This document shows, in pieces, positions 1 through 64,000 of a DNA stretch of 64,000 nt. A model generated the notes under the pieces. That model did not search any database and had not been told where the DNA came from. It saw only the letters and a list, made by a program, of their open reading frames with translations. Where the stretch lies: assembly GCA_003009795.1 (NCBI GenBank), contig PXPE01000001.1, positions 756,739-820,738 of the forward strand, written 5' to 3'. Source of the DNA: Nanohaloarchaea archaeon SW_7_43_1. Lineage in GTDB: Archaea; Nanohalarchaeota; Nanosalinia; Nanosalinales; Nanosalinaceae. How positions within the stretch are numbered: position 1 is the first letter of the stretch; each line of letters opens with the position of its first letter. A program made the position numbers and the translations under genes.

Positions 1-1
1 T

Positions 2-268
2 AATATTTTGAAAAAATCCGAGGCCAGTCCAAAGAATCACTGGACATATTTCAATCAAGATAAGAACCCTGGAGAAAAAAGAGCGCAGCAGATACTAGAA
101 GAAGTAAAACTTGAAGAACAGATAGCAGAGAAGCTAAAGAAGGTTCAAGAAGCAGAAATAAACTGGGAAAAAGTAAAGAAAGTAAAAGAAACTGGAGAGA
201 AAGAACTCTACGACCTGACAGTACCTGAAACACATAATTTCATCGGAAACGGTATAATAACACATAAC
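2..268 (+). other. C-terminal part of an MCM intein
   Basis: The segment ends with the intein C-terminal signature: THNFIGNGIITHN, with penultimate His and terminal Asn encoded at 263-268, and the extein resumes with Thr at 269. A lysine- and glutamate-rich stretch precedes it. The insertion lies between the Walker A region and TAAVVRDE of the helicase. Any endonuclease domain would lie left of the window, so it is unknown whether this intein is full-length or mini. Splicing is inferred from the intact end motif. Confidence 0.9.
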
Positions 269-1213
269 ACTGCCGCTGTCGTCCGCGATGAGACAACTGG
301 AGAGTTTGAACTGGAAGCAGGAGCGGTCGTACTGGCTAACAAAGGATTAGCAGCAATTGATGAAATAGATAAGATGTCTGAAGAAGACAGGTCTTCACTT
401 CACGAAGCTATGGAGCAGCAACAGATCTCTATCTCGAAAGCAAATATTCAGGCAACTCTCCACGCACAGACATCGATTCTTGCGGCCGGAAACCCGAAAC
501 TTGGACGGTTTGATCCCTACGAGCCGATCCCTCAACAGATCGAGATCGGGGACACACTGCTTTCAAGATTCGATTTCATCTTCCCGGTTAAAGACGAGCC
601 GGACGAAGATAAGGACACTAAGCTATCCTCTCAGGTTCTCCAGAACCATATTGAGCCTGAGGAAACGGATGCTGAAGTACCTCAGGAAATGCTTAGAAAA
701 TATGTTGCTTACGCAAAAAAGAATATCAGACCAACCCTGACGCAGGAGGCAGCGGACAAGATACAGGAGTTTTACGTTTCCATGAGAACCAAAGGAAGTG
801 ACGAAGCCGGAGAATCAGTTCCTATAACAGCAAGACAGTTAGAAGCGCTGGTGAGAGTAGCAGAAGCCTCAGCTCGTTCAGAACTGAAAGATGATGTAAC
901 AGTTGATGATGCACAGAGAGCGATAGATATCCTGACCTACTGCCTGAAACAAGTAGGTGTAGACCCAGAAACAGGAGAGTTTGACATCGATGTTGTGGAA
1001 TCCGGAGTAACATCCTCACAGAGAAACCGACAGCAGACAATCAAACACATACTTAACAGGATGGCAGGCGACTCATCATCTGATATGGAGGACGTACTTG
1101 ACGAGGCGGAGGAAGAAGGACTCGACAGAGGAAAGGCTGAAAAAATGATTAAACAGCTCATGAGGGACGGAGAGGTATTCGAACCTGAACCCGGAAAAGT
1201 CAAGATGATGTAA
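2..1213 (+). CDS. mcm: MCM replicative helicase, 3' part, interrupted by an intein
   Basis: The reading frame is open from base 2, so the gene enters from the left edge and its N-terminal domain and Walker A are not in the window. After the intein end at 268 comes the MCM AAA+ core: TAAVVRDE, Walker B with AAIDEID, sensor 1 ILAAGNPKLGRF and arginine finger LLSRFDFIF. A helical lid and a C-terminal winged helix ending in EPEPGKVKMM follow. MCM is the hexameric 3'-5' helicase that unwinds DNA at the archaeal fork. The first in-frame start-like codon (TTG at 8) lies inside the intein and is not a real start. The RPA-like gene downstream ends in a very similar tail. Confidence 0.95.
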   Translation, partial: NILKKSEASPKNHWTYFNQDKNPGEKRAQQILEEVKLEEQIAEKLKKVQEAEINWEKVKKVKETGEKELYDLTVPETHNFIGNGIITHNTAAVVRDETTGEFELEAGAVVLANKGLAAIDEIDKMSEEDRSSLHEAMEQQQISISKANIQATLHAQTSILAAGNPKLGRFDPYEPIPQQIEIGDTLLSRFDFIFPVKDEPDEDKDTKLSSQVLQNHIEPEETDAEVPQEMLRKYVAYAKKNIRPTLTQEAADKIQEFYVSMRTKGSDEAGESVPITARQLEALVRVAEASARSELKDDVTVDDAQRAIDILTYCLKQVGVDPETGEFDIDVVESGVTSSQRNRQQTIKHILNRMAGDSSSDMEDVLDEAEEEGLDRGKAEKMIKQLMRDGEVFEPEPGKVKMM

Positions 1214-1218
1214 CTTCT

Positions 1219-1554
1219 TCAGAGATAATCTTCTTTCTCATCAAAAAACCCTGAGAAAATCTCATTAATTGTCCCATCAACTTCATTCTGATAAGTAGTT
1301 TCCTCTCTGTAATCTCTAATCTTTTCGCAATACTCTTCGGGATCATCAGACTCTGTTAAAATAGCACAGAGTTTTCCGAGTGCGAAAGCATCTCCTCCGG
1401 CTTCGGATAACTCTTTAACATTCTTACTTGCTGTTCTAGATGATTCACGATCGACTCCAATAAAGCTGCTGGAAACCTCCTGAAGGTAACGGGAAAAATT
1501 GCCGAACTCTTTAGATTCCATCTGCTCTATTTCCGAAAGTATTTCGTTCGCCAT
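1219..1554 (-). CDS. Hypothetical acidic protein, 111 aa
   Basis: I do not recognise this protein. It is acidic and mostly helical, starts MANEILSEIEQ, and has no membrane segment or cysteine pair. It is convergent with mcm, with a 5-bp gap between stops. Its start is divergent from the RPA-like gene, and the shared AT-rich spacer at 1555-1637 must hold both promoters. Composition matches the neighbours, so it is probably a native gene. Confidence 0.7.
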   Translation of the reverse strand: MANEILSEIEQMESKEFGNFSRYLQEVSSSFIGVDRESSRTASKNVKELSEAGGDAFALGKLCAILTESDDPEEYCEKIRDYREETTYQNEVDGTINEIFSGFFDEKEDYL

Positions 1555-1637
1555 GAAAATAATATTTCGAACGAAGTATTATTTATTTCACCTCGGAACC
1601 ACGAAAGTACAAAAGAGTTAACCGAATTCAAGTAGAT

Positions 1638-2378
1638 ATGCCGCAGCAGAAAAGACAGACAGCCAAACTGGCGACAGCAGAGGAACTTAACTCAGGAAAA
1701 TACTTTCAGAAAGAGGGATTTACACCTAATTACCTTTTAGTCCCGAATGGGAGAAGATTCTCAAGAGCCCGAATGGTGGCAACTGTTGTAGACTCATTCA
1801 CAAACGACGATGAGACATATGGCTCATTAACACTGGATGATGGAACAGATACCATTCAGATCAAGTTCTTCAACGACCTCTCGCTTATTGAGGACTTTGA
1901 GACAGGAGATATAGTAGAGGCTGTTGGAAAAGTCAGGGAGTACCAGGGAGAAATCTATATGAACGCAGAGGTCCTGAAAGGACGCGAAGTAAAGGAAGAA
2001 CTTCTACACGAACTGAAACACAGAAAGACACAGGAAGAATGGAACCAGATTAAGGAAACAGTAGAACAGTTGAAGGAATCTGGGAAAGATCAGGAAGAAA
2101 TAGAGAAAGAAATGGCTGGAAAACTGGATGAGGACGAAGTCGATTCACTACTACAGAGCTTCGGCGAAAAGTTTGAGGCATCAGGAGAAGAAAGAGAGAA
2201 CCTGGAAAGAGATATTATTGATGCTGTCGAGGAAATTGACAACGAAGAAGGTGCAGATTACTCCGAAATTGCAGAGGAAGTAGACGCTCCAGAAGACCAG
2301 TTGGAAGACACAATCAACTCACTTCTAAGTGAAGGAACATTCTACGAACCACAGCCAGGTAAGATCAAGAAGCTGTAG
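1638..2378 (+). CDS. RPA-like single-strand DNA-binding protein, OB fold plus winged helix
   Basis: The N-terminal half (about residues 40-120) is an OB-fold nucleic-acid-binding domain, with strands around VVDSFTNDDETYGSLTLDDG and GDIVEAVGKVREYQGEIYM. A charged helical linker follows, then a C-terminal winged helix (about 190-246) ending YEPQPGKIKKL. This layout resembles RPA32-type subunits and haloarchaeal RPA-associated proteins. It probably coats single-stranded DNA in replication or repair. No zinc finger of the large RPA subunit is seen. The winged helix resembles the one ending mcm just upstream. Confidence 0.85.
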   Translation: MPQQKRQTAKLATAEELNSGKYFQKEGFTPNYLLVPNGRRFSRARMVATVVDSFTNDDETYGSLTLDDGTDTIQIKFFNDLSLIEDFETGDIVEAVGKVREYQGEIYMNAEVLKGREVKEELLHELKHRKTQEEWNQIKETVEQLKESGKDQEEIEKEMAGKLDEDEVDSLLQSFGEKFEASGEERENLERDIIDAVEEIDNEEGADYSEIAEEVDAPEDQLEDTINSLLSEGTFYEPQPGKIKKL

Positions 2379-2431
2379 TCCAACTTCTCTAGGTCGTTTA
2401 ACTTAAATCAAATAAATCTATAACAAGCTAT

Positions 2432-2971
2432 ATGAGATGGAAAGCAATTTTAATCCTTACAATTACTGTTGTAGCTTCAGGCTGTTTATCCACAACAGTA
2501 AATAATTATTCGGTTACAGAAACCCGTTCAGCAACTATAACAGAGGTAGTTGATGGCGACACAGTCGATTTGAATTACAGCAATAAAGTGGAAAGAATTA
2601 GACTGGACGGAATAGACACCCCTGAAGTGCACATAGAAAACGACCCGGCCAAATATCCGGGTATATCAGAAACAGCTGAGGGAAAAGAATGTCTGGATAA
2701 ATGGGGTGAGAAAGCCTCTAGCTTCGTGAAGAACGAGACCGAAGAGGGAGAAAACATCATTTTAAGCTACAAATTTGAAAACGGAAAGCCTGAAAGAGGA
2801 AGTTATGGCCGAATACTGGGAGAAATACTTTACAAAAACTCTTCTCTCAACCGACAACTAGTTATTAGAGGATACGCAAGAACATATTCTGAGGAAAGCC
2901 CTTACCTCGAAGAGGAAGAAACAGCTATTCAAAACTCAGATGGACTATGGAGTTGCCAGAGTCTAAGTTAA
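2432..2971 (+). CDS. Secreted thermonuclease-like lipoprotein (SNase family)
   Basis: An N-terminal hydrophobic signal ends in a lipobox-like VASGC (Cys18), so the protein should be lipid-anchored outside the membrane. The rest is a staphylococcal-nuclease domain: VVDGDTV holds the calcium-binding acids, RLDGIDTPE gives the Arg, Asp and Glu, and GRILGEI gives the second catalytic Arg. These match active family members, so it is predicted to be a calcium-dependent DNase/RNase. A TATA-like AT-rich stretch at 2400-2425 precedes the ATG. A surface nuclease would suit nucleotide scavenging from host or environmental DNA, which is inference. Confidence 0.88.
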   Translation: MRWKAILILTITVVASGCLSTTVNNYSVTETRSATITEVVDGDTVDLNYSNKVERIRLDGIDTPEVHIENDPAKYPGISETAEGKECLDKWGEKASSFVKNETEEGENIILSYKFENGKPERGSYGRILGEILYKNSSLNRQLVIRGYARTYSEESPYLEEEETAIQNSDGLWSCQSLS

Positions 2972-2999
2972 TAAGAAAATTACTGGCCAAATCATAATT

Positions 3000-3395
3000 A
3001 TGACGGATTACGACGAACTGCTTGACAAGGGAATAAAAGAAGCAGAGGATCTTGGAGACGGGGAAAGATTCGAGGTCCCTGTAGCAGATACAAGGAAAGA
3101 AGGATCAAAAACTATAATTCCAAACTTTTCGGACATCGCCTCAAAATTCAGCAGAGAAGAGAAACATTTATCGAAATATATACAGAACGAGCTCGGAACC
3201 GCAGGCCACATCGAAGGAGATGAGCTTATCTTGAACGGAGAGTTCAGAAGAGGCAGTATACAGGCCAAAATCCAACAGTATGCCGAAGAGTATGTTTTCT
3301 GCCCTGAATGCTCAAGACCGGATACAAAGATAGTCAAGGAGAAAGGCGTCGAAATGCTAAAATGCCAGGCTTGTGGAGCTAGAACGCCGGTCTAG
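3000..3395 (+). CDS. Translation initiation factor aIF2 subunit beta
   Basis: The protein has the aIF2-beta/eIF5 core (about residues 30-100, with HLSKYIQNELGTAG and the basic RRGSIQAKIQQYAEEYV) followed by a zinc ribbon, CPEC and CQAC, at the C terminus. At 131 aa it is close to the usual archaeal length. It is the beta subunit of the heterotrimer that delivers initiator Met-tRNA to the small ribosomal subunit. It follows the nuclease gene by 28 bp. A TATA box and a hairpin lie just downstream before the next gene. Confidence 0.95.
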   Translation: MTDYDELLDKGIKEAEDLGDGERFEVPVADTRKEGSKTIIPNFSDIASKFSREEKHLSKYIQNELGTAGHIEGDELILNGEFRRGSIQAKIQQYAEEYVFCPECSRPDTKIVKEKGVEMLKCQACGARTPV

Positions 3396-3416
3396 AGATA
3401 GTCGAAGGTCATCTCA

Positions 3417-3490
3417 TTTATAATAGTTACTAACGTGTGCAGTTTTAGGTGTGGAGATGGCAGGTTCAATACCTGTTCTCACCTTTTTAG
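3417..3490 (+). other. TATA box and tRNA-like T-arm hairpin before the 81-aa gene
   Basis: A good TATA element (tttataat, 3417-3424) would place transcription start near 3443-3448. The following sequence folds into a hairpin: CAGG/CCTG around the loop TTCAATA, which fits the tRNA T-loop consensus TTCRANN, with an outer GTGGAGA/TCTCAC pairing carrying a bulged G, then CTTTTT. It looks like the 3' end of a tRNA (T-arm plus acceptor strand) but no D-arm or anticodon arm is present. It may be a leader hairpin, a tRNA 3' remnant left by integration, or a 3' half of a split tRNA. Confidence 0.4.
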
Positions 3491-3502
3491 GTCTAAATTA
3501 CA

Positions 3503-3748
3503 ATGACAGAACAACCACAACAAATGGACGGACAGCAGATCATGCAGGTAATGCAGCAGAAACTCGGAAACGTAGAAATCACGGTACACGCACTTCTATC
3601 AGTTCTACAAGAAGAAGGAATCGTAGACCAAGAGGAAATCAACGAAAAGGCACAGGAGATCGTAGAAGAGATGCAGGAACAGCAGGGTCAGCCGGCAGCA
3701 GGCGCACCAGAAGACCTAGCTGAAGAACTCGAAGACGACGAAGAGTAG
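3503..3748 (+). CDS. Small acidic helical protein, 81 aa
   Basis: I do not recognise this protein. It begins with a Gln-rich stretch (MTEQPQQMDGQQ), continues with a predicted helical region resembling a coiled coil (about residues 15-60), and ends in an acidic tail of Glu and Asp. It has no membrane segment and no metal motif. A longer overlapping frame starting at 3451 has basic low-complexity sequence unlike its neighbours and is a shadow. The gene sits between aIF2-beta and convergent nth, and its leader contains the tRNA-like hairpin. Confidence 0.7.
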   Translation: MTEQPQQMDGQQIMQVMQQKLGNVEITVHALLSVLQEEGIVDQEEINEKAQEIVEEMQEQQGQPAAGAPEDLAEELEDDEE

Positions 3749-3790
3749 ATCTGCTATACAACTTTTGGAGCCGAGAGGTTCCAAGATATT

Positions 3791-4435
3791 TTATTTTTCT
3801 CTGTACTTCTCACATATCTCACAGCTTTCATCATGAGCAGTACAGCCATTTCTGCCGTGTGTAATCATCAGAATATGAAAAGCATATTTGATTTCATCCG
3901 GTACCTTTTCCTCCATTACATTATGAGTCTTTGTTCTGGAAGCGTTCTCGGGTACTAGACCCAGCCTCTTAGATAATCGGTGAACATGAGTGTCAACCGG
4001 GAAGGTCGGCATTTTGAAATGGAAGCAAAGGATTACAGAGGCAGTCTTCGGACCGATTCCAGGTATATCGGTCAGCCATTTCTTCGCACCGCTTATATCC
4101 ATTTCTTCGAGAAAGTCAATACTGTATCCGCCCTGATCTTCACGGACAATTTTCAGGGCTTCTTGAATACGCTCCGCTTTTGTAGGACCAAGACCGGCGA
4201 TCCGGATGGCTTCGATAAGCTCCTCTCTGTCAGCGTTTTCAATCGCCCTGTAGTCATCTTCATACTTATCTTTCAGGTTTCTGAAGGCTTTGTCTCTGTT
4301 TATATCGTTCGTGTTCTGGGATAGAATAGTTTCAATCAGATAGTCAATACCCGACATGTTATCGGGTTCCTCGGGTTCACCATATTTTTCGAGTAATTCC
4401 TGGTATATAGATCTTACTTTCTCCTTATCTTCCAT
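3791..4435 (-). CDS. nth: Endonuclease III-like DNA glycosylase/AP lyase
   Basis: The helix-hairpin-helix is at IPGIGPKTAS with catalytic Lys130, and the catalytic Asp148 lies in FPVDTHVHRL. These define bifunctional Nth-type enzymes that remove oxidised pyrimidines. The C-terminal iron-sulphur loop has Cys198, Cys205 and Cys208 (C-x6-C-x2-C), but the position expected for the fourth ligand is Lys214, the last residue. The cluster is therefore incomplete or uses another ligand. Length (214 aa) is normal. It is followed on the same strand upstream by the Vms1 homologue. Confidence 0.93.
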   Translation of the reverse strand: MEDKEKVRSIYQELLEKYGEPEEPDNMSGIDYLIETILSQNTNDINRDKAFRNLKDKYEDDYRAIENADREELIEAIRIAGLGPTKAERIQEALKIVREDQGGYSIDFLEEMDISGAKKWLTDIPGIGPKTASVILCFHFKMPTFPVDTHVHRLSKRLGLVPENASRTKTHNVMEEKVPDEIKYAFHILMITHGRNGCTAHDESCEICEKYREK

Positions 4436-4457
4436 GTAAACGAGTTAAACTGAGAAG

Positions 4458-5360
4458 TTAAAAGAATGTACGGAACCTGAAACCATAGAACTGCCCCGGC
4501 TTACCCCTATTAGGATTGAAGCCACCTAGATATTTTCCATCCAGATCCTTACATAGCTTCTTATCGCCTACAAGATAAACATTCGAGTAGGCCTCAAGCT
4601 TTTCTTGGATCTGTTCCTTATGCTGTTCAATCTGTTCATCTCTCTTTCTCTCAAATCTTCCCTGAGAGAACCCTCCTTTGGAATGCTCTCTGTCTACCCG
4701 GTTCGTTATTCTCTCTACTTGTTCAAAACCGCCGTTCTCCTCCCGGTAAATTCCGGTTTCCCCTGCAGATACCAGACACCAGTGCTTTTTCTCTTTCAGG
4801 AACTGCAGCAGCTTCTCTACCTCAAAACTATTTTCCGTTTTGACAAGATCATTGAAGAATGGTTTCATTTTCAGAACGAAAACTCCCAGAACTGGATCGG
4901 AAAACGCAACGAAAGAGCTCTGATTCTGGAGAACCGAGAACCTTTCACTTGAGACCGAGTTCTTTAATGTCTTGAGACTGGAAACATCACTGAGTTTTCC
5001 TGGAGAATAAATCGTGGCCAGATCTTTCCTCGGAGAATTTACTGATTTGATCTTTTCCAGAGCTTCGACTGCTTCACTGAAATCTAGGTCCTGAAACTCC
5101 GAGTTGTCTGTCGTTAGACTATCCTCCCGGTTTTCCTCTGACCGCTCGTTGTTTTCTTCCAGTCTCTCCATCAACCGGTTTCTCTCCTCTTCAGCTTCCT
5201 GTTTCTTCCTAGACAGTTCAGAACGCCTCTCTTTCTCGGCTTCGAATCTTTCCTGCCAGCTGTTCTTCTCTTCCTCAAGCTGTTCAATCCGGTCTTCCAG
5301 ATTACCTATCTCCTTCTCTTTTTCTCTAAGTTTGGCCTTCAGCTCCCAGGGCAGTCTCAC
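4458..5360 (-). CDS. Archaeal Vms1-type peptidyl-tRNA hydrolase (eRF1-like)
   Basis: Residues 1-95 are a long charged coiled coil. The middle and C-terminal parts carry an eRF1/Vms1-like domain with the diagnostic HSKGGFSQGRFERKRDEQ, where the Gln of GGFSQ corresponds to the catalytic glutamine. The end includes VYLVGDKKLCKDL and a short tail. Vms1-family proteins release nascent chains from tRNA on stalled, split ribosomes. It is co-directional with nth, 22 bp apart, and divergent from the OB-fold gene at 5454. Confidence 0.8.
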   Translation of the reverse strand: MRLPWELKAKLREKEKEIGNLEDRIEQLEEEKNSWQERFEAEKERRSELSRKKQEAEEERNRLMERLEENNERSEENREDSLTTDNSEFQDLDFSEAVEALEKIKSVNSPRKDLATIYSPGKLSDVSSLKTLKNSVSSERFSVLQNQSSFVAFSDPVLGVFVLKMKPFFNDLVKTENSFEVEKLLQFLKEKKHWCLVSAGETGIYREENGGFEQVERITNRVDREHSKGGFSQGRFERKRDEQIEQHKEQIQEKLEAYSNVYLVGDKKLCKDLDGKYLGGFNPNRGKPGQFYGFRFRTFF

Positions 5361-5453
5361 AGCTTCAAATAGTGGTTTCTAGGGTTTAAACATGCTGGAT
5401 GACAGAAATAGTTTTAAAGATACCAGCCGATTTGGGGATTGTGGGATTAATTT

Positions 5454-5753
5454 ATGACTGAAATGACAGTTGAGGAACTTACACCCGAAGCAGACGAAGT
5501 TGAAATCACAGGCGAAATCACCGAACTGCCAACACCCAGAGCCGTCACAACGAAGTACGGCCAAAAGAAGATCACAACAGTAATCTTCGAAGACGACACA
5601 GGAAACATCGATCTGACACTCTGGGAAGAAGAAATTGACGCAATTGAAGAAGGAGCAATGGTACACATCACCGGAGCATATGTGCGTGAATGGGCTGACG
5701 ACATACAGCTCAACATCGGCAGAGATGGAGACATCGAGCAGGTAGAAGAGTAA
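5454..5753 (+). CDS. Single OB-fold nucleic-acid-binding protein
   Basis: This 99-aa protein is essentially one OB fold: ITGEITELPTPRAVTT, ITTVIFEDDTGNIDLTLWEEE and MVHITGAYVREWADDIQLNIG. It resembles the stand-alone RPA/SOSS-B-type proteins of archaea that bind single-stranded DNA. It is the second OB-fold gene within 4 kb of mcm, consistent with a replication and repair neighbourhood. The 49-bp gap to the DRG GTPase gene has AT-rich promoter-like sequence. Binding to RNA cannot be excluded. Confidence 0.8.
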   Translation: MTEMTVEELTPEADEVEITGEITELPTPRAVTTKYGQKKITTVIFEDDTGNIDLTLWEEEIDAIEEGAMVHITGAYVREWADDIQLNIGRDGDIEQVEE

Positions 5754-5802
5754 TATACCTGATTCTAAAAGTTAACTAAATATTTCTCTATTATTCTTAT
5801 TC

Positions 5803-6891
5803 ATGGGAACAGAAGACCGTATCCAGGAACTGGAAGAAAAACTAGAAGAGACACCTGTAAACAAAGCCACGGAAACCGAAAGAGGCAGACTCAAAGGCCA
5901 GATCGCTGACTTGAAGGAAGAAAAACAGAAGAAGCAGAAAGGAACAGGCGACACAACCGGGTACGCGGTCGAGAAAAAGGGCGATGCAACAGTAGCGCTA
6001 GTAGGGTTTCCATCAGTTGGTAAATCCACGCTTCTAAATAAACTTACTAACGCGGACTCTGAGACAGGTAGCTACGAGTTCACCACGCTAGATGTAGAGC
6101 CAGGAATGCTGAAATGCAAGGGTGCGAACATACAGATACTTGATGTCCCAGGTCTAATCGGGGGAGCAGCAGACGGCAGAGGTGGAGGCCAACAGGTTCT
6201 CTCCGTCGTTAGAAACGCAGATTTGATTCTATTCATGCTTGACCCTGAAGAGATGAGGGAAGAGGAAATTAAACAGGAAATATACAACGTAGGAATAAGA
6301 ACCAACTCAGCTCCGCCAGACATGAAGGTAGAGAAAAAAGGTAAAGGCGGAATCAAGATTTCTTCGACAGTTGATCTCAATATTGAGGAAGACACACTGC
6401 GACAGATGATGAAACAACGAGGTTATACTAATGCAGGGCTGACAATCCGGGAGAAAATTGATCTGGATCGGTTCATCGATGGACTAATGAGTAACAGGAA
6501 ATACCTGCCAGCTATAACTACAGTTAACAAGGCCGATATGCTTGATAAGGACAAAAGAGAAGAATACGAACAGAAATATAATCTTCTGATTTCGGCTGAG
6601 AAAGGAGACAAACTTGAGGAGCTTAAGGAAATGATATTTGACCGGCTCGGACTTGTAAGAATATACATGAAGGAGAAAGGTGAAAAACCGGATAGGAGCG
6701 ACCCACTAATCCTGAGAGAGGGAGATACAGTTGAAGATGCACTGGACGAACTTCCAGGAGATATGAAGGAGAGGTTCAAGAAAGCCAAAGTCACTGGTCC
6801 AAGCTCAAAGTTCCCTGGTCAAAAGGTAGGGAGAGACCACGAGCTAATGGATGAAGATATTCTCGAGCTGAACCTGAGACATTTGGCGTAA
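5803..6891 (+). CDS. DRG-family GTP-binding protein (Obg superfamily)
   Basis: After a charged N-terminal helix, the G domain shows G1 GFPSVGKST, G3 DVPGLIGGAADGRGGG and G4 NKAD, with a DRG-type helical insertion between G3 and G4. The C terminus (about 290-362) is a TGS domain with DPLILREGDTVEDA. DRG proteins are ribosome-associated GTPases. The length of 362 aa is typical. It stands upstream of orc1 on the same strand with a 190-bp spacer that contains the orc1 promoter region. Confidence 0.94.
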   Translation: MGTEDRIQELEEKLEETPVNKATETERGRLKGQIADLKEEKQKKQKGTGDTTGYAVEKKGDATVALVGFPSVGKSTLLNKLTNADSETGSYEFTTLDVEPGMLKCKGANIQILDVPGLIGGAADGRGGGQQVLSVVRNADLILFMLDPEEMREEEIKQEIYNVGIRTNSAPPDMKVEKKGKGGIKISSTVDLNIEEDTLRQMMKQRGYTNAGLTIREKIDLDRFIDGLMSNRKYLPAITTVNKADMLDKDKREEYEQKYNLLISAEKGDKLEELKEMIFDRLGLVRIYMKEKGEKPDRSDPLILREGDTVEDALDELPGDMKERFKKAKVTGPSSKFPGQKVGRDHELMDEDILELNLRHLA

Positions 6892-6999
6892 TACAAATTT
6901 ACCATATAAAGCAGATAACAACGATATTGTATTATGTTCTAAAGCCACGTAATACAAATATATCTATATGAACAGTATAAGGCCGAAAAGTAATACAGA

Positions 7000-7064
7000 G
7001 TTCCAGACTTCGGACTATGAAGTTCTCGGAACACCGAGGTCTCCACTTAAAAAGTAGCGGAACA
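7000..7064 (+). promoter_or_regulatory. GGAAC repeats before orc1, possible Orc1/Cdc6 binding sites
   Basis: Three GGAAC units occur in front of orc1: an inverted copy (GTTCC, 7000-7004) and two direct copies within CGGAACA (from 7027 and from 7058). Spacing is 28 and 31 bp, about three helical turns. The second copy continues as ACCGAGG, loosely resembling the G-rich side of archaeal origin recognition boxes. AT-rich DNA lies at 6892-6990. Origins commonly sit beside orc1/cdc6 in archaea. The match to ORB is imperfect, so the role is a hypothesis. Confidence 0.3.
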
Positions 7065-7082
7065 ACTATTATTCCATTAGAT

Positions 7083-8102
7083 ATGAGGCGACCGAATACG
7101 GTTATAGAGGACGCAAGGGTCTTGAGAGCAGATTATCTCCCAAATCGGATGGTTCACAGGGATCCACAGACACGTGAGATCAAGAGAAATCTGGAGCCTA
7201 TGTTGGAAGGAAAGACTGCCCGAAACATGCTTCTATATGGAGCTCCAGGAACCGGGAAGACCACGATGGCGAACTACGTAGTGGACGAAATACAGAAATA
7301 TTCCTCAGAAGTTGTCTCAGGCAGCGTCAACTGCTGGAAGTACCCTTCCCGATTCAAAGTGTACTATAACATCCTACAGGATCTCGGAGTCAATTTGATC
7401 CATAGAACCGGGACTCCAACCGATGAACTGGTGGATAAATTCCAGTCAAAAGCGAGGAAGAGACCTACAATAGTTATACTCGATGAAGTAGATCAGATAG
7501 AGGATGAAAGAATTCTCTACGACTTTGCACGAATGGAGGATGTGGCACTTATAATGCTGGCCAACAAGGAAACCGCTCTCTACGATGTCGATGAAAGAAT
7601 CAGATCCTCTCTAGAAGGAACCAAAGACATACATTTCCCTGAATATTCAAGGGACGAACTTATCGATATACTCGGGGACAGAAGAGAATGGGGACTGAGA
7701 AACAAAGCCATAGAAAGAAATGGTCTGAGACGGATAGCGGTGAGATCAAGGGGTGATGCAAGAATAGCTATCAACTCTTTGAGAATAGCTGCGGAGGAAG
7801 CTGAAAAAGAGGACTTGGAAGAGATAACTAGTAACATCATAGATGAATCGATCCCGGAGGCTGAGAAGGAAAACAAGTCCAAATCGAAGGAGAAGCTCAC
7901 CAACCATCAAAGAGTCCTCTACGATATTATAGAAGATGAAGGAGAAATTAAACCAGGGAAACTGTATGAAAAGTATGAGGAAGAGATCGAAAATCCTAAG
8001 GTTAAGAGAACCTTGAGAAAATATCTTTCAAAGATGGATCATTACCGGCTGATAGAATCCGAAGGAGAAGGACGCTGGCGGAAATACATGATACAGGAAT
8101 AG
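7083..8102 (+). CDS. Orc1/Cdc6 replication initiator
   Basis: An AAA+ ATPase with Walker A GAPGTGKTT (about residues 53-60), Walker B VILDEVDQIED (about 130) and a sensor 2 region in RSRGDARIAINSLR. The last 80 residues form the winged helix that binds origin DNA. I start it at the ATG at 7083 because VIEDARVLRADYLP then sits at the usual distance from the N terminus and a TATA-like stretch (cttaaaaag, 7047-7055) lies just upstream. An in-frame ATG at 7017 would add 22 atypical residues and overlap the GGAAC repeats. It binds and melts the origin and loads MCM, whose gene is 6 kb away. Confidence 0.92.
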   Translation: MRRPNTVIEDARVLRADYLPNRMVHRDPQTREIKRNLEPMLEGKTARNMLLYGAPGTGKTTMANYVVDEIQKYSSEVVSGSVNCWKYPSRFKVYYNILQDLGVNLIHRTGTPTDELVDKFQSKARKRPTIVILDEVDQIEDERILYDFARMEDVALIMLANKETALYDVDERIRSSLEGTKDIHFPEYSRDELIDILGDRREWGLRNKAIERNGLRRIAVRSRGDARIAINSLRIAAEEAEKEDLEEITSNIIDESIPEAEKENKSKSKEKLTNHQRVLYDIIEDEGEIKPGKLYEKYEEEIENPKVKRTLRKYLSKMDHYRLIESEGEGRWRKYMIQE

Positions 8103-8174
8103 AAGTTTCAACCTACTGGAACTACCGGCAAACTGCTCACTTGTTTATAAACCAGGTTTCTCACATTATAGGAT

Positions 8175-8351
8175 ATGTCAAAAAACCATCGCACCTATAA
8201 AGATCATCTGAAATACCTGCCTGAAAAAGAACGCAGAGCCCTAGAAGAAGCGTTTTTCATCAAGAAAGAAGTCGAAGATGCTTGCGAGTCCATGATTCGT
8301 CAGATCAACCGTTCCAAAACCATCAGACAAAAGGCTTTGAAACGTGCTTAA
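8175..8351 (+). CDS. Small basic helical protein, 58 aa
   Basis: An ATG frame encodes a basic, helical 58-residue protein (MSKNHRTYKDHLKYLPEKER at the start, ending RQKALKRA). Codon use matches the neighbours and no family is recognised. It follows orc1 by 72 bp on the same strand. Its stop is embedded in the left arm of an inverted repeat with a T-run, consistent with a terminator directly after the gene. The basic charge is unusual here and suggests nucleic-acid binding, which is inference. Confidence 0.6.
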   Translation: MSKNHRTYKDHLKYLPEKERRALEEAFFIKKEVEDACESMIRQINRSKTIRQKALKRA

Positions 8352-8391
8352 AAACCGTTATTAACTGTACTGAACGATTAGAACGGTTTTT
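8350..8391 (+). terminator. Inverted repeat with T-run
   Basis: The arms AAAAACCGTT (8350-8359) and AACGGTTTTT (8382-8391) are perfect complements with a 22-base loop. The repeat overlaps the stop codon of the 58-aa gene and ends in five T residues. It is the clearest terminator-like hairpin in this part of the window. Confidence 0.5.
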
Positions 8392-8430
8392 AGCCAAGGA
8401 CTATATAAAGGTTAGGTGACTCATTGTAGT

Positions 8431-8556
8431 ATGATGCGAACCGATTTCGCGGACGAAACCGGGGACCAGATTCCGGTTGAGTTCAACGATGAAGGGATTA
8501 TATCCCGTACGGTAAGCAGGATCAAGAATGCATTTCAAGGATCCAGAGACAAGTAA
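8431..8556 (+). CDS. Small acidic protein, 41 aa
   Basis: An ATG frame (MMRTDFADETGDQIPVEFND at the start, ending FQGSRDK) is preceded by a strong TATA box, ctatataaagg at 8400-8410, about 25-30 bp before the start, as expected for a leaderless transcript. The product is unknown, soluble and acidic at its N-terminal half. The promoter and codon pattern are the main support. It is too short for a domain call. Confidence 0.5.
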   Translation: MMRTDFADETGDQIPVEFNDEGIISRTVSRIKNAFQGSRDK

Positions 8557-8671
8557 TCTGGACCTGCATCCTATTATTATTCTTCTATTCTGTTGTTCAG
8601 CTCAAACTCTAAGAAAAGTAAAGATCGAATATGTAGAATGAAAATTGAATATAGGAAAAAATAGGCCGAAC

Positions 8672-9049
8672 TTATTCGTCAACGAGCTCGCCGTTAATTA
8701 CTCCTTCCTGTCCGGGCCGGGAAGTCACTCTGGCCTTTCCTTCGGAAGTCTGGACAACCGTTCCCTTGGTCAGAAGTGATCTTCTCACATAGTTGGGGTT
8801 GGCAGGGTTGTCTTCAACTGATTCGATCTCTACATTCTCTACTTCGCCGTCAGTAGCCAAGTTAATTTTCTCTGCTCTTTTGACTACATTCTTCTGATTG
8901 CCTCCTCTGGTCTTTCTCTTCTCAACTTTTTTCTCTCCTTTCTCAGGTGCTGAGAACTCAGATCCCATCTCGTGTTTTTTGGGTTTCCGGTTTCTTCTTT
9001 TTCTTCCACCAGTTTTCTTTCTGCCGGATTGTCTGTGTAAAATGGCCAT
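8672..9049 (-). CDS. rps8e: 30S ribosomal protein S8e
   Basis: The N terminus is highly basic, with the S8e signature GRKKTGGRKRRNRKPKKHEMG, and the C-terminal half has the conserved NPANPNYVRRSLLTKGTVVQT and RVTSRPGQEGVINGEL. At 125 aa it has the usual archaeal length. It belongs to the small ribosomal subunit. It is divergent from the LSm gene, with a 138-bp spacer holding both promoters, including gtttatataaatt near 9140. Confidence 0.97.
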   Translation of the reverse strand: MAILHRQSGRKKTGGRKRRNRKPKKHEMGSEFSAPEKGEKKVEKRKTRGGNQKNVVKRAEKINLATDGEVENVEIESVEDNPANPNYVRRSLLTKGTVVQTSEGKARVTSRPGQEGVINGELVDE

Positions 9050-9187
9050 AAGAAAATCTAGATATGAAATCTTATAAACAACAGTGAGAGAGGCTCTGTT
9101 TTCAGGCTGAAAACCTTCTAGGCAGAAGGATCTCGGTAGGTTTATATAAATTGTCGATGATTCGGTATCATAAGGTGTACAGCTTTT

Positions 9188-9421
9188 ATGGGAAACGATG
9201 ACAGTGGAAAAAGACCTTTAGATGTACTAGATACTGCAAAAGGTGACAGAGTAATAGCAAAATTAAAAGGAGGGAAAACAGTTTCAGGCAACCTGAAAGC
9301 ATTCGACCTCCATCTAAACATGTGGCTTGAAGATGCCTCCGTAAACGAAGATGGAGGGCAAACGGACTACGGAAAACTGATCATCCGTGGAGACAACGTA
9401 ATACTGGTCAGCCCTGAATAA
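9188..9421 (+). CDS. LSm/Sm-like archaeal RNA-binding protein
   Basis: The 77-aa protein carries both Sm motifs: Sm1 with GKTVSGNLKAFDLHLNMWLEDA and Sm2 with LIIRGDNVILVSPE. Archaeal SmAP proteins form heptameric rings that bind U-rich RNA. The gene sits 18 bp upstream of rpl37e, the common archaeal arrangement, so the two are probably co-transcribed from the TATA box near 9140. Confidence 0.95.
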   Translation: MGNDDSGKRPLDVLDTAKGDRVIAKLKGGKTVSGNLKAFDLHLNMWLEDASVNEDGGQTDYGKLIIRGDNVILVSPE

Positions 9422-9439
9422 TAAACGAGGTTTTCATCA

Positions 9440-9601
9440 ATGGGACTAAACAAAGGAAAACGAAACAACAAATCACACGGCAAATGCCGACGATGTGGAG
9501 AAAAATCCTTCCATCTCAGAAAAAAAGAGTGCGCATCATGCGGATTTGGAAAGACCTCGAAAAGAAACGACTTTGACAAGGCCAAGCCGAGAAAACAGTG
9601 A
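9440..9601 (+). CDS. rpl37e: 50S ribosomal protein L37e
   Basis: A 53-aa basic zinc-ribbon protein starting [20 protein letters not shown], with the two cysteine pairs CRRC and CASC and the conserved [15 protein letters not shown]. It is slightly shorter than the usual 57-60 aa. It forms an operon with the LSm gene. Its TGA stop overlaps an in-frame GTG of the following gene. Confidence 0.95.
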
Positions 9602-9603
9602 CA

Positions 9604-9834
9604 ATGAAAGAGGAATACTCAGTCATAATATTGAGTAAATCAGGAGACTTTCTGCTCGAAAATGAAGAACAGTTAAACAGAAGAGAAAATGGTATAGAAG
9701 CAGATGAGCCTTACATCATGACTGAGGATGAAACCGCTCACAGGATCAGAGCGAAAGAAGTATTCATTCCGTACAGCTCGGTTGAGAACATTCAATACGG
9801 AAAATTCGAGCAGGAAACCGAGAAAGCAAATTAA
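9604..9834 (+). CDS. Hypothetical protein, 76 aa, downstream of L37e
   Basis: I do not recognise this protein. It starts MKEEYSVIILSKSGDF and contains FIPYSSVENIQYGKFEQETE, suggesting a small beta-rich domain. An alternative GTG at 9598 overlaps the L37e stop and adds two residues. I prefer the ATG at 9604. It is the third gene of the LSm-L37e operon, and tRNA-Lys follows 5 bp after its stop. Confidence 0.65.
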   Translation: MKEEYSVIILSKSGDFLLENEEQLNRRENGIEADEPYIMTEDETAHRIRAKEVFIPYSSVENIQYGKFEQETEKAN

Positions 9835-9839
9835 TACTT

Positions 9840-10000
9840 GGGCTCGTAGCTCAGTCTGGCAGAGCACCGGCCTTTTACCTAAGTCGAAGACACTCCAACC
9901 CCAATATCTGAGGAGTCAACCACGATGATGACCTCAAGATCAGAAGGATTCGACATAAGAAGCTAGCCGGTAGTCGCGGGTTCAAATCCCGTCGAGCCCA
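9840..10000 (+). tRNA. tRNA-Lys (anticodon TTT) with 87-nt intron
   Basis: Acceptor GGGCTCG pairs with CGAGCCC. The D-arm, the anticodon stem CCGGC/GCCGG with loop CTTTTA-A, and the T-arm CGGGTTCAAATCCCG are complete, with discriminator A. The intron is placed at the canonical 37/38 position, about 9878-9964. It is closed by GTCGAA/TTCGAC (9883-9888 with 9949-9954). It contains ATGATGA (9925-9931), an exact match to a box C consensus, and CTGA (9908-9911), a box D match. The exact splice sites were not proven by folding a bulge-helix-bulge. Confidence 0.93.
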
Positions 10001-10059
10001 CTTCAACTACAACCTGTATCTCCGAAAAATTAAAGTGTTTCTTAATCCAAGATTCCATT

Positions 10060-10380
10060 ATGCCTGACAAACACAATCTTACGAACTCTAACGTGAACCA
10101 GAAAGTAAAGGAACAGATTGGTGTATACAAGCTTTACAATTCACATGGCGGTCCTGTAAGATATGTAGGTATGTCAGATAATGTCAAAGACAGGCTGAAG
10201 AACCACACCAATGATTACAGTTACTTTGAAGTCAACTACTGCCAAAGTGAAAGAGACGCGTACGAAAGGCAAGGCCAGTTATTCCATCAACATGGTGGAA
10301 AAGAGAAGCTGGATAATAAACGGCATCCTCCCAGACCTCACAAGAGAGTGAAATGCCCTGGATGCGGGATCCATGAGTAA
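10060..10380 (+). CDS. GIY-YIG nuclease-domain protein
   Basis: The motifs GVYKLY and VRYVGMS correspond to the GIY and YIG elements about 15 residues apart. An Arg in DRLKNH and a Glu in DAYERQGQ fit the catalytic Arg and Glu positions. The C terminus holds CPGCG, possibly half of a zinc site. At 106 aa it is a minimal nuclease domain. No intron, transposon or UvrC context is near, so substrate and role are unknown. Confidence 0.75.
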   Translation: MPDKHNLTNSNVNQKVKEQIGVYKLYNSHGGPVRYVGMSDNVKDRLKNHTNDYSYFEVNYCQSERDAYERQGQLFHQHGGKEKLDNKRHPPRPHKRVKCPGCGIHE

Positions 10381-10405
10381 ATTATCTATCTAATAAGAAC
10401 AATGA

Positions 10406-10888
10406 TTACAGACCAATACTTCTCTTAACCATTCTAGTAATCTTCGTGGCCCGAGCGGCAATACCTGCCTCCTTGAAGAAAGTAGCCGAGATAAATGCAC
10501 TCTCCTCCTCAAAAAGCCCGATTTCAGTAATCATCTCAACCAGTTTAACCTGCTTCAAAACTGAGAAAGCAGGAACCACAAGCAGAAAATCCAGCCAGTG
10601 ATTATGAACAAACTGCTCTCTGTGATCGGAAAGCCTCAACTCCACAGAAAGTCTTGTGGCAAAGTAAAGAACTACAGCCCAATTCAAGTAATTGATGTAA
10701 ACCGCCATTTTATCCGTGACCGGGACTGCAAGAGTGAAAATCAGTACGAAAGTCAGTGAAAGCAATGCGATTGGAAGAATCTGGTCAAGGAAATTCTTCA
10801 GCTTAGAAGCTTTATGCCTAGAGATAACTTTCTCCATTGACTCACCGATTCTCTCAACATCTTTACGATATTTCTCTTCTAAGCTCAC
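10406..10888 (-). CDS. Membrane protein resembling a voltage-sensor-like ion-channel domain
   Basis: A 160-aa protein with a charged N-terminal helix and about three hydrophobic segments: ALLSLTFVLIFTLAVPV, NWAVVLYFATRLSVEL and WLDFLLVVPAFSVL. The third resembles the S3 segment of ion-transport domains, and the following RATKITRMVKRS is basic like an S4. No pore segment or selectivity filter is visible, so if related it would be a sensor-only or partial channel protein. It is convergent with the GIY-YIG gene with a 25-bp gap. Confidence 0.6.
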   Translation of the reverse strand: MSLEEKYRKDVERIGESMEKVISRHKASKLKNFLDQILPIALLSLTFVLIFTLAVPVTDKMAVYINYLNWAVVLYFATRLSVELRLSDHREQFVHNHWLDFLLVVPAFSVLKQVKLVEMITEIGLFEEESAFISATFFKEAGIAARATKITRMVKRSIGL

Positions 10889-10978
10889 AGCACATCACTT
10901 ATAACTAGTTGGGTTAAAAACTATCGATAAAGGGTTTGATTAAAAACCCTTACGAAACCAAGTTTTTCTACACAATCA

Positions 10979-11119
10979 GGACCGGTAGCTTAGCCAGGTT
11001 ATAGCGCCACGCTGATAAAAACAGATTATCTCAGATGAGAATCTGTCCGAGCTGAAATCTTGATTCAGCAGAGGAATTCAGAAACGTGGAGACCCCCAGT
11101 TCAAATCTGGGCCGGTCCA
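10979..11119 (+). tRNA. tRNA-Ile (anticodon GAT) with 66-nt intron
   Basis: Acceptor GGACCGG pairs with CCGGTCC, discriminator A. The anticodon stem is CCACG/CGTGG with loop CTGATA-A, giving GAT. The T-arm is CCCAGTTCAAATCTGGG. The intron at 37/38 spans about 11018-11083 and folds into two hairpins, ACAGATT/AATCTGT and GCTGAA/TTCAGC. The splice sites are assigned by position. Confidence 0.93.
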
Positions 11120-11152
11120 TCAACCTCTATTCACTGCTCTTTCTTGACCTAA

Positions 11153-11308
11153 ATCGAGGTCGATAACTTAGATGGGATTCACGGAACTAACGGAAAACCA
11201 CAATATGCCACTTACTGGGATATTCGACCAGGAATCAAGAAAACGGAAGAAATCTCGAAGGAAATGATGGAAACTAATAGAGAGTTTCTAATCTTCAACA
11301 AAAAATGA
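11153..11308 (+). pseudogene. Possible decayed coding fragment
   Basis: A frame without a standard start encodes a coding-like stretch including DGIHGTNGKPQYATYWDIRP and ending FLIFNKK, with a stop at 11306-11308. A TAA lies immediately upstream at 11150-11152. It may be the tail of a gene lost beside the tRNA-Ile and the DUF433/DUF5615 pair. It may also be chance. Confidence 0.3.
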
Positions 11309-11337
11309 TAAAACAGCTTGGCTCTAAAAACTCCATT

Positions 11338-11556
11338 ATGTCTGATATTGTCTCTACAAAAGACACGCTTCACGGCAAACCAAGAATCAAGGGTAGTAGA
11401 GTAAATGCAGAGACACTCTACGAACTACATAAAATTAGAGAGATGACTCTTGAAGAAATTGCCGAGCAGTATCCAAGCATTTCTGTTGAAGATGTAGAGG
11501 CAGCGGTCGAGTACATGAAAAATGAGAAAGACGATAGGGCATCAGTAACGGCTTAA
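11338..11556 (+). CDS. DUF433-family antitoxin-like protein
   Basis: The sequence MSDIVSTKDTLHGKPRIKGSR followed by MTLEEIAEQYPSISVEDVEAAVEYM matches DUF433, a small helix-turn-helix family usually paired with PIN-like DUF5615 toxins. I start at the ATG at 11338, as the upstream ATG at 11305 adds 11 atypical residues. The partner lies on the opposite strand, tail to tail. Both stop codons lie inside one TTAA at 11553-11556. The usual arrangement is co-directional. Confidence 0.8.
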   Translation: MSDIVSTKDTLHGKPRIKGSRVNAETLYELHKIREMTLEEIAEQYPSISVEDVEAAVEYMKNEKDDRASVTA

Positions 11557-11909
11557 AACACTCCATAGTAATCTGAGACACGCCATACATTGCCTATCAT
11601 AGATTCTCTCGGAATATTCTCCAGCATATTTTTGACTGTATCAGCCACCAAATTCCAATCACGTAGATGCATCTGGTTGTCAATCAAGATACCGGAATGT
11701 TCAAACTCCCGGTTTCTCTCCCTAAAATCTTCGTCTTTAGTTAGTAGCGGGGCTTCCTTTTCTATAGCGAACCCGATAAATTCTCGATCTGAAGCACTTT
11801 TCTCATGGCTTAAAACCTCTGTACCTCGACCTTCTAATTTGTAGCCGATCTCTGTAGGAACATCCTCATCGAGAACAAACTTCTCAAAATAATCAGTATC
11901 CTCAGCCAT
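11553..11909 (-). CDS. DUF5615 PIN-like protein, probable toxin partner
   Basis: The N-terminal VLDEDVPTEIGYKLEGRG, followed by SDREFIGFAIEKEAPLLTKDEDF, is typical of DUF5615/Mut7-C-like PIN proteins, with acidic residues for metal binding (Asp in LDEDVP and in TKDEDF). It is a predicted RNase, about 118 aa. It faces the DUF433 gene in a convergent pair sharing TTAA. It must have its own promoter, probably in the AT-rich spacer after 11909. Toxin activity is inferred from the family. Confidence 0.75.
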   Translation of the reverse strand: MAEDTDYFEKFVLDEDVPTEIGYKLEGRGTEVLSHEKSASDREFIGFAIEKEAPLLTKDEDFRERNREFEHSGILIDNQMHLRDWNLVADTVKNMLENIPRESMIGNVWRVSDYYGVF

Positions 11910-12229
11910 AACTAAGAATAAGGTTAGCAGATAAAAATACCATTTGATTAAAATCTTTTAACAGACAGGCATAATAGAAAACCCTTTATCCGATAGTTGC
12001 CTATAGGAGCTTGAAGAAAAGTTAATTTATTCAAGTTTTTGTGACTAGTTTAGTCTATGGCGTTGTTTCTGTCACCAAGAACAGTAAAAACCTAAGCTCC
12101 ATCAGTTAATTAAGAGGAAATACAGCAAATACGAGTTTCAGCTTAGGGCTGGTTTACTCTTATTTCTATGTTGGAACTTTTTCTAGAGAAAATATTGATT
12201 TAAGAATCGATGGCTCATATGAGGATAGA
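11910..12229. other. AT-rich intergenic region with a terminator-like hairpin
   Basis: No convincing gene is seen in this 320-bp spacer between divergent genes. It holds a hairpin CTTGAA/TTCAAG (12010-12035) followed by TTTTT (12036-12040) and several AT-rich stretches usable as promoters for the flanking genes. A short ATG frame near 12170 encodes only 11 residues. Confidence 0.4.
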
Positions 12230-13090
12230 ATGGCTTCATCAGACCGTGAAGAGGAACAAAGGTCTCGAAGAGAGGTATTAGGTCTAAATCTTGGCCATGT
12301 CGAGGACAAAGAAGTTTTTGAAGAAGATGTAAATCCGTATAGTCGAAGAGAGTTCCTGCAACATATGAAGAAACTATCATACCTGTCTTTGGGAGGATAC
12401 TCAGCTGATACTACCGTTAATATCTGGAGGCAGATGTCCATTAATGAATTTGAGCCATTTGATCCTCAAGACCATTTCCACGAGCAGGGTATAGACGCTT
12501 TTCTAGACGGGGAAACACCGGCAATCGAACTCTATGTAGTTGGAAGTGACACATTTGGTGATGTTCAGCTCATGACCTCTGAATATGAAAAAGTGCTTGA
12601 ACGCGAAGCTAACACATTGTCAAATCAGGGCATTTTAGGGATTGAAACAAACTATGTCCACGATACAGAAATCCAGAACCAAGTTGAAAGCAGCACAGTG
12701 AAAGAGTTAAACTCTGCAGATGATGAGGCCATGGAAAGCATAGAGAACTTTCTCAAAGAAGAATACAATGCGGAAGTCAATAACTTCCATGTTCTAGTAG
12801 GAGATTTTGAAACCGGGTGGGGAGATTACAAAGGTAGTTACATAGGGGAAAGCTATTCTGCAGTCTGTAACACCCGAACTGATAAGTATGTCTGTAATCA
12901 GGTTCTGCATCAAATAGGTCATATGTTTGGGGCACCACATTCAGCATTCATGTCATTTAATGATCAGATGAGTTGGAGTCCTTTAAAGGAAATTAGAGCT
13001 CATTTGGATATAGTTCCATATGGAGTGGAGACTAAGCATAAAGTTGAGGAAAACTTAAACAAAAGGTCGAGTAAAGACGAAATAATATAG
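12230..13090 (+). CDS. Metzincin-like protein with Gln in place of the catalytic Glu
   Basis: Residues 227-237 read HQIGHMFGAPH, the zinc signature HExxHxxGxxH with Gln228 instead of Glu, and Met241 fits a Met-turn. The zinc ligands are intact, so metal binding is plausible but proteolysis is not. Near the N terminus SRREFLQ (38-44) resembles a twin-arginine motif, though the following hydrophobic stretch is weak. Cysteines at 213 and 222 could form a disulphide. It stands alone. It may be a metal-binding or adhesive pseudoprotease or a decaying gene. Confidence 0.7.
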   Translation: MASSDREEEQRSRREVLGLNLGHVEDKEVFEEDVNPYSRREFLQHMKKLSYLSLGGYSADTTVNIWRQMSINEFEPFDPQDHFHEQGIDAFLDGETPAIELYVVGSDTFGDVQLMTSEYEKVLEREANTLSNQGILGIETNYVHDTEIQNQVESSTVKELNSADDEAMESIENFLKEEYNAEVNNFHVLVGDFETGWGDYKGSYIGESYSAVCNTRTDKYVCNQVLHQIGHMFGAPHSAFMSFNDQMSWSPLKEIRAHLDIVPYGVETKHKVEENLNKRSSKDEII

Positions 13091-13113
13091 GAGCAAATAT
13101 GGAAAATAGCTTT

Positions 13114-13434
13114 CTAGGATTTTCTGACGAATATTAGGTATTTAGCGGGTTTGTGGCCAACTTTCTTTCTATCAGTTACTTTTTCCGTTTCTATGGGTGT
13201 TTGATCATATACATTTGAGGGCTTCTGTACCCATTCCCAGTTTTGTATGCCGGATTGCTCACTTAATTTCGAGCTGATTTTCTGAGATATTTTCTTCAAG
13301 TTTCCATTAATTTTTTCGGCTTCTCTACCAGGAACTTTTTTGGAGAAGAGATTGATTTCCAGTTGATCCGCACCCAATTTCCTTACGTTCTTAATTCCTT
13401 TTATCGAATTCAATTTCTCAATTATACTTTCCAT
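13114..13434 (-). CDS. Hypothetical protein, 106 aa
   Basis: I do not recognise this protein. It begins MESIIEKLNSIKGIKNVRKLGADQL and ends VGHKPAKYLIFVRKS. It is basic and looks like a small alpha/beta domain. It is co-directional with the photolyase gene, which lies 35 bp upstream, so the two may be co-transcribed. The convergent metzincin-like gene ends 23 bp away. Confidence 0.55.
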   Translation of the reverse strand: MESIIEKLNSIKGIKNVRKLGADQLEINLFSKKVPGREAEKINGNLKKISQKISSKLSEQSGIQNWEWVQKPSNVYDQTPIETEKVTDRKKVGHKPAKYLIFVRKS

Positions 13435-13469
13435 GTTTGACCCTTTCGCAGTTACAATCTTGTACAGTT

Positions 13470-14942
13470 TCAGTATTCTGTTAATGATTTTTGATTTGAT
13501 GCATTCTCAATTATTTGCTCTCTATCATGTTTTGGGCTTAAAGAAGCTCTTTTCCAGACTTCGTCATCTTTGAATGCAGCGTATGCTTCTCCTTTCTTTG
13601 CTTTGAAGAATTTTCTAGCTTTTTGTGCTTTATTTTTGCGGTTTACAATTGGTTCTGGATAGTTTTTACCTATATCCACGCCGGTTTTTCTCTGCTCTTT
13701 ATCTGACATTTCCCATGGTTTCACTATCTGTTCCGGACTCAAAGCTCTTAGTTCTGGTACGTACTTTTTGATAAATTTTCCTTCGGGATCATTATCCTTT
13801 ATCTGTTTGGTTGGGTTGTATATTCTGTGTTTGTGGACACCTACGATTCCGGAATGCATCTGCCACTGGTAGTAGTTTATAGCTATGTCTGAATCTATCA
13901 AATGTTTGTAGAAGAAATCGGCGCCTTCTTTCCACCACTGTCCTAGAATGTATGAGAAAAATGTAGCACACATCGCTCTCATGCGAAAATTGATCCAACC
14001 AGTTTCCACCAGAGCTCTCATCGAAGCATCAACTAATGGATAACCGGTTTCTCCTTTTTTCCAGGCATTGATTTTTTCTTCACTTCTATCTTCTTTGTTT
14101 AAATCTCTGAAAACAGGATTGACAGATTCCTTATGCAATTTCGGATTATCTTCTACTTTTTGGCTTATATTCAGATGCCAATAGATTCTATCGATAAACA
14201 TTTCGAACTTATCTGGTTTTTCAGAGTTTTTTGCTCTCCACTTGGCGTGTCTGAAAACTTGCCGTCTTGATACACAACCATATCTGATATATGGTGATAG
14301 ATGTGAAGTGTTTTTCTCCGCTTTTATAGGTGAGGAAATACTTGATGGGTATTTCTCTATGTTATCTAGAAAGTCTTGAAGACGTTTGCCTGCTTCTTTA
14401 GATCCTCCAGGACCAAATTTTTTCTTTTCAGGTTCGATGTCATACTTTTCTCTTATTTCATCAAGTTTGATTCCGGCCTCTAAAGGATTATCTTCTATAT
14501 CCTCAGGAGTTCTAAAGGGTTTTGATTTGATGTAGTTTTCTGCATTTGCTCTCCAGTTTTTCCTAGCTCCTTCCTTATTTCTTACTATTCCGTCACCCGT
14601 GAAACCTGTAAATCTCTGTCTAGCTTTTTCTTCCATTTGTCGACGAAAATGATTAGCATCCTCGTTAAAATATATTTCATACCCTTCATCCTGTAATCCG
14701 GATAAAACTTTGACCGGATTCCCTTTGAAAAGTGCTATCCTCGAGTTTTTGGCTTGATACTGCCTGTTCAAATCTTGGAGGCACTCAATCACAAACTCTA
14801 TTCTAGTATCCGAAACTAATTCATTCTCTAACCAGTTAGGATCAAAAATATAAATCGGAACGGCTTTTTGCCCGGCCTCAGATAGCGCTTTGTTATCCCT
14901 GAGCCTCAAGTCGTTCCTATGCCAAACTACTTTCCTGTCCAT
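13470..14942 (-). CDS. Deoxyribodipyrimidine photolyase/cryptochrome family
   Basis: A 490-aa FAD and antenna protein starting VVWHRNDLRLRDNKAL. The FAD-binding half includes GYPLVDASMRALVETGWINFRMR and an Asn- and Trp-rich block with INYYQWQMHSGIVG. The arrangement and length match class I photolyases, which repair UV-induced pyrimidine dimers with blue light, or related cryptochromes. It would suit a sunlit brine organism. A perfect 7-bp palindrome lies upstream of the start. Confidence 0.93.
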   Translation of the reverse strand: MDRKVVWHRNDLRLRDNKALSEAGQKAVPIYIFDPNWLENELVSDTRIEFVIECLQDLNRQYQAKNSRIALFKGNPVKVLSGLQDEGYEIYFNEDANHFRRQMEEKARQRFTGFTGDGIVRNKEGARKNWRANAENYIKSKPFRTPEDIEDNPLEAGIKLDEIREKYDIEPEKKKFGPGGSKEAGKRLQDFLDNIEKYPSSISSPIKAEKNTSHLSPYIRYGCVSRRQVFRHAKWRAKNSEKPDKFEMFIDRIYWHLNISQKVEDNPKLHKESVNPVFRDLNKEDRSEEKINAWKKGETGYPLVDASMRALVETGWINFRMRAMCATFFSYILGQWWKEGADFFYKHLIDSDIAINYYQWQMHSGIVGVHKHRIYNPTKQIKDNDPEGKFIKKYVPELRALSPEQIVKPWEMSDKEQRKTGVDIGKNYPEPIVNRKNKAQKARKFFKAKKGEAYAAFKDDEVWKRASLSPKHDREQIIENASNQKSLTEY

Positions 14943-14995
14943 ATTAGAACCATTCTATGAAGAATTTCATATACTTTGACACCATTGATATCAAG

Positions 14996-15012
14996 TGATC
15001 TAAGGTAGATCA
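14996..15012. promoter_or_regulatory. Palindrome upstream of the photolyase gene
   Basis: TGATCTA (14996-15002) and TAGATCA (15006-15012) are perfect inverted repeats with a 3-base centre. They lie about 55 bp upstream of the photolyase start and 160 bp from the divergent gene at 15174. They could be an operator, but no regulator is identified. Confidence 0.3.
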
Positions 15013-15173
15013 GTACGGTAAAAGCTTCCCTAAAAAGCTTTGAGAAGATAACTGAAGCAAAAGCTCCCATTATAGATAAGTATCAATGAACCATCTAAAT
15101 TCTCTTTAAATCTTAGACTATAACTTTTTACCACCTCCAGATAACAAAAAGCATTATAAAATTAGCTCTTTGA

Positions 15174-15563
15174 ATGTATAGTGTGTCATCAGATATCACT
15201 CAATCCGAAATAAGTGAATACTCATTAGAAGAGATTGGACTGCTTTATTCTGCATTTGAAATGCAGCAATGGCAGGAGGCCTACGATAGATTTGAAGAAT
15301 TCATAGTACAGGCAAAGAAAGAATTCGGTTCCCATAATCATGACAAAACCTCTCTAGAGATCTATGAAGAAATGCTCGAGGAAACTGAGAAGGCATTAGA
15401 GATTGAGAATTACTGTATTCTGGATGCTGAAGAATATGAAGTGCATAGAGCCTTTATGTACGGTGCCAATGCCGAGCCCTCCCTATCAGAATTTAGATCT
15501 GCTGTCGAAAATATATTAGAAGGAAAGAAATTCTGGACGGATTATGCAGAGAAATCCTACTAA
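15174..15563 (+). CDS. Hypothetical acidic helical protein, 129 aa
   Basis: I do not recognise this protein. It is acidic and predicted all-helical, with EAYDRFEEFIVQAKKEFGS and YEEMLEETEKALEIENYCIL. Two TATA-like stretches precede the ATG (cattataaaa near 15155). It is convergent with the glutaredoxin gene. The stop TAA abuts the opposing TTA exactly, forming TAATTA. Confidence 0.65.
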   Translation: MYSVSSDITQSEISEYSLEEIGLLYSAFEMQQWQEAYDRFEEFIVQAKKEFGSHNHDKTSLEIYEEMLEETEKALEIENYCILDAEEYEVHRAFMYGANAEPSLSEFRSAVENILEGKKFWTDYAEKSY

Positions 15564-15812
15564 TTAGCCATAGTGTTCCTCAAGATGATCTACTATATCA
15601 TCACTCTCCGGCATAATAGTGTCTGTATTTGGATCTACTAGAACCGGTACATTGGTCTGTCCAGAGACTTCTTCTACCCGTGAACGGTCGTTAGGATCGG
15701 CCTGTCTTGCTATATAGTCGATTCCAAGATCAGTCAGTTTTTGTCTTACCTTTGAGCAGTAAGGACATCCTTCAAACTGGTATACTTCAAGCATCTGTTC
15801 TGGTTCTGTCAT
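15564..15812 (-). CDS. Glutaredoxin-like thiol oxidoreductase
   Basis: An 82-aa thioredoxin-fold protein with the dithiol active site CPYC near residue 16, the cis-proline motif TNVPVLV and the C-terminal ESDDIVDHLEEHYG. It reduces disulphides or mixed disulphides. The source of electrons is not visible in the window. It lies 50 bp from a co-directional Nudix gene. Confidence 0.92.
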   Translation of the reverse strand: MTEPEQMLEVYQFEGCPYCSKVRQKLTDLGIDYIARQADPNDRSRVEEVSGQTNVPVLVDPNTDTIMPESDDIVDHLEEHYG

Positions 15813-15862
15813 TTTATCTCACTGCATAATTATTGATGGTCAATGATTAAAACTTTGATGAG

Positions 15863-16315
15863 TTACTCGATCTCTGAAACTGCTTTCTCAAGAACTTCAG
15901 TATTATTTTTATGGGTAAGAAGTGATCTCGCATCCTCCTGCCTGAAGAAAAAACCTTGTTCATGTTCGTCATGAGGATTGGAGTTGACATCGATAAACGT
16001 ATTCTCGCTCAGCCGGACAATGAATGCTTTGTATTTGCGTTTGATCTCTCTTCCATCATCTTCAAAACTCCATTCAACGGTAGAATCTAGATCCTCTATT
16101 TCCTTGATATGGGCTTCGTCAATTCCTGCCTCCTCGTTCAACTCTAATTTGACAGTCTCTCTGTAATCATCTTTCTCAAGGTGGCCCTTCGGCAGTTCCC
16201 AGCCCTCCCAGTTTTTCTTTCGGTTAAGGACCACAAATCTGGGATTTCTAGAGTTTTTGTAGGCTACGATCATAACGCCTTTTTCAGTTTTCACGTTTCC
16301 AGTTTTTGTTCCCAA
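15863..16315 (-). CDS. Nudix hydrolase
   Basis: The region GHLEKDDYRETVKLELNEEAG is a Nudix box, slightly degenerate: the spacing is one residue short and the usual Arg-Glu is Leu-Glu. The domain starts with KGVMIVAYKNSRNPRFVVLNR and keeps GWELPKGH. It resembles Ap4A-type or other nucleotide diphosphate hydrolases. The substrate is unknown. It is divergent from the GTPase operon at 16418. Confidence 0.85.
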   Translation of the reverse strand: MGTKTGNVKTEKGVMIVAYKNSRNPRFVVLNRKKNWEGWELPKGHLEKDDYRETVKLELNEEAGIDEAHIKEIEDLDSTVEWSFEDDGREIKRKYKAFIVRLSENTFIDVNSNPHDEHEQGFFFRQEDARSLLTHKNNTEVLEKAVSEIE

Positions 16316-16417
16316 CTTTAATTAAAAAGTATCAGCATATCGGAGAGTCTTATGCCTCAGAGTAAAGGAAATAGTTTTTATACCTACGGAACGGATTTAT
16401 TATTAACTGGTGTCAAC

Positions 16418-17047
16418 ATGATAAAGCGTTTGAAGGAACTTTTCAGCAATTTATTCACTGATTCGGGAAAAGATGATATCGGGATAGGTATTTACGGGCC
16501 GCCAAACGCTGGTAAGTCAACCCTTGCTAACCAGATTTCTAAGGATCTAACAGGGGATGACATGAGCGATGTTTCCGAAGTGCCTCACGAAACTAGAGCA
16601 GTTGAGAAAAAGGAAAAAGTTGCTATAGAAGCCGATGATGGAAGATCTCTCGAAATCAATCTACTAGATATGCCAGGCATCTCAACAAATGTCGACTTCA
16701 AAGATTTCACAGAACACGGCCTAGAGGAAGAGGACGCTAAAGGACGCGCCAAGGAAGCGACAAAGGGAATTGTAGAAGCCATTAAATATTTGGACGACGT
16801 AGATGCATGTCTGGTGATCTTCGACTCAACAGAGGACCCTTACACGCAGGTAAACGTTACAATTATCGGGAACCTTGAAGCCAAGGACATACCAATTCTA
16901 GTTCTCGCCAACAAGGTCGATCTAGAGGGCGCAGAACCAGAAAGAGTTAGAGATGCATTCCCTCAACACCCTGTACTGGAGATTTCCGCTAAAGACGGCA
17001 CAAATATCGACAAACTTTATGAGGAAATAATAGAAAGGTTAAGTTAG
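16418..17047 (+). CDS. oapA: Era-like GTPase, OapA-type
   Basis: A small G domain with G1 GPPNAGKST, G3 DMPGIS and G4 NKVDL, preceded by a basic amphipathic helix. This matches the Era-like GTP-binding protein of haloarchaea called OapA, found beside the OapB (DUF2073) and OapC (zinc ribbon) genes. I start at the ATG at 16418 (MIKRLKELFSNLF) as in relatives. An ATG at 16352 would add 22 residues. The stop is followed directly by the ATG of the next gene. Oap names come from association with haloarchaeal replication origins. The biochemical role is unclear. Confidence 0.8.
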   Translation: MIKRLKELFSNLFTDSGKDDIGIGIYGPPNAGKSTLANQISKDLTGDDMSDVSEVPHETRAVEKKEKVAIEADDGRSLEINLLDMPGISTNVDFKDFTEHGLEEEDAKGRAKEATKGIVEAIKYLDDVDACLVIFDSTEDPYTQVNVTIIGNLEAKDIPILVLANKVDLEGAEPERVRDAFPQHPVLEISAKDGTNIDKLYEEIIERLS

Positions 17048-17437
17048 ATGGGAGAAGACGGTGTCACAATCGAGTTTCTGTCGAAAGAGAAGCTTAACAG
17101 CGAAGATTTCGAGAAGAAGCTAGAAATAATACTAGAAAAGGTGAAAGATAACGCTGTCCTAGTTCTAGAAGAATCATGGACTCCCGGGGAAAAAAGGGAA
17201 CTGATCAAGACATCAATGGAAGAGGTAAACGATGATTTTCCCGGTGTCGAGTTCATGGGCCTTAACTCAGAGAGTTCGAAACTGGAGAGAGCCCGGAGCT
17301 TTGTATACGACAAATTCCTGAATGAAGACTATAGAAGAGGAATAACAATTGTAGGTAACTCCCGAGTGATGGAGAAAATCAAGGAAGAAAAAGATACTGT
17401 ATCATTCCTCGCTAAAATGGAAGAGGAAAACTCTTAG
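17048..17437 (+). CDS. oapB: DUF2073 protein, OapB-type
   Basis: The 129-aa protein contains VLVLEESWTPGEKRELIKTSM and GVEFMGLNSESSKLERARSF, recalling DUF2073. Position directly after an Era-like GTPase, with no gap, and before a zinc-ribbon gene supports an OapB assignment. It is soluble and acidic, with no catalytic motif. Function is unknown. Link to origins is by family name and neighbourhood only. Confidence 0.7.
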   Translation: MGEDGVTIEFLSKEKLNSEDFEKKLEIILEKVKDNAVLVLEESWTPGEKRELIKTSMEEVNDDFPGVEFMGLNSESSKLERARSFVYDKFLNEDYRRGITIVGNSRVMEKIKEEKDTVSFLAKMEEENS

Positions 17438-17449
17438 AGGCAGATAATC

Positions 17450-17839
17450 ATGCCACACCGTTGCATGAACTGCGGTAATACCTACGAAGATGACTCTGAA
17501 GAACTAATTGATGGATGTGAATGCGGTTCCTCACTATTCATATACGAAAACGAGCCCGAGGAACAGGAACTATCAGAGGATGAGAAAACAGAGGTTAGAT
17601 CGGACATAGAGGAAATGGTTGAAGAAGGTCTTGAAGAAAGGGAAAACATTAAGTTCAAGTTCGACTTAGATAGTATTGTAGTCGAGGAAGAAGGCGTATA
17701 CAACATAAACGTATCACGTCTATTGAAGGAGGTTCCGCTGGTAATACGCAAGACAGAGGGAGTATACCATGTCCATCTACCATCGGCTTTCACCCCTGAA
17801 AGTAGAGAAATCGACTCATCGGAGCTTGATATAACATGA
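17450..17839 (+). CDS. oapC: Zinc-ribbon protein, OapC-type
   Basis: The N terminus is a zinc ribbon, HRCMNCG and GCECGS, followed by an acidic helical segment and a beta-rich C terminus (SIVVEEEGVYNINVSRLLK, LVIRKTEGVYHVHLPSAF). It is the third gene of the oap-like operon. Its TGA overlaps the ATG of the small membrane protein gene (ATGA at 17836-17839). Confidence 0.7.
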   Translation: MPHRCMNCGNTYEDDSEELIDGCECGSSLFIYENEPEEQELSEDEKTEVRSDIEEMVEEGLEERENIKFKFDLDSIVVEEEGVYNINVSRLLKEVPLVIRKTEGVYHVHLPSAFTPESREIDSSELDIT

Positions 17840-18090
17840 CAGAAGAAGATCGTTTTGGATTATCGAAGATGTCGACAAACCAAGAGGTCGCAGTATCTTT
17901 CACACTCTTCGTACTAGGAACACTTCTAGTACTTTCCGGACTCTACCCACTTTCAGAGATCGCGGATCTGAAACCGGCGTTTCTCGGTGTAGTATTAATG
18001 GGGTCAGGATACCTATTCGCGATTGAATCGATCAGAGAACTTGAGGAAAAGGATCACTTCCTTTCTAGAAAGCTGATGAACAAGGAATGA
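17836..18090 (+). CDS. Small two-helix membrane protein after oapC
   Basis: An 84-aa protein with two hydrophobic helices (VSFTLFVLGTLLVLSGLYPL and AFLGVVLMGSGYLFAIES) and a charged tail. Translational coupling by the ATGA overlap makes it the fourth member of the oap-like operon. I do not recognise the family. Confidence 0.75.
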   Translation: MTEEDRFGLSKMSTNQEVAVSFTLFVLGTLLVLSGLYPLSEIADLKPAFLGVVLMGSGYLFAIESIRELEEKDHFLSRKLMNKE

Positions 18091-18142
18091 AAATCCGTGA
18101 CCACCACTAAAAAATAAAACCTTTTCTCTCTAATGGATTTTC

Positions 18143-18418
18143 ATGGCAAGTGAAGAGGTAGAACTTGATTTTGAATTTTCCAACGAAGAACTCGCAAACT
18201 TTCTGGATAATTTCGCTGACAAACTGAGGGAAGGAGAAGTCGGTCTCAGCTTCAAAGGGCGAGAAGAAGTCCAGATCACACCTAACAAGGATAACAGAGT
18301 TGAACTCGAGTTCAGAGAAGGAGATACTTACAAGAAGCTTTCAGTGGATCTGGAGCTAAGGCAGGAAATGCAGAGTACAGATAAAGGAAGAAGAAAGATT
18401 AACGTGAAAGTGGTTTAA
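18143..18418 (+). CDS. Amphi-Trp-like domain protein
   Basis: The pattern FEFSNEELANFLDNFADKLREG followed by VQITPNKDNRVELEFREG resembles the haloarchaeal amphi-Trp family of small proteins, though the namesake Trp residues are absent. It is 91 aa, acidic and soluble. The function of the family is unknown. Its TAA stop shares TTAA (18415-18418) with the convergent coiled-coil gene. Confidence 0.5.
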   Translation: MASEEVELDFEFSNEELANFLDNFADKLREGEVGLSFKGREEVQITPNKDNRVELEFREGDTYKKLSVDLELRQEMQSTDKGRRKINVKVV

Positions 18419-18786
18419 GAAGCGAAACTTTCCAGGATCTCAATCATCCTTTCATTCTGCTTTATAATCCTATCCAGCTTTGACTCAAGACCGGAAGTAT
18501 CCATAGACTCTGCTCCATAGTTTTTTCTCTTTTTACTAGAAGAACTCTCTGAGTTTTGACTTTCATTCTCACTTTTCTTATTCCTCTTCGGACTTTCCTC
18601 TCTCAGGCCGCCTTCTTCCAGAACCTCTATAGGTGTATCATCTCCTTGTTTTTCATCCTCGTTCTCAGATGATTCTTCAGCCGCTTCCTTCAGTGTATCG
18701 AAAGAAGGCGCTGATCCCGAGGAACCAGAAGAGTTTGACTTGTTTTTGTCCTTGACGTTATCCTTCACATTGTCATAGTAACTCAT
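18415..18786 (-). CDS. Disordered protein with C-terminal coiled coil, paralogue 2
   Basis: The protein starts MSYYDNVKDNVKDKNKSN, is low-complexity (Ser, Glu, Asn and Lys) through the middle, and ends with a short coiled coil LESKLDRIIKQNERMIEILESF. The gene directly upstream ends with a related heptad, so the two are probably paralogues. A start at 18795 adds three residues. The gene overlaps the upstream stop. Confidence 0.6.
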   Translation of the reverse strand: MSYYDNVKDNVKDKNKSNSSGSSGSAPSFDTLKEAAEESSENEDEKQGDDTPIEVLEEGGLREESPKRNKKSENESQNSESSSSKKRKNYGAESMDTSGLESKLDRIIKQNERMIEILESFAS

Positions 18787-19090
18787 CCATTCCACCTCTC
18801 ATACCTGAACTGTCTTTACTCTCCGCTTCTCTAGTAGTATTGTCTTTTCTTGAACCATCATTATCTACGAGCTTCTCAAGTAGATTAATTATTCTCTCAT
18901 TCTGTCTCTCCAAGTCCTTCAACGAGACTTCAGTTCTCCTACTCCTTGATTTTTGAGAATTCGGAGATGCGGAATCTATTTTTGACTCAACCTCGCCTTT
19001 AAGTTTGGAGCTGTTTTCATTTTTTTCATCGGTAACGCCGATACGGACTTCGCCCTTTTTCGACCTAGTATCGTTATCGAATAGACCCAT
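18773..19090 (-). CDS. Disordered protein with coiled coil, paralogue 1
   Basis: A 105-aa protein starting MGLFDNDTRSKKGEVRIGV with a Ser/Lys-rich stretch and a coiled coil DLERQNERIINLLEKL. The heptad pattern QNERIINLLE parallels QNERMIEILE in the next gene. Overlapping stop and start suggest translational coupling. No membrane segment is present. Such short coiled coils often mediate oligomerisation or partner binding. The partner is unknown. Confidence 0.6.
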   Translation of the reverse strand: MGLFDNDTRSKKGEVRIGVTDEKNENSSKLKGEVESKIDSASPNSQKSRSRRTEVSLKDLERQNERIINLLEKLVDNDGSRKDNTTREAESKDSSGMRGGMDELL

Positions 19091-19142
19091 ACAATAGATT
19101 TCTTAAAATCTAAATATAAGACTTTGTGAACAACCAGCCAAT

Positions 19143-19625
19143 ATGAAGGCAGAAATCATTCCAACCGAAAAAATCCAGCAGTTGGAAGAAAACCTGAAGA
19201 AGAGAGTGGAGAGAGCAGAAATAAAGGGTGAAAAGATAGAAGTAGAAGTGGAGGACGAAGAGAAACTAAGCCGGATACCAGGTATTGATTCTTATTGGGT
19301 CGCAGAGGAAAAGTTTGAGGGACTGAAAGGAAGACCGATCGATCAACAGGCATATACTCGATTGGAGAGTAGGAAGGATGCGGTCCGTGCTCTACTTGCG
19401 ACCATCCAAGGATGGAATCTCATAGTTCTGGAGACGGATAGAAAATGGGATCTGAAACAGCTCAGAAAATATAACCCGGATATCAAGAAACTGAAGGCAG
19501 AGAAGCCTAGAGAAGAACTGGGGATAGAGAAAACAGTATCAAGCATTGAAGGGCTCGAAAAAGTTGAGATAGAAATACCTGATGAAGACGAGAGGGAAAT
19601 GATCTATCGAGAAATGCTTACCTAG
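19143..19625 (+). CDS. Hypothetical protein, 160 aa
   Basis: I do not recognise this protein with certainty. It has EVEVEDEEKLSRIPGIDSYWV, then GRPIDQQAYTRLESRKDAVRA and LIVLETDRKWDLKQLRKYNP, suggesting an alpha/beta domain, possibly an RNA-binding fold of THUMP type. No catalytic motif is evident. It is divergent from the coiled-coil pair, with a 52-bp promoter spacer. Confidence 0.55.
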   Translation: MKAEIIPTEKIQQLEENLKKRVERAEIKGEKIEVEVEDEEKLSRIPGIDSYWVAEEKFEGLKGRPIDQQAYTRLESRKDAVRALLATIQGWNLIVLETDRKWDLKQLRKYNPDIKKLKAEKPREELGIEKTVSSIEGLEKVEIEIPDEDEREMIYREMLT

Positions 19626-19688
19626 TTTGGGAATATTTCTCCGAGTTTGCAAACATTTAAACTTTAGTCAGGTCTTAATGAGTATAAG

Positions 19689-19994
19689 ATGAAAAAGATT
19701 GACTATGACCGGGCTGAATACGTCACGAACAGAGAAGTAGAAAACGATGAAGGAGAAAAAACAGGAAGGGTCAAAATGTTTTCATATGATAACGAAGAAT
19801 ATTATTACGAGATGGATTGCCCGTACTGTGACAACGAATGGGACGACAGCCAGGAATTAGGACAAAGGCCTTGGTGGATCGAATGTCCTGAATGTACAAG
19901 AAGCATCAATGTCAACAGAATTAAGGATGCGAAAAAGAAAGAGATCAAAGACAGAGGCACTGATGCAGACCTGGACGATGTTGATGTTACCTGA
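19689..19994 (+). CDS. Zinc-ribbon-like small protein
   Basis: Two cysteine pairs, CPYC and CPEC, about 26 residues apart with Trp residues between, define a zinc ribbon in the middle of this 101-aa acidic protein. The C terminus is charged. The partner or nucleic acid bound is unknown. It stands between the 160-aa gene and a convergent gene with a 4-bp gap. Confidence 0.65.
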   Translation: MKKIDYDRAEYVTNREVENDEGEKTGRVKMFSYDNEEYYYEMDCPYCDNEWDDSQELGQRPWWIECPECTRSINVNRIKDAKKKEIKDRGTDADLDDVDVT

Positions 19995-19998
19995 AAAA

Positions 19999-20637
19999 CT
20001 AGTCCTCTAGGGAATCCAAGTCTAGTCTTTCCATATTAAACTCTATTCTATACTTGTTATCCATATCTCTCAGATCCGAAAAATCTAATATGTCGCTGGA
20101 AGCGATATTTTCCAGAGTTTTCTTTATCTCCAAATCTGAATAAAACTCTCCAGAGTTCACCTCTTCGTCTCTCCAAGGTAAATGATCTTCAATAAAATGA
20201 TCAAGAGCCTCTTCCAAACTATAATCATAGACGTTAACCCAGAGACTATCATCATTACCTAATTCTTTGAAAGCCTCAAAATACGAGTTACCATCCAGAA
20301 CCATATACTCATCTTCCTCCAAGGTTACAGCTGGAGCTCTCTTCTCAGAATCCATCTTCGGAATGTTATTTTCACATAAGTCCGAGGCGTATTCACGACC
20401 GGAGTAAGGAAAAGGGGATATTACATCTACAGAAACGTTTCTCAAGAGAACGGAGTTATCAAGAATATCAATCTCTTCAGGGTTCCAGACCTTAGCACCA
20501 TCAACCGTAACATAACCAAGATCATCATCATAATCCTGCAGCTCTCCATCAACCGTTCCTCCATCATATCCAACAGAAACCTCCTCCACAATAGGATCAT
20601 TCAGCATTCCTCTGATGGTCATACAAGACAGATACAA
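19999..20637 (-). CDS. Hypothetical acidic protein, possibly ParB-like
   Basis: The central part, APAVTLEEDEYMVLDGNSYF followed by EAFKELGNDDSLWVNVYDYS, resembles the ParB/sulfiredoxin-fold pattern in which a stretch such as VLDGxxRxxA is followed by V-x-V. The catalytic-type GERR residues are missing. The protein is 212 aa and strongly acidic. The true start may be at the second ATG (MTIRGMLNDP). Function unknown. Confidence 0.45.
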   Translation of the reverse strand: MYLSCMTIRGMLNDPIVEEVSVGYDGGTVDGELQDYDDDLGYVTVDGAKVWNPEEIDILDNSVLLRNVSVDVISPFPYSGREYASDLCENNIPKMDSEKRAPAVTLEEDEYMVLDGNSYFEAFKELGNDDSLWVNVYDYSLEEALDHFIEDHLPWRDEEVNSGEFYSDLEIKKTLENIASSDILDFSDLRDMDNKYRIEFNMERLDLDSLED

Positions 20638-20707
20638 ACCAAAATATTTAACGGAGAAACAAACTCCAACCTTATTTAACTCTTCACCAACTCTTCAAAA
20701 ATACCAC

Positions 20708-20782
20708 GCCTCGATGGCTCAGTCTGGCTAGAGCGGTCCCCTTGTAAGGGACAGACCGAGGGTTCAAATCCCTCTCGGGGCT
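20708..20782 (+). tRNA. tRNA-Thr (anticodon TGT)
   Basis: Acceptor GCCTCGA pairs with TCGGGGC. The anticodon stem is GTCCC/GGGAC with loop CTTGTAA. The T-arm is GAGGGTTCAAATCCCTC, discriminator T. No intron is present. It stands in a spacer before the giant surface-protein gene. Confidence 0.96.
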
Positions 20783-21025
20783 ATGAACCCTTATTATTTT
20801 GTTATCAGTTTCTTGATGCCAATCTGTTGATATAACTGTTTTAAGGTTCTGCGGGTCAGGTCTCTTGTTTCAGCGTTTACCTGTTTTACACAGTTTTTTT
20901 ACAGTAGTTCTAAAAGTTAATGAAGTAAATTGGTTTTTTACAAGATTTTCTCTAAGAGAGATACCTCACCTTGCTGCTATTAGATTTCCTAAACACTAAA
21001 ATGTATTAAGAACCCTAAACAAAAT

Positions 21026-24000
21026 GTGATCAAGTGGGAGAAAGTGAAGAGTAGAATTTTTTTGCTGTTAATGCTTTTTATTGCTATTTTAGGTGTTTCA
21101 GCTAATGTTTCTGCGGAAACCTTTCTATCAACACCTAGTGAAGTGGGTGTTAGCGATATTGCAGCTATAACAGTTGAGGAAACAGAATTTTCCAGCTTTG
21201 AAGCAGAAATAACTATATTCAATGACAGTTCGCAGCAATACACCAATAAAACATTAGCTGAAGATAATGTTGCTTCTACGACGGTAAAATTTTCTGACAT
21301 AGGTCTTTCTGAGGGAGATTACTCCGTAAATGTTCAAGTGACTAACCAGTCCGAGGGCTTGAAAGACCAGGACTCAACTGAAATTTCTGTCACTTCTGAG
21401 ACTTCAAACGCTGATATGCTGGCTTTGACCTCAAAGGACTTAACCGGTTCTTGTCCTTTGAATTCAAGTGCCGAATTCGTAGTGAACACAGGAGACTCAG
21501 CAACAATAACGGTCAACGGAAACGAACATGAATTCGAAACAAATTATGTCGCGGGCGGCGGAAGCTCAGCGACAATCAAAGTAGACAGAGAAACAGAATC
21601 AGTGGAGGAGGGAGACACAGTCAGAGTCAGCGATCAGGATGTAAGAGTTTCAGACATCATCAGTTTCGGAGGCGGAAAAGGAACAGTCGAATTCTCCCTA
21701 AGGTCGCCGGGATGTAAGCTTATCCAAGTAAATGTAACCGAGGATAATGACTCGAACTTGACGCAGGTATCTAAGTCCGGAAAGCCTCTTACTGCTTCAC
21801 TTGTCGGTGGAAATAAGTATATAGCTTTGGTAGACACAGAGAGAGCCGGAGAGTATGACTCGGTTTTCTGGGATGATGACGACATCTTTAATGAAGAGAA
21901 TGAAACCGGTAGACCTGAAAAAAGATTTCTTGAGCCGGGTGACTCGTTAACAAAGTTTGAAGTAGGAGGTCAACAGGCTAACTTGCGATTCTTGATCTCT
22001 GGGGATAACCTCGTCCTAGCAGTTCCTCCAACATCTGAAGAAGTCCCTTTGAGGGATGGAGAAAATCTGGATTACGCATTTATAGTTCACAGTGAGTACG
22101 ACTCTGGCCTAGGCCTGAATTTAAACGTAGAACCTATCCAAGGGAGGAATATAGAGGCGAAGTCTACGAACCTTAGGACCGACAACGAGAAAGATCTTAC
22201 ACCATCTGATTCAACTACAAACGAATACGGCCTTACTGGAATAGGAACTATCCAAAGCGCAGGTATAGGTCGACATAAAGTAAACATAGGTAATATGTCA
22301 TCTCAGTACTATGAAGTCAGAAACTTCGATATCAATTATGATGTGATGGACGCTTCGACAGGAAATTCCAAAAGAACATTCCAGCCAGGCGATAAAGTAA
22401 GAATAAAAGCTATAGCCGCTGAGGATGGAAATCAAATCGACTTTAATACCATAAATATCCGGGTGATAGATCCATCAGGAGACACCTACAATGAAGAACT
22501 AACATCATCTACATCAACAGAGTTCGAACTGCCTGAAGATATCGCCGGAGGCAAATCTACGGTGACGATCGAAGTTAAGGATACCAACGGAAACGTACAG
22601 AAGGCATCAACGAGTTTCGACGTGAAAAAGTTTAGAACACACACTATAACTCTGAGAAATGAGGAAGGAAGGCCTGTAACAAGTGAGACTCTGGCACCTA
22701 ACTCCACTGGATATCTTTTCGTGGGAGCAGTAAAAATCGGAACCTTTGGAGAGGTCAAAGACATTCTAGGGGCAGAATTTTACGATATTGATAATCCAAA
22801 TACCTCTACTGACGAATGTAAATCCAATGTAGGGGACATAAGAGGAACTATAGACGGACAAGATGCAGTAGAAGTTGTTAATAAGACAAATATAAATAAT
22901 TCGCAGCTCTTCGCGAACGCTGTAATCGATTTACCTAAAAAAATGGACAATCAGTGCATCTTGAAGTATAATATTAGTAGTGAGGTATCAGGATTCTTTA
23001 GTGGTTCTGTAACGGCTGAAAGAGTAGGTACAAACGAGACGCAAAAAGGCCGGGTAACCTTTGGAGTCTCAGAATACAAGATGGAGGGAGAACCTCGCAG
23101 CGCCAACTCAAATGAAAGAAAGTCCGAATTCGGAAAGAATGAGAGAATAGGCATGAGACCAGAAATTCGAGAGATCGGTACCAACGATCAATTTCCTAAC
23201 TCCAATATCACTGATGCATCCATAACAGGGCTTGAGGGCAGAGAAACTAATCCTGTGTCTAATGTGGCTTTCAACAAGTCGGGCAATAACCTAGTAAGTT
23301 TTGAGTCTCCCAACGCTTCCGGAACCTACGAAGCCAAGATACTTGTAGAAATAAATACTTCGGAGGGGGATAAAAAGGCGGTAACCGGTCATGGATTTTT
23401 CAAGGTCAACCTATTCGGTATAGAAACAAAACTTTCTTCCTCGGGCAAAAGATGGGAAGTAACCCCTAATCAAAATCTAAAGATAGATACAGATGTCAAA
23501 AAACCTACAGGAGGAGACAAGCAAGGAGTAGAACTTAACGTTACAGAACTTCGAAACTTTCAGAAAGGGACAAGCTATTTACAAGACATAAACTTCGATC
23601 CGAACACCACAAACGAGAACGGATCCGCACAGTTAACGATACAATCTCCATCTGAAGGCTGGAACGAGGGAAATTACAAAATAGGGATAAAAGGCATAGA
23701 TCCTGAAGGTGACAAGGATACAGGAGACCTCTACTTTAGCGTGGACAAATATGATGCACGAGCGACAAAAATTTTGGACGGTGAAAAATGCCGGTACTAC
23801 TGTAAACCAACTTTAGGAGATAATCTCCAGTTCGATGTGAACGTATCGAATACCTCGAGCGGCGCTCCGCTTAGCTCTTCTATCAGCCTTGACGGATCCA
23901 GTATAAAATTCTATGGAAACAGAAGAACCTACTCCTCAGAAAATATAGATCTCGAAAAACATGCGCAGTTGGACAACGGCAAATTAAATTTATCGACCTC

Positions 24001-26239
24001 TGGACTGGATCCTGGTTCCTATGGAGTGAATATAAGGGTAGAACTGGATAACTCCGATGATTATGTAAACGCGGATTCACGCATAAAGCTGAAAGCATTC
24101 GACTCAAACTTCAGTCGAAAAGAAGTGGAATCAAAGTTCTCAAGACGGAAGTACCATCCAGGAACCAATGTCACATATCAATTCAATGCATCACAAGAAG
24201 CAAATTACACAATCAAGATAGACAGCTTGAGAGGATATAATCGTGAAACAGGACAGAATATTGAGATGAAGCCGAATGTAGAAGAGTCATTCGAAGATAC
24301 AGACGGAGAGATAAACTTAACCATCCCTTCAAACGCTCAAGAAGGAAGATATAGTGGACACGCAGAAATTAGCTCCGGTGGAAAAACACAGTACGAAAAT
24401 TTGAGAATACGAGTGAGTACCTTAGGCGTATCTATCCCACAAAGAAAAGGCCTGAGGTACCAGAGCAAACTGAGAACGGAGTCCGATTCTATATTCGATA
24501 CTGACAAGAACAGTACATGCTCGGATCTACTTGACGATTCAAATCTTACATTTGAAAGCAGTTCTCCAAACAATCCATGTAGAGTTGCAGAGCAAGTGGA
24601 AGTCGACACAGACCAACCCTACAACGTACTATGGCTAAAAAGAGGTTCTGGGTGGGAGAATGCATCCGTTTACATCACACAGAACTCCATTTTCAACCAG
24701 ACAGACGACATAGCCAGCAACCTCAGCAAACATGAAAAGACCTCGGAGTTTGACTCAGGTCTCAGAATGAATATCTCATGGACGAACAAGTACAAGCTAG
24801 TAATCACACCTACTAATGGCTTTAATTCCTTTGAAGGCCCTGTAGTGGTGCAAGATCCAGGGGATTCCCGGTATCAGGTTTCCATGAAAGAAAATAACTA
24901 TGACCTTGAGAAGGATCTTAACGGAGATGGAGATATGCAAGATATCCTGAACACGCTTCTCGTGAAAAACTCAGGAAACTTCGAGCTCAGGTTGAGCCTA
25001 GGCAACAATTTAACAGCCTCAAACAATAGCACTCACGTCCTAGATGAGAAAGAAAAAACAAGCCTTGGTGGAAAAAAGTTTTATTCAGGGATCATTAGGA
25101 ACGGCTCTTACAGCGATTACAAGAGCAACCTGATATTCACTCGACCAGCAGAGTACAGCAATTTGGGAGCAACGGTGGCCGAAGGTCAAAATTACACTTT
25201 CCCCACGATCATAACTTACCCTAACGGAACAGCTGCAGATGGGAAGCAGGTCAACGTCTCCAGAATAATAAGGAGAAGTGACTCAAAAGTATTCGAGTCG
25301 TCAGCGACTGCCCAAACAGATGATAGTGGTATTGCATTTACAGAGACCTCCCTGCCCTCACTTCAGAAAAGAGGAACAGTGAACTTCAGGGTGGTTCCAT
25401 CAACCAAAGTCGACGGCAAGGAGAAGGAACTAGAAAGATTCAGTTCACCTCAGGTGACGGTTAGCAAGTTCAACAAGGAAGAAGAAAACTTCGTCAAACT
25501 TGACATGGGAACTCTAACGAGTTATTCGAATGACACAAAGTCTGAGACGGTAACGAATATAGAGGATTCCGAAGGCATCGAGATAAAAGATTCAGAATAT
25601 AAAAGCAGAGAGTACAGATACGGGAAAGGCACGGAAGATAGAAAGTCTGGATGTTATGGCCTCGATAGGGGTTGGAACGACTGCGAGGATAGTGTATCGT
25701 TGCTGATGTACGGAGAGGATGACGGAGATGAAGAGATGAATGTATCAAACCTGGTAATAGGTGATGAGACATTCGACGATATAGATGAATATGAATTTGG
25801 TGATCGAAATGTAGAGGCGAATCTTTCCGTAGCTGACTTCCAGGCTCCTTATATACGTTTCGGAGGAATTCCATCCAAATTTGCTACATTCAACGAGTCT
25901 AAAAACAGACTCAGCGTCTATGGAAACAGAAATGATCATCCCGAAGACAAGAACGTTGTAATCGCACTTAGATTCACAGAAACCTTCGATAGGACATCAG
26001 CTTTGAATGGAGATTTAATTGTCAATTCAATAACATACAACGGCGAGACATATGATGCTCAAACAGAGTTCAATAAGACCTTAGACAAAAACGGATTAGC
26101 GGTTTTCAAAATCAGCAGATCTGACTTCAAGGGCAATACAAGTTCATGGGAAACCGGTTCAACCATCAGGATAAACGGAGAGGTAGATGGTACATCATAT
26201 CAATCCAACATAGAGATCCAAGAAAGCGGAGGCAACTAA
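21026..26239 (+). CDS. Giant exported surface protein, 1737 aa
   Basis: A GTG start gives a basic N terminus and hydrophobic core (IFLLLMLFIAILGVSANVSA), a Sec signal peptide. The rest is a long beta-rich chain built from Ig-like modules, with recurring endings such as FDVKKF, FKVNLF, FSVDKYD and RVSTLG, many N-x-S/T sites and a few Cys pairs (CRYYC, and the pair within GCYGLDRGWNDC). There is no C-terminal membrane anchor. It is probably an adhesin, S-layer or host-contact fibre. The next gene, overlapping by one base, encodes a membrane-anchored PGF-pre-PGF protein that may hold it on the cell. Confidence 0.85.
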   Translation: MIKWEKVKSRIFLLLMLFIAILGVSANVSAETFLSTPSEVGVSDIAAITVEETEFSSFEAEITIFNDSSQQYTNKTLAEDNVASTTVKFSDIGLSEGDYSVNVQVTNQSEGLKDQDSTEISVTSETSNADMLALTSKDLTGSCPLNSSAEFVVNTGDSATITVNGNEHEFETNYVAGGGSSATIKVDRETESVEEGDTVRVSDQDVRVSDIISFGGGKGTVEFSLRSPGCKLIQVNVTEDNDSNLTQVSKSGKPLTASLVGGNKYIALVDTERAGEYDSVFWDDDDIFNEENETGRPEKRFLEPGDSLTKFEVGGQQANLRFLISGDNLVLAVPPTSEEVPLRDGENLDYAFIVHSEYDSGLGLNLNVEPIQGRNIEAKSTNLRTDNEKDLTPSDSTTNEYGLTGIGTIQSAGIGRHKVNIGNMSSQYYEVRNFDINYDVMDASTGNSKRTFQPGDKVRIKAIAAEDGNQIDFNTINIRVIDPSGDTYNEELTSSTSTEFELPEDIAGGKSTVTIEVKDTNGNVQKASTSFDVKKFRTHTITLRNEEGRPVTSETLAPNSTGYLFVGAVKIGTFGEVKDILGAEFYDIDNPNTSTDECKSNVGDIRGTIDGQDAVEVVNKTNINNSQLFANAVIDLPKKMDNQCILKYNISSEVSGFFSGSVTAERVGTNETQKGRVTFGVSEYKMEGEPRSANSNERKSEFGKNERIGMRPEIREIGTNDQFPNSNITDASITGLEGRETNPVSNVAFNKSGNNLVSFESPNASGTYEAKILVEINTSEGDKKAVTGHGFFKVNLFGIETKLSSSGKRWEVTPNQNLKIDTDVKKPTGGDKQGVELNVTELRNFQKGTSYLQDINFDPNTTNENGSAQLTIQSPSEGWNEGNYKIGIKGIDPEGDKDTGDLYFSVDKYDARATKILDGEKCRYYCKPTLGDNLQFDVNVSNTSSGAPLSSSISLDGSSIKFYGNRRTYSSENIDLEKHAQLDNGKLNLSTSGLDPGSYGVNIRVELDNSDDYVNADSRIKLKAFDSNFSRKEVESKFSRRKYHPGTNVTYQFNASQEANYTIKIDSLRGYNRETGQNIEMKPNVEESFEDTDGEINLTIPSNAQEGRYSGHAEISSGGKTQYENLRIRVSTLGVSIPQRKGLRYQSKLRTESDSIFDTDKNSTCSDLLDDSNLTFESSSPNNPCRVAEQVEVDTDQPYNVLWLKRGSGWENASVYITQNSIFNQTDDIASNLSKHEKTSEFDSGLRMNISWTNKYKLVITPTNGFNSFEGPVVVQDPGDSRYQVSMKENNYDLEKDLNGDGDMQDILNTLLVKNSGNFELRLSLGNNLTASNNSTHVLDEKEKTSLGGKKFYSGIIRNGSYSDYKSNLIFTRPAEYSNLGATVAEGQNYTFPTIITYPNGTAADGKQVNVSRIIRRSDSKVFESSATAQTDDSGIAFTETSLPSLQKRGTVNFRVVPSTKVDGKEKELERFSSPQVTVSKFNKEEENFVKLDMGTLTSYSNDTKSETVTNIEDSEGIEIKDSEYKSREYRYGKGTEDRKSGCYGLDRGWNDCEDSVSLLMYGEDDGDEEMNVSNLVIGDETFDDIDEYEFGDRNVEANLSVADFQAPYIRFGGIPSKFATFNESKNRLSVYGNRNDHPEDKNVVIALRFTETFDRTSALNGDLIVNSITYNGETYDAQTEFNKTLDKNGLAVFKISRSDFKGNTSSWETGSTIRINGEVDGTSYQSNIEIQESGGN

Positions 26240-27936
26240 TGATGAAGAAAACCGTATTTGCCTTAACCCTCCTATCATGTTTGTCTCTAGGTACGGCGCA
26301 GAATGCCGCTATCGAGAACGTAAATCCCAGCTCCCAAAGCGTGACAGTGGGCCAGAGCACCACTGTAAACGTAGCCTACTCGACCAGCAGTGTTAACTCC
26401 TGTACTCTAGGAGTAGTTGATTCATCCCTAGCATCCAACTGGGGATCGGACAGCGACATTACAGTGACCACCACAGGAGGCAGCACATCAACAGCCACAA
26501 GTCCTCAGATCTCAACAGCAGCGCCCGCCACTGAAACAGAAGTAACCGTAGAACTCGAATGCAGTGCAAGCACAGGCCAAGATCCTAGAGACACATCGAC
26601 ATTCAACCTGAAGGCAAGAAATCCTCCTTTCCTAGAAGGAACTTTAGAGTCGACAGAATCGATAGATGTAAACGCCGATCAAACATACGATATAGAGTTC
26701 TCCATATCTAACTCTGGTTCTTCACAGACTGAATCAGCAAAAGCCGTGATAAATACGCCAAACGGTTATTCAACACCTTCCTCCCTTAACCTAAAGGAAG
26801 CAAGCCAAGATGATGGAGTTATAAGAGCTGGTAAGTCAACTGGTGCATCAAGCTTTAAACTAGATCCTTCTGATGACTTCCAGGAAGGCACCTTAGAGAT
26901 AGAACTCACCAGTGCCGAGATAGGTACTACAGATACGATTCAAGTGGAGCTAAACAATCCTAATAATGACAACGAAGACGATAATGACGGTAACAATGAT
27001 GATAACGAAGGAAATAGTGATCCGGGGGGAGGCTCTAGAGGTGAATTTGTAGCACAGCCTTCTAAAACCCAGAAGATGATTGAAACCGCAAACATACAGA
27101 ACGGTAGAGCTGAAGCGACTATATCCACAAGTTCAGGCAGAGAAGTAGAAGTCAAGATACCTGAACAGGCAGAGACCAAAGTCCAGAAAATAGGATTGAC
27201 GTCCGGTAAGTCCTCTAATATAACCGTGAAGGTAAGAAAAATCGCGGCAGACGAGGTTCAAGGTATCAGCAGAGAACCAGATGGTAAGATCTATGAGTAT
27301 CAGGAGATAAACGTTTCCGGAGCATCCGACGAAGATATCTCAAACGCATCAATCACTTACAAAGTGGAGAAATCATTTTTCCAACAGAATAACCTTTCTC
27401 CATCTGATATGAGATTAGAGAGATATGAAGATGGATGGCAGAAATACTCTGTTGAAGAGATCAGTGAAACATCAGTAGCTCGCATATTCAAATCCGAGGT
27501 ACCAGGATTCTCCTACTACGCTATATCCTTCGAACAGAGCCAATCCCAGGATCAAAAACAGGATAATCAAGACCAACAACAAACACAGCAGGAAAATAAA
27601 GAGAACCAAGAAGATAGCTCCTATCAAATTCAAGATTATCTAGCTGTAGGTATACTACTGATCGGCATCCTATCCTTGTTGGGACTAGCGTTCCTCCAAA
27701 GGAAGAAAATAAGTTCGATGTTGCATCTGGGCAATGAGAGTAAACTGGAGGTTAAGATAGAGGAACTGAAGGAAGAGATCAAGGCTAAGAATCTATCTCA
27801 AGAGGAAAAGGAGATTGTACTGAGGAACATGGAACGGGCAGAGAACCTTGTTGAAGAAGGAAGAACAGATGATGCAAAAGAAGTTATCGAAAACCTAGAG
27901 GAAAATTTAGGTTTTTTAGGACCTCATAATAACTGA
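26239..27936 (+). CDS. PGF-pre-PGF domain membrane protein
   Basis: The ATG overlaps the upstream stop (TAATG). A signal peptide (MMKKTVFALTLLSCLSLGTAQ) leads into Ser/Thr-rich beta domains, an Asn/Asp/Gly linker near residues 235-260, then a PGF-pre-PGF domain with KSEVPGFSYYAISFEQ. A Gln-rich linker precedes one transmembrane helix (DYLAVGILLIGILSLLGLAF) and a cytoplasmic coiled coil of about 90 residues. It should display a large domain outside and link to the cell interior. Co-transcription with the 1737-aa gene suggests a shared surface structure. Confidence 0.85.
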   Translation: MMKKTVFALTLLSCLSLGTAQNAAIENVNPSSQSVTVGQSTTVNVAYSTSSVNSCTLGVVDSSLASNWGSDSDITVTTTGGSTSTATSPQISTAAPATETEVTVELECSASTGQDPRDTSTFNLKARNPPFLEGTLESTESIDVNADQTYDIEFSISNSGSSQTESAKAVINTPNGYSTPSSLNLKEASQDDGVIRAGKSTGASSFKLDPSDDFQEGTLEIELTSAEIGTTDTIQVELNNPNNDNEDDNDGNNDDNEGNSDPGGGSRGEFVAQPSKTQKMIETANIQNGRAEATISTSSGREVEVKIPEQAETKVQKIGLTSGKSSNITVKVRKIAADEVQGISREPDGKIYEYQEINVSGASDEDISNASITYKVEKSFFQQNNLSPSDMRLERYEDGWQKYSVEEISETSVARIFKSEVPGFSYYAISFEQSQSQDQKQDNQDQQQTQQENKENQEDSSYQIQDYLAVGILLIGILSLLGLAFLQRKKISSMLHLGNESKLEVKIEELKEEIKAKNLSQEEKEIVLRNMERAENLVEEGRTDDAKEVIENLEENLGFLGPHNN

Positions 27937-28182
27937 AATATTACCATACTCATCAGTTATTTCCTTTCCACGTTTCCTGAGAAAATGTAATCTGGTTATC
28001 TCTCTAGCAATCTGTAAAAAATTTCTAGAAAAAGCAGTCCAATACAAAGGGAGATAAGTTAACTATCCAGCCTTTGGTTAAATTCTTAACCATATGATCA
28101 AGAGGTTGACCAGTAATGAAAGAAGAATACTAGATAGATAAGTTAACCTCTACTTCTTATTCAAACGAGATCATGGTTTCTA
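27937..28182. repeat. Spacer with 12-bp direct repeat and palindrome
   Basis: AGATAAGTTAAC occurs at 28052-28063 and again at 28136-28147. Between them is the palindrome GGTTAA-N4-TTAACC (28076-28091). No gene is seen. The segment lies between two convergent genes, so it is not an ordinary promoter. It could hold a bidirectional terminator, a small RNA or a protein-binding site. Confidence 0.4.
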
Positions 28183-28923
28183 TTATCTGGATTTCGGGGT
28201 CATCTCGTTAACTACAGCGGTCATGTAATTGTCTGGATTGAATATTCTGATGGCTGAAGCGCCGAGCATTTCGGAGATATGTTCAGCTGGGAAGATGACA
28301 ATGACCATCTTATTTTCTGAGTTTCGATAGTAGCCGACTTCTGCATCTTGTAGAAACTGTAGATTTGAAAGTACCGGAAAGTTTCTCTTTGTTGCGTCAA
28401 ACCTGTTTTCAACCTTGTATACATCGCAGGTAAAGTCAATTGTGTTTTTACCTCTTCCAACTAACTGGAAGTTTTCACAAAAGTAGCTGTCTGTTTTAAG
28501 AGGTACGAAGCACTTTGCTATCATCCTAGCTATTTCAGTTTCAGGTTCTTCAATTTCCCTTAATTCTTCCAGAGAATAACTGTCGAAAAGAGGTTCTACG
28601 AATTCATAAAATTTCTTTCCTTTCGGAGTAAGCAAATAATTTTTACTGTCTAGGGAATTACAGTATACAATATCTTCATCTTCCAAGTGATCAAGATAGC
28701 CTTGAATAGTCCCCACAGTGGTTTCAGTGTTTCTTTCTAGATATTCAATACTCCTTGGCTCGTTGATCTTCTTTCCTAATACATACATAACCTCAGCAAT
28801 CTTCAGAAACCTGTTCTGAGGATTTCGACCTAGAGGAGAACCTCTAAGAGCTTCATAATTCTCATAATAATCGCTTTCTGAACTATTTTCCAGGCTCTTT
28901 TTCCTAGATGTACCAGTTAGCAT
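28183..28923 (-). CDS. Winged-helix transcriptional regulator with C-terminal effector domain
   Basis: Residues about 35-110 form a winged helix (FLKIAEVMYVLGKKINEPRS, TTVGTIQGYLDHLEDEDIVY, YLLTPKGKKFYEF). The C-terminal half resembles a ligand or dimerisation domain with Cys138 and Cys148. The protein is 246 aa. An inverted repeat TGTTAC-N9-GTAACA lies within 28 bp of the start beside a TATA-like tttaaat, suggesting autoregulation. No target besides itself is evident. Confidence 0.75.
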   Translation of the reverse strand: MLTGTSRKKSLENSSESDYYENYEALRGSPLGRNPQNRFLKIAEVMYVLGKKINEPRSIEYLERNTETTVGTIQGYLDHLEDEDIVYCNSLDSKNYLLTPKGKKFYEFVEPLFDSYSLEELREIEEPETEIARMIAKCFVPLKTDSYFCENFQLVGRGKNTIDFTCDVYKVENRFDATKRNFPVLSNLQFLQDAEVGYYRNSENKMVIVIFPAEHISEMLGASAIRIFNPDNYMTAVVNEMTPKSR

Positions 28924-28927
28924 ATGT

Positions 28928-28948
28928 TGTTACATATAGAAAGTAACA
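28928..28948 (-). promoter_or_regulatory. Inverted-repeat operator before the winged-helix gene
   Basis: TGTTAC (28928-28933) and GTAACA (28943-28948) form a perfect 6-bp inverted repeat with a 9-bp spacer, sitting just upstream of the start codon and downstream of a TATA-like tttaaat (28949-28955). A protein bound here would block transcription start. The likeliest binder is the winged-helix protein itself. Confidence 0.5.
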
Positions 28949-29048
28949 TTTAAATATTAGTTGGTAGTGTTTTCATTCCAGAGGTTTCTAGAATTTTTGC
29001 TCAGATGTGGCCAGGGTACTTTTGATAGTCAATCAATAGTAATTTTTT

Positions 29049-29159
29049 GTGAGCTTCGATCCTGGCCCAAGCACATTCAAGCAGATAGGAATTATACTTG
29101 GAGCTACGGCTATGCTTTTAATCTTTCTGTACAGAAGTCTTAGAGAAAAATGGGAATGA
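29049..29159 (+). CDS. Tiny membrane protein, 36 aa
   Basis: A GTG frame encodes MSFDPGPSTFKQ followed by a hydrophobic helix IGIILGATAMLLIFLY and a basic/acidic end RSLREKWE. The composition is strongly protein-like and its topology is that of a single-pass microprotein. It lies alone between two genes on the opposite strand. A different frame at 28961-29143 is less convincing. Confidence 0.45.
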   Translation: MSFDPGPSTFKQIGIILGATAMLLIFLYRSLREKWE

Positions 29160-29166
29160 AGAAGTA

Positions 29167-29433
29167 TTAATCCTCTCTGGCTTTCTTCTCTTTTTCGAAC
29201 ATTTCCGGAAGATTCTCAACTATGTGATTGACTGCTTTCTCGTCTTTTGGGACTGTAAACCTTTTTTTGTACTTCGGTTCTTCATCTTGATAGTATCCTG
29301 TGGCGATCTGGAGAAAACTGTTCTCTGATCCATCATCTTGTACTGCCTTGTTTCTTGATACCTCTACAAACTTCTCCCCAGGAAAGTTTCCATAGTCACG
29401 TCTTTGTTTCTCGATTGTCTCGAACTCTACCAT
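29167..29433 (-). CDS. Hypothetical protein, 88 aa
   Basis: I do not recognise this protein with certainty. It has KFVEVSRNKAVQDDGSENSF, then YKKRFTVPKDEKAVNHIVEN, a short beta sheet and helix that recalls PC4/YdbC-type single-strand nucleic-acid binders. It stands alone and is divergent from the DUF502 gene. Confidence 0.55.
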   Translation of the reverse strand: MVEFETIEKQRRDYGNFPGEKFVEVSRNKAVQDDGSENSFLQIATGYYQDEEPKYKKRFTVPKDEKAVNHIVENLPEMFEKEKKARED

Positions 29434-29520
29434 AGTTTATTCTTTGACATCATGATTTTTGTACTGAATGGTTAGGCAGAGATTATTTAATTTTGACTGA
29501 AATTAGATTTATTCAGGTTA

Positions 29521-30315
29521 ATGGCTGAAGATGATTCTCCCAAGGTTGAAAGAGGAAAAGATAGGATGGAGAGAGGGAGGAAGGAGTTAGAGAAACAGTT
29601 AGGTGCTCGAAAGGAACTGGTTGACGGTTATACAGAGTACTATAGAAATAACCGGAACGAAATTGTGGAGGATTTTCTAGGCAACTTTGACAAGACCAAG
29701 AAGCCGGCTATAGCGGGTATAATCGTCCTCACACCGATACTTATCACACTCTTCATAATTGACTGGACTCTAGATAAGATAAACCAGATACCCTATATAG
29801 AGTTCTTGAACCTGACAGATAAGGTAATAATAAACGAATCCATTAAGCTTGTATTCATAATAAGCCTCGGGGCTTTCCTTGCCACCAGTATAGGCAGAAC
29901 CGTCCAGACAAAGAAGGGTTTCAAAGCTGAGAGACTGATGGATCGATTTGTGGATAAAATACCTTTCCTTGGAACGATCTACAGCATCGCCAAGGTTACA
30001 GCTGACACGGTTTTCAATGGGGCAGATGAGTTCAGCGACCCGGTAAAACTGGAGGTACATGGAATGAAGGTTACCGGCTACAGAACAGGGAACACCTTGG
30101 ATGGAAAAGAAATCATCTTCGTACCCACATCCCCCAATGTCACTACAGGATTTGTAGTAGAGATAGATCCGGAGGAAGTAATTGAGACTGAAGATACACC
30201 GAGAGAGGCTTTTACACGGACATTGAGCGCAGGGTTCGGTGAGGCCGGTCCGCAGAAACCGAAAAGAAGTCCTGTGAAAGACGGTAATAAGAAAGGAGAT
30301 GAACGGGATAACTGA
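29521..30315 (+). CDS. DUF502 membrane protein
   Basis: After a charged N-terminal helix come two membrane segments (AIAGIIVLTPILITLFIID and SIKLVFIISLGAFLATSIG), then the DUF502 soluble region with IPFLGTIYSIAKVTADTVF and FVPTSPNVTTGFVVEIDPEEV. The family is widespread in haloarchaea and bacteria and has no settled function. It overlaps the start of the HhH gene by 17 bp. Confidence 0.88.
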   Translation: MAEDDSPKVERGKDRMERGRKELEKQLGARKELVDGYTEYYRNNRNEIVEDFLGNFDKTKKPAIAGIIVLTPILITLFIIDWTLDKINQIPYIEFLNLTDKVIINESIKLVFIISLGAFLATSIGRTVQTKKGFKAERLMDRFVDKIPFLGTIYSIAKVTADTVFNGADEFSDPVKLEVHGMKVTGYRTGNTLDGKEIIFVPTSPNVTTGFVVEIDPEEVIETEDTPREAFTRTLSAGFGEAGPQKPKRSPVKDGNKKGDERDN

Positions 30316-30835
30316 AGAGTTTGTCAGGAAGAACCTCGAGCACTACTCCGAAACCCAGGGAGTTTTACCAGAGAAACTGGATAAGTTCGGGAAAAAGTAT
30401 CGGGAACAGAGATATCTCACTCAAGAACAGCTATACAGTATAGCGTATGAGTCCTCGACCCGGAGCGCACATCATGTTAACGAGAATGCCGGTAAGAGAT
30501 GCAGAGAGGTAACAGAAAATGTGCTGAAAGCTAAGGGAGACTTCTCAAAAATATCACTTATATGCAGTTTGAAAGGATTCAAGGCACCGACCGCATCTTG
30601 TGTCTTGACAGCTCTAAACCCTGACAAACATGCAGTGGTTGATACCCGTGTCTGGGCATCACTGGAAAGAAAAGGTTACTTTGATGAAAGAAAGGAAAGC
30701 TTCGGGCCGGAAGATTATGTCAAAATGATAAAACCGATTAGAAATCTATCAGAGAAAACAGGTTTCTCAACTGCCCAAATCGGATATGCTTTGTTTGCCT
30801 ACGACTACAGGGTTAGAGAAGGAACGCTTCACTAG
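30299..30835 (+). CDS. HhH-superfamily DNA glycosylase-like protein
   Basis: The central region ICSLKGFKAPTASCVLTALN followed by VVDTRVWASL matches the helix-hairpin-helix plus Asp arrangement of base-excision glycosylases, with Asp in VVDTRVW at the catalytic position. No Fe-S cluster cysteines are seen. The protein is 178 aa, short for a full glycosylase. The substrate is unknown. The stop is within CTAG shared with the convergent NDH-2-like gene. Confidence 0.7.
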   Translation: MNGITEEFVRKNLEHYSETQGVLPEKLDKFGKKYREQRYLTQEQLYSIAYESSTRSAHHVNENAGKRCREVTENVLKAKGDFSKISLICSLKGFKAPTASCVLTALNPDKHAVVDTRVWASLERKGYFDERKESFGPEDYVKMIKPIRNLSEKTGFSTAQIGYALFAYDYRVREGTLH

Positions 30836-31884
30836 AACCGGAGTCTTAGTCTCTTCCATTTTAATTTACTCCAGTACTTCCATCGGATAGCTTTCTTCAT
30901 GTGACGTAATAAACTGTTCTTATACGATTTATCGCCATACTCAAGAATAGCCGTATCACCCATCTTCATAAGTAACATTCTTGCGCCTTCCTCAAACTCC
31001 TTCAAAGACTTATTGTCTGCTCTGCCTATATTCTCCGCAATAGTTTCAGCCTGACCGATCGCATTGTACGCCGTGACCTCACAGCCGGCATCGGCACATG
31101 ATCCGAGAGCAAATACATTGCTGTACTCGTGGCTGTTCAACCCGCTGTTGACCTCAATACCGGATCTTCCGCAGTTAAAGTCCCGCTGCACAAGTTCAGA
31201 TGACTGCATTCCTGCAAGCCAGACAACCATTTCTGCCTCAATCCTTTCTCCGTTCTCCAGTACGATTCCATCTTCATTTACTTCTTCAACTGCTTGGCCG
31301 CCTCTGAATGAAATATCTCTCGAGTTTAGGGATTCAAGTACTTTCTCAGATACCTCTTTACTGGAACGCGGCATCGGCCCTGTAGATCGGTCGACTAAAG
31401 TAACTTCTATCCCTCTTTCACGTAGTTCACATGCAACCTCCACCCCGACATATCCGGAACCGACAATTAAAGCAGACTCAGCTTCTTCGGCTTCACGGTC
31501 AACCTTTTTTGCTCCTTCCAAAGTATATACCTCTAACGCATCTGAGATATCAATACCAAAGCTTGCGATATCATATCCAAGAGATACAACAAGATTATCA
31601 TAGCTATGTGCTCCACTTGTTGTCTCAACAACTTCTTCATCAGGGTCAATTCCAACGATTTTCTCCCGGGAAAATTCTACTGATGTATCGGAGAAAAAAT
31701 CATTTAGGTTCATAGAGATATCCTCCGCCTCCATACTGCCACGGGCGATATAGATAAGTGCCGGGGTGAAGAGATGGTAACCGTCTTTGTCTATCAGTTC
31801 TACATCATATCCTCTTTGCGCTAGTTCCAGTGCGGAATGAACGCCACCGAATCCAGCGCCGGCCACAACAACTTTCTCGCTCAT
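30832..31884 (-). CDS. NDH-2-like FAD/NAD(P) oxidoreductase
   Basis: Two dinucleotide-binding motifs are clear: GAGFGGVHSA for FAD at the N terminus and GSGYVGVEVA for NAD(P) near residue 140. The C-terminal FALGSCAD motif contacts FAD. Length and layout fit type II NADH dehydrogenases or sulfide:quinone reductase relatives. The C-terminal tail is basic and Trp-rich (KYWSKLKWKRLRLRF), suited to membrane attachment. Catalytic cysteines of sulfide:quinone reductase are not evident. Confidence 0.85.
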   Translation of the reverse strand: MSEKVVVAGAGFGGVHSALELAQRGYDVELIDKDGYHLFTPALIYIARGSMEAEDISMNLNDFFSDTSVEFSREKIVGIDPDEEVVETTSGAHSYDNLVVSLGYDIASFGIDISDALEVYTLEGAKKVDREAEEAESALIVGSGYVGVEVACELRERGIEVTLVDRSTGPMPRSSKEVSEKVLESLNSRDISFRGGQAVEEVNEDGIVLENGERIEAEMVVWLAGMQSSELVQRDFNCGRSGIEVNSGLNSHEYSNVFALGSCADAGCEVTAYNAIGQAETIAENIGRADNKSLKEFEEGARMLLMKMGDTAILEYGDKSYKNSLLRHMKKAIRWKYWSKLKWKRLRLRF

Positions 31885-31972
31885 AAAGATAGTTACCCGT
31901 AGCGACCTTAAAAAACTGAATTTGCTTTAAAAGAATTCAGTTACCTTCCAAACTTACAGACTACTTATTCTA

Positions 31973-32045
31973 GGCGGGATGGTGTAGCGGACTATCATTG
32001 GTCGTTTGGGACGACCAGACCCCGGTTCAAATCCGGGTCCTGCCA
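31973..32045 (+). tRNA. tRNA-Pro (anticodon TGG)
   Basis: Acceptor GGCGGGA pairs with TCCTGCC, with discriminator A. The anticodon stem is GGTCG/CGACC with loop TTTGGGA. The T-arm is CCCGGTTCAAATCCGGG. No intron is present. The 205-bp spacer that follows holds an 18-codon ATG frame of doubtful value and a short inverted repeat AAAACC-T-GGTTTT. Confidence 0.96.
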
Positions 32046-32250
32046 AGTTAAAGTTCCGGGAAAACCCTCTCCAAACCGTTCTTCAATAATATAGGAGCTT
32101 ACGTATTCCTCAATTATTCATTCCTGACAAAACCTGGTTTTCAGGTATGAAGAATATCGAATATATCTACTACTGCGAAACCTATTATAGGGCCTACCGT
32201 TAAATCGGGTAGAGGCATAGACTTTTCTTAGAACTTTTATTGAATAAAAT

Positions 32251-32913
32251 CTATGGAATGTAAAGTCCTCCAAATGGAATCGTCATTAGCACTGTCAATA
32301 TCAGGATCACTCTGGTATAAACGATAATCGAAGTAACACCAACGACGATGAGAGTGGCTATCAGAGATACTGCAAAAGACTTTCGTCCTGAAAAGTTATG
32401 AATATCTCTTATCCACCATGTTTCCATAACAACAGTGTATAGTAATGGGGCTATACTTGCAGCGCCAACTACAGACATGTAAACTCCTGTCGAAGAACCA
32501 AGTAAACTTGATAGATCTACAAATATGGAGATAATCTGAGCTATTCCAATACCCACAACCAGTAAAGCTGATATAACAGGTAGTATTGCAGCTGTACTAG
32601 CCGATATGATATATTCTGTCTTGCTTATAGATCTACCTCCAAGAAGCCATACAGATATATGAACAAGCAGAAGTTTAAGCCCATAAATAATAAGAACGAA
32701 TAAGATTGCTGTCAATCCCCATAATGCGTGTATAGGACTAGTCTGAATAAATCCAGAGAATTCAACGCCATATAAACGAAGTGAAATATTAAACATCAGG
32801 ACCGAAAATACTAGAGAAAACCAGAAATGACCGCGGGAAAAGCCTTCAGAAATATATTTCGGATATTTTAAACTGCTTTTGACATGCGAAAACCAGTTTC
32901 TAACAAAAGACAT
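32251..32913 (-). CDS. YIP1-family membrane protein
   Basis: A 220-aa protein with about five hydrophobic helices after an N-terminal amphipathic segment (SFVRNWFSHVKSSLKYPKYI), a pattern typical of archaeal Yip1-domain proteins. Segments include LVFSVLMFNISLRLYG, AILPVISALLVVGIGIAQII and FAVSLIATLIVVGVTSIIV. Function of these archaeal proteins is unknown. It is divergent from the broken small gene at 32971. Confidence 0.75.
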   Translation of the reverse strand: MSFVRNWFSHVKSSLKYPKYISEGFSRGHFWFSLVFSVLMFNISLRLYGVEFSGFIQTSPIHALWGLTAILFVLIIYGLKLLLVHISVWLLGGRSISKTEYIISASTAAILPVISALLVVGIGIAQIISIFVDLSSLLGSSTGVYMSVVGAASIAPLLYTVVMETWWIRDIHNFSGRKSFAVSLIATLIVVGVTSIIVYTRVILILTVLMTIPFGGLYIP

Positions 32914-32970
32914 GTCTTAAATGGAACAAAATTTGCTTTTAAATCTAACTAAGAATCCTAGAGCCGAAAT

Positions 32971-33179
32971 ATGACAAAAAGATCGCAAAACTATTTTCCC
33001 TACATCAGAGCTTTTAATCCCTCAAATACTGTTACTTACTTCCCGCGAATTCAATACTATTTGCAGTTTCATTCTTCACAACAATATTGACAACTTGGAT
33101 CACCTATGTTCTCTCGAGTATAGATATTAGAAAAGCAAGGAACGAAGGTTTAAAGGAATATCCTCAAGATTTGGCATAG
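32971..33179 (+). pseudogene. Frameshifted small membrane-protein gene
   Basis: A TATA-like ttttaaat (32936-32943) sits about 30 bp before an ATG at 32971. That frame (MTKRSQNYFPYIRAFNPSNT) ends near 33093. The -1 frame, open from 33018, continues with a hydrophobic segment (ILFAVSFFTTILTTWITYVL) and a charged tail (DIRKARNEGLKEYPQDLA) to a TAG at 33177. Together they look like one single-pass protein split by a frameshift. It may be real decay, sequencing error or recoding. Confidence 0.35.
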
Positions 33180-33275
33180 TGATAATCCTGTTCCGAGGAC
33201 TTGTTTTGAACTAAATCTAATACTGCTGTATTCGAACATCTACTAAAATATTGAGATGACTGAAAAGGTTCCAAG

Positions 33276-33581
33276 TTATATTCTTTCTTCCAGTTCTTCC
33301 TCAGTTTCTGTTCCGTATCCTTTCTGTCGGTGAAAAATGCCTCTGATATAGATCTTGTTATCTTCAATCTGGTAGAATATTCGATGATCAAGTTTAGAGT
33401 TTCTGTCCTCTTCCTGTAGTTTGAGACGGAAGAGTTCTATATCGCCTATTTCTATAAAAGTGGCGTTATCTGGAGTCGCGTTCTTTTCAAGTGTTTCTAT
33501 TTCATCCAGAATTATATTTCGGATATCATTCTCGAGCCTTGCTAAGTCCTGGCGAGCTTCTTCCTTTATGATGACTTCCAT
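33276..33581 (-). CDS. RelE/ParE-family toxin
   Basis: A 101-aa protein with the RelE fold pattern: EARQDLARLENDIRNIILDE, then FRLKLQEEDRNSKLDHRIFY and IYIRGIFHRQKGYG. Basic and His residues near the C terminus fit an mRNA-cleaving RelE more than a gyrase poison. The antitoxin gene lies immediately upstream on the same strand with a 6-bp gap. Confidence 0.88.
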   Translation of the reverse strand: MEVIIKEEARQDLARLENDIRNIILDEIETLEKNATPDNATFIEIGDIELFRLKLQEEDRNSKLDHRIFYQIEDNKIYIRGIFHRQKGYGTETEEELEERI

Positions 33582-33587
33582 GTGTTA

Positions 33588-33818
33588 TCAGAACTCTTCT
33601 TTTACTTCTTCCAGGCTGTGGTTCTCTCCCTTCTCAGGATTTTCTCCCTGTATAATCAGTCTTTTTAGTTCGTCAGAATAAAGCTGTGTCTCTTCCTTGA
33701 TTTTCTCTCGTACAGCCTGTCGTATATACTCGGAGGTATTCATGTACCCCTCTTCCTCTCTTCTCTCCTCTATTTGTTTTTTTAAATTGTCAGGTAGTTT
33801 GATTGAAACAGAAGCCAT
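33588..33818 (-). CDS. Ribbon-helix-helix antitoxin
   Basis: The N terminus MASVSIKLPDNLKKQIEERR is a typical MetJ/Arc ribbon, followed by a helix ending in an acidic tail (HSLEEVKEEF) that would wrap around the toxin. The protein is 76 aa. Repeats just upstream of its start suggest autorepression. It forms a type II module with the RelE-like gene. Confidence 0.9.
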   Translation of the reverse strand: MASVSIKLPDNLKKQIEERREEEGYMNTSEYIRQAVREKIKEETQLYSDELKRLIIQGENPEKGENHSLEEVKEEF

Positions 33819-33837
33819 AAGTTTCTCACTTTGATTT

Positions 33838-33877
33838 ACTATGGTAGCACTATAGTAATAAATCTTACGTTCGTAAG
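33838..33877 (-). promoter_or_regulatory. Operator repeats and palindrome of the RelE/RHH module
   Basis: Read on the minus strand, TACTATAGTGC and TACCATAGT are tandem near-repeats of 11-bp period (33838-33857), right after a TATA-like ATTTATTA. Further upstream is the palindrome CTTACG-TT-CGTAAG (33864-33877). Ribbon-helix-helix proteins bind tandem sites of about one helical turn in this position. Confidence 0.5.
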
Positions 33878-34079
33878 GGTGAAAATCAGTGAGTTCCGGA
33901 ACTTTCCAATTGCATATCTATTAATTCTAGTTCAAGTCTGGTCCCCACAATAGTCCGAGATCTAGATCTCAATTATCGGCTACTTTGGCCCACATAATGT
34001 TCATCAATGCAGGAGATAAATCTGTGTAGCTGTTTTCAGAGTAAAAATATGCAGCTTCTCAGGAAATTCTTTCTCCCAA

Positions 34080-36770
34080 CTATTTGTCATGGAGATGTGT
34101 TTTCCTATCACCGAATTTCCGGGACAAAAACCTTCTAAAGGTGAGTTCGATAGCTGTGAAGATTGCTAGAGCTCCAGCAATGTAACCCCATTGAACAAGG
34201 CTTAGCGGTGTAATGCCGAAGTATTCTCCGATTGGGGTGTAGAGTATCAGTAGATGAGAGATTGAGGCGAAAAGCATTCCTGCTATCAGATACTTGTTAT
34301 CCCAGAGTTTGAGTCCGTAATCTCTTCTTATTACTTGGAACATCATGATCTCGAAGAATGCCAGGGCCATGAAGAGCATGGTCTGAGCCAGAACAAAGTT
34401 TTCAATATTCCAGAAGAATAGTGGCAGCATTGTAAAAGCTGCCGCCGGACCGGTGAAGGCTATCATCGAAAGAATTTTCTTGTCTATGATGGATACATCT
34501 CTGCTTCTAGGCTGCCTCTCCATTATGCCATCGACTTTCGGGTCTTCCCCTAAGGCAATCGCCGGAGGACCGTCACTTGCAAAGTTTACCCAGAGTATCA
34601 TAACCGCTGTTAAAACAACTGAGTTACTGCCCGAAAAGTACTCTGGGAAAAACAATCCACCGATAAGGATACCCAGAAACACGAACATTACCTCTCCAGA
34701 GTTAGTTGATAGAAGCTGATTCGTTACCTTCCTGATATTATCGAATATAGCCCGGCCTTCAGCGATAGCATCCCTTATAGTTACAAAATTATCATCCTGT
34801 AAAACCATATCAGAGCTTTTCTTTGCGACATCTGTACCTCTTTGGCCCATAGCAATTCCGACATCCGAATTCTTTAACGCCGGGGCATCATTTACCCCGT
34901 CACCGGTCATCGCTATAGTGTAGTCCTGATCTTGAAGCGCCTGCGAGATTCTAACTTTATGTTCAGGTGAAACACGGGCAAATATTTCAGTATCTCTTAC
35001 CTTATTCTCAAGTTCTTCATCGCTCATCCTTTCTATCTCCTGGCCTTTGATCGCGCCTTCCGGATCAAAGCCGAGTTCTCTTCCAACTGCTTTTGCAGTT
35101 TCAATGTTATCGCCCGTTGCCATTACAACACCTATTCCGGCGGTTCTGCAGTCATCTACAGCATCTTTAACCTCCTGTCTTGGAGGATCTATCATACCCT
35201 GTAGGCCGAGAAACACCATCTCGCTTTCCAGTTCATCATCTTCGATCTCGATATCCTTAACTTCCTTCCTCGCAAACCCGAGGACTCTTAATGCTCTACG
35301 GGCGAATTCCTGGTTTCTGTCAAGTATTTCCTGTTTTCTTTCCTCTGTCAGCTCCTTTTTCTCACCGTCAAGAAGAATCCTATCACACCTTTCAAGGACA
35401 ACCTCTGGAGCACCTTTCATATAGGCAGTATTATCTTCTGTTACCACGGTCATTCTCTTTCGATCAGAAGAGAAAGGTATACTTGTTTTTCTTTCTTTAT
35501 CTAACTCGATCCCGGCTTTTTCTCCTGAAACATTTAGAGCGATTTCTGTCGGCTCTCCTCGGAACTCTTCATCAGACTTATCCCTGTTTTTCTCAGCATT
35601 GTTGCAGTAAACACCGCATTCCAGTAAAGGCTTTAAGTAATCATTATCAACCTCTGAACCTTCTCTCGTGAACTCTCCTTCTGTAGCGAGGCCTGTACCT
35701 GAGACGTTGAACTCTTCGCCCTGGTAGTAGAGGTTTTTGACTGTCATTATGCCTTCTGTCAAGGTACCGGTCTTGTCAGTAACAATATAGTTTACAGAAC
35801 CGAGTGCCTCAACTACCGGCAACCTCCTTACCAATGCATCCTTATTCAGTAATTTTTTTGAGCCAAGAGCCAGAGTCAAGGTCACAATCGCAGGTAAAGA
35901 CTCAGGTATAGCCGCTACCGAAAGCCCGATAGCAAGTAATAAAACTGTCAGCAAGTCTGCCCCGGTCAAAAGCATCTGAATAGCTCCTACAAGAGAAACA
36001 ATTCCTATGACCAGTACACCTATTCTCTTTCCAAGCTTGTCCACCTCCTCTTGGAATGGAGTGTCCTTATTATCAGCATCCTCTATCTCCTCGGCAATAT
36101 CTCCTACCTGAGTTCCCATCCCTGTCTCAACCACTACAGCCTTCCCTCTACCCTTAACCACATGAGTATTCATGAAAACCATGTTATCTCTCTCGGCGAG
36201 GGAAGTATGACCATCCAATTCACCAGGAGCCTTAGATACTGAACTGCTTTCACCTGTCAACGAGGACTCATCAGTTTCAAGCGATTCCGCTTCCAAAAGC
36301 CGGGCATCGGCCGGAACCGCATCTCCCTGCTCAAGAAAAATTACATCGCCGGGAACAACCTTGGTTGAATCAATTTCCTTCTTTTTACCATCCTTTCTAA
36401 CTGTCGCACTTGGTGTTGCCATTTTCTTCAAAGCTTCAATCGATTTTTCGGCTCTATAGTCCTGTATAAAACCAAATGTGCCGTTAGCAAAAAGTATGAG
36501 GAAGATTATAGCTGCCTCAGTATATTCCGGTTCATGACCTGGCATAAAACCTATGGCAACAGAAAGAATTCCAGCGGCCATCAGAAGATAGATTAGGTTG
36601 TCTTGGAACTGACTTAGAAATAATTTTGGCGCTGAAACAGAGTCACCGCTTCTGATACTGTTCTCGCCTTGCTCTTCGAGCCGTTTATCAGCTTCCTGGT
36701 TCGAAAGACCTCCTTCATTTGTATCCAGCTCAGATATTACATTCTTCTTTTCCTTATTGTGCCAGTCCAT
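34080..36770 (-). CDS. P-type cation ATPase, calcium-transporting type
   Basis: An 896-aa P2-type ATPase: N-terminal cation-ATPase domain, actuator LTGESSSVSK, phosphorylation site DKTGTLTEG, nucleotide-binding domain with KGAPEVVLERCD, hinge GDGVNDAPALKNSDVG and about ten membrane helices. The membrane motif PESLPAIV fits Ca2+ pumps (PMCA/SERCA-like), as does NFASDGPPAIALG. It exports calcium or a related cation using ATP. It stands alone with a 260-bp spacer before the TA module. Confidence 0.93.
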   Translation of the reverse strand: MDWHNKEKKNVISELDTNEGGLSNQEADKRLEEQGENSIRSGDSVSAPKLFLSQFQDNLIYLLMAAGILSVAIGFMPGHEPEYTEAAIIFLILFANGTFGFIQDYRAEKSIEALKKMATPSATVRKDGKKKEIDSTKVVPGDVIFLEQGDAVPADARLLEAESLETDESSLTGESSSVSKAPGELDGHTSLAERDNMVFMNTHVVKGRGKAVVVETGMGTQVGDIAEEIEDADNKDTPFQEEVDKLGKRIGVLVIGIVSLVGAIQMLLTGADLLTVLLLAIGLSVAAIPESLPAIVTLTLALGSKKLLNKDALVRRLPVVEALGSVNYIVTDKTGTLTEGIMTVKNLYYQGEEFNVSGTGLATEGEFTREGSEVDNDYLKPLLECGVYCNNAEKNRDKSDEEFRGEPTEIALNVSGEKAGIELDKERKTSIPFSSDRKRMTVVTEDNTAYMKGAPEVVLERCDRILLDGEKKELTEERKQEILDRNQEFARRALRVLGFARKEVKDIEIEDDELESEMVFLGLQGMIDPPRQEVKDAVDDCRTAGIGVVMATGDNIETAKAVGRELGFDPEGAIKGQEIERMSDEELENKVRDTEIFARVSPEHKVRISQALQDQDYTIAMTGDGVNDAPALKNSDVGIAMGQRGTDVAKKSSDMVLQDDNFVTIRDAIAEGRAIFDNIRKVTNQLLSTNSGEVMFVFLGILIGGLFFPEYFSGSNSVVLTAVMILWVNFASDGPPAIALGEDPKVDGIMERQPRSRDVSIIDKKILSMIAFTGPAAAFTMLPLFFWNIENFVLAQTMLFMALAFFEIMMFQVIRRDYGLKLWDNKYLIAGMLFASISHLLILYTPIGEYFGITPLSLVQWGYIAGALAIFTAIELTFRRFLSRKFGDRKTHLHDK

Positions 36771-36884
36771 CTAGGATAATATTAGTCCATACGTGAATAA
36801 AAAACCGTTCTAGGTTTCGTAATTTTCTACCCGGTCAGTCTATGATCTGTTATAAAGGTCGGGGGTCATTTTATTACTATTCAA

Positions 36885-36891
36885 GGAGGTG
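36885..36891 (+). promoter_or_regulatory. Strong Shine-Dalgarno before the cold-shock gene
   Basis: GGAGGTG is a full match to the archaeal anti-Shine-Dalgarno and stands 10 bp before the GTG start. A TATA-like gttataaagg (36849-36858) gives a short leader. Few genes in this window have such a site, so it marks GTG at 36902 as the start. Confidence 0.75.
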
Positions 36892-36901
36892 TATTTTAAT
36901 T

Positions 36902-37096
36902 GTGAAAGGTACAGTTAAGTTCTTCCACGATCAGAAGCGATACGGATTTATCGAAACTGAAGAAATGGACGACGATGTATTCTTCCACGAAGACGATCTT
37001 GAAGGAGACGTTGAAGTTGGAGAAGACGACGAAGTAGAATTCGAGACTGAGGAAGGAGACAAAGGACCGAAAGCAGTAGACGTCACAGGAGTATAA
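36902..37096 (+). CDS. Cold-shock domain protein
   Basis: A 64-aa single OB-fold protein with RNP1-like KRYGFIETEE and RNP2-like DVFFHEDDL, the pattern of bacterial CspA and haloarchaeal Csp proteins. It is much more acidic than bacterial homologues, as expected in salt-in cells. It binds single-stranded RNA and helps at low temperature. The GTG start is chosen from the upstream Shine-Dalgarno and the conserved MKGTVKFF beginning. Confidence 0.95.
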   Translation: MKGTVKFFHDQKRYGFIETEEMDDDVFFHEDDLEGDVEVGEDDEVEFETEEGDKGPKAVDVTGV

Positions 37097-37409
37097 ACTC
37101 TTCTGAGACTTTCTGCAAGTAATTCTCAACCAATCTTTAATTTTTAATTTACTTTTGAATCATTTCCGTATTACGTTAAATATTTCTCGAGAAGTTCGTA
37201 AATTTCAGGTAAATTCCATTAGTCAAGGATTACTATATTTGATTTGGACACCAAAAGGACCCAAAGTTTGCAGTTTGTAACAAAAGACGCTTAGAGGAAA
37301 ATTCTCTCATTCCTGATATGCAACACGGTTGCATCTGAAAACAGTTCTGAACAACAAAAATTTTTACTTTCAAAGTATGCCTGGTGCCGAATCTCTATCA
37401 GCCTCTAAG
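37097..37409. other. AT-rich spacer after the cold-shock gene
   Basis: No gene is supported in 313 bp between convergent genes. T-rich stretches at 37135-37155 may end the cold-shock transcript. A hairpin ATGCAA-cacgg-TTGCAT lies at 37318-37334. A small RNA is possible but box C/D or H/ACA features were not found. Confidence 0.4.
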
Positions 37410-37646
37410 CTATATATCTAGGCTGTATTCTACATCTCTGTCTTTTCTGCTTCTTAATACTTCGCGGATGTCTTCAGCTCTTACTGTAGCCCTATCGTTC
37501 TCCGATGCAACTTTGACAGCTTCCTCACTTATTTGATTGGCCCAGTTATCAATGAATTCACCAAGCTCTTTGGATGCATCCTCGCTTACCCTTTTGCCTG
37601 TGTTTGACTTGAAAACCTGTCTCATGCTTCTTATAGAGAATTCCAT
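37410..37646 (-). CDS. Archaeal histone-fold protein
   Basis: A 78-aa protein with one histone fold: RVSEDASKELGEFIDNWANQ, then VKVASENDRATVRAEDIREVL, matching the three-helix core of HMf-like histones. The tails are short. It has fewer basic residues than typical histones, likely a salt adaptation. It packs DNA as dimers or longer filaments. Confidence 0.92.
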   Translation of the reverse strand: MEFSIRSMRQVFKSNTGKRVSEDASKELGEFIDNWANQISEEAVKVASENDRATVRAEDIREVLRSRKDRDVEYSLDI

Positions 37647-37839
37647 TTTGACCTGCCCTCATAATATAACTGTAGAAACATGGTTTAATATTTGATGGTA
37701 GATAAGGCAGAGCAGGTATCAATGAATCAAATTATCGAAGTCTGAGAAAATTTTGGAACCTATATATAGTATCTTGAAGACCTGTGAAGTGCTATAATCC
37801 AAAATCATTCAAAACAATCTTCAGTCAATTAGTTAATAG

Positions 37840-37928
37840 CGCCAGCGCCCGGATTTGAACCGGGGAGGGAGCGTATGTCCCAGCAGATCTCGAATCTGCC
37901 GCGTTCGACCAGACTCCGCCACGCTGGC
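37840..37928 (-). tRNA. tRNA-Ser (anticodon CGA)
   Basis: On the minus strand, acceptor GCCAGCG pairs with CGCTGGC, the anticodon stem is GCAGA/TCTGC with loop TTCGAGA, and a long variable arm (GGGACATACGCTCCC) marks a class II tRNA. The T-arm is CCCGGTTCAAATCCGGG. Discriminator G fits Ser. Confidence 0.96.
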
Positions 37929-38025
37929 AACACAAAGTCTGAACTGATTATTTGGTTGACTAAACTCAAGTCATTCCTCACATTTAAATCATTTAGAGAA
38001 GTAGGTATAGAAGGGAATTAGAAAA

Positions 38026-38691
38026 ATGAGGTACGATGCCGTGATTTTCGACAAGGATGGAGTCCTTCTCGACTCTATGGACGATAACTTCAAATGGGCT
38101 GATAAGATGAGAGTTGAGATGGCTCAGAAAATTGGAAAGGATATTGACATTAACACTTCTCAAGAAATCGTACATGCTGGAACAGCTAAAGAGCTTGAGA
38201 GGATAGCGCAGAGAACCGGTCTTGATATTGATACAATGAAACAAATGGAAGAGGAGGTCGCTAGCAGAAAAATCCAGAAAATGGAAAAAGGTGAGATAGG
38301 GCTTTTTCCGACAACAAAAAAAGTTTTACAAAAGGTTTCTGTACCTAAAGCAGTGGTAAGTAATGCCCCATACCAGACCACAAGATTCACGATGGAGAAA
38401 TTCGGGCTGGAGAAATACTTTGAAGTGATCAAATCGCCCGGGATTAACGATATCAAAGAATATGTGGAGCTGAAAAAACCTAACCCTCAGATGCTTGAGG
38501 AATCAATTGAGCATGTAGGGGCAAAAAATCCTGTGATGGTGGGAGACTCCGATGACGATATCAAGGCCGCGAAGAATGCAGGGATCGACTCAGTATTTGT
38601 GAACTCAAACGGAGGCACTGATCTAAATCCAAGCCATGAAGTAGAAGATTTAGGTACTGTTGTAGATATTGTGAAAGGCAAACTGACATAA
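38026..38691 (+). CDS. HAD-superfamily phosphatase, phosphoglycolate-phosphatase-like
   Basis: HAD motifs are complete: FDKDGVLLDS (nucleophile and acid Asp), SNAP (motif II), the Lys of KKPNPQM (motif III) and GDSDDDIKAAKNAG (motif IV). A helical cap follows motif I. The protein is 221 aa and belongs to subfamily IA. The substrate cannot be read from sequence. It is 26 bp upstream of a co-directional tRNA thiolation gene. Confidence 0.9.
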   Translation: MRYDAVIFDKDGVLLDSMDDNFKWADKMRVEMAQKIGKDIDINTSQEIVHAGTAKELERIAQRTGLDIDTMKQMEEEVASRKIQKMEKGEIGLFPTTKKVLQKVSVPKAVVSNAPYQTTRFTMEKFGLEKYFEVIKSPGINDIKEYVELKKPNPQMLEESIEHVGAKNPVMVGDSDDDIKAAKNAGIDSVFVNSNGGTDLNPSHEVEDLGTVVDIVKGKLT

Positions 38692-38717
38692 AAAATTAGT
38701 TCTACATCAAGTTGCCT

Positions 38718-39692
38718 ATGTCTGAGGATAAAATCTGCTTGAAATGTGGGGAAGAAGCTGTAATCCACAGAGAATACGAGGGTAGAAGTCTTTGCGAGGA
38801 GCACTTCACTGAAGATATCGGCAAGAAGGTCAAGAAAACGATCAGGAAAGATGGTCTGGTAGAATCCGGCGACACCATAGCAGTGGGGCTTTCCGGCGGG
38901 AAAGATTCTGCGGTAATGCTTGAAATGCTCAGCAAAGTTTTCGGCGAAAGACCTGATATCGAGATTATTGGAGTATCTGTACATGAGGGCATAGATGAGT
39001 ACAGGGATGAATCAATTTCTGCAGCGCAAAAGCTGTGTGATGAACTTGGAGTTAAGCTTGAAGTCGGTAGATACTCAGATTACTATGATCTCAAGATGGA
39101 TGATGTGGCTGGGGCCGGCGAACTCGGAAACTGTACCTACTGCGGGATCATGAGACGAGATCTCCTGAACAAGCTTTGCTGCGAAGTTGACGCTGATAAA
39201 GTGGCAATAGGCCATAATCTAGATGATGAGGCACAGGCAATTATGATGAACCATCTGAAAGGCGATATGAAACGGTTGGCACGGATTGGAGCGAGGACTG
39301 ACGCGGTAGAACATGAAAAGTTTGTGCCGAGAATCAAGCCGCTCATTGATGTAATGGAGAAGGAGATCGCGCTTTATTCTCGTTTACATGATCTCGGTGT
39401 GATAGACCGTTGTCCTCATGTCCAGGAAGGAACTATGAGACCTATGGTGAAGAGCTTCCTCAATAAGCTTGAGTCACAGATGCCAGGAACAAAACACTCA
39501 ATTGTATCACAAGGAAGAAGGCTCAGCGATATTGTTGAAGGAGAAATCGAAGTTGATGAAGAAAACAAACTACGGGAATGCGAGGAATGTGGAGAACCCT
39601 GTTCTTCGGATATATGCCGGAAATGCGAGCTTATGGAGAATATCAAGGAAGCCGCAGACCAGAGCAAGGAACACAGTTATACAAAGCAATAA
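38718..39692 (+). CDS. ncsA: tRNA 2-thiolation protein (TtuA/NcsA family)
   Basis: The protein has an N-terminal zinc finger (CLKCG and CEEH), the PP-loop ATPase motif GLSGGKDSAV, catalytic cysteines in NCTYCGIMRR and CPHV, and a C-terminal zinc ribbon with CEECGEPC and CRKC. This is the TtuA/NcsA/Ctu1 family, which adds sulphur to U34 or U54 of tRNA. I start at the ATG at 38718 rather than the TTG at 38712. Confidence 0.92.
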   Translation: MSEDKICLKCGEEAVIHREYEGRSLCEEHFTEDIGKKVKKTIRKDGLVESGDTIAVGLSGGKDSAVMLEMLSKVFGERPDIEIIGVSVHEGIDEYRDESISAAQKLCDELGVKLEVGRYSDYYDLKMDDVAGAGELGNCTYCGIMRRDLLNKLCCEVDADKVAIGHNLDDEAQAIMMNHLKGDMKRLARIGARTDAVEHEKFVPRIKPLIDVMEKEIALYSRLHDLGVIDRCPHVQEGTMRPMVKSFLNKLESQMPGTKHSIVSQGRRLSDIVEGEIEVDEENKLRECEECGEPCSSDICRKCELMENIKEAADQSKEHSYTKQ

Positions 39693-39728
39693 AAACTTGA
39701 GAGTAATACAAGGTAATATTGATAGATA

Positions 39729-40691
39729 ATGAAAGCAGTAGTTCTGGCTGGAGGACACGCCACACGTTTATGGCCAATTACCAAAGATCGCGCTAAACCG
39801 CTTCTACCGCTGGGAAAGAAGCCTATAATCGAGTATATTCTAGAGGACTTAGAGGATCTTGAGGAGGTAATTATCTCAACGAACGACAAGTTTGCACAAG
39901 ATTTCCGGAACTACATTGATGAATATAACAGAGACAATGTAAAGGTAGCAGTTGAAAGCCAGCAGAGTGAAGAGGAGAAACCGGGAACGATCGGCGCAAT
40001 CATCAATTTGCTTGACGAGGAAGATATTGATGATGATCTCCTTGTGATCGGCGGCGATAACTACTACAGCTTCAATACTTCAGATTTCCTTGATTTCTGC
40101 AGACAAAAAAAGGCGCCTGTAAATGTAGTTTATGATGTGAAGGATCTAGATCTAGCTACCGGTTTCGGTATCGTGGATACCGATGGAGATAAAATAAAGG
40201 ACTTTGTGGAGAAACCTGAACAACCACCTTCGACACTTGCTTCAACCGCATGCTATTACTTCCCGAAAGAGGATATAGAACTCTTCCATAAGTATGAGAA
40301 ACATTTCAAGGATACAGATGTTCCCGCCAATAAATACCTTGATGAGCCCGGAAGGCTTATTGAATGGGCTCACAAGAAAACCGATATGTTTACTTATAGC
40401 TTTGATGGTGATTGGCATGATATAGGAACAGTTCAAGGTTATGTTGAGGCAATGAGCTCTCTCGTAGATGGAAACATCATCAAGGGAGATACAGAGAACT
40501 CTGATATAGGAGAAAACGTTTTCATCATGAAAGGAACCACACTGAAAGATACGACAGTTGAGAACTCCATAATATTTGCGAACACGGAAATAAATGACAG
40601 TGAAATCAGGAACTCGATCATTGATAAGTCCTGCGAGATAGAAGATACCGATATGAAAAACGCACTGGTTGGAGAACATACAACACTTTAA
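39729..40691 (+). CDS. NDP-sugar pyrophosphorylase family nucleotidyltransferase
   Basis: The N terminus VLAGGHATRLWPITKDRAKP followed by LLPLGKKPIIEY is the signature of glucose-1-phosphate nucleotidyltransferases, with an Asp pair in VIGGDNYY and the catalytic Lys region FVEKPEQPP. The last 70 residues show hexapeptide-like repeats (DIGENVFIMKG, NSIIFANTEI, RNSIIDKSCEI), a left-handed beta helix. It probably makes UDP- or dTDP-sugars for surface glycans. Its TAA shares TTAA with the convergent metallopeptidase gene. Confidence 0.93.
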   Translation: MKAVVLAGGHATRLWPITKDRAKPLLPLGKKPIIEYILEDLEDLEEVIISTNDKFAQDFRNYIDEYNRDNVKVAVESQQSEEEKPGTIGAIINLLDEEDIDDDLLVIGGDNYYSFNTSDFLDFCRQKKAPVNVVYDVKDLDLATGFGIVDTDGDKIKDFVEKPEQPPSTLASTACYYFPKEDIELFHKYEKHFKDTDVPANKYLDEPGRLIEWAHKKTDMFTYSFDGDWHDIGTVQGYVEAMSSLVDGNIIKGDTENSDIGENVFIMKGTTLKDTTVENSIIFANTEINDSEIRNSIIDKSCEIEDTDMKNALVGEHTTL

Positions 40692-41440
40692 CTCAGATAC
40701 TTTTCAGAAGAAGATTTTCTAGCCTCAAGAAAATCTGTGTAATCCTCTTCAATCGAAATTTCTGTCAGATATTCATTGACGCTGGATTCTCCTCCACCAG
40801 GTACAATAGCCAGATAATCTTTCCCATTAAACTCTCCGTTCTCTATATACAGATTACCTATCTCAAAACTACTGTAGATATTCTTGTAGTTATCAACAAG
40901 TTTGTCAAACTCGTCTTCCATATCCTGTAACAACTCCGATTCCACATCAAAACCTTTAGCTTCAAGCTCCGCATCCTTTCTCCTCTTCTCATATGGATAA
41001 CCTGTTCCTGCATCAAACGGCAGAATTGTATCCGTTAAAACTTCGGTTATACCTTCAACATCTTTTTCGTAAAGTGGATTGCTTGATTTCTCAACTTCCT
41101 TAATGAACTCATCTGAGGCGTTAAACTCGTTTTCCAACCAATCATCGATCTCGTCTCTAAACTGCTTAACATGTATGCATTCATGGAGCATTGTCTTGTA
41201 CTGCTGTTTATTCCCCATCTCAAAGAATTTATCGCCTACTGAAACAGTTATTTCATCGTTTGAGTATCTCGGAGCTGAAGTTCTCCCCAGAACATTGTAG
41301 GGGAGAGAGCTATCGAACTCTAAATTCACATTATCTAGATCGAGGCCATATTCCTCTGATACCTCTGAAAGTTTCTCCCGTGCTACCGTCTCTCTTACAT
41401 CCGGCTCAAGCTGAAAACCGAAACTGTGTGAACCAAACAG
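40688..41440 (-). CDS. Zinc metallopeptidase-like protein after htpX
   Basis: The motif LHECIHVKQ is HExxH, and EGITEVLTD lies where a third ligand (Glu) may be, as in gluzincin-like proteins. The frame continues directly after the HtpX stop with no ATG, GTG or TTG until a GTG at 41329. The intervening 37 codons (LEPDVRETVAREKLSEVSEE) look coding. I begin it at CTG 41440, which stands 6 bp after a perfect GGAGGTG. If standard starts only are allowed, use 41329 and 213 aa. Function unknown. Confidence 0.7.
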   Translation of the reverse strand: MFGSHSFGFQLEPDVRETVAREKLSEVSEEYGLDLDNVNLEFDSSLPYNVLGRTSAPRYSNDEITVSVGDKFFEMGNKQQYKTMLHECIHVKQFRDEIDDWLENEFNASDEFIKEVEKSSNPLYEKDVEGITEVLTDTILPFDAGTGYPYEKRRKDAELEAKGFDVESELLQDMEDEFDKLVDNYKNIYSSFEIGNLYIENGEFNGKDYLAIVPGGGESSVNEYLTEISIEEDYTDFLEARKSSSEKYLS

Positions 41441-41443
41441 TTT

Positions 41444-42307
41444 TTACACCTCCGTTGACTCTATGTTTTCCAGTCTTTTCTCCAGTGGAGGATGTGTTGA
41501 GAAATATTTCGTCATTTTGTCTGCGGAGAACGGGTTTTCTATGAATAAATTGGCGCCTGATTCCCGAACTTTAGAGACATGCTTCCGTGGTTTCGACTTT
41601 TTATTCTCGGAGCTGATTTTTTGTAGGGCGCTGGAAAGTCCTTCCCTGTTTCCAATTATCTTTACTGCTTCAGAGTCTGCTCTGAACTCCATAGTTCTTG
41701 AGACTGCCATCCGGATAATGGTGGCAATAATCGGGGTTACAATTATAAAAGCTAGAGCTGAGACCATTTCTCCTCCATCTTCACCGGCGAAAAGCGAGGA
41801 CCAGAAAGCCAGTTCTGCCAGCATCGCCACTGCTCCCGCTACTGTAGCAACTACTGCATTTACCAGCGTGTCTCGGTTCTTGATATGTGCGAGTTCATGC
41901 GCTGTCACCCCTTCCACCTCCTCTTTCTCAAGCTGGTCTAGAAGTCCTTGAGTGACACATACAACGCCTTTGTCCGGGTTTCTACCGGTTGCAAAGGCAT
42001 TGGGTGTCTTCATGGAGCTGATATATAATCTGGGTTTAGGTATTCCTGCTTTCTTTGCGAGCTCTTCAACCTTGTCATGAAGCTCTGGATACTCCTGCTT
42101 TGGTAGGGGTTCGGCGCCATACATTTTCAGTACTATCTTGTCGGAAAACCAGTAGGAGCCGAAGTTCATCAAACCGGCTAAAACCAGGCCTATGATCATT
42201 CCTCCGGTTCCACCTATCAAATATCCTGCTCCTAGAAATACTCCTGTAAGAACTGATAGAAGCCCAAATATTTTTGCGTTAGTTTTTACACCGCGTGCCA
42301 TTAACAT
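41444..42307 (-). CDS. htpX: HtpX-like membrane protease
   Basis: The M48 zinc signature is in VTAHELAHIKNRD, with the third ligand in FRADSEAV. Two N-terminal helices (LLSVLTGVFLGAGYLIG, MIIGLVLAGLMNFGSYWF) and two central ones anchor it. At 287 aa it has the normal length. It degrades misfolded membrane proteins with its site at the cytoplasmic face. It is followed on the minus strand by the metallopeptidase-like gene in the same frame. Confidence 0.95.
   Translation of the reverse strand: MLMARGVKTNAKIFGLLSVLTGVFLGAGYLIGGTGGMIIGLVLAGLMNFGSYWFSDKIVLKMYGAEPLPKQEYPELHDKVEELAKKAGIPKPRLYISSMKTPNAFATGRNPDKGVVCVTQGLLDQLEKEEVEGVTAHELAHIKNRDTLVNAVVATVAGAVAMLAELAFWSSLFAGEDGGEMVSALAFIIVTPIIATIIRMAVSRTMEFRADSEAVKIIGNREGLSSALQKISSENKKSKPRKHVSKVRESGANLFIENPFSADKMTKYFSTHPPLEKRLENIESTEV
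41447..41453 (-). promoter_or_regulatory. Shine-Dalgarno overlapping the htpX 3' end
   Basis: On the minus strand GGAGGTG is formed by the last Glu and Val codons of htpX. It is followed by TAAAAA and then CTG at 41440. The 6-base spacing is ideal. No ATG, GTG or TTG lies in a usable position and frame, so this suggests CTG initiation for the metallopeptidase-like gene. Confidence 0.5.
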
Positions 42308-42332
42308 AATTATATTCTTTAGACAAAATAAT

Positions 42333-42926
42333 TTAATTTTGATACCTCGAGGTTTTCTCAGCGTACTTCGCCATCACATCGATCTCAATATTAACCAGAT
42401 CTCCGATACTTTTTTCGGACAAGTTAGTTTTCTCCCAGGTCTCTGGGATTATTGTAATCCAGAAACCTTCCTCATCTATTTCAGTGATTGTGAGGCTGAT
42501 TCCTTCAACTGTTATGAAACCTTTTTCCACTATATAACGCTCAAACTCTTTAGGCATCGAAAAATGAAGGTTCCAACCCTCTTCCAGCTCTTCAATCTCA
42601 TTTATTTCAGAGATGTCGTCTACATGGCCCTGAACGTAATGTCCTCCCATTCTATCTCGGGGTGTAAGAGATTGCTCAAGATTTACTTTTTCTCCCTCTC
42701 TAAGCCCTGAGAACCAGGTCTTATCCAATGTTTCTTCCGCCAGAAAAATCTCTACGCCTGCCTCAGTAAACTCTTCAACGGTCAGGCATGCACCGCTAAC
42801 ACTGATACTGTCACCTGTATCTAAATCTTCGAATGTTTGGTTGGCTGTTAATTCTATTCTTTTTCCCTCACCAGCATCTTCTACAGAAGTTACTCTGCCT
42901 GTCTCATTGACAAGTCCTGTAAACAT
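42333..42926 (-). CDS. ribE: Riboflavin synthase, bacterial two-domain type
   Basis: Two lumazine-binding repeats are seen: FTGLVNETGRV with GACLTVEE, and MGGHYVQGHVDDISEI with GISLTITEID. The family converts two molecules of 6,7-dimethyl-8-ribityllumazine into riboflavin. The catalytic-type GACLTV and HYVQGHVD motifs are intact. Length (197 aa) is typical. No other riboflavin gene lies in the window. Many archaea use an unrelated riboflavin synthase, but haloarchaea share this type. Confidence 0.93.
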   Translation of the reverse strand: MFTGLVNETGRVTSVEDAGEGKRIELTANQTFEDLDTGDSISVSGACLTVEEFTEAGVEIFLAEETLDKTWFSGLREGEKVNLEQSLTPRDRMGGHYVQGHVDDISEINEIEELEEGWNLHFSMPKEFERYIVEKGFITVEGISLTITEIDEEGFWITIIPETWEKTNLSEKSIGDLVNIEIDVMAKYAEKTSRYQN

Positions 42927-42978
42927 AAGATCTGGTTTAGTAACAATATTTTAAATTTGGAGTGAAGGGAAAAATAGT

Positions 42979-43090
42979 CTGGCAGCGTCCTGAATGTCCC
43001 GCCGTAAGGCAGTACCGGTCAGATCGCTGAGGGACTTTACTTCCGTGTTCGGGATGGGTACGGGTGTTGCCCCCTCGCCTTGGCCGCCAG
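42979..43090 (-). rRNA. rrf: 5S ribosomal RNA
   Basis: On the minus strand CTGGCGGCC pairs with GGACGCTGCCAG as helix I. Within it are CCCGTACCCATCCCGAACAC and GAAGTAAAGTCCCTCAGCG, universally recognisable 5S motifs. Ends are placed from helix I pairing and could shift by a few bases. No 16S or 23S gene is present nearby. Confidence 0.95.
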
Positions 43091-43173
43091 TATTCCTAAA
43101 GGATTGGTTAACACTTATAAACTACTTGGCGTTGAAAAGTTAGAGTTAAATACAGAGATCAGAATTAACAGTT

Positions 43174-43425
43174 ATGTCTAAAGGTTCTATAGGTGGGATG
43201 CTTGACAAACTACCAAGTATCGATATAATTACAATGATAGTACTTGGTTTCGATGCCTACATTATCTACACTAAAGTTGACAGATTTGAAAGAGATGCAT
43301 TATTCGATGTAAGCTTCGATCCATACGCCATAGCGTTCCAAGTATCCGTTCTGCTTGTACTGGTTTATCTAATAGAGTTCATCCACGATAAAAAGAAAGA
43401 TAGCGGAGGAGGTCTTCATCCTTAA
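43174..43425 (+). CDS. Small two-helix membrane protein
   Basis: An 83-aa protein with two hydrophobic helices (IDIITMIVLGFDAYIIYT and IAFQVSVLLVLVYLIEFI) separated by a charged loop and a basic tail (HDKKKDSGGGLHP). I do not recognise the family. Its TAA shares TTAA (43422-43425) with the convergent PUA-domain gene. Confidence 0.7.
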   Translation: MSKGSIGGMLDKLPSIDIITMIVLGFDAYIIYTKVDRFERDALFDVSFDPYAIAFQVSVLLVLVYLIEFIHDKKKDSGGGLHP

Positions 43426-43859
43426 GCTTCTATAATTTTTCTCAGTTCCTTTGATCTTCCTTTCGGTATCCTAGAGGAAACCTTCTCATCCTTATACATC
43501 CCGCATCCGATCACTCTCTCTCCGAACATTATCGCAACATATCCCTCTTCCATATCCAGAGTTCTCTCAATCATTTCCCTTCTCTCTAGAAGACCAATTA
43601 ACTCCGCTTTATCTACTTCAACTATACTTTCTTCTATTTGATCCTCTAATAACTGTAGCGCATATGTTGTGGGTTTCAGGGCTCTGCCAGTGTCTCTAAC
43701 GCACCTAATTCCTTGAGTCTCATATTCAAGACTTTCGCCGGTACCGGTATGAATCCAGTAATCGCCCGAGATTTTTTCCATTCTTAAAGATGATTCTTCT
43801 CTATCAACCCCAAATCTTCCCTCGAGGTAGTCCCACGCTTTATTTTCTGAACTTGGCAA
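43422..43859 (-). CDS. PUA-domain RNA-binding protein beside an NSUN methyltransferase
   Basis: The C-terminal GYVAIMFGERVIGCGMYKDE followed by VSSRIPKGR is a PUA-like domain, and GIRCVRDTGRALKPTTYALQ lies in the linker. It overlaps the end of the NSUN-type methyltransferase gene by 20 bp. In other organisms the PUA domain is fused to that enzyme, so this is probably its separate RNA-binding subunit. Haloarchaea have similar split pairs. Confidence 0.75.
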   Translation of the reverse strand: MPSSENKAWDYLEGRFGVDREESSLRMEKISGDYWIHTGTGESLEYETQGIRCVRDTGRALKPTTYALQLLEDQIEESIVEVDKAELIGLLERREMIERTLDMEEGYVAIMFGERVIGCGMYKDEKVSSRIPKGRSKELRKIIEA

Positions 43860-44715
43860 CGTAGATCACCCCCGATTCAAAGTGATGTGGATAAATCCTG
43901 ACGGTTTTATTCATTTCCTGACCGTACTGATTTCCTTCAAAACTTTTAACGCCTTTTTTGTGATCCGGATTCATTTCGATTTTCTCCAGTTGAAGACCTG
44001 TGTTTTCTAGTAGGTACTCGACAACTTCCTCATTTTCCTGTGGATTTATTGTACAGGTAGAGTAAACCATTTTGCCTCCCTCTTTTAGCAATGTCTCTGC
44101 CTTCTCTCCCAGCTGTTTCTGGAGCTTGGAAAGATCCTCCTTTTCATACTGATCTGCAGGTTCAAACTTCCTTCTGGCTCTGTCTCCTTCTCCTGTGCAG
44201 GGAGCATCCAGAAGTATTCTATCATATTTCCGGTCCTCCGGAATCCTTCTTCCATCGTAGTTTGTTACTGAAACAGAAGCAGAACCTGTCCTGTAGATGT
44301 TTGCGTGGAGACTTTTCAGTCTCTGAGACGATTTATCGTTCGCAGCGATTTCACCATTATTCTCTATCTTTGAAGCGATCTGAGTGGTCTTGCCTCCTGG
44401 AGCAGCGCACATATCAAGTATTCTTTCGTCTTTCTCAGGATTCAGAGCCTGTACAGGAAGGGATGCTGACTCCTCCTGTACATAGTACTCGCCAAGCCAG
44501 TGCATCATTGACTTGCCCGGTGTCTTTTCTCCATTAAGCCTGAAGACCTCAGAGTTCCAGCCGGACTGTTCTACTTCGTCAAATCTTTCTTTCAGCCTCT
44601 CCTCAAAATTTTTTCCAGCCCTTATGCTGTTTTTCCTGACGGTTGAGAGCGCCGGTCTTTTACACGCATGCTTGAATGCCTGCCAGTCATCGATCAAAGG
44701 TTTATACTGTTTCAT
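43840..44715 (-). CDS. RsmB/NOP2/NSUN-family RNA cytosine-C5 methyltransferase
   Basis: SAM-binding motif I ILDMCAAPGGKTTQIA, motif IV LLDAPCTGEGDRARR with one catalytic Cys, and motif VI MVYSTCTINPQENEEVV with the other Cys define the family. It methylates cytosines in rRNA or tRNA. The N-terminal part is short, and the PUA domain is absent and probably supplied by the overlapping downstream gene. Length is 291 aa. Confidence 0.93.
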   Translation of the reverse strand: MKQYKPLIDDWQAFKHACKRPALSTVRKNSIRAGKNFEERLKERFDEVEQSGWNSEVFRLNGEKTPGKSMMHWLGEYYVQEESASLPVQALNPEKDERILDMCAAPGGKTTQIASKIENNGEIAANDKSSQRLKSLHANIYRTGSASVSVTNYDGRRIPEDRKYDRILLDAPCTGEGDRARRKFEPADQYEKEDLSKLQKQLGEKAETLLKEGGKMVYSTCTINPQENEEVVEYLLENTGLQLEKIEMNPDHKKGVKSFEGNQYGQEMNKTVRIYPHHFESGVIYVAKFRK

Positions 44716-44738
44716 ACAGAGAACTGTTTCAGAAATCT

Positions 44739-45311
44739 TTATTGCTGTAGATCTTTCAAGCTAGTCTGTCCGGTTTCATCCTTCCCGAACGCTTTTCTCA
44801 AATCTTTCTCTAGTTCCGGAGTCTTCGATTGATCATATAGAGTCGCCGCAGGATGATAAATAGGCATTATTTTTCGTCCTTCTCGTGAGAAAATCCTGCC
44901 ATGCATACTGGTTATTCCCTCTTTCTTCCCTAGAAGCTCTTTCGATGCAAAGTTACCTAACGTCAAAACCATGTCTGGGTCAACTTCTTCTATCTCCTTC
45001 TCTAGCAGAGGTTTCCAGGCCCTGATCCCTTCCTTTTTCGGGTCTCTGTTCTCCGGAGGCCTTATCTTTACCAGGTTGGTAATATAGATTTCAGACCGGT
45101 CAATATCTATATCGTTCAGGATTTTGTTCAGTTTCTTTCCAGCCCTGCCGACGAATGGCTCTCCTTGTTCGACCTCGTTCTCTCCTGGCGCTTCTCCGAC
45201 CATCATCACTTCAGCATCTCCAGGGCCGACAGCAGGCACAAACCTCTCCTCGTTGAAATACTCCTCATCCAGTTTCTGGAAGAAATCACTGTATTTTTCT
45301 CTGAAAGCCAT
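44739..45311 (-). CDS. Family 4-like uracil-DNA glycosylase without Fe-S cysteines
   Basis: Motif A GEAPGENEVEQGEPFVGRAG and motif B YHPAATLYD match family 4 uracil-DNA glycosylases, as does ITNLVKIRPPENRDP. Family 4 enzymes normally hold a 4Fe-4S cluster through four cysteines, but this 190-aa protein contains no cysteine. It should still bind uracil. It removes uracil arising from cytosine deamination. Confidence 0.9.
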   Translation of the reverse strand: MAFREKYSDFFQKLDEEYFNEERFVPAVGPGDAEVMMVGEAPGENEVEQGEPFVGRAGKKLNKILNDIDIDRSEIYITNLVKIRPPENRDPKKEGIRAWKPLLEKEIEEVDPDMVLTLGNFASKELLGKKEGITSMHGRIFSREGRKIMPIYHPAATLYDQSKTPELEKDLRKAFGKDETGQTSLKDLQQ

Positions 45312-45409
45312 AAACCATTTCTTTTCAGAAGGCTTAAAATGTGTTTTTGACCTACAGTATTGCTCGGAATAAGGATTGATGGCGCTGTAGCGATAGATAG
45401 ATTTGAGAG

Positions 45410-45483
45410 TCCCGACTCCAGGATTTGAACCTGGGACAATCCGCTCTACAGGCGGACGCTCTGCCAGACTGAGCTAAGTCGGG
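45410..45483 (-). tRNA. tRNA-Tyr (anticodon GTA)
   Basis: On the minus strand, acceptor CCCGACT pairs with AGTCGGG and the discriminator is A. The anticodon stem is TCCGC/GCGGA with loop CTGTAGA. The T-arm is CCAGGTTCAAATCCTGG. C1-G72 is typical of archaeal tRNA-Tyr. No intron is present. Confidence 0.96.
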
Positions 45484-45577
45484 AATAAGTATTTGGGCTC
45501 ATTGAGAAGCCAAGTTTCGCATATGTTGAGTCAGGTCTGTGTATCAGGAAAAGATATTCAAGTTTTAATAAGGGTTT

Positions 45578-46948
45578 TTACTCTGGCTGGAAATCAACTT
45601 CTACTTTGTCAGTCTCCTTCATTCTCTCGCCATTTTTCAGCACTTTGGCCGGATCAAGTTTTACTCCCTCCTCTACCTCTACCAGAGGTTTAACTGTGTA
45701 CTCAAATATTCTCTTTTCCCCTGGCTCGAGACTTTCTATATGCCATTCCAGTTTTGTACCGCTACTGGTTTTTTTGACAACAGGTTTGGCCATGTCAAAT
45801 TCCTGGGGAACCTCTGCTATATCCGGAACAAAGTCCTTCACATCGAGTTGGATTAGCGACGTGTTTGAGTTATTCTGCAGCTCCAATCTAACCTTGATCT
45901 CCCCTCTCCTTTTCTCTGCAGTTTTAGAAATCCTTAGATCGGTCTGAAGTTTTTTGAATCCAAGTACTCCGAGGAATAGAAGGGCCACAAATCCGAATGC
46001 GGGCACATAGCTTACGGTATAGCTTACCTGCTTTGATTCGCCCGGTTCAAGCTGAACGTTCCATGTGTAGTATTGGTCGGTGCCCTCTGTTCTCTCTTCC
46101 GGTTCAGGTTCGAAATCTGTTAGAGGGTCTAGATATATAGGTAGTGGTTTTTCAACTTTGGCTTCATCCTTCACGTTGCCTGTATTCTTGAGCTCTATTT
46201 TCTTTGTTTTCACCAGAAGCGTGTCTTCCTCAACAGTATTTCGTTCTATATTCCTCACTTCTTCTACCTCAACAGTCTGAGAAGAAGAAGACTGAGTTCT
46301 TTCTCCATCCTTGTAGACACCTATTGAAATCTTTTCTTCAACCGGCATTCTTCTGTCCGGGACATCTAACTTGAAGTTGTATCTTATACTGTCGCCGCTG
46401 TCAAGAATCGCACCTTTCTTATCAATAGTTGAATTGAAGCCTTCTACCCTTACTGTAAAGTTTTCAAGTGTATCAGAAGCTGTGTTCTCTACGGTAGCAG
46501 ATATATCTATCTCATCCGTAGGTTTTACTCTGTTGTCTGAGACCCGGAAAGAAATTATCTTCAGGTCATACTTGTTTTTTACTGTGAAGAAGCTTCCCAG
46601 TTCTTCAGACTCACCGTTCCGGAATGATCTGAGATTAACTGTGAACGCATAGTTCTGTTGGATAGAGTTTTCTCCAGGCGTAATTTCTAACCGGAAACTT
46701 TCTTTCTCTCCTGCTTCTACTGTTTTGCTGTATTCATAGTCAAACCATCTCGAGGTAACGGGCGGAGACTGGATACTGCTGATCCTGAAACGATCCTGTG
46801 AAGCATAGTCATTCTCCACAGTTATATTGAAGACTGCTGGATCATCAATTGAAGCAGTTCTGTCCACTAGCTTCATATCGGCTGGAAAAGAACTGGTCAA
46901 TGATGATGCCATAATCAGAACAAGGATCAGCGATATGGTCTTTCTCAT
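45578..46948 (-). CDS. Exported membrane protein with CARDB-like domains
   Basis: A signal peptide (MRKTISLILVLIMASSLTSS) leads to several Ig-like/CARDB-type domains with motifs such as VRVEGFNSTIDKKGAILDSG and LKNTGNVKDEAKVEKPLPIY. A single helix (AFGFVALLFLGVLGF) near residue 320 splits the protein, so about 120 residues, including another beta domain (LEWHIESLEPGEKRIFEYTV), lie on the other side of the membrane. N-glycosylation sites are present. It probably acts at the cell surface. I do not recognise the precise family. Confidence 0.75.
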   Translation of the reverse strand: MRKTISLILVLIMASSLTSSFPADMKLVDRTASIDDPAVFNITVENDYASQDRFRISSIQSPPVTSRWFDYEYSKTVEAGEKESFRLEITPGENSIQQNYAFTVNLRSFRNGESEELGSFFTVKNKYDLKIISFRVSDNRVKPTDEIDISATVENTASDTLENFTVRVEGFNSTIDKKGAILDSGDSIRYNFKLDVPDRRMPVEEKISIGVYKDGERTQSSSSQTVEVEEVRNIERNTVEEDTLLVKTKKIELKNTGNVKDEAKVEKPLPIYLDPLTDFEPEPEERTEGTDQYYTWNVQLEPGESKQVSYTVSYVPAFGFVALLFLGVLGFKKLQTDLRISKTAEKRRGEIKVRLELQNNSNTSLIQLDVKDFVPDIAEVPQEFDMAKPVVKKTSSGTKLEWHIESLEPGEKRIFEYTVKPLVEVEEGVKLDPAKVLKNGERMKETDKVEVDFQPE

Positions 46949-47002
46949 AGTCCATTAATTTGGGAATTCTTACTATAAAGCTGATTGATCAAAGAATAAG
47001 AA

Positions 47003-47320
47003 TTAAAATGGAGGTACATCGTCTTCAGGCCCTCTTGGAGGTGCGCCTCCCGGACCCATTCCGCCACCCATATCATCTCCAGGCTCCATTGGATCCTGCA
47101 TCGCTTCTTCTTGGACTTCCTCCATCAAATCTCTGATAGAGTTGATTAATCCATCAAGTGATGACTCAGAATCAGGTTCCTGTATCTCTTCTTCAAGTTT
47201 GGAGATCTCTATCTCCAAATCCTTGGCTTTGCCTGTTCTCGGCTCCGGAATGGTCTCTAGAACCATCTCAGCAGAGTCAAGTACCGCTTCAGCTTCCTTC
47301 TTTTTTTCCTGAATACTCAT
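47003..47320 (-). CDS. Small helical protein with Gly/Pro/Met tail
   Basis: A 105-aa protein with two helices (KKKEAEAVLDSAEMVLETIP and DSESSLDGLINSIRDLMEE) and a flexible tail, GGGMGPGGAPPRGPEDDVPP. The tail resembles the ends of chaperone proteins such as DnaK, but no chaperone domain is present. I do not recognise it. Confidence 0.6.
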   Translation of the reverse strand: MSIQEKKKEAEAVLDSAEMVLETIPEPRTGKAKDLEIEISKLEEEIQEPDSESSLDGLINSIRDLMEEVQEEAMQDPMEPGDDMGGGMGPGGAPPRGPEDDVPPF

Positions 47321-47372
47321 ATTGATTCACCACTCCTCAATCATATTTAATGTTTTCGACAACCAAATCTTT

Positions 47373-47492
47373 TTATAACAGGACTTTTTTGTTTTCAATC
47401 GGTTTCCAAACATCAACCTCCCCATCAGTACTCCTCAATCGTTCCTCTTGCTCTTCAACAAAGTTATAAGGTGAAAAAGAAATATCACTCAT
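47373..47492 (-). CDS. Tiny acidic protein, 39 aa
   Basis: A minus-strand ATG frame (MSDISFSPYNFVEEQEERLR, ending WKPIENKKVLL) begins 24 bp after the stop of the exported protein at 47517. Codon pattern and charge are protein-like. I do not recognise it. A small accessory gene or the end of a lost gene are both possible. Confidence 0.4.
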   Translation of the reverse strand: MSDISFSPYNFVEEQEERLRSTDGEVDVWKPIENKKVLL

Positions 47493-47516
47493 CTTGATAG
47501 TAGTCTTTCCACGACT

Positions 47517-48056
47517 TCACACCCGGTTTCCGCGGGACGAAGCCGGTTTATAGTCTGGAGGCAGCTGTTTCTTCATGTACTTATCCACTACAGAGGTCCT
47601 GTTCTCAGTTCCGATGATAATTAACAAGTTATCGCCTTGGAAAATCTCTCTTTCCAGGTTATCCGGTTCTTCACCGTTCAGGTAGACGGCTCCCGATCCA
47701 CAGTTTGTCTCCCTATATATTTTGAGGCACAAGTTGCCGGTTGAGTTCGATCTCCAGTAACTAGTATTGATGGTTTCCAGAAAATCCTTCCATTCTGCCC
47801 CGGTTCTGTGTTTGTGTACTATTGCCGATCTATTGTTCTCCAGATGCACACTTCTGGCATTCAGCTGGAATTTCTGGTCCGTAAAATCCTTCTCCGAGCC
47901 ATTTATCACAACATGAAATAAGGCGTGCTCGTGCGTTTTTTCAGCGGTTTCTGAATACGAGTCTGTTTCCGTATACTGTGAAAGTCCTACAGATGCCACT
48001 AACCCTGTTCCAACAGATACAAGAAGGACAATAGATGCTATTTCACAAGCTTCCAT
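47517..48056 (-). CDS. Exported histidine-rich small protein
   Basis: An N-terminal hydrophobic helix (IASIVLLVSVGTGLVASVG) acts as signal or anchor. The rest carries HEHALFHVVINGSEKDFTDQ and SVHLENNRSAIVHKHRTGAE, with clustered histidines that could bind metal. Similar HxH-type extracytoplasmic proteins occur in haloarchaea and thaumarchaea. Two Cys (NLCLKIYRETNCG) may form a disulphide. Function unknown. Confidence 0.65.
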   Translation of the reverse strand: MEACEIASIVLLVSVGTGLVASVGLSQYTETDSYSETAEKTHEHALFHVVINGSEKDFTDQKFQLNARSVHLENNRSAIVHKHRTGAEWKDFLETINTSYWRSNSTGNLCLKIYRETNCGSGAVYLNGEEPDNLEREIFQGDNLLIIIGTENRTSVVDKYMKKQLPPDYKPASSRGNRV

Positions 48057-48102
48057 ACCCGAGAATAGAAGGTAAAAAGATAAAAGTAGTGTGACTCAGG
48101 TG

Positions 48103-48498
48103 TTATTCCTGAATCTCTGCGAAAGCGAATTTTCGACCTACGCTCGTCACTTCAACATCGTAGGATTCGCCGACTTCTCCACCGGGAACAAAGATCACGA
48201 AGCCGTCGATCCTTGCGATTCCATCGCCTTTGCTGCCTAGATCATCAATCTCGACTTCAACTACATCGCCTTCATCGACAGGCTTGTCGTAGTCATTGTC
48301 ATCTCCGGAACTGTCTGAAGAATCATCTTCAAATTCGTTATCTTCTTCAAAGTCATCCTCTTCCTCTTCTTCGAAGTCTTGATCGTCGAAATCATCTTCA
48401 AAGTCTTCTTCAAGCTCTTCGTCTTCTTCAACAGGGTTTTCATCAAAATCTTCATCTAAGTCTTCGTCGTCAAACTGAGAATCGAAATTATCTGCCAT
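48103..48498 (-). CDS. TRAM-domain protein with a long acidic N-terminal tail
   Basis: The C-terminal 60 residues (GDVVEVEIDDLGSKGDGIAR, then IFVPGGEVGESYDVEVTSVG) form a TRAM RNA-binding domain. Before it lie about 70 residues made almost wholly of Asp, Glu, Phe and Ser. The ATG at 48498 (MADNFDSQFDDE) is chosen, as the upstream extension is not coding-like. Stand-alone TRAM proteins are RNA chaperones in archaea. The acid tail is unusual. Confidence 0.85.
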   Translation of the reverse strand: MADNFDSQFDDEDLDEDFDENPVEEDEELEEDFEDDFDDQDFEEEEEDDFEEDNEFEDDSSDSSGDDNDYDKPVDEGDVVEVEIDDLGSKGDGIARIDGFVIFVPGGEVGESYDVEVTSVGRKFAFAEIQE

Positions 48499-48607
48499 AA
48501 TATATGCACCTTTATGTGTATCCTGTAAATCAGGTCTCAGCTTTATAAACACTACTGATCCTAAGTCACTGATCGAAATTAAAAGGCTGTAAACCCCTAA
48601 ATGTAAC

Positions 48608-49213
48608 ATGCAGCCAGGAGAGGGAGACCAGTGCATCTACTGTCAGTTGATCGACAATCCAGACCAGCTGATGCTGGTAGGAGAAACAGAGAATTTTTAT
48701 GCCTGGCTCGAAGTTCAACCTCGAGCCAAAGGCCATACACAGATTGTTTCAAAAAAGCATATTGAATCAGTTCTTGATCTTGAGCCGGAGGAATATCAGG
48801 AAGCGATGAACCTCATCCGAGAAGTCATGGAGAAAGCCAAAAAAGGCCTGGATGCGGACGGCGCCTCTGTAACAATGAATATCGAAGAAGCAGGAGGTCA
48901 GATGATGCCGCACATGTATATCTCAGTCTTCCCACGTTTCTCAGAGGACGAGAATGCTGGTACTCCTACAGGGGCAATCTTCCAGCACCGTAAGGAACTA
49001 AAGGAAGAGTCAAAGCTTGAGGAGATACAGAGCGGAATGGATTCAGTAACTGTAGACTTCGGAGTTGAAAAAGTGGAACCACATCCCGAAAGCAAACGTT
49101 TCAAGCAAGATAATGAATCCAACGGTTCTGAACAGCCAAAAACCGGAGAGGATGAAGAAGACGAGAAAAAAGACTCGAGAGGCGAGCATGGCGAAAGCTA
49201 TGAATGGGTTTAG
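48608..49213 (+). CDS. HIT-family protein with a degenerate histidine triad
   Basis: The layout is that of HIT nucleotide hydrolases: zinc-binding CIYC at 9-12, KGHTQIVSKKHIESV, then MNIEEAGGQMMPHMYISVFP. The motif His-x-His-x-His is H102-M-Y104-I-S106, so two of three histidines are lost, including the nucleophile. The acidic, disordered tail (about residues 155-201) is also unusual. It probably binds a nucleotide without hydrolysing it. The gene is divergent from the TRAM gene. Confidence 0.85.
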   Translation: MQPGEGDQCIYCQLIDNPDQLMLVGETENFYAWLEVQPRAKGHTQIVSKKHIESVLDLEPEEYQEAMNLIREVMEKAKKGLDADGASVTMNIEEAGGQMMPHMYISVFPRFSEDENAGTPTGAIFQHRKELKEESKLEEIQSGMDSVTVDFGVEKVEPHPESKRFKQDNESNGSEQPKTGEDEEDEKKDSRGEHGESYEWV

Positions 49214-49267
49214 GAGTTATCTGGCTATCGGTCAATTCTTTTAACTTTCAGTTGATCAGTCTGTGAT

Positions 49268-52200
49268 ATGACAGAGTACAATCCTGAAAAAATTGAACAA
49301 AAAGTCAAGCAAAACTGGAATAAAAACGATGTAAGAAAGAAAGTACTGAGGAAAAATGAGGGAAATGAGAGATTCTATTTCCTCGACGGCCCACCTTACG
49401 CATCAGGAAACATCCATATGGGTACCGGGCTTAACAAGATACTGAAAGATTTCTACCTACGATTCCACCGAAAGCTGGGCTACAATGTTCATTCGCAACC
49501 CGGTTACGACACACACGGCCTCCCCATTGAGAACAAGATTGAGGAAGAACGCGGCTTCAACTCGAAGAAGGAAATCGAAGAGTTCGGGGTTGAGAACTTC
49601 ATCAAAGAATGCCAGAACTTTGTAGATGGCCACATGGAGCAGATGAACGAGGATTTCGAAGACATAGGAATCTGGATGAACTGGGAAAATCCGTATGTGA
49701 CATACCACGATTACTATATAGAAGGTGCCTGGCAGACATTCAAAGAAGCTTACCAGAAAGACCTTCTATACAAGGATCAGTACCCGGTCCATATCTGTAC
49801 CCGCTGTGAGACCGCAGTAGCCTACAATGAGATCGAATACACCAAACTTGAGGATCCTGAAGTTTATGTTGCAATGCAACTTGATGATTCGGATGAGGAA
49901 TTCCTGATCTGGACCACAACGCCTTGGACACTACCGGCTAATGCTGCGATAATGGCCAATCCGGACTTTGAATACTCTCTTGTAGAATTTAATGGAAGAA
50001 AGATCTGGATGGCTTCCGAACTCATCGATGATACAATGAACAAGTTAGGAGTTGACGAATATGAGGTAATTGAGGAAATCGAAGGAGATGAGCTGGAAGG
50101 AAGAAGATATAGTAATCCTCTTGAAGGTATTGTGCCAGCACAGGAAGATGTAAATGGAGAGATAGTCCTATCGGGGAGATATGTTGATCTAGAGGGAGGA
50201 ACCGGACTTGTTCACTCTGCACCAGGACATGGTAAAGAAGACTATGAGGTCGGCCAAGAAAATGATGTTAAACAGATATCGCCTGTAAACCTGAAGGGAG
50301 AATTTACCTCTGACGCTGGGAAGTATGGAGGAACACATGTTAAGGAAGCAGACATCCAGATAATGGAGGATCTCGAAGACAGCCTACTGTACTCTGGAGA
50401 TTTAAGACACGAATATCCCAAATGCTGGAGATGTGACACTCCACTACTACAGCTTTCTATCCCGCAGTGGTTCTTCGGAGCTACAAAGTTCAGGGATAAA
50501 CTAAGAAACAGTAATGATGAAGTAAACTGGGTTCCTGACTGGGCAGGCCAGAAATTCGATGAATGGTTGGAGCAGCTTGACGACTGGCCTGTATCAAGAC
50601 AGAGGTACTGGGGTATACCACTTCCTATCTGGGAATGTGAAGATTGTGACAACACTGAAGTCATAGGGGATAGAGACGAACTACCTGAGGTGCCTGATGA
50701 TCTTCACAGGCCTTACATCGATGATGTAAGATTGGAATGTGAATGCGGTGGAGATATGCACAGGATTCCAGATGTTCTTGATGTCTGGTTCGACTCTGGT
50801 GTGGCTCCTTGGGCATCACTTAAGCATCCAGAGAATGATTTCAGCTTTGAAGAGCACAAACCTGTGGATCTTGAACTTGAAGGGTTCGACCAGATAAGAG
50901 GATGGTGGAACAGTCAGTTCATTACCTCTCATATGACTTACGAGCAGAAGCCGTTTGAAAATGTAATATACCATGGAAAGGTAATGCTGGACGGAAGAGA
51001 AATGTCCAAGTCAAAAGGGATAGTCGTTTCTCCTGAAGAAGCTATAGAAAAATACGGCAGAGACATCCTCAGATTCTTCATTCTCTCAGGCGATCCGAGT
51101 GATGACCTGAACTTCACTTGGGACAAAATGGAGGAAAACAAGGAATTCATGAATATTCTCTGGAACACATACAACTACCGGGAAACTTACACTTCGGCGG
51201 TTAATAGACCAGATCAGCTAGAGATCGAGGATAAATGGATTCTATCCCGGCTTAACACACTTGTGGAGAAAGTTGAAAACCACTGCACAGAGCCAAATTT
51301 TGAAGCTTTCAAGGCTACAAAGCTTGTCGAAGACTTCACAAAGAACGAGCTGTCCAGAGGTTACATCAAGATGATCAGGGATCGCCTGAAACCCGGATAT
51401 GATGGAGAAGACAGAAAATCAGCTGAATGGACTCTCAGAAAGGTAACTGATGAACTGCTGAGAACTCTTTCACCTTTCACACCTTACCTGGCCGAATATC
51501 TTTACACTGGCGATAAGGACTCAATACACTTTGAGAGCTACCCTGAAGTAAAAGAAGAGTTAACCAACGAGGAGCTTGAAAGCCACATGGCAATATTTCA
51601 GGACATAGAGGAGGGGGTAGCCCGATTGAGGCAGGAAAAGAATGTCAAACTTCGACATCCAGTGAAGAAAGTTACAGTCAGCGGGTCGGAAGAAGTAAAG
51701 AAAACTGTTGAAAACCTGAGGAACCTACTTGAGGAAAGACTTAATACTGAAGATGTAGAGTTCGAAGAAGTTGATCTTGACTACGAGGTGAAGCTTGATT
51801 ACTCCGAGGCCGGGCCAAAACTCGGTAATGACGTAGGAGAAGTGGAACAATACTTAGCGGAAGCTGATCATGTCGAAATAGCGGAGAGAGTTGAGAACGG
51901 TGAAAACATCGAAATAACGGGATACAAACTTGATCCAAAAATGTTCGATATCCGAACACATGTTCCCGAGGGAATGGAAGGCGAAGAATTCTCATCTGGA
52001 ACAGTATACATAGACGATGAAATGACTCCAGAACTCGAGGAAGAAGCATTCACTGCTGAAGTAATAAGGGCTATCCAGCAGAAGAGAAAGGATGCCGGAC
52101 TTGATGTGGAAGATGAAGTAAGGCTCTCATTCTCAGGCGATACAAGCTCGATCGAATCTCGTGAGGACCAGATCAGGGATAGAATGAATGTCTCTGACAT

Positions 52201-52291
52201 TGCCTACGATGGAGAAGGTTGCCAGCATTCCGGCGAGGTAGAGTTCAAAGGTAGAAAAGCAGTGTTCAGTTTCACTGAGCCGGTTGCTTAA
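49268..52291 (+). CDS. ileS: Isoleucyl-tRNA synthetase
   Basis: A class I synthetase of 1007 aa: GNIHMGTGLNKILKD (HIGH-like motif with Thr last, as in archaeal IleRS), a CP1 editing domain with TTTPWTLPANAA, the KMSKS-like REMSKSKGIVVSP, and a C-terminal anticodon-binding region. Zinc-like pairs CTRC and CWRC occur. It charges tRNA-Ile, including the GAT tRNA at 10979. It is followed by the DHH gene 25 bp later. Confidence 0.97.
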   Translation: MTEYNPEKIEQKVKQNWNKNDVRKKVLRKNEGNERFYFLDGPPYASGNIHMGTGLNKILKDFYLRFHRKLGYNVHSQPGYDTHGLPIENKIEEERGFNSKKEIEEFGVENFIKECQNFVDGHMEQMNEDFEDIGIWMNWENPYVTYHDYYIEGAWQTFKEAYQKDLLYKDQYPVHICTRCETAVAYNEIEYTKLEDPEVYVAMQLDDSDEEFLIWTTTPWTLPANAAIMANPDFEYSLVEFNGRKIWMASELIDDTMNKLGVDEYEVIEEIEGDELEGRRYSNPLEGIVPAQEDVNGEIVLSGRYVDLEGGTGLVHSAPGHGKEDYEVGQENDVKQISPVNLKGEFTSDAGKYGGTHVKEADIQIMEDLEDSLLYSGDLRHEYPKCWRCDTPLLQLSIPQWFFGATKFRDKLRNSNDEVNWVPDWAGQKFDEWLEQLDDWPVSRQRYWGIPLPIWECEDCDNTEVIGDRDELPEVPDDLHRPYIDDVRLECECGGDMHRIPDVLDVWFDSGVAPWASLKHPENDFSFEEHKPVDLELEGFDQIRGWWNSQFITSHMTYEQKPFENVIYHGKVMLDGREMSKSKGIVVSPEEAIEKYGRDILRFFILSGDPSDDLNFTWDKMEENKEFMNILWNTYNYRETYTSAVNRPDQLEIEDKWILSRLNTLVEKVENHCTEPNFEAFKATKLVEDFTKNELSRGYIKMIRDRLKPGYDGEDRKSAEWTLRKVTDELLRTLSPFTPYLAEYLYTGDKDSIHFESYPEVKEELTNEELESHMAIFQDIEEGVARLRQEKNVKLRHPVKKVTVSGSEEVKKTVENLRNLLEERLNTEDVEFEEVDLDYEVKLDYSEAGPKLGNDVGEVEQYLAEADHVEIAERVENGENIEITGYKLDPKMFDIRTHVPEGMEGEEFSSGTVYIDDEMTPELEEEAFTAEVIRAIQQKRKDAGLDVEDEVRLSFSGDTSSIESREDQIRDRMNVSDIAYDGEGCQHSGEVEFKGRKAVFSFTEPVA

Positions 52292-52316
52292 AAAGCTGGG
52301 AGAGAGGTGAGAAGGT

Positions 52317-53420
52317 ATGAAGACCGAAGAATTAAAGCCGGCTATAGATTATCTCGAGAAAATCAATGAAGAAGACGACGTAGTTATAATCCATCACTGG
52401 GACATGGACGGAATCTCTTCTTCCGCAATTATTTCCAAGATATTGGAGCAGGAAAGAGGAAACCCGGCCGATGAAGTAACAATCCCTCATGAAAGAAGCT
52501 ATCATTTGACGGAAAAGGATCACAAACTTCTGAAAGACGCTACAAAGCTGATTGTTCTTGATTTCAATCTCAAGGCAGATGAGCTCGAGAAAGTTGAGGA
52601 AGAGTTCGACCTTGATGTTCTCGTAGTGGATCATCACAGCTTTGACAGGGAACCTGATGTACAGTTTGTCAACCCTCGGGCTGAAGACGCCGAGGTTTAC
52701 ATTCCGTGTTCCAAGATTTGTATGGATATAGCATCTGAGTTCGGGCTCGAGGAGGAAGTAAGATGGATTGCAGGACTCGGGGTTATCCAGGACTTCGGAG
52801 TTGATTCATGCCCTGAGCTTTTCGAAGAACTTGAAAACAACTACAAAAAATACCTTCCAGAAGAATTATCCCAGCAACAACTGGCGAAAAACTGTGAGTA
52901 TGGGAGATACTCCAGCGTACTGAATATTAAGCCCTACAGGGACTCAAAACATTACGCCAAACTGGCTTACCAGGCATTGATGAAATCAGAGGATCTAAAG
53001 GAGCTGGAAGCCCAGGAAGAATACAGGAAAGTATACGAAGTCTATCTTGAGATGCAGGACGAGTTCAACAAAGCAGTGGAGAACTACGAGGAAGATCGGG
53101 AGATCGACAGAGAGAAAATGATCATATTCTTCGACATCAACTCCGATTTCCACATCACCTCCTCGATTTCCACCAACATGTCAACCAAGACACCAGAATG
53201 GGTACACCTTGTGATCCAGAAAGGAGATGAAGAGATAAACATTAGCGCCCGATGCCAGTCAGGAAGAGTTGACCTCGGTGAACTGATGCAAGAAGCATTA
53301 CCTGATGGTGCAGTTGAAGACGGAGGGGAAGCAGGCGGCCACCAGAAAGCAGCCGGTGCATCAATGAAACCAAAATACCTGGAAGATTTCAAGCAGGACT
53401 TCACAGAGCTAGTTGAGTAA
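52317..53420 (+). CDS. DHH-family phosphoesterase, RecJ-like
   Basis: Motif I HHWDMDG, motif III VVDHHSFD and the C-terminal DHHA1 motif GGHQKAAGASM identify a DHH/DHHA1 protein. The 367-aa length is shorter than GAN/RecJ exonucleases of archaea. It hydrolyses phosphodiester bonds in DNA or small nucleotides with Mn2+. The gene follows ileS closely and may be cotranscribed with it. Confidence 0.88.
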   Translation: MKTEELKPAIDYLEKINEEDDVVIIHHWDMDGISSSAIISKILEQERGNPADEVTIPHERSYHLTEKDHKLLKDATKLIVLDFNLKADELEKVEEEFDLDVLVVDHHSFDREPDVQFVNPRAEDAEVYIPCSKICMDIASEFGLEEEVRWIAGLGVIQDFGVDSCPELFEELENNYKKYLPEELSQQQLAKNCEYGRYSSVLNIKPYRDSKHYAKLAYQALMKSEDLKELEAQEEYRKVYEVYLEMQDEFNKAVENYEEDREIDREKMIIFFDINSDFHITSSISTNMSTKTPEWVHLVIQKGDEEINISARCQSGRVDLGELMQEALPDGAVEDGGEAGGHQKAAGASMKPKYLEDFKQDFTELVE

Positions 53421-53458
53421 TCCAAAGACTTAAATCAAACAAGTCATACAAGTAATAC

Positions 53459-53686
53459 ATGTCCAAGACAATTCGCGGACTGGATGAAAAAGTATTCCAG
53501 GAGTTCAAGGCTCAGGCTAAATCTGAGGGAATGACTATTGGAGAAGCAGTAACAGAAGCTATGGTTGACTGGCTTGATCGAGAGGAAAAAATTTCTATGG
53601 ACAGCCTTGAAGCCTGGGACTGGGGAGAAAATACAGAAAAGCTGAGCGAGGACTATGAGGAGGAACTATATGGAAATACTGCTTGA
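53459..53686 (+). CDS. VapB-like antitoxin
   Basis: The N terminus MSKTIRGLDEKVFQEFKAQA followed by GMTIGEAVTEAMVDWLD is a ribbon-helix-helix DNA-binding domain, with an acidic C-terminal tail (LSEDYEEELYGNTA) that would block the toxin. It overlaps the VapC start by 17 bp, so the pair is translationally coupled. Confidence 0.9.
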   Translation: MSKTIRGLDEKVFQEFKAQAKSEGMTIGEAVTEAMVDWLDREEKISMDSLEAWDWGENTEKLSEDYEEELYGNTA

Positions 53687-54044
53687 CACCAGTTTCTTGA
53701 TAGCATACCACAATAAGAGAGACCAACACCACGGAAGAGCAAGAGAACTTGATATAACCGATCCAGGGATAAATGATTATGTCTACACTGAGACACTTAA
53801 TATAGTACAGTCAAGACAGAGCCATCCGAAAGCCACAGAGTATGGAAAATACATGAGAAAAGCATTCAAAATATCGAGAGTCTCCAGACCAGTATTCAGA
53901 AAAGCAGTTGAAAACTTTCAGAATGAAGATGTAAGTTTTACGGATGCATCAATTACAGCAACCGCACAAAAACTAAATATAGAAAAAATTGCTTCATTCG
54001 ATGAAGATCTAGACAAATTCAAAGGCTTTGAGAGAATCTCATAA
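53670..54044 (+). CDS. VapC-like PIN-domain toxin
   Basis: The PIN residues are visible: LLDTSFLIAY (first Asp), Glu in YTETLN, Asp in FTDASI and Asp in ASFDEDLD. The domain is 124 aa. VapC proteins are Mg2+-dependent RNases that cleave tRNA or rRNA. The ATG at 53670 (MEILLDTSF) is preferred to the ATG at 53655. With the upstream VapB it makes a type II module. Confidence 0.9.
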   Translation: MEILLDTSFLIAYHNKRDQHHGRARELDITDPGINDYVYTETLNIVQSRQSHPKATEYGKYMRKAFKISRVSRPVFRKAVENFQNEDVSFTDASITATAQKLNIEKIASFDEDLDKFKGFERIS

Positions 54045-54095
54045 GACTAGTTTCCCGCAACCTGTTTAAACTCACTCCGACAATTAATTAATACA

Positions 54096-54239
54096 ATGCC
54101 ACGAGAAGACGCTGAAAAACAGAAACAGAAAGCCAAGGAAATGCTTGGAATCTCAGACGACAGAGCCAAAGAGATTTTTGAAGAACAGGCAGACAGGAAA
54201 CAGCAGAAAAAGAAAGAGATGGAAGAGAAAGAATCCTGA
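54096..54239 (+). CDS. Small highly charged protein, 47 aa
   Basis: An ATG frame (MPREDAEKQKQKAKEMLGIS at the start, KKEMEEKES at the end) forms one Lys/Glu/Gln-rich helix. An AT-rich box, caattaattaat, lies 5-20 bp before the start. I do not recognise it. Alternatively it is a fragment. Confidence 0.5.
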   Translation: MPREDAEKQKQKAKEMLGISDDRAKEIFEEQADRKQQKKKEMEEKES

Positions 54240-54273
54240 TAGACCCTTCTAACAATCTTTCCCTACTCCATTT

Positions 54274-55722
54274 TTACTTAGACCTGTACAATCTTGGTCC
54301 ATCATCCGTATCCTCTACCTCAAAACCAAGCTTCTCCAGTTCATCTCTAATCCTATCCGCATCCTCATAATTTTCTTTCTCACGGAACTTCTCTCTAGAC
54401 TCTGCAAGCAGTTCAGCCATTTTCATTTCTTCTACTGTTCCATCAGCAACAAGGTCAATTCCGATTATATCAAAGAGCTCTTCAAGTGTATTCCGAGCTT
54501 TAATGCTTGCTCCTTCACCAGACTCAAGAGTTGAGGTAATATCTGAAACAAACTCCATAAGAAGTTGTTTGGCGTTCGCTGTGTCCAAGTCATCATCCAT
54601 GTACTTTCTGAACTGATCCTCCACTTCTTCAGCTCTGTCTTCTAATGCATTTCCAGAAACCTTTTCGGCCCAGTTCCGGGCTCTTCTTGCCTTTCTCAGT
54701 TCCTTCTCGGCTTTCTCAAGGCCTTCTTTCGAGAAGTCTGTCTCGGAGCGGTAATGTGAGGAGACAAGGTAGAGCCTGATCGCATCTCCAGAGTAACCAT
54801 CATTTAGTAGACCTCTAACAGTGTAGAAGTTGCCTTCAGACTTTGACATTTTTTCTCCTTCTATCTGAATGAACTCGTTATGAAGCCAGTAATTTGCCTG
54901 CCCTTTTCCTGTTGCTGCGAAGCTCTGCGCTCTCTCGTTCGGATGATGTGGGAAGATATGGTCTTTTCCACCAGCGTGGATATCGAACTCTTCTCCAAGA
55001 TATTTCTGACTCATAACTGAGCATTCTAGGTGCCATCCAGGATAGCCGGTCGATTCTACTCTTTCACCATTATTATCAAACTCTGCATTCCATTTCATGA
55101 GATGTCCTGTTCCCTCCGCGTTCAACCAGAGCGCGAAGTCATACTGGTTCTTCTTTTTCTCATCCGGCTCGACGCGGGATTCAGCCTTTTGCTTTAATTG
55201 CTCAATATCCTTTTTCGCCATCTCACCATACGGATAATCCTCAGCAAATTTATCCACATCAAAGTAAATGTTGCCTTCTACTTCGTACGCATAGCCGTTA
55301 TCTATTATCTTCTGAACATAGTTTATCATCTCATTGATATGACCGGTTGCTCGAGGAACTATATCCTGTCTCTCCACATTTATCGCATTAGTATCCTCAA
55401 AGTATCGTTCAATCTGATCCTCAACAAGCTCCATCGGCTCCACTCCAAGATCTTCAGCTCTCTTCTCAACTTTATCCTCTCCCTGATCGCCTTCATCGGT
55501 CAAATGGCCAACGTCAGTAATATTCTGGACGTGCCGAACCGTATAGCCTTTCCACTCCAGATAACGCCTCAGAGTATCCCAGACAGCGTAAGGCCTCGCA
55601 TTTCCAATATGGAGATCATCATAGATCGTCTGACCGCACGAGTAAAACTTTGCCTTCCCTTCCTCTATCGGCTCGAACTCTTCTTTTTCCCTGGTCAGCG
55701 TATTGAATAGTTTAAGACTCAT
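54274..55722 (-). CDS. cysS: Cysteinyl-tRNA synthetase
   Basis: Class I synthetase of 482 aa: zinc-site Cys in YSCGQTIYDDLHIGNARPYA, HIGH in DLHIGN, WHLECSVMSQKYLG and HAGGKDHIFPHHPNERAQ (zinc ligands), and KMSKS in EKMSKSEGNFYTV. It charges tRNA-Cys. The three Nudix genes lie directly upstream, and tRNA-Cys itself follows upstream of them, all on the minus strand. Confidence 0.97.
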   Translation of the reverse strand: MSLKLFNTLTREKEEFEPIEEGKAKFYSCGQTIYDDLHIGNARPYAVWDTLRRYLEWKGYTVRHVQNITDVGHLTDEGDQGEDKVEKRAEDLGVEPMELVEDQIERYFEDTNAINVERQDIVPRATGHINEMINYVQKIIDNGYAYEVEGNIYFDVDKFAEDYPYGEMAKKDIEQLKQKAESRVEPDEKKKNQYDFALWLNAEGTGHLMKWNAEFDNNGERVESTGYPGWHLECSVMSQKYLGEEFDIHAGGKDHIFPHHPNERAQSFAATGKGQANYWLHNEFIQIEGEKMSKSEGNFYTVRGLLNDGYSGDAIRLYLVSSHYRSETDFSKEGLEKAEKELRKARRARNWAEKVSGNALEDRAEEVEDQFRKYMDDDLDTANAKQLLMEFVSDITSTLESGEGASIKARNTLEELFDIIGIDLVADGTVEEMKMAELLAESREKFREKENYEDADRIRDELEKLGFEVEDTDDGPRLYRSK

Positions 55723-55729
55723 ACTATGA

Positions 55730-56161
55730 TTAGACCACAGGCATCTTTTTCAGTTTTTCAATAAAGTTCTGGATTTCATCTCTTTCCACTGAATCTTCCT
55801 CAGCTGTGTCATTGAGTATTTCTTCCAGTTCGTCCACTCCAACCCATTTAGCCTCCTCTAGATCATCCTGAGCCTCTGCTTCATTACTTTCGGCTTCGCA
55901 GTGATACAGAATTCTAATCGCTCCGGTACCGGTGTTGTACACCGTTAGTATCTGGTGGACATCAACATCCAGACCTGTTTTTTCCTTTAATTCTCTGAGG
56001 ACAGCCTCTTCCGGTTCTTCGTCTTCATCAACATGTCCTCCAGGAAAATGCCATTCTCCGGAGATAGGATGATCCTCTGTCTCCGGTTTCTCACCTAGAA
56101 GAATCTCTTTACCGTCTGTGACCACACCTCCAACCATAACCCTAAATTTTTCCTTACCCAA
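55730..56161 (-). CDS. Nudix hydrolase, third of three
   Basis: The Nudix box GHVDEDEEPEEAVLRELKEK has Gx5Ex7RE with Lys in place of the final Glu, so metal binding may be altered. WHFPGGH precedes it. The 143-aa protein is a single domain. It ends 7 bp before cysS and overlaps the previous Nudix gene by 8 bp. Confidence 0.9.
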   Translation of the reverse strand: MGKEKFRVMVGGVVTDGKEILLGEKPETEDHPISGEWHFPGGHVDEDEEPEEAVLRELKEKTGLDVDVHQILTVYNTGTGAIRILYHCEAESNEAEAQDDLEEAKWVGVDELEEILNDTAEEDSVERDEIQNFIEKLKKMPVV

Positions 56162-56555
56162 CTAGTACACCTATACTTCTTAAATCCTTCTTCAGGCCTT
56201 TAACTGTTTCCAGTTCATCAAGTTCTTCAGGTTTAATCCAGCGATACTCAGTATGTTCATGATTTAAGTCAGGCTCAGAACCAACTTTTATCAGGAACGG
56301 ATAAATCTCAAATTTGTCATTTTCAGTATCAAGAGTGAATTCTTCTCCGGACCTCAGTATTTCTCCGGTAAGATTGGTTTCCTCTTTTAGTTCACGGAGA
56401 ACTGCGTTTCTCGGTGTTTCGTCTTCAATTTTGCCTCCGGGAAAGTTCCATTTTTCTGGATGGATCTCAGTATTTTCTGTTCTCTTAGCTATCAGAAACC
56501 TATCTTTCTCTGGATGATACGGGACAGCTGTCGCAACTTCTGTTATATCATTCAT
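56154..56555 (-). CDS. Nudix hydrolase, second of three
   Basis: The Nudix box GKIEDETPRNAVLRELKEET has the Arg-Glu and Glu-Glu parts but one residue less than usual between the conserved Gly and Arg. WNFPGGK precedes it. Length is 133 aa. Its start overlaps the stop of the double-Nudix gene (TAATG). Confidence 0.9.
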   Translation of the reverse strand: MNDITEVATAVPYHPEKDRFLIAKRTENTEIHPEKWNFPGGKIEDETPRNAVLRELKEETNLTGEILRSGEEFTLDTENDKFEIYPFLIKVGSEPDLNHEHTEYRWIKPEELDELETVKGLKKDLRSIGVLVG

Positions 56556-57349
56556 TATTTCAACTCCAGCTTTTCCACTGCTCTCATTCTCCCCCTAGTT
56601 TTCATATCCTCCAGCTCCTCTAGATCGGTCCATCTGTAGTCACTTAGCTCCCAGTTCAGATTGACTTCTCTATCTTCAGTTTCAAGCAGGACAGGGAAAA
56701 GCCTCCAGTAGCCTTGTTCTCCTTCCCCAATGTAAAAATCACCGGTTTCCAATGGTTCAGCATCAATATTCGCTTCTTCCTTCAGTTCCCTAACCGCTGC
56801 TTCTTCAGGTTCCTCCATATCCTCCAGTTTTCCCGAGACAAAACCCCATTCGCCGGAGCTGGTGTTTTCCTCCGATCTCTCAACCAAAAGATATTCTCCA
56901 TCTCTCCTGACAACAGCTAGAGCGACATCGCCTTCAACCAGATCTAGCTTCTCCAGTGCTTCATATTGTCCAAGAGTATTATAATCTCCGAACTCTGATA
57001 GCTCTATCCAGAAGAGATTGTCATGTTCGTTCGATAGCTTCTCTTCCGATATATCTGAGAAAACTTTTTTGCCTATTTCTACAAGTACAGGATTCAAAAG
57101 ATAGCTGGAATCTACAGAGCTGGGATAGCTTTCTGCAACTTCTTCAATCTCAAAGCCATAATTATTCCATTCTATCTGTATTTCTTCCTTCAGCTCTCTT
57201 TTAGCAGTTTCTATTATTGATTCTCCTTCTTCTCTTTTACCGCCTATCCACTCCCAGCAACTGTCTCTAGTTCTTCTGGCGAGGAAATATCTGTAGCCGT
57301 CATCCGTTTGAGTTCTAATTACAAGCTGGGCGACTTCGACTTTTTCCAT
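56555..57349 (-). CDS. Double Nudix-domain protein
   Basis: Two Nudix domains occur in tandem. The first (about 1-125) has GKREEGESIIETAKRELKEE. The second (about 130-264) has GKLEDMEEPEEAAVRELKEE. Both keep the catalytic Arg-Glu and Glu-Glu, but the last Gly is Gln or Asn. It heads the Nudix-Nudix-Nudix-cysS array. Tandem Nudix domains suggest either duplicated activity or one catalytic and one binding domain. Confidence 0.9.
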   Translation of the reverse strand: MEKVEVAQLVIRTQTDDGYRYFLARRTRDSCWEWIGGKREEGESIIETAKRELKEEIQIEWNNYGFEIEEVAESYPSSVDSSYLLNPVLVEIGKKVFSDISEEKLSNEHDNLFWIELSEFGDYNTLGQYEALEKLDLVEGDVALAVVRRDGEYLLVERSEENTSSGEWGFVSGKLEDMEEPEEAAVRELKEEANIDAEPLETGDFYIGEGEQGYWRLFPVLLETEDREVNLNWELSDYRWTDLEELEDMKTRGRMRAVEKLELK

Positions 57350-57384
57350 AGCAAATTATTTTGCAAGAACGTTTAAGGAACCGA

Positions 57385-57458
57385 AGCCAGGGCTGGGATT
57401 CGAACCCAGGAAAATCCGCTCTGCAGGCAGACACAATAGACCACTCTGTCACCCTGGC
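57385..57458 (-). tRNA. tRNA-Cys (anticodon GCA)
   Basis: On the minus strand acceptor GCCAGGG pairs with CCCTGGC and the discriminator is T, as expected for Cys. The anticodon stem is TCTGC/GCGGA with loop CTGCAGA. The T-arm is CTGGGTTCGAATCCCAG. Its 5' end overlaps the 3' end of the LAGLIDADG frame by 10 bp. Confidence 0.95.
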
Positions 57459-58200
57459 ATTATACCTAACATTTCTAATCTGTCATGTAATGTTGTAGAT
57501 GGAGGGCAATAGTTTTGAACCTTCCATACATGGTATCTTGAACTCCTACTTGGATTGCTAAAACCTATCTTCTCAACCCAGTTCTCAAGCTTTGAAACAC
57601 CATTCAACTGGACCTTGAACTTGTTGCTTCGATAGAAATCAATATTTAATTCCTTAAGTAGAACTTCGATCTGATCAAGAAACTCTTTATCCTTCATTTT
57701 AATCTCGATCACAGGATAACAGTTTTTCTCATAGGCTCCTCTTTTAGCGAAAAAGAGCGATCCATCGGTATCTATTAAACCTCGAAGATAAGATGAGACT
57801 AATTCTTCGCCTTCTATCCAATCAGGAACCCTTATAGATTCTTTTTTGCCGTTAGGGAAGAACTGATCCAGAAAACTAAAGACTTTCTTTGAATGAACTT
57901 AATATCAACTCTGTTAACTCCTTCTCTACCATAAATCCGTGGAGTTATATGAAAAAGTTCTCTGAATAAATCGGCAAGAAAACATGCATAGTACTTATCT
58001 TCAGAACCGTTTAGCGTAAACTCGACCCTGTAGCTATTATTTTGATCTGTAATATGACCATCACCCGCTAAAGCACCCATAAATTCTGCGAATTTAGGGC
58101 AAAATTCAGGTAGAATAGTATCTCTCAATTCAGATTTTTCTTTTTCATAACGTTGCAAATTAATTTTATAGTCCTTTAAATCTTTAAAATCGCCTTTCAT
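57449..58200 (-). pseudogene. Frameshifted LAGLIDADG homing endonuclease gene
   Basis: On the minus strand the frame from 58200 shows motif 1 (AEFMGALAGDGHI, residues 38-50) and stops at 57832. A second frame overlaps it and carries motif 2 (YLRGLIDTDGS) near 57770, running to a TGA at 57449. Joining the frames near 57890 would restore a single two-motif endonuclease of about 250 aa. The last codons, Met-Pro-Gly-stop, lie in the 5' end of tRNA-Cys. It is a decayed free-standing or tRNA-associated homing gene. Confidence 0.8.
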
Positions 58201-58336
58201 GCGCTACAAGTCATACTAAGAATCTAAAACGTATAAAATTATACCCGCTTTTTGTCTCTAATCAAAGAGATACTCAACAACTTTCCGAGACCCTTTTATT
58301 ATTCACGAAGCATTGAGAATTAGAGGCTTAGAGGTA

Positions 58337-59146
58337 ATGAAAGTAGAAGTACTTGGGAACGCACAGGACGGCGGGGTACCACACCTAGGATGTGAATGTG
58401 AGCTGTGTGAACAAGCGAGAGAGAAACCTGAGGAGGCGAAGAAAATAGCTTCTCTGCTGCTAGAGGAAGGTGATGGCGAGAATTCAAACGCAAGGTATCT
58501 AATAGATGCTACACCGGATTTGAGATACCAGATCACCGGCAAATATATTGACGGGGTATTCCTTTCACATGAAGGCCTAGGTCATATGACCGGACTGCTT
58601 TTCCTGGGAAAAGAATCACATAATTACGAAGGCATACCTGTATATACTTCAGAGAAAGCGAATGAGTTCCTTCAGAAAAATGATCCTTACAGACTTCTCA
58701 AAGACCGAGGAAATATAGACGTTTATGAGATAGAGGATGGAGACGAACAGAATTTAATGAACGGATGCATAGAAATCATGGAAACTGAGCATCCAAGGGT
58801 CAATACAAATAATTTCTGCTTCATGATTCACGGAAAAGAGAAGAAGCTTTTCTACGTCAGCGACGTTCATGAATGGAGCCACGAGATTAAACAAAAAGTC
58901 AAGGAGGCAGATATCGCTATACTTGATGGAACATTCTGGAGCGCAGATGAAATCGATAGATATAGCGAGGTCTCACACCCTACCATAACTAATACAATGG
59001 CCGAGATGGAAGATGTGAACACCGAGATCTACTTTACACATCTCAACCATACAAACCCTGCATACAGAGAAGATTCTGAGGAAAGAGGGGAACTGGAGAA
59101 AAGAGGGTTTGAAATAGCAGAGCAGGGAATGGAGTTCAAAATTTGA
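58337..59146 (+). CDS. Metallo-beta-lactamase-fold protein, PqqB-like
   Basis: The N terminus VEVLGNAQDGGVPHLGCECE is the signature of PqqB-like metallo-beta-lactamase proteins, with a CECELC cysteine cluster. SHEGLGHMTG corresponds to the HxHxDH metal site but differs from it. SDVHEW and THLNHTNP are further His sites. Start is taken at ATG 58337, after GAGGT, rather than TTG 58313. No PQQ pathway is present, so it is more likely a general hydrolase. Confidence 0.82.
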   Translation: MKVEVLGNAQDGGVPHLGCECELCEQAREKPEEAKKIASLLLEEGDGENSNARYLIDATPDLRYQITGKYIDGVFLSHEGLGHMTGLLFLGKESHNYEGIPVYTSEKANEFLQKNDPYRLLKDRGNIDVYEIEDGDEQNLMNGCIEIMETEHPRVNTNNFCFMIHGKEKKLFYVSDVHEWSHEIKQKVKEADIAILDGTFWSADEIDRYSEVSHPTITNTMAEMEDVNTEIYFTHLNHTNPAYREDSEERGELEKRGFEIAEQGMEFKI

Positions 59147-59284
59147 TGAAAAAGATGCATCAGAACCCGGGAATACCAGATCTCTATATGGAAAAACGAT
59201 TCATATATAAAGAATAGCGTTCAAATTCTAAATAATGTGTTTAAAGCGGCTCAAATCAGTATTTAGTTTCTTACACCGATCCAA

Positions 59285-59452
59285 ATGAACAGAAAACTAA
59301 CTTCGCTGAAAATGTTATTTGCTCTCGCCACAACTTTCATGACTGTGGAATTTTCAGACTCGCCGTTGAGAACTCTTTCCTATGCTGCAGTGGTTTTTAC
59401 AGCAGGAGGGAACCTGTGGTTCAAGTCAAAGAAGTTCTTGATCAAAGGCTGA
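59285..59452 (+). CDS. Small membrane protein, 55 aa
   Basis: An ATG frame starts MNRKLTSLKMLFALATTFMT and continues through a second hydrophobic segment, LSYAAVVFTAGGNLWF, to FLIKG. It looks like a two-helix microprotein, common in haloarchaea and DPANN. A TATA box, catatataaag (59202-59212), lies upstream. The SRP RNA gene follows. Confidence 0.55.
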   Translation: MNRKLTSLKMLFALATTFMTVEFSDSPLRTLSYAAVVFTAGGNLWFKSKKFLIKG

Positions 59453-59499
59453 GTCTTTAACCTAACGACTTTTAACCTTTCTACATGAATACTGAAACG

Positions 59500-59762
59500 G
59501 TAGGTCGGGCGGCTTGGGGTCGCCTCTTTCCGGAAATCCTCGTGAAGCCGGAGCCGTCAACCAGTGAGCGGCGTTCTGTCTTGCTTCGGCCCCTTTACCG
59601 ATTGTTGATGGTCCGTCCTCTGGGAGTCTGCATGGTGTGAACCGGGTCAGACCCTGACGGGAGCAACCCTAAGCATTGTGTAGGCTGTTCGGAGGGTGGC
59701 GGACCTGAGATCGGTTAGGGATTCCCTGAAGCATTTCAGGCGTCCACCACTGGAAACCACTA
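59500..59762 (+). ncRNA. ffs: SRP RNA (7S RNA)
   Basis: The S-domain helix 8 is visible at GTGAACCGGGTCAGACCCTG followed by ACGGGAGCAACCCTAAGCA, the classical SRP54-binding core. The Alu end carries GGGCGGCTTGGGGTCGCC. A TATA-like tttaacc (59470-59476) stands before the 5' end, and TTTTTT (59763-59768) after the 3' end. The ends are approximate. It scaffolds SRP19 and SRP54 for co-translational targeting of membrane and secreted proteins. Confidence 0.9.
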
Positions 59763-59868
59763 TTTTTTCCAACTTTCCAAGGGAAAAACCTGGTTCAACA
59801 CTGTTTTTTGGTTTCCTACAGTTTAATTTACATCATTTGGGAGCAAATATCTTTACGGTGATCTAAAG

Positions 59869-60474
59869 TTGATACATATATTCGGTACCTCACATGTTTC
59901 ACAGGAAAGCCTAGACCTGGTAGAGGAAAAAATTGAGGAAATAAATCCTGAAATAGTTGCACTAGAACTTGATGTACCAAGGCTAAACTCTCTTCTCAAC
60001 GATAAAAATAAGAAAAGAGGGGGCTCGCTTTTTGTCAGAATTTTACAGTCCTTCCAGCAATCGATAGGTAAGGAAACTGGTGTAATGCCAGGTGAGGAAA
60101 TGCTTCACGCCTATCGCACGGCAGAAAAAAATGATATAGAAGTAGCTTTGATCGACCAAGATATCCGAATAACGTTCAGCAAGCTGAAAAATGTGTCTTT
60201 CAGGGAAAAACTGAAGGCCGGAGCCCAGCTTCTAATAGGAGTGGTTTTCCCTGGAGATTTCGAGATAGCACATGAGATCCCTGAAGAAGAGCTTATCGAC
60301 CAGCTACTACTTGAAATGGAGTTCAAATTCCCGGAAATGTACGATATTCTTGTGGAACAGAGAAATAGACATATGATTAAATCGCTTAGAAAACTTGAGA
60401 AAGAAACCGACGGAGATATTGTTGTTTTTGTCGGAGCAGCACATAGAAAAGCAATGGTAAAAGAATTCAATTAA
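59869..60474 (+). CDS. TraB/PrgY-family protein, short form
   Basis: A TTG start gives LIHIFGTSHVSQESLDLVEE, and GDIVVFVGAAHRKAMV near the end holds the second conserved His motif. EIVALELDVPRLNSLL is the third typical block. TraB-family proteins usually have C-terminal membrane helices, which are lacking here (201 aa). Function in archaea is unknown. Confidence 0.78.
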   Translation: MIHIFGTSHVSQESLDLVEEKIEEINPEIVALELDVPRLNSLLNDKNKKRGGSLFVRILQSFQQSIGKETGVMPGEEMLHAYRTAEKNDIEVALIDQDIRITFSKLKNVSFREKLKAGAQLLIGVVFPGDFEIAHEIPEEELIDQLLLEMEFKFPEMYDILVEQRNRHMIKSLRKLEKETDGDIVVFVGAAHRKAMVKEFN

Positions 60475-60481
60475 GGAAAAA

Positions 60482-61228
60482 ATGGAATCAATAGTAAAGG
60501 TATCCTGGAAAAACAAGTCAAATGGCTGGAAAGCCGGGCTTATGGTCGCAACACAAGATGGTTTTGAGAAATGGAATTTGACTCCGGAGAGAAGCTTCTC
60601 GTTCGAGTTATCAGATGAACGGCGATGTACCGGTTACGCACCTTCTCAGGGTGAAAGAGCGAAGTGCCCAGAGTTCAGAAGGATAGACTCAGGCTCCCAA
60701 TGCGGTGAATGTCGGGGAAAGGACATATACTCTGATTATGTCCGGGGAGACAATCAGACAGATATTGAAGGAGAGTTCTCAGTTTATTTGGCACAGATCT
60801 CGGATAGCGTCAAAGTCGGTGTTACAAGAACCGGCAACGTCAGGAGAAGATGGATAGAACAAGGAGCTGATTATGGAGTTGAGATACACCATGGAATGGA
60901 TGCTCGTGTAGCACTAGACACTGAATCAGAGATATCCAGCAATGGTATAACAGAAAGGATAAGAAAGGATTCAAAGCTTCCTTCTGCAGATAATCCCTCA
61001 ACTCTAGAGAAAGCAATGGACAAGCATAGCCTTGAAGGAGATATAGTAGATGTCCAGGATTTGACAGTCTATCCAGAGCCAGAGGGCGATTTCAGGCGAA
61101 AAGGACTTTTCGAAGGAGAGCTGAAATCAGTCAAAGGTCAGATAATCTCTAATGGAAGGATCTGTATGGCGATGAGTTCTGGAAAAACTTTGAAACAACC
61201 AGAGCAACAGGGACTAAATCGGTTCTGA
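60482..61228 (+). CDS. DUF2797 zinc-finger protein
   Basis: Residues about 50-85 carry Cys residues (RRCTGY, KCPEF, QCGECRG) of a zinc site. The middle has VYLAQISDSVKVGVTRTGNV and RRRWIEQGADYG, which recall the family's GIY-YIG-like region. The 248-aa length fits DUF2797. It may bind or cut nucleic acid. It lies 7 bp after the TraB-like gene. Confidence 0.8.
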   Translation: MESIVKVSWKNKSNGWKAGLMVATQDGFEKWNLTPERSFSFELSDERRCTGYAPSQGERAKCPEFRRIDSGSQCGECRGKDIYSDYVRGDNQTDIEGEFSVYLAQISDSVKVGVTRTGNVRRRWIEQGADYGVEIHHGMDARVALDTESEISSNGITERIRKDSKLPSADNPSTLEKAMDKHSLEGDIVDVQDLTVYPEPEGDFRRKGLFEGELKSVKGQIISNGRICMAMSSGKTLKQPEQQGLNRF

Positions 61229-61275
61229 CGGAGATAGGAAATTTATATTCAAAGAAATCCAATGTTTTATCAGAG

Positions 61276-61755
61276 ATGACAGACTTCGAACGTGAGTTAG
61301 TAAATGCATTTAACCGTTTCTTCCAGGAAGAGGAAATAGAGGGAATAGCACACCGGAAGAAACAGCATCGGTTCTCCTCGCAGCTGTGTGATGTTCTCGT
61401 GGACTCGCCTCACGACATGTTTTACATGGCTGTGGAGAACAAGTCGGTGAAAGTTACTTCAACAAACAAACTCTATTTCACACAGCACTTTTCAGTTTCC
61501 GATGACGGTCACCAGATCGCAAGAATATCAGATTTCTTAGATAGATCGGGGAGACAGGGATATCTCGCTGTAGAACTGAAAAGAGGTAGAGGAAGATCAA
61601 GAAAGGCTTATATGGTTCCTTGGAGCTTCATTAGAGACAAATATGAGAGTGATGGGAAAGGAATCCATCTAGATGAACTTGACCAGTTCCCGGAAATTAT
61701 GAGATCAAGTGAGGACTACTCGATAGCCGAAATCTGCCAGAAAATGGAGATTTAA
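61276..61755 (+). CDS. Possible PD-(D/E)XK-type nuclease
   Basis: The pattern QLCDVLVDSP followed by YMAVENKSVK (Asp, then Glu-x-Lys) is that of PD-(D/E)XK nucleases. The rest includes ARISDFLDRSGRQGYLAVEL and a basic block KRGRGRSRKAY. The protein is 159 aa. The closest comparison is Holliday-junction resolvase-like proteins, not confirmed. Confidence 0.5.
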   Translation: MTDFERELVNAFNRFFQEEEIEGIAHRKKQHRFSSQLCDVLVDSPHDMFYMAVENKSVKVTSTNKLYFTQHFSVSDDGHQIARISDFLDRSGRQGYLAVELKRGRGRSRKAYMVPWSFIRDKYESDGKGIHLDELDQFPEIMRSSEDYSIAEICQKMEI

Positions 61756-61791
61756 GACCAGATTTAAAGAGGTTGAACTGAAAATACTAAT

Positions 61792-62400
61792 GTGACACGA
61801 CCGGTTTACAGTCCTTCAATAGATGAACTAAACAACTTTGTCGGTACCACGCTAGTAACAGCTGTTGCACTTATTGCATTCAAAGACACTCTAAACATTA
61901 ATAAAGCGCTTTTCTACGTAGCTGTGGCCGTGATTGTTCTGTTTTCCCGTGAACTGGGACAGAGACTTGTCGCACACTGGATGGAGGCTGAGATAGAGCT
62001 TAACTTCTCAATAGAAGGATCTCTGACAACATTATTTGGAGCTTTGATGAGTTTCCTAACCTCACTCCCGATTATACTGCTTTTCCCGATTTTCAACAGC
62101 TTTAGTGTCGAAAGTTACGAACACTGGGGTAAATCGATCGACGCGATGTGGATCAAGAGAAAGTACTGGATAGTATCCGGCGGAATAATCAGTATGTTAA
62201 CATTCTACTCTGTATTCCAGTACCTCGGGATGCCGCAGATATCAGAAGCTATCTCCCTATTCCTGATCTTCCAGCTCCTGCCCTTTAACTATTCAAACAT
62301 CCCAACCGGGCCTCTAGACGGCTCAATAATTATACGGTGGAGTGGATTCATGTGGCTAATATTCATGGGCTCTGCAATCCTCACACTTCTCGCAGCTTAA
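61792..62400 (+). CDS. M50-like membrane protein lacking the zinc motif
   Basis: About five helices. SRELGQRLVA (residues 52-61) sits where site-2 proteases have HExxH, with Arg and Gln in place of both His. The late NIPTGPLDGSII keeps the PLDG sequence of the second zinc site. It is probably an inactive M50 relative. The start is a GTG. A TAA and 42 bp separate it from the HerA gene. Confidence 0.65.
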   Translation: MTRPVYSPSIDELNNFVGTTLVTAVALIAFKDTLNINKALFYVAVAVIVLFSRELGQRLVAHWMEAEIELNFSIEGSLTTLFGALMSFLTSLPIILLFPIFNSFSVESYEHWGKSIDAMWIKRKYWIVSGGIISMLTFYSVFQYLGMPQISEAISLFLIFQLLPFNYSNIPTGPLDGSIIIRWSGFMWLIFMGSAILTLLAA

Positions 62401-62442
62401 TGCATCTGACAATTTATATTCGAAGATACAGCATACAGAGTT

Positions 62443-63702
62443 ATGCCAAAGATCAGTGTCGGCCGGGATGATGAAGACAGGGAAGAACACGGCCTGAAAG
62501 GAAGCGGGGTGATCGGAAAACATCTTGTCGGTGAAAAACAAGAAGCTCACAAGGCCAACCCGATACACTTCGATCTTGCGAGACCCCATGTTATGGGTGT
62601 ATTTGGCAAACGAGGTACTGGCAAGAGCTATTCAATGGGGACTATAGCGGAGGAGATACAGGGCTCAGATATCTCACAGAACCTTTCTACAATAATAATC
62701 GATTCTATGGGTATCTACTGGTCAATGGCCCGTCCAAACAACAGAGCTACAACAATGCTGGAAAGCTGGGATATGAAGCCGAAAGGCTTCGATGCCAAGG
62801 TCTATATCCCGGAAGGAAAAGTAGATGAGTTTGAAAGCCAGGAAATGCCTTATGACGATACTTTCACGCTTAATCCGGCAGATTTCACTTCGCAGGAATG
62901 GGGTATGGCTTTCAACATTGAGATGAACTCGAAGCAGGGTATACTTCTTGAAAGAATGATTTCCAAGTTAAAAGATAATACAGATAACTACTCGATCGAC
63001 GATATAATAGATGCGATCAGAAGCTTTGACTTTCCTAAAGATACCGAGGAAGGGCTTGTCAACCGTTTTATGACAGCACAGGAATGGGGAGTCTTCGGCG
63101 AGGAATCTTCACTTGAGAAATTCACTCAAAGAGAAGAATTATCCATAGTAGATGTATCGGCTTTCGGGGAAATCGCCTCCGGATGGTCGGTCCGATCTCT
63201 AATCGTTGGTTTGCTGGCGAAGAGAATACTTAGAAGGAGGATGACAGCAAGAAGAATTGAGGAAATCGATGAGATGCAAAACATTGCAGAGAACGAGATG
63301 CCTCTCACATGGATGCTTATAGATGAGGCACACGAATTTCTGCCAGCGGAGGGAAAAACTCCGGCTTCAGATCCCCTGCTCAGATGGGTTAAAATCGGTA
63401 GGGAGCCCGGTGTATCATTAGTTCTTGCTACACAGCAACCGGCAAAACTTCACCCAGATGCATTATCACAGTGTGATCTAGTTCTCTCACACCGGTTAAC
63501 TGCAAAACAGGATATTGATGCTCTAGGAGAAATCATGCAGACATACATGAGATACGATCTCAAACATTACATTGACTCACTTCCTGATAGAACCGGTACG
63601 GGACTGATTCTTGACGACAACTCTGAAAGAGTATACCCCATTCAGATGAGACCAAGAAAGTCATGGCACGCAGGTGGAACACCGGATGCATACGACGAAT
63701 AA
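62443..63702 (+). CDS. HerA-like ATPase
   Basis: Walker A is GVFGKRGTGKSYS near residue 55, Walker B LIDEAHEF near 290, and sensor-like LVLATQQPAKLHPD follows. The N terminus resembles the HerA beta-barrel only partly. The protein is 419 aa, typical for haloarchaeal HerA/DUF87 ATPases. HerA hexamers translocate DNA, usually with the NurA nuclease in end resection. No nurA is in the window. Confidence 0.9.
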   Translation: MPKISVGRDDEDREEHGLKGSGVIGKHLVGEKQEAHKANPIHFDLARPHVMGVFGKRGTGKSYSMGTIAEEIQGSDISQNLSTIIIDSMGIYWSMARPNNRATTMLESWDMKPKGFDAKVYIPEGKVDEFESQEMPYDDTFTLNPADFTSQEWGMAFNIEMNSKQGILLERMISKLKDNTDNYSIDDIIDAIRSFDFPKDTEEGLVNRFMTAQEWGVFGEESSLEKFTQREELSIVDVSAFGEIASGWSVRSLIVGLLAKRILRRRMTARRIEEIDEMQNIAENEMPLTWMLIDEAHEFLPAEGKTPASDPLLRWVKIGREPGVSLVLATQQPAKLHPDALSQCDLVLSHRLTAKQDIDALGEIMQTYMRYDLKHYIDSLPDRTGTGLILDDNSERVYPIQMRPRKSWHAGGTPDAYDE

Positions 63703-64000
63703 CGGGACCGAGATACAGCAAGTGGTCGAACAGCTTTTCTTAGCCCCTACTGAACACCCCGAGATACTTCCAACAGTATTACCTCTAATAATCGGTGCGG
63801 TCGCATTAGAACTGTACTTTGGGAAGCACCCGAAAGAAGACCTTGGATGGAACTCATCGGTCGGAAATGCAATAATATGGACTGCAACCGGTTTTAGCCT
63901 CTTGGTGACCTCAACCCTGACAGGACAGGAAAGGCAGGCAGTCTACGGATTGATACTTATGGGAGGTATTGTAAGCTACATGAATTTCTATCATAGATGG
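63686..64000 (+). CDS. Membrane protein, 5' part
   Basis: The ATG at 63686 overlaps the HerA stop. The open frame reads 105 codons to the right edge, with three hydrophobic segments including ILPTVLPLIIGAVALEL, AIIWTATGFSLLVTSTL and VYGLILMGGIVSYMNF. The C terminus is outside the window. I do not recognise the family. Confidence 0.65.
   Translation, partial: MHTTNNGTEIQQVVEQLFLAPTEHPEILPTVLPLIIGAVALELYFGKHPKEDLGWNSSVGNAIIWTATGFSLLVTSTLTGQERQAVYGLILMGGIVSYMNFYHRW

Follow-up and report, generated by a model that had tools for sequence, protein, structure and literature searches.

How is a giant exported protein kept on the cell surface when it carries no membrane anchor of its own? This question is raised by two adjacent genes, P0001 and P0002, in a 64,000-nucleotide stretch of DNA (the window) from Nanohaloarchaea archaeon SW_7_43_1, a very small halophilic archaeon, probably living on another archaeon (Table 1). 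The first-pass annotation described the two genes as coupled by a one-base overlap, and the junction agrees with this. P0001, which starts with GTG, ends on the base where P0002 begins (26239), and the sequence reads ...GGAGGCAACTAATGATG, with a Shine-Dalgarno-like GGAGG at 26228-26232 and the overlap TAATG. P0001 and P0002 are probably two halves of one surface assembly, in which an exported cargo is displayed by a membrane anchor.

Table 1. Features of the P0001/P0002 locus (positions in the window; residue numbers in parentheses)
Feature	Position	Strand	Basis or remark
tRNA-Thr (TGT)	20708..20782	+	ARAGORN; its 3' end marks exactly where the variable slot starts on the left
Variable slot, 7.4 kb	20783..28167	.	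Holds the pair; nucleotide alignment with sister species
P0001	21026..26239	+	1737-aa exported protein, sequon-rich, without anchor
P0001 signal peptide (1-30)	21026..21115	+	Hydropathy; cleavage after VSA inferred by inspection
S-layer-shared domain (P0001 124-243)	21395..21754	+	blastp; includes C143 and C230
P0001/P0002 coupled junction	26228..26243	+	Sequence: Shine-Dalgarno-like GGAGG and one-base TAATG overlap
P0002	26239..27936	+	565-aa membrane protein, putative anchor of P0001
PGF-pre-PGF domain (P0002 271-432)	27049..27534	+	TIGR04213; AlphaFold2; Foldseek/VIA; predicted ZU5/FIIND/GAIN-like fold
F424-S425 of P0002	27508..27513	+	At the self-cleavage bond position of NLRP1/GAIN domains
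P0002 transmembrane helix (468-486)	27640..27696	+	Positive residues on the inside
P0002 cytoplasmic helical tail (487-565)	27697..27933	+	79 residues

The hydrophobic residues 11-29 of P0001 belong to its N-terminal signal peptide. No second hydrophobic stretch is found, and no 19-residue window further on exceeds 1.03 (Kyte-Doolittle), so the earlier description of a secreted protein without an anchor stands. P0001 contains 49-50 N-glycosylation sequons, where 26.7 are expected and 500 shuffles give a maximum of 42, and is probably N-glycosylated. Its 10 cysteines are arranged as five local pairs. The Ig-like label first given to P0001 is weakly supported. It comes from one Big_13 match (residues 469-533; 25.4 bits, below the cut-off of 27). 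In a leave-one-out test, only three of eight segments proposed as repeats score above every one of 200 shuffles, and the single-sequence AlphaFold2 fold of residues 436-1140 is uninformative (pLDDT 36). A regular tandem Ig array is rejected on the leave-one-out result. Note that an HMM built from P0001's own segments is circular as a repeat test.

A full-length homologue of P0001 was not found in any of the searches. The sole detectable relationship is one domain, residues 124-243, whose kinship with the S-layer protein of this same organism is clear (39%, 2e-14 by blastp). The first-pass annotation would have been contradicted by P0001 being an S-layer protein. This identity is rejected because the S-layer is encoded by another gene of the genome, which matches S_layer_MJ / S_layer_C (TIGR01564 / PF05124) with 71.4 and 54.1 bits; P0001 has no match to TIGR01564 or PF05124, and the common part is this single domain of ~120 aa. 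The S-layer-type domain of P0001 could keep the protein in the S-layer without P0002.

P0002 matches TIGR04213 (PGF_pre_PGF) at residues 297-430 with 80.9 bits (curated cut-off 28). This match and the helix at 468-486 confirm a PGF-pre-PGF protein with a single membrane helix. QRKK directly follows the helix and thus places the tail inside the cell. A cytoplasmic coiled coil of 90 residues, as proposed before, is not borne out. The tail has 79 residues and is modelled by AlphaFold2 as short helices; the membrane helix continues to residue 516 and is followed by helices 521-539 and 543-556. The tail resembles that of a fused homologue in BNXNv. As in TIGR04213 proteins of archaea, the domain of P0002 is juxtamembrane and lies ahead of a C-terminal helix. 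The locus differs from these proteins in that a separate gene encodes the ectodomain cargo, and in that P0002 ends in a helical cytoplasmic domain, with no PGF-CTERM sorting signal found in the genome (0 matches). Anchoring by PGF-CTERM and an archaeosortase is rejected on these last two grounds. The genome nevertheless encodes an enzyme of the exo_archaeo family, a gene seen in 18 of the 19 genomes of the family.

The arrangement recurs. Of the ten standalone PGF-pre-PGF genes in the phylum, six lie right after a co-directional gene whose product has 500 aa or more, a signal peptide, and no membrane helix, compared with 1 of 241 in the background (Fisher 4e-9). In another two cases, the large protein that precedes is truncated or has no called signal peptide. 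The profile for the collection scan was made from four closer anchors, an alignment of ten divergent anchors being too variable. Partners encoded upstream include Ig/Big_1 arrays, NosD-type beta-helices, and CarboxypepD_reg arrays. A large secreted protein followed by a PGF-pre-PGF membrane protein is also found, with unrelated partners, in Halorubrum and on a Methanohalobium plasmid; therefore, episymbionts are not alone in having this architecture. In G006 and G027, which belong to different families, one type of pair is co-inherited, the partner at 28% over 956 columns and the anchor at 49% over 197. In most other DPANN archaea, the PGF-pre-PGF domain and the membrane helix are fused to the C-terminus of the giant ectodomain, forming chains of 1000-2100 aa (e.g., L064, L074, L085, and L091). 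The three full-length fused family members (L027, L031, and L034) are subtilase-like, indicating that the PGF-pre-PGF domain is not specific to adhesive cargo. The recurrent pairs and the fused chains support the earlier idea of a membrane protein that holds an unanchored giant, and they make cargo display the best explanation of the locus. The co-occurrence in relatives that the first-pass annotation called for is seen for the arrangement; it fails for the genes themselves, P0001 having no full-length homologue and the closest species lacking the pair at the locus. A GWN-type C-terminal domain is present in several partners. P0001 lacks it and has no detectable homologue beyond one domain, so no common docking element was found, and a docking domain shared by all partners is rejected.

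The pair occupies a slot that differs between closely related species. In the sister species G018, the one congener compared, 15564-20782 and 28168-31276 of the window align at ~91% with nothing between, and the intact flanks enclose an unrelated 1.17 kb in place of the pair. The left border coincides exactly with the tRNA 3' end, but no att-like or duplicated att site was found at the slot and no integrase was recognised within it; integration by a tRNA-targeting element is therefore not adopted. Foreign origin by composition is also rejected, as GC and GC3 are ordinary in both genes.

In the favored reading, P0001 would be exported by Sec and stay outside as a variable cargo. P0002 would be exported behind it, span the membrane once, and display P0001 with its own ectodomain. 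The PGF-pre-PGF domain, predicted to be ZU5/GAIN-like, would connect the load outside with the membrane helix and the small helical tail, and the locus beside tRNA-Thr would serve as a replaceable cargo slot. We infer that P0001 and P0002 bind each other physically and that cargo is exchanged at the slot. A role of the pair in contact with the host or other cells is plausible.

A fibre for host contact that is specific to episymbiotic life is a possibility, though a doubtful one. Giant Ig-type surface proteins of nanohaloarchaea are discussed as host-binding devices, and the SPEARE-type giants SVXNc_0300 and BNXNv_0298 are proposed for this function (PMC10266531). Like the pair, they present an exported large beta-rich ectodomain held at the membrane (PMC10266531), but each is one chain of about 9,000 aa with a VirB4/TraG-like ATPase at the end, and no such ATPase is found in P0001 or P0002. 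The pair is strain-variable, as a recognition factor would be; however, analogous pairs exist in Halorubrum and a methanogen, and no recognised binding domain is found in P0001. Variability could also point to a conflict or recognition module of the VARTIG or polymorphic type, or to a surface that is swapped for virus escape. The replacement exactly at the tRNA 3' end fits this, as does the order of a large exported protein and then a variable partner, and VARTIG modules of Thermococcales offer a possible analogy: their hypervariable locus has a large Ig protein with variable genes behind it (PMC8416519). VARTIG differs in having several genes downstream and an Ig domain at the C-terminus that is hypervariable, and the slot contains no toxin, immunity or nuclease domain. 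P0001 also has no match in plasmids, phages or viral contigs, and such a module is quite improbable here.

The remaining alternatives concern the S-layer. P0001 may be held there by its S-layer-type domain, or simply be secreted, P0002 being an unrelated protein that only shares the transcript. This is unlikely, since pairs with unrelated partners are far more frequent than the background would give and the two halves form a single chain in other archaea, although the homology of residues 124-243 to the S-layer protein and the lack of a docking domain shared with other partners speak for it. Very unlikely is a second coat, in which P0001 would be the outer canopy and P0002 the stalk of a cover over the cell, not of a structure specialised for contact. 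Its model is found in Sulfolobales, where SlaA is a soluble, glycosylated protein of 1424 aa and SlaB has beta domains and a membrane-bound C-terminus, the same division of labour between an unanchored glycoprotein and a membrane-anchored partner (PMC10903991). The present genome, however, already has an S-layer protein from another gene, and the absence of the pair in the sister species is odd for a coat. The helices of P0002 are cytoplasmic, whereas the coiled coil of SlaB lies outside. The solved structures matched by sequence at E<=1 include no SlaA or SlaB chain.

The PGF-pre-PGF domain of the proposed anchor is predicted to have the autoproteolytic beta-sandwich fold of ZU5, FIIND, and GAIN domains. 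AlphaFold2 models P0002 281-430 with high confidence (block means 84-98), and the best Foldseek match of the domain model is NLRP1 (E 5e-4, probability 1.00). The top 18 VIA rows are mostly ankyrin ZU5, NLRP1/CARD8 FIIND or GAIN domains at Z 6.6-9.9. The query is a predicted model, not a solved structure, and these Z values exceed the usual background (7-8) only moderately. P0002 has no ZU5, GPS or FIIND match in the list of Pfam families at E<=10 or in PDB sequences. No paper was found that links the PGF-pre-PGF domain to the self-cutting domains of animal adhesion receptors. A speculative and rather unlikely extension is that the domain is a prokaryotic GAIN/ZU5/FIIND branch, with giant adhesive ectodomains on one side of it and a membrane helix on the other. 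The locus would then be a split adhesion receptor with P0001 as its exchangeable outer part. A pull on P0001 would reach the domain and either make it cleave itself at F424|S425 or strain it uncleaved, and would release the outer part or signal through the cytoplasmic helices. If true, an uncharacterised domain with which DPANN archaea, haloarchaea, and methanogens anchor their surface giants would be kin to the self-cutting, force-sensing domains found in adhesion GPCRs of animals and in inflammasome proteins, and the adhesion-receptor layout would be pushed back into archaea. The S425-type serine would be a directly testable cleavage candidate, and a way would open to study the display and exchange of large surface proteins by reduced episymbionts. 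Should no cleavage occur, the pattern of pairs and fusions still guides annotators: unanchored giants 5' of PGF-pre-PGF genes are probably cell-bound.

The Ser of GF-S-YFA (S425 in P0002) is invariant in 50 of 50 relatives. Presuming ungapped alignment ends, it is in register with S969 of NLRP1, S912 of ADGRB2, S857 of ADGRB3, L566|T567 of GPR110, and L677 of UNC5b; CARD8, if ungapped, is out of the cleavage register by 9 (438 to 319 gives 306, not 297). The domain differs from the GAIN/ZU5/FIIND domains of adhesion GPCRs, NLRP1, CARD8, and ankyrins in having no sequence match to them in the Pfam and PDB searches above and no catalytic His at the GAIN base position (GPS -2), where 48 of 50 relatives have Gly. 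The catalytic His of FIIND, ~27 residues upstream, is also absent (D398 in P0002 at -27), and no conserved His is found in the domain core. The likenesses are the predicted fold (VIA Z up to 9.9), the order of large ectodomain, domain, and membrane, and the F-S at the cleavage register. The S-Y-F-A-[IV] of the PGF-pre-PGF domain is also similar to the stalk consensus TxFAVLM.

The genome of SW_7_43_1 is a single contig of 956,550 bp, and the window covers positions 756739-820738 of it. The same family includes Ca. Nanohalovita haloferacivicina BNXNv (1,046,959 bp; G010 below) and Ca. Nanohalococcus occultus SVXNc (948,351 bp). P0001, the 1737-aa exported protein, starts with GTG and has a signal peptide but no other hydrophobic segment, consistent with the large, anchorless secreted protein described in the first-pass annotation. 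The overlapping one-helix PGF-pre-PGF partner is also confirmed. P0002, the putative anchor (565 aa), begins at 26239, where a TAATG joins the end of P0001 to its start codon, just behind a GGAGG site. It has a PGF-pre-PGF domain (80.9 bits) and a single membrane helix (468-486), followed by a 79-residue tail on the inside. This tail is not the 90-residue cytoplasmic coiled coil proposed earlier; in the predicted structure the membrane helix runs on to residue 516, with further helices at 521-539 and 543-556. The Ig-like label of P0001 is backed by a single weak match. P0001 has about twice the expected number of N-glycosylation sequons, and its ten cysteines lie in five close pairs. One of its domains, residues 124-243 with C143 and C230, shares homology with the S-layer protein of the same organism. 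That S-layer protein is encoded by a separate gene (1026 aa, matching S_layer_C and S_layer_MJ), so P0001 is not the S-layer.

Coordinates of the gene pair and of other features
Feature	Sequence	Coordinates	Genes
P0001 + P0002	window	21026-27936	two
Second stretch missing from sister species	window	11123-15563	
RelE/ParE-like and ribbon-helix-helix-like pair	window	33276-33818	two
exo_archaeo (archaeosortase-family) gene	G000:C1 (own genome)	825460-825714	one
Second PGF-pre-PGF pair	L028 (own genome C1:256501-276400)	6552-10452	two
PKD protein with PGF-pre-PGF domain	L115 (Haloferax gibbonsii plasmid pHG2)	2665-6822	one

Similar pairs recur in other Nanohaloarchaeota. PGF-pre-PGF genes in the phylum exist as separate genes directly after a large secreted protein (two in the own genome, also G006, G008, G017, and G027, and probably G023 and G024), fused to the end of a giant chain (e.g., G002, G003, G010, and G023), or alone (two cases in G027). 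Under a strict pair criterion, 6 of 10 standalone PGF-pre-PGF genes pass, against 1 of 241 background genes. The partners are of unrelated kinds (Ig/Big_1, NosD-type beta-helix, and CarboxypepD_reg), and in one pair type both genes are conserved from G006 to G027, two genomes of different families. Scanning 84,980 genomes yielded 54 relatives, most of which form the C-terminus of a large fusion protein from Woesearchaeota, Aenigmarchaeota, or other DPANN. Separate pairs are found too, among them one in Halorubrum aidingense and, from a plasmid collection, one in Methanohalobium evestigatum. When two halves are fused in some lineages and are neighbouring genes in others, this is a classical sign of physical partnership. 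The pattern supports partnership for the type of pair and does not in itself prove that P0001 binds P0002.

The second pair of the own genome consists of a secreted NosD/beta-helix protein of 821 aa and a PGF-pre-PGF membrane protein of 473 aa that carries an S-F-S motif. The location of this pair matches that of a pair in G006. Upstream of it lies a secreted helical protein of 768 aa, in which a degenerate PGF-pre-PGF-like stretch was seen by eye. Within the family, full-length fused chains of 1481-1571 aa in G002, G003, and G010 are membrane-held and subtilase-type (by Pfam in G002, by reading in the others); their stalks are long and made of repeats, and their cytoplasmic tails are helical. 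The 1385-aa PKD protein of pHG2 indicates that PGF-pre-PGF anchors can reside on plasmids.

The pair occupies a variable slot. The sister species G018, the one congener compared (~91% nucleotide identity), aligns through 20782, the final base of tRNA-Thr, and resumes at 28168, implying that the pair was gained or lost exactly at the 3' end of the tRNA gene. In its place G018 carries a 1.17-kb stretch, in which a one-helix ORF of 238 aa matches no Pfam family. Neither P0001 nor P0002 has a match elsewhere in the G018 genome, which is only 77% complete. A search for att repeats at the slot found none, and the base composition of the pair is ordinary.

Of greater interest than the pair, and directly testable, is the link of the anchor domain to a known fold. 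In the AlphaFold2 model of P0002, built with 23 relatives, residues 281-430 have block-mean pLDDT of 84-98. Against the PDB, Foldseek ranks the FIIND of NLRP1 first (E 5e-4, probability 1.00). For this predicted model, the Z-scores from VIA exceed the 7-8 that the tool gives as background by only a moderate margin. Nearly all of its top rows belong to a single superfamily: the ZU5 domains of ankyrins (Z up to 9.9), the FIINDs of NLRP1 and CARD8, and the GAIN domains of CD97, ADGRB3, ADGRB2, CELSR1, and GPR110, with UNC5b lower. Sequence profiles gave no match to this superfamily, which is known for self-cleavage (PMC3482391), among the Pfam families listed at E<=10 or the PDB sequences. In the literature searched, which lacked Liao et al. 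2014, a key paper on the superfamily, PGF-pre-PGF is mentioned in two papers, in neither case in the title or abstract, and no link to GAIN or ZU5 was found.

W400 and S425 are the only residues that never vary in 50 relatives, drawn from DPANN, haloarchaea, and methanogens; S425 stands in the context G-F-S-Y-[FY]-A. In a register read back from the ends of the VIA alignments assuming no gaps, S425 aligns with S969 of rat NLRP1 (cleaved at F968|S969), S912 of ADGRB2 (GPS +1), and S857 of ADGRB3, where R855 is the base position. F424 correspondingly aligns with L566 of GPR110 (T567 is +1), L677 of UNC5b (equivalent to CARD8 F296), and the final residue of the NLRP1 FIIND chain 7crv_C. CARD8 itself is off by 9, perhaps from an alignment gap. 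The stalk consensus of adhesion GPCRs, TxFAVLM (PMC9046087), is similar to the archaeal S-Y-[FY]-A-[IV] as well. However, the histidine base of known self-cleaving domains is absent at both known places, and ADGRB3, with Arg at the base position, is not cleaved. Given also the predicted model, moderate Z-scores, and blank profiles, a GAIN-like juxtamembrane domain unable to cleave is no less likely than one that cuts itself.

Most likely, P0001 would be exported and then displayed by P0002, whose GAIN/ZU5-like domain would link this cargo with the membrane helix and the helical cytoplasmic tail. The tail resembles that of a fused homologue in BNXNv (22.7 bits, small set). The slot beside tRNA-Thr would permit cargo exchange. 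Host contact is a fair guess, because these cells attach to haloarchaea and nanohaloarchaeal giant surface proteins have been proposed for this attachment (PMC10266531). Similar pairs in Halorubrum and a methanogen, however, point to a device of more general use.

PGF-CTERM was not found in the own genome, despite an exo_archaeo gene being nearly universal in the family (just outside the window here, and in 17 other family genomes). The second stretch missing from the sister species holds a DUF5615/PIN-like protein next to a small DUF433-like ORF (the latter by inspection), a toxin-antitoxin-like arrangement, and a photolyase-like gene (by inspection). The RelE/ParE-like and ribbon-helix-helix-like genes, also recognized by inspection, are probably a toxin-antitoxin module.

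Follow-up and report, generated by a model that had tools for sequence, protein, structure and literature searches.

A cysteine-free uracil-DNA glycosylase of family 4 type, probably without iron–sulfur cluster, in nanohaloarchaea and haloarchaea

Results

The Locus and Its Reading Frame

The window analyzed here is a stretch of 64,000 nucleotides from the genome of Nanohaloarchaea archaeon SW_7_43_1, whose reverse strand carries at 44739–45311 a coding sequence (P0001) for a 190-residue uracil-DNA glycosylase (UDG) which, judging from its open reading frame and from profile, motif, and fold matches, is probably a cluster-free derivative of family 4. The gene is the first of an apparent co-directional run continued by 43840–44715 and 43422–43859. 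The same strand encodes, 23 bases past the end of the UDG gene, an RNA methyltransferase of the NOP2/Sun type (TIGR00446, above cut-off), and the third gene of the run, also on the reverse strand, is a 145-aa open reading frame (43422–43859) with a TTG start that found no family match in Pfam and NCBIfam. A tRNA-Tyr gene lies upstream of the UDG gene.

As stated in the original prediction, the protein encoded at 44739–45311 contains no cysteine at all. Its open frame extends 54 codons upstream of the ATG, and this extension holds one cysteine and no ATG, GTG, or TTG, so that a corrected start, which had been envisaged as a way to recover the missing residues, cannot restore the cysteine set, and a start-codon artefact is ruled out. 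A second, cluster-bearing UDG elsewhere in the same genome was also considered and rejected, as no other PF03167 match at E ≤ 1 occurs in its 956,550 bases. The bare absence of cysteine is in itself unremarkable: with cysteine at 0.78% in the window's open reading frames of at least 150 aa, a 190-aa protein has a 0.23 chance of containing none, and 7 of the 40 such frames, the UDG counted, are cysteine-free. The relevant change is the absence of cysteine from the four positions that hold the cluster ligands, for which chance, although it stands for the bare zero count, is rejected by the fact that the change is common to a whole clade (see below).

The gene also appears to be maintained by selection. 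Against its nearest relative dN/dS is 0.081; of six wider pairs, four are saturated at synonymous sites (pN/pS 0.14–0.21) and the two with a dS of about 2 give dN/dS values of 0.067–0.070. These low ratios indicate purifying selection on the protein and, together with the occurrence of the same loss in 15 genomes, rule out a sequencing error or a pseudogene.

Family Assignment

In profile searches the protein reaches 164.4 bits against TIGR00758 (family 4 UDG; cut-off 125.3) and 113 bits against the Pfam UDG family PF03167, and remains below the cut-offs of NF040953, the archaeal type-4 UDG equivalog (163.4 bits; cut-off 250), and of TIGR03914, the UdgX model (103 bits; cut-off 190). The two motifs that define family 4 according to the accessible part of PMC10359453, GE(A/G)PG (motif A) and HPAA (motif B), had been predicted to be intact, and both are present in sequence and alignment: GEAPG at residues 39–43 (45183–45197, reverse strand) and HPAATL at residues 153–158, which includes H153 (44838–44855, reverse strand). 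Between them, the alignment places YITNLVKIRPPENRDP at residues 76–91 (45039–45086, reverse strand), a segment in which the uracil-contacting N79 and the N88 of motif 3 are kept and in which Ile83 takes the position of ligand Cys 3. The catalytic set of the Thermus thermophilus enzyme Tth UDGa (E41, E47, F54, N80, N89, and H155) corresponds here to E40, E46, F53, N79, N88, and H153. Over the 159 sequences that we aligned, the equivalents of E41, E47, N80, N89, and H155 are identical throughout and that of F54 is found in 158, with one gap; G42 is represented by Ala in the window's UDG and in most relatives. The codon of E46, the equivalent by alignment of the E47 that blocks thymine in Tth UDGa, lies at 45174–45176 on the reverse strand and encodes Glu in 159 of 159 sequences.

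By analogy with the roles described for the uracil pocket of Tth UDGa in the part of PMC5387724 available to us, E40 (main chain) and N79 (side chain) would bind uracil, E46 would exclude thymine, N88 would position the water, and H153 would stabilize the leaving base. Since the residues of this pocket are kept, the chemistry should equal that of family 4.

The AlphaFold2 model of the protein is confident (pLDDT 92.3, pTM 0.87), and its predicted fold is closest to family 4 structures, which occupy the best six Foldseek matches (4zbx, 1ui0, 4zby, 1l9g, 1ui1, and 1vk2). In VIA comparisons, Z scores are 24.6–25.5 for family 4 structures, 22.6–23.8 for UdgX, 18.9 for 2d3y, which we take to be a family 5 structure, and about 14–15 for TDG/MUG. 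Among UDGs, families 1 (UNG), 2 (MUG/TDG), 3 (SMUG), and 6 (HDG) are free of a cluster and share the superfamily fold. MUG/TDG structures, however, score far lower than those of family 4, and the cluster loss that led to the window's UDG appears to fall within the family 4 tree. With regard to family 6, which had been named as a possible alternative, nothing points in that direction, and profile and fold favor family 4; the tree was built without family 1, 3, 6, or BdiUng references. The original assignment to the family 4 type is thus borne out by profile, model, and structural searches.

Compared with known enzymes, the protein shares with family 4 UDGa (T. thermophilus 1ui0, S. tokodaii 4zbx, and T. 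maritima 1vk2) the fold, the length, motifs A, B, and 3, the published uracil-pocket residues, and the spacing of the loop between ligands 3 and 4. These enzymes differ from it by their four cluster cysteines and by an Asp after the catalytic Glu, where the window's UDG has hydrophobic residues and Val. UdgX has the same overall fold, but the features attributed to it in the accessible part of PMC10359453, namely the cysteines of a 4Fe-4S cluster, a GEQPG motif A, and a KRRIH loop, are absent here, as are the GLAPA and HPSPLN motifs and the cluster cysteines that the same part of that source gives for family 5 UDGb. The protein is therefore of family 4 in ancestry, motifs, and fold, and lacks the four cysteines of the family 4 cofactor, in place of which we find F11, L14, I83, and W99.

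Loss of the Cluster Ligands in One Clade

When the four cluster-ligand positions were scored in the 159 aligned relatives, C-C-C-C was found in 81 sequences, the state of the window's clade in 49, C-C-H-C in 13, that of a second clade, which has D at position 3 and Y at position 4 (hereafter the D/Y clade), in 10, and six further states once each. None of the 49 clade members, the window's UDG included, has a cysteine at any of the four positions; 37 of them contain no cysteine at all, 10 contain one, and 2 contain two. The first position is occupied by F or L in 49/49 (F11 here, codon 45279–45281, aligned in a divergent N-terminal region), the second by L, V, or I in 49/49 (L14, codon 45270–45272, also in a divergent stretch), the third by I or V, with one G and one A, and the fourth by an invariant W (W99, codon 45015–45017), all codons being on the reverse strand. 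The Ile claimed for the third position is confirmed by the alignment as I83. Positions 3 and 4 are separated by 15 residues in all 159 sequences. Because 53 of the 178 alignment columns are at least 95% hydrophobic, four columns drawn at random would all reach this level with P of about 0.007, a value to be read knowing that buried sites are expected to be hydrophobic anyway.

In an ordinary family 4 enzyme, the cluster pins the N-terminal segment to the loop between Cys 3 and Cys 4 that bears the RPPxNR motif. According to the part of PMC5295032 available to us, including earlier work cited there, the cluster stabilizes the enzyme and the loop anchored by two of its cysteines, and Cys-to-Ser changes in the family 4 UDGs of P. 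furiosus and A. fulgidus cost about 40% of the activity, a result from which loss of the cluster appears tolerable. On this basis, the most economical reading is that the F, L, I, and W of the clade most likely form a hydrophobic core, which would pin the loop of unchanged length in place of the cluster, and F11, L14, I83, and W99 would then be in mutual contact, as their alignment with the four ligands suggests. We hold it to be very probable that the protein is an active UDG, as predicted from its residues, that descends from family 4, has permanently lost the [4Fe-4S] cluster, and has a hydrophobic core at the cluster site.

Mixed ligand sets do exist elsewhere in the alignment. C-C-H-C enzymes, with His for ligand Cys 3, make up 13 of the 159 sequences (L109, L182–L186, L189, L193, L195, L197, L200, L204, and L208), of which 12 come from genomes of a phylum-level search (30 loci fetched) and one is titled Gemmatimonadaceae; C-C-D-C, C-C-S-C, and C-C-C-H each occur once. 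Such sets lend some plausibility to the idea that the window's UDG still binds a metal cluster through noncysteine ligands or a partner protein. However, the residues of its clade (F/L, V/L/I, V/I/G/A, and W) include no usual iron ligand, and we regard this idea as highly improbable.

Distribution and Phylogeny

A UDG match (PF03167, E ≤ 0.01) was detected in 19 of the 28 genomes of the window's phylum, one each, which makes it the sole match of the UDG superfamily at this threshold in every one of them. All four ligands are lost in 15 of these 19 proteins (13 genomes of the window's family, G004, and G008), three genomes have a four-Cys UDG (G001, G005, and G007), and the protein of G003 (L020) combines the ligand set L-T-C-F with a very long branch. 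Nine of the 28 genomes gave no UDG match, among them one of 96% completeness (G010), so that the gene may not be indispensable in this phylum.

Among the 80 best of 558 confirmed stretches in named genomes, UDGs of this kind come from Nanosalina, Nanosalinarum, and further Nanohaloarchaea; Haladaptatus, Natrialba, Natronococcus, Haloterrigena, Halosimplex, and a Halobacteriales strain carry a related haloarchaeal set. In the haloarchaeal class as a whole, 28 of 292 genomes carry a copy of the clade, with best matches at E values of 5e-60 or better and the next at 5.8e-40. Two of these copies are damaged: that of G176 has an internal stop and that of G239 lacks the stretch around F54. The counts leave out L155 (internal stop; too short) and the duplicates L149 and L158, hence 25 of the 28 copies, as well as the haloarchaeal paralogues L140–L148, which belong to other subfamilies, and other duplicates, L039–L043 among them. 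None of the 25 distinct copies has a cysteine at a ligand position, and all have W at the fourth. The UDG superfamily is matched 4 to 6 times in each of nine named haloarchaeal carriers, and these matches include one or more family 4-like copies that have all four Cys. Alignment with the family 4 enzymes of Nanohaloarchaeota and Haloarchaea, a check proposed along with the original prediction, thus reveals a loss common to a clade of 49 members, 15 of them from the window's phylum and 34 haloarchaeal.

The tree was inferred from 97 of the 159 sequences after removal of the four ligand columns. In this tree, the nanohaloarchaeal and haloarchaeal cluster-free UDGs form one clade (support 100/97), within which each of the two sets is set off by a branch (94/77 and 94/97); the nearest four-Cys relatives of the clade are haloarchaeal (97/86). 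A single loss in the ancestor shared by the nanohaloarchaeal and haloarchaeal members would therefore suffice for all 49 of them. A horizontal transfer between haloarchaea and nanohaloarchaea, with the loss arising in one of the two groups, would be compatible with this single loss. The sparseness of the haloarchaeal copies (28/292 genomes), the haloarchaeal nearest four-Cys relatives, and plasmid carriage speak for such a transfer: the best eight plasmid matches of the UDG are all haloarchaeal, and the three that were read have no cysteine, with V at the third ligand position and W at the fourth. By contrast, the placement of each set on one side of a branch leaves room for an old split and makes the direction of a transfer unreadable, so that we give the transfer an even chance. 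The genes neighboring three haloarchaeal plasmid copies were examined and provide no functional clue. A viral or phage origin was rejected, as viral contigs gave four relatives at 37–39% identity and 76 phage records all fell below 60%, with 47% the best among the matches listed.

A Second Cluster-Free Clade and the Residue after the Catalytic Glu

The ten family 4-like UDGs of the D/Y clade (L054, L064, L069, L072, L073, L076, L081, L097, L107, and L117) also have no ligand cysteine. Nine of their records are titled Patescibacteria or kin and one (L097) Anaerolineaceae; in the three genomes searched, each such UDG is the only PF03167 match, and L117 has three cysteines elsewhere in the protein. 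The D/Y clade stands apart in the tree (100/93), and a single origin of both cluster-free clades, for groups picked after inspecting the sequences, was rejected (AU p 0.0077), which is consistent with a separate loss in this mainly patescibacterial clade.

Both clades have no Cys at the four positions, keep the active site, and have replaced the Asp after the catalytic Glu. They differ in their residues at ligands 3 and 4, in the residue substituted for Asp, and in origin. When we considered columns with a majority of at least 80% in both sets, only two separate the window's clade from the four-Cys sequences: the fourth ligand and the residue after the catalytic Glu. This residue, encoded here by the codon of V47 (45171–45173, reverse strand), aligns with an Asp in 81/81 four-Cys sequences and is Val in 49/49 members of the window's clade and Ala in 10/10 members of the D/Y clade; it is Asp in 13/13 C-C-H-C sequences and in five of the six single states. 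The remaining one, L098 (C-C-D-C), has Ala and adjoins the D/Y clade in the tree (94/81). L099, however, lacks Cys at every ligand position and yet keeps the Asp, so that the two separate cluster losses were accompanied by a loss of this Asp as a tendency and not as a rule. This Asp may be linked to the cluster loop.

Val in place of a conserved Asp beside the catalytic Glu could alter the substrate range of the enzyme. Its presence throughout the clade, the 4 to 6 superfamily matches in each of nine haloarchaeal carriers, and the lack of any UDG in 9 of 28 phylum genomes would also suit a protein that no longer excises uracil, either a DNA-binding protein or one of altered specificity, whose cluster eroded along with the functional change. 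Against this, the uracil-pocket residues described in the literature are all present (with Ala for G42), the KRRIH loop of UdgX is missing from the sequence, and in the nanohaloarchaea with a match this is the only superfamily member found, which makes the loss of excision improbable and an active family 4 derivative the preferred reading.

Endonuclease III in the Same Family

The window encodes a second DNA glycosylase with incomplete cluster motifs, a homologue of endonuclease III (Nth) at 3791–4435 on the reverse strand, in which profile and alignment show three of the four C-terminal cluster cysteines: the protein ends soon after C-x6-C-x2-C, without the fourth. Its nearest solved relative is EndoIII-1 of D. 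radiodurans, and a second copy in the same genome (G000:C1:48877-49467) has Thr for the third Cys. Nth-like matches occur in 28/28 phylum genomes, none of them above the Nth cut-off. In the window's family, all 30 copies read, from 19/19 genomes (11 with two copies), are incomplete when aligned to C-x6-C-x2-C-x5-C, and all retain the Lys and Asp at what are presumably the catalytic positions. Incomplete copies also occur in G003 (L235) and G004 (L227); the main copy is complete in G001, G002, and G005–G009. Four cysteines are present in 21 of the 22 haloarchaeal sequences read as controls (24 of 37 matches fetched; L266, L267, and L281 are among the Nth loci left unparsed).

The haloarchaeal Nth of L279 (G090), with C-C-P-C, groups together with a paralogue inside the nanohaloarchaeal Nth clade (100/99), in a tree with long branches and unsettled bootstrap. 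This grouping may be a second hint of gene exchange between haloarchaea and nanohaloarchaea.

Most of the 30 copies have three cysteines left, and some have an extra one nearby (e.g., G014, G015, G018, and G025), so that a rebuilt or a [3Fe-4S] cluster is possible. In the part of PMC9268735 available to us, the C199S variant of D. radiodurans EndoIII2 has in part a [3Fe-4S] cluster, no protein is obtained after Cys-to-Ser changes at the other three positions, and MutY is inactive when refolded in the absence of its cluster, results that point against a cluster-free Nth. As G008 combines a cluster-free UDG with a complete Nth, the change in UDG may have come first.

Discussion

From an evolutionary perspective, it was originally suggested that the loss of the cluster could be an adaptation to oxidative, high-light brines or to iron shortage. 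The occurrence of the clade in nanohaloarchaea and haloarchaea (record titles) and the incomplete cluster motifs of endonuclease III in the same family would agree with such a cause. Nevertheless, SufB/SufD-type matches (PF01458) are kept throughout the window's family (19/19 genomes), with two adjacent matches in the window's own genome, and are absent from the three phylum genomes with a four-Cys UDG. More precisely, PF01458 is found in 14 of the 15 genomes with a cysteine-free UDG; outside the window's family it occurs in G008 and G009 and was not found in the seven f2, f3, and f4 genomes (G001–G007, 61–93% complete), which include G001, G005, and G007, with their four-Cys UDG, and G004, with a cysteine-free one. 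The genomes G005 and G007 lack a SufB/SufD match, yet have a four-Cys UDG, a complete Nth, and XPD. Moreover, all nine named haloarchaeal carriers searched retain a four-Cys copy, the Cys motif is complete in 21 of the 22 haloarchaeal Nth sequences read (of 37 matches), and the second loss, of different origin, occurred mainly in Patescibacteria. As for other cluster proteins, an XPD-type match exists in 24 of 28 phylum genomes, and the six XPD sequences displayed, that of the window's genome included, have four Cys in the cluster domain, which we assume to be its ligands; the large-subunit primase, with weak matches that pass the cut-off in 10 of 28 phylum genomes, was not used. The SufB/SufD matches and the four-Cys XPD together suggest that iron–sulfur assembly has probably not been given up. 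The adaptive cause is therefore unsupported and, in our view, unlikely, and the pattern would be better explained if a structural cofactor that the enzyme can do without had been lost than if the cells had moved away from iron.

A wider reading would be that the base-excision glycosylases of this nanohaloarchaeal family are, as a group, independent of [4Fe-4S] clusters or shedding them while SUF-type genes and a four-Cys XPD are kept. We put it forward as a tentative view, more doubtful than not.

According to the available parts of PMC9266487 and PMC9268735, why DNA glycosylases carry iron–sulfur clusters is an open question, the proposals being that the cluster acts as a structural pin, that it helps to bind DNA, or that it is a redox sensor used in the search for lesions. 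Among the matches listed in our literature search, no title or beginning of an abstract describes a cysteine-free family 4 UDG; the key phylogenetic papers lie outside the scope of that search. Natural enzymes that keep the active site and presumably lack the cluster, in two separate clades in which one residue beside the active site has changed in parallel, allow a direct comparison of the roles proposed for it. If these enzymes were as fast and stable as their four-Cys relatives, the cluster would be a replaceable pin in family 4. An iron-independent UDG from a brine organism might also be easy to make. If the endonuclease III copies were cluster-free as well, the lineage would allow the charge-transport model of lesion search to be tested in nature and, should the wider reading hold true, lesions in this family would be searched for without cluster-mediated charge transport along the DNA from one glycosylase to another.
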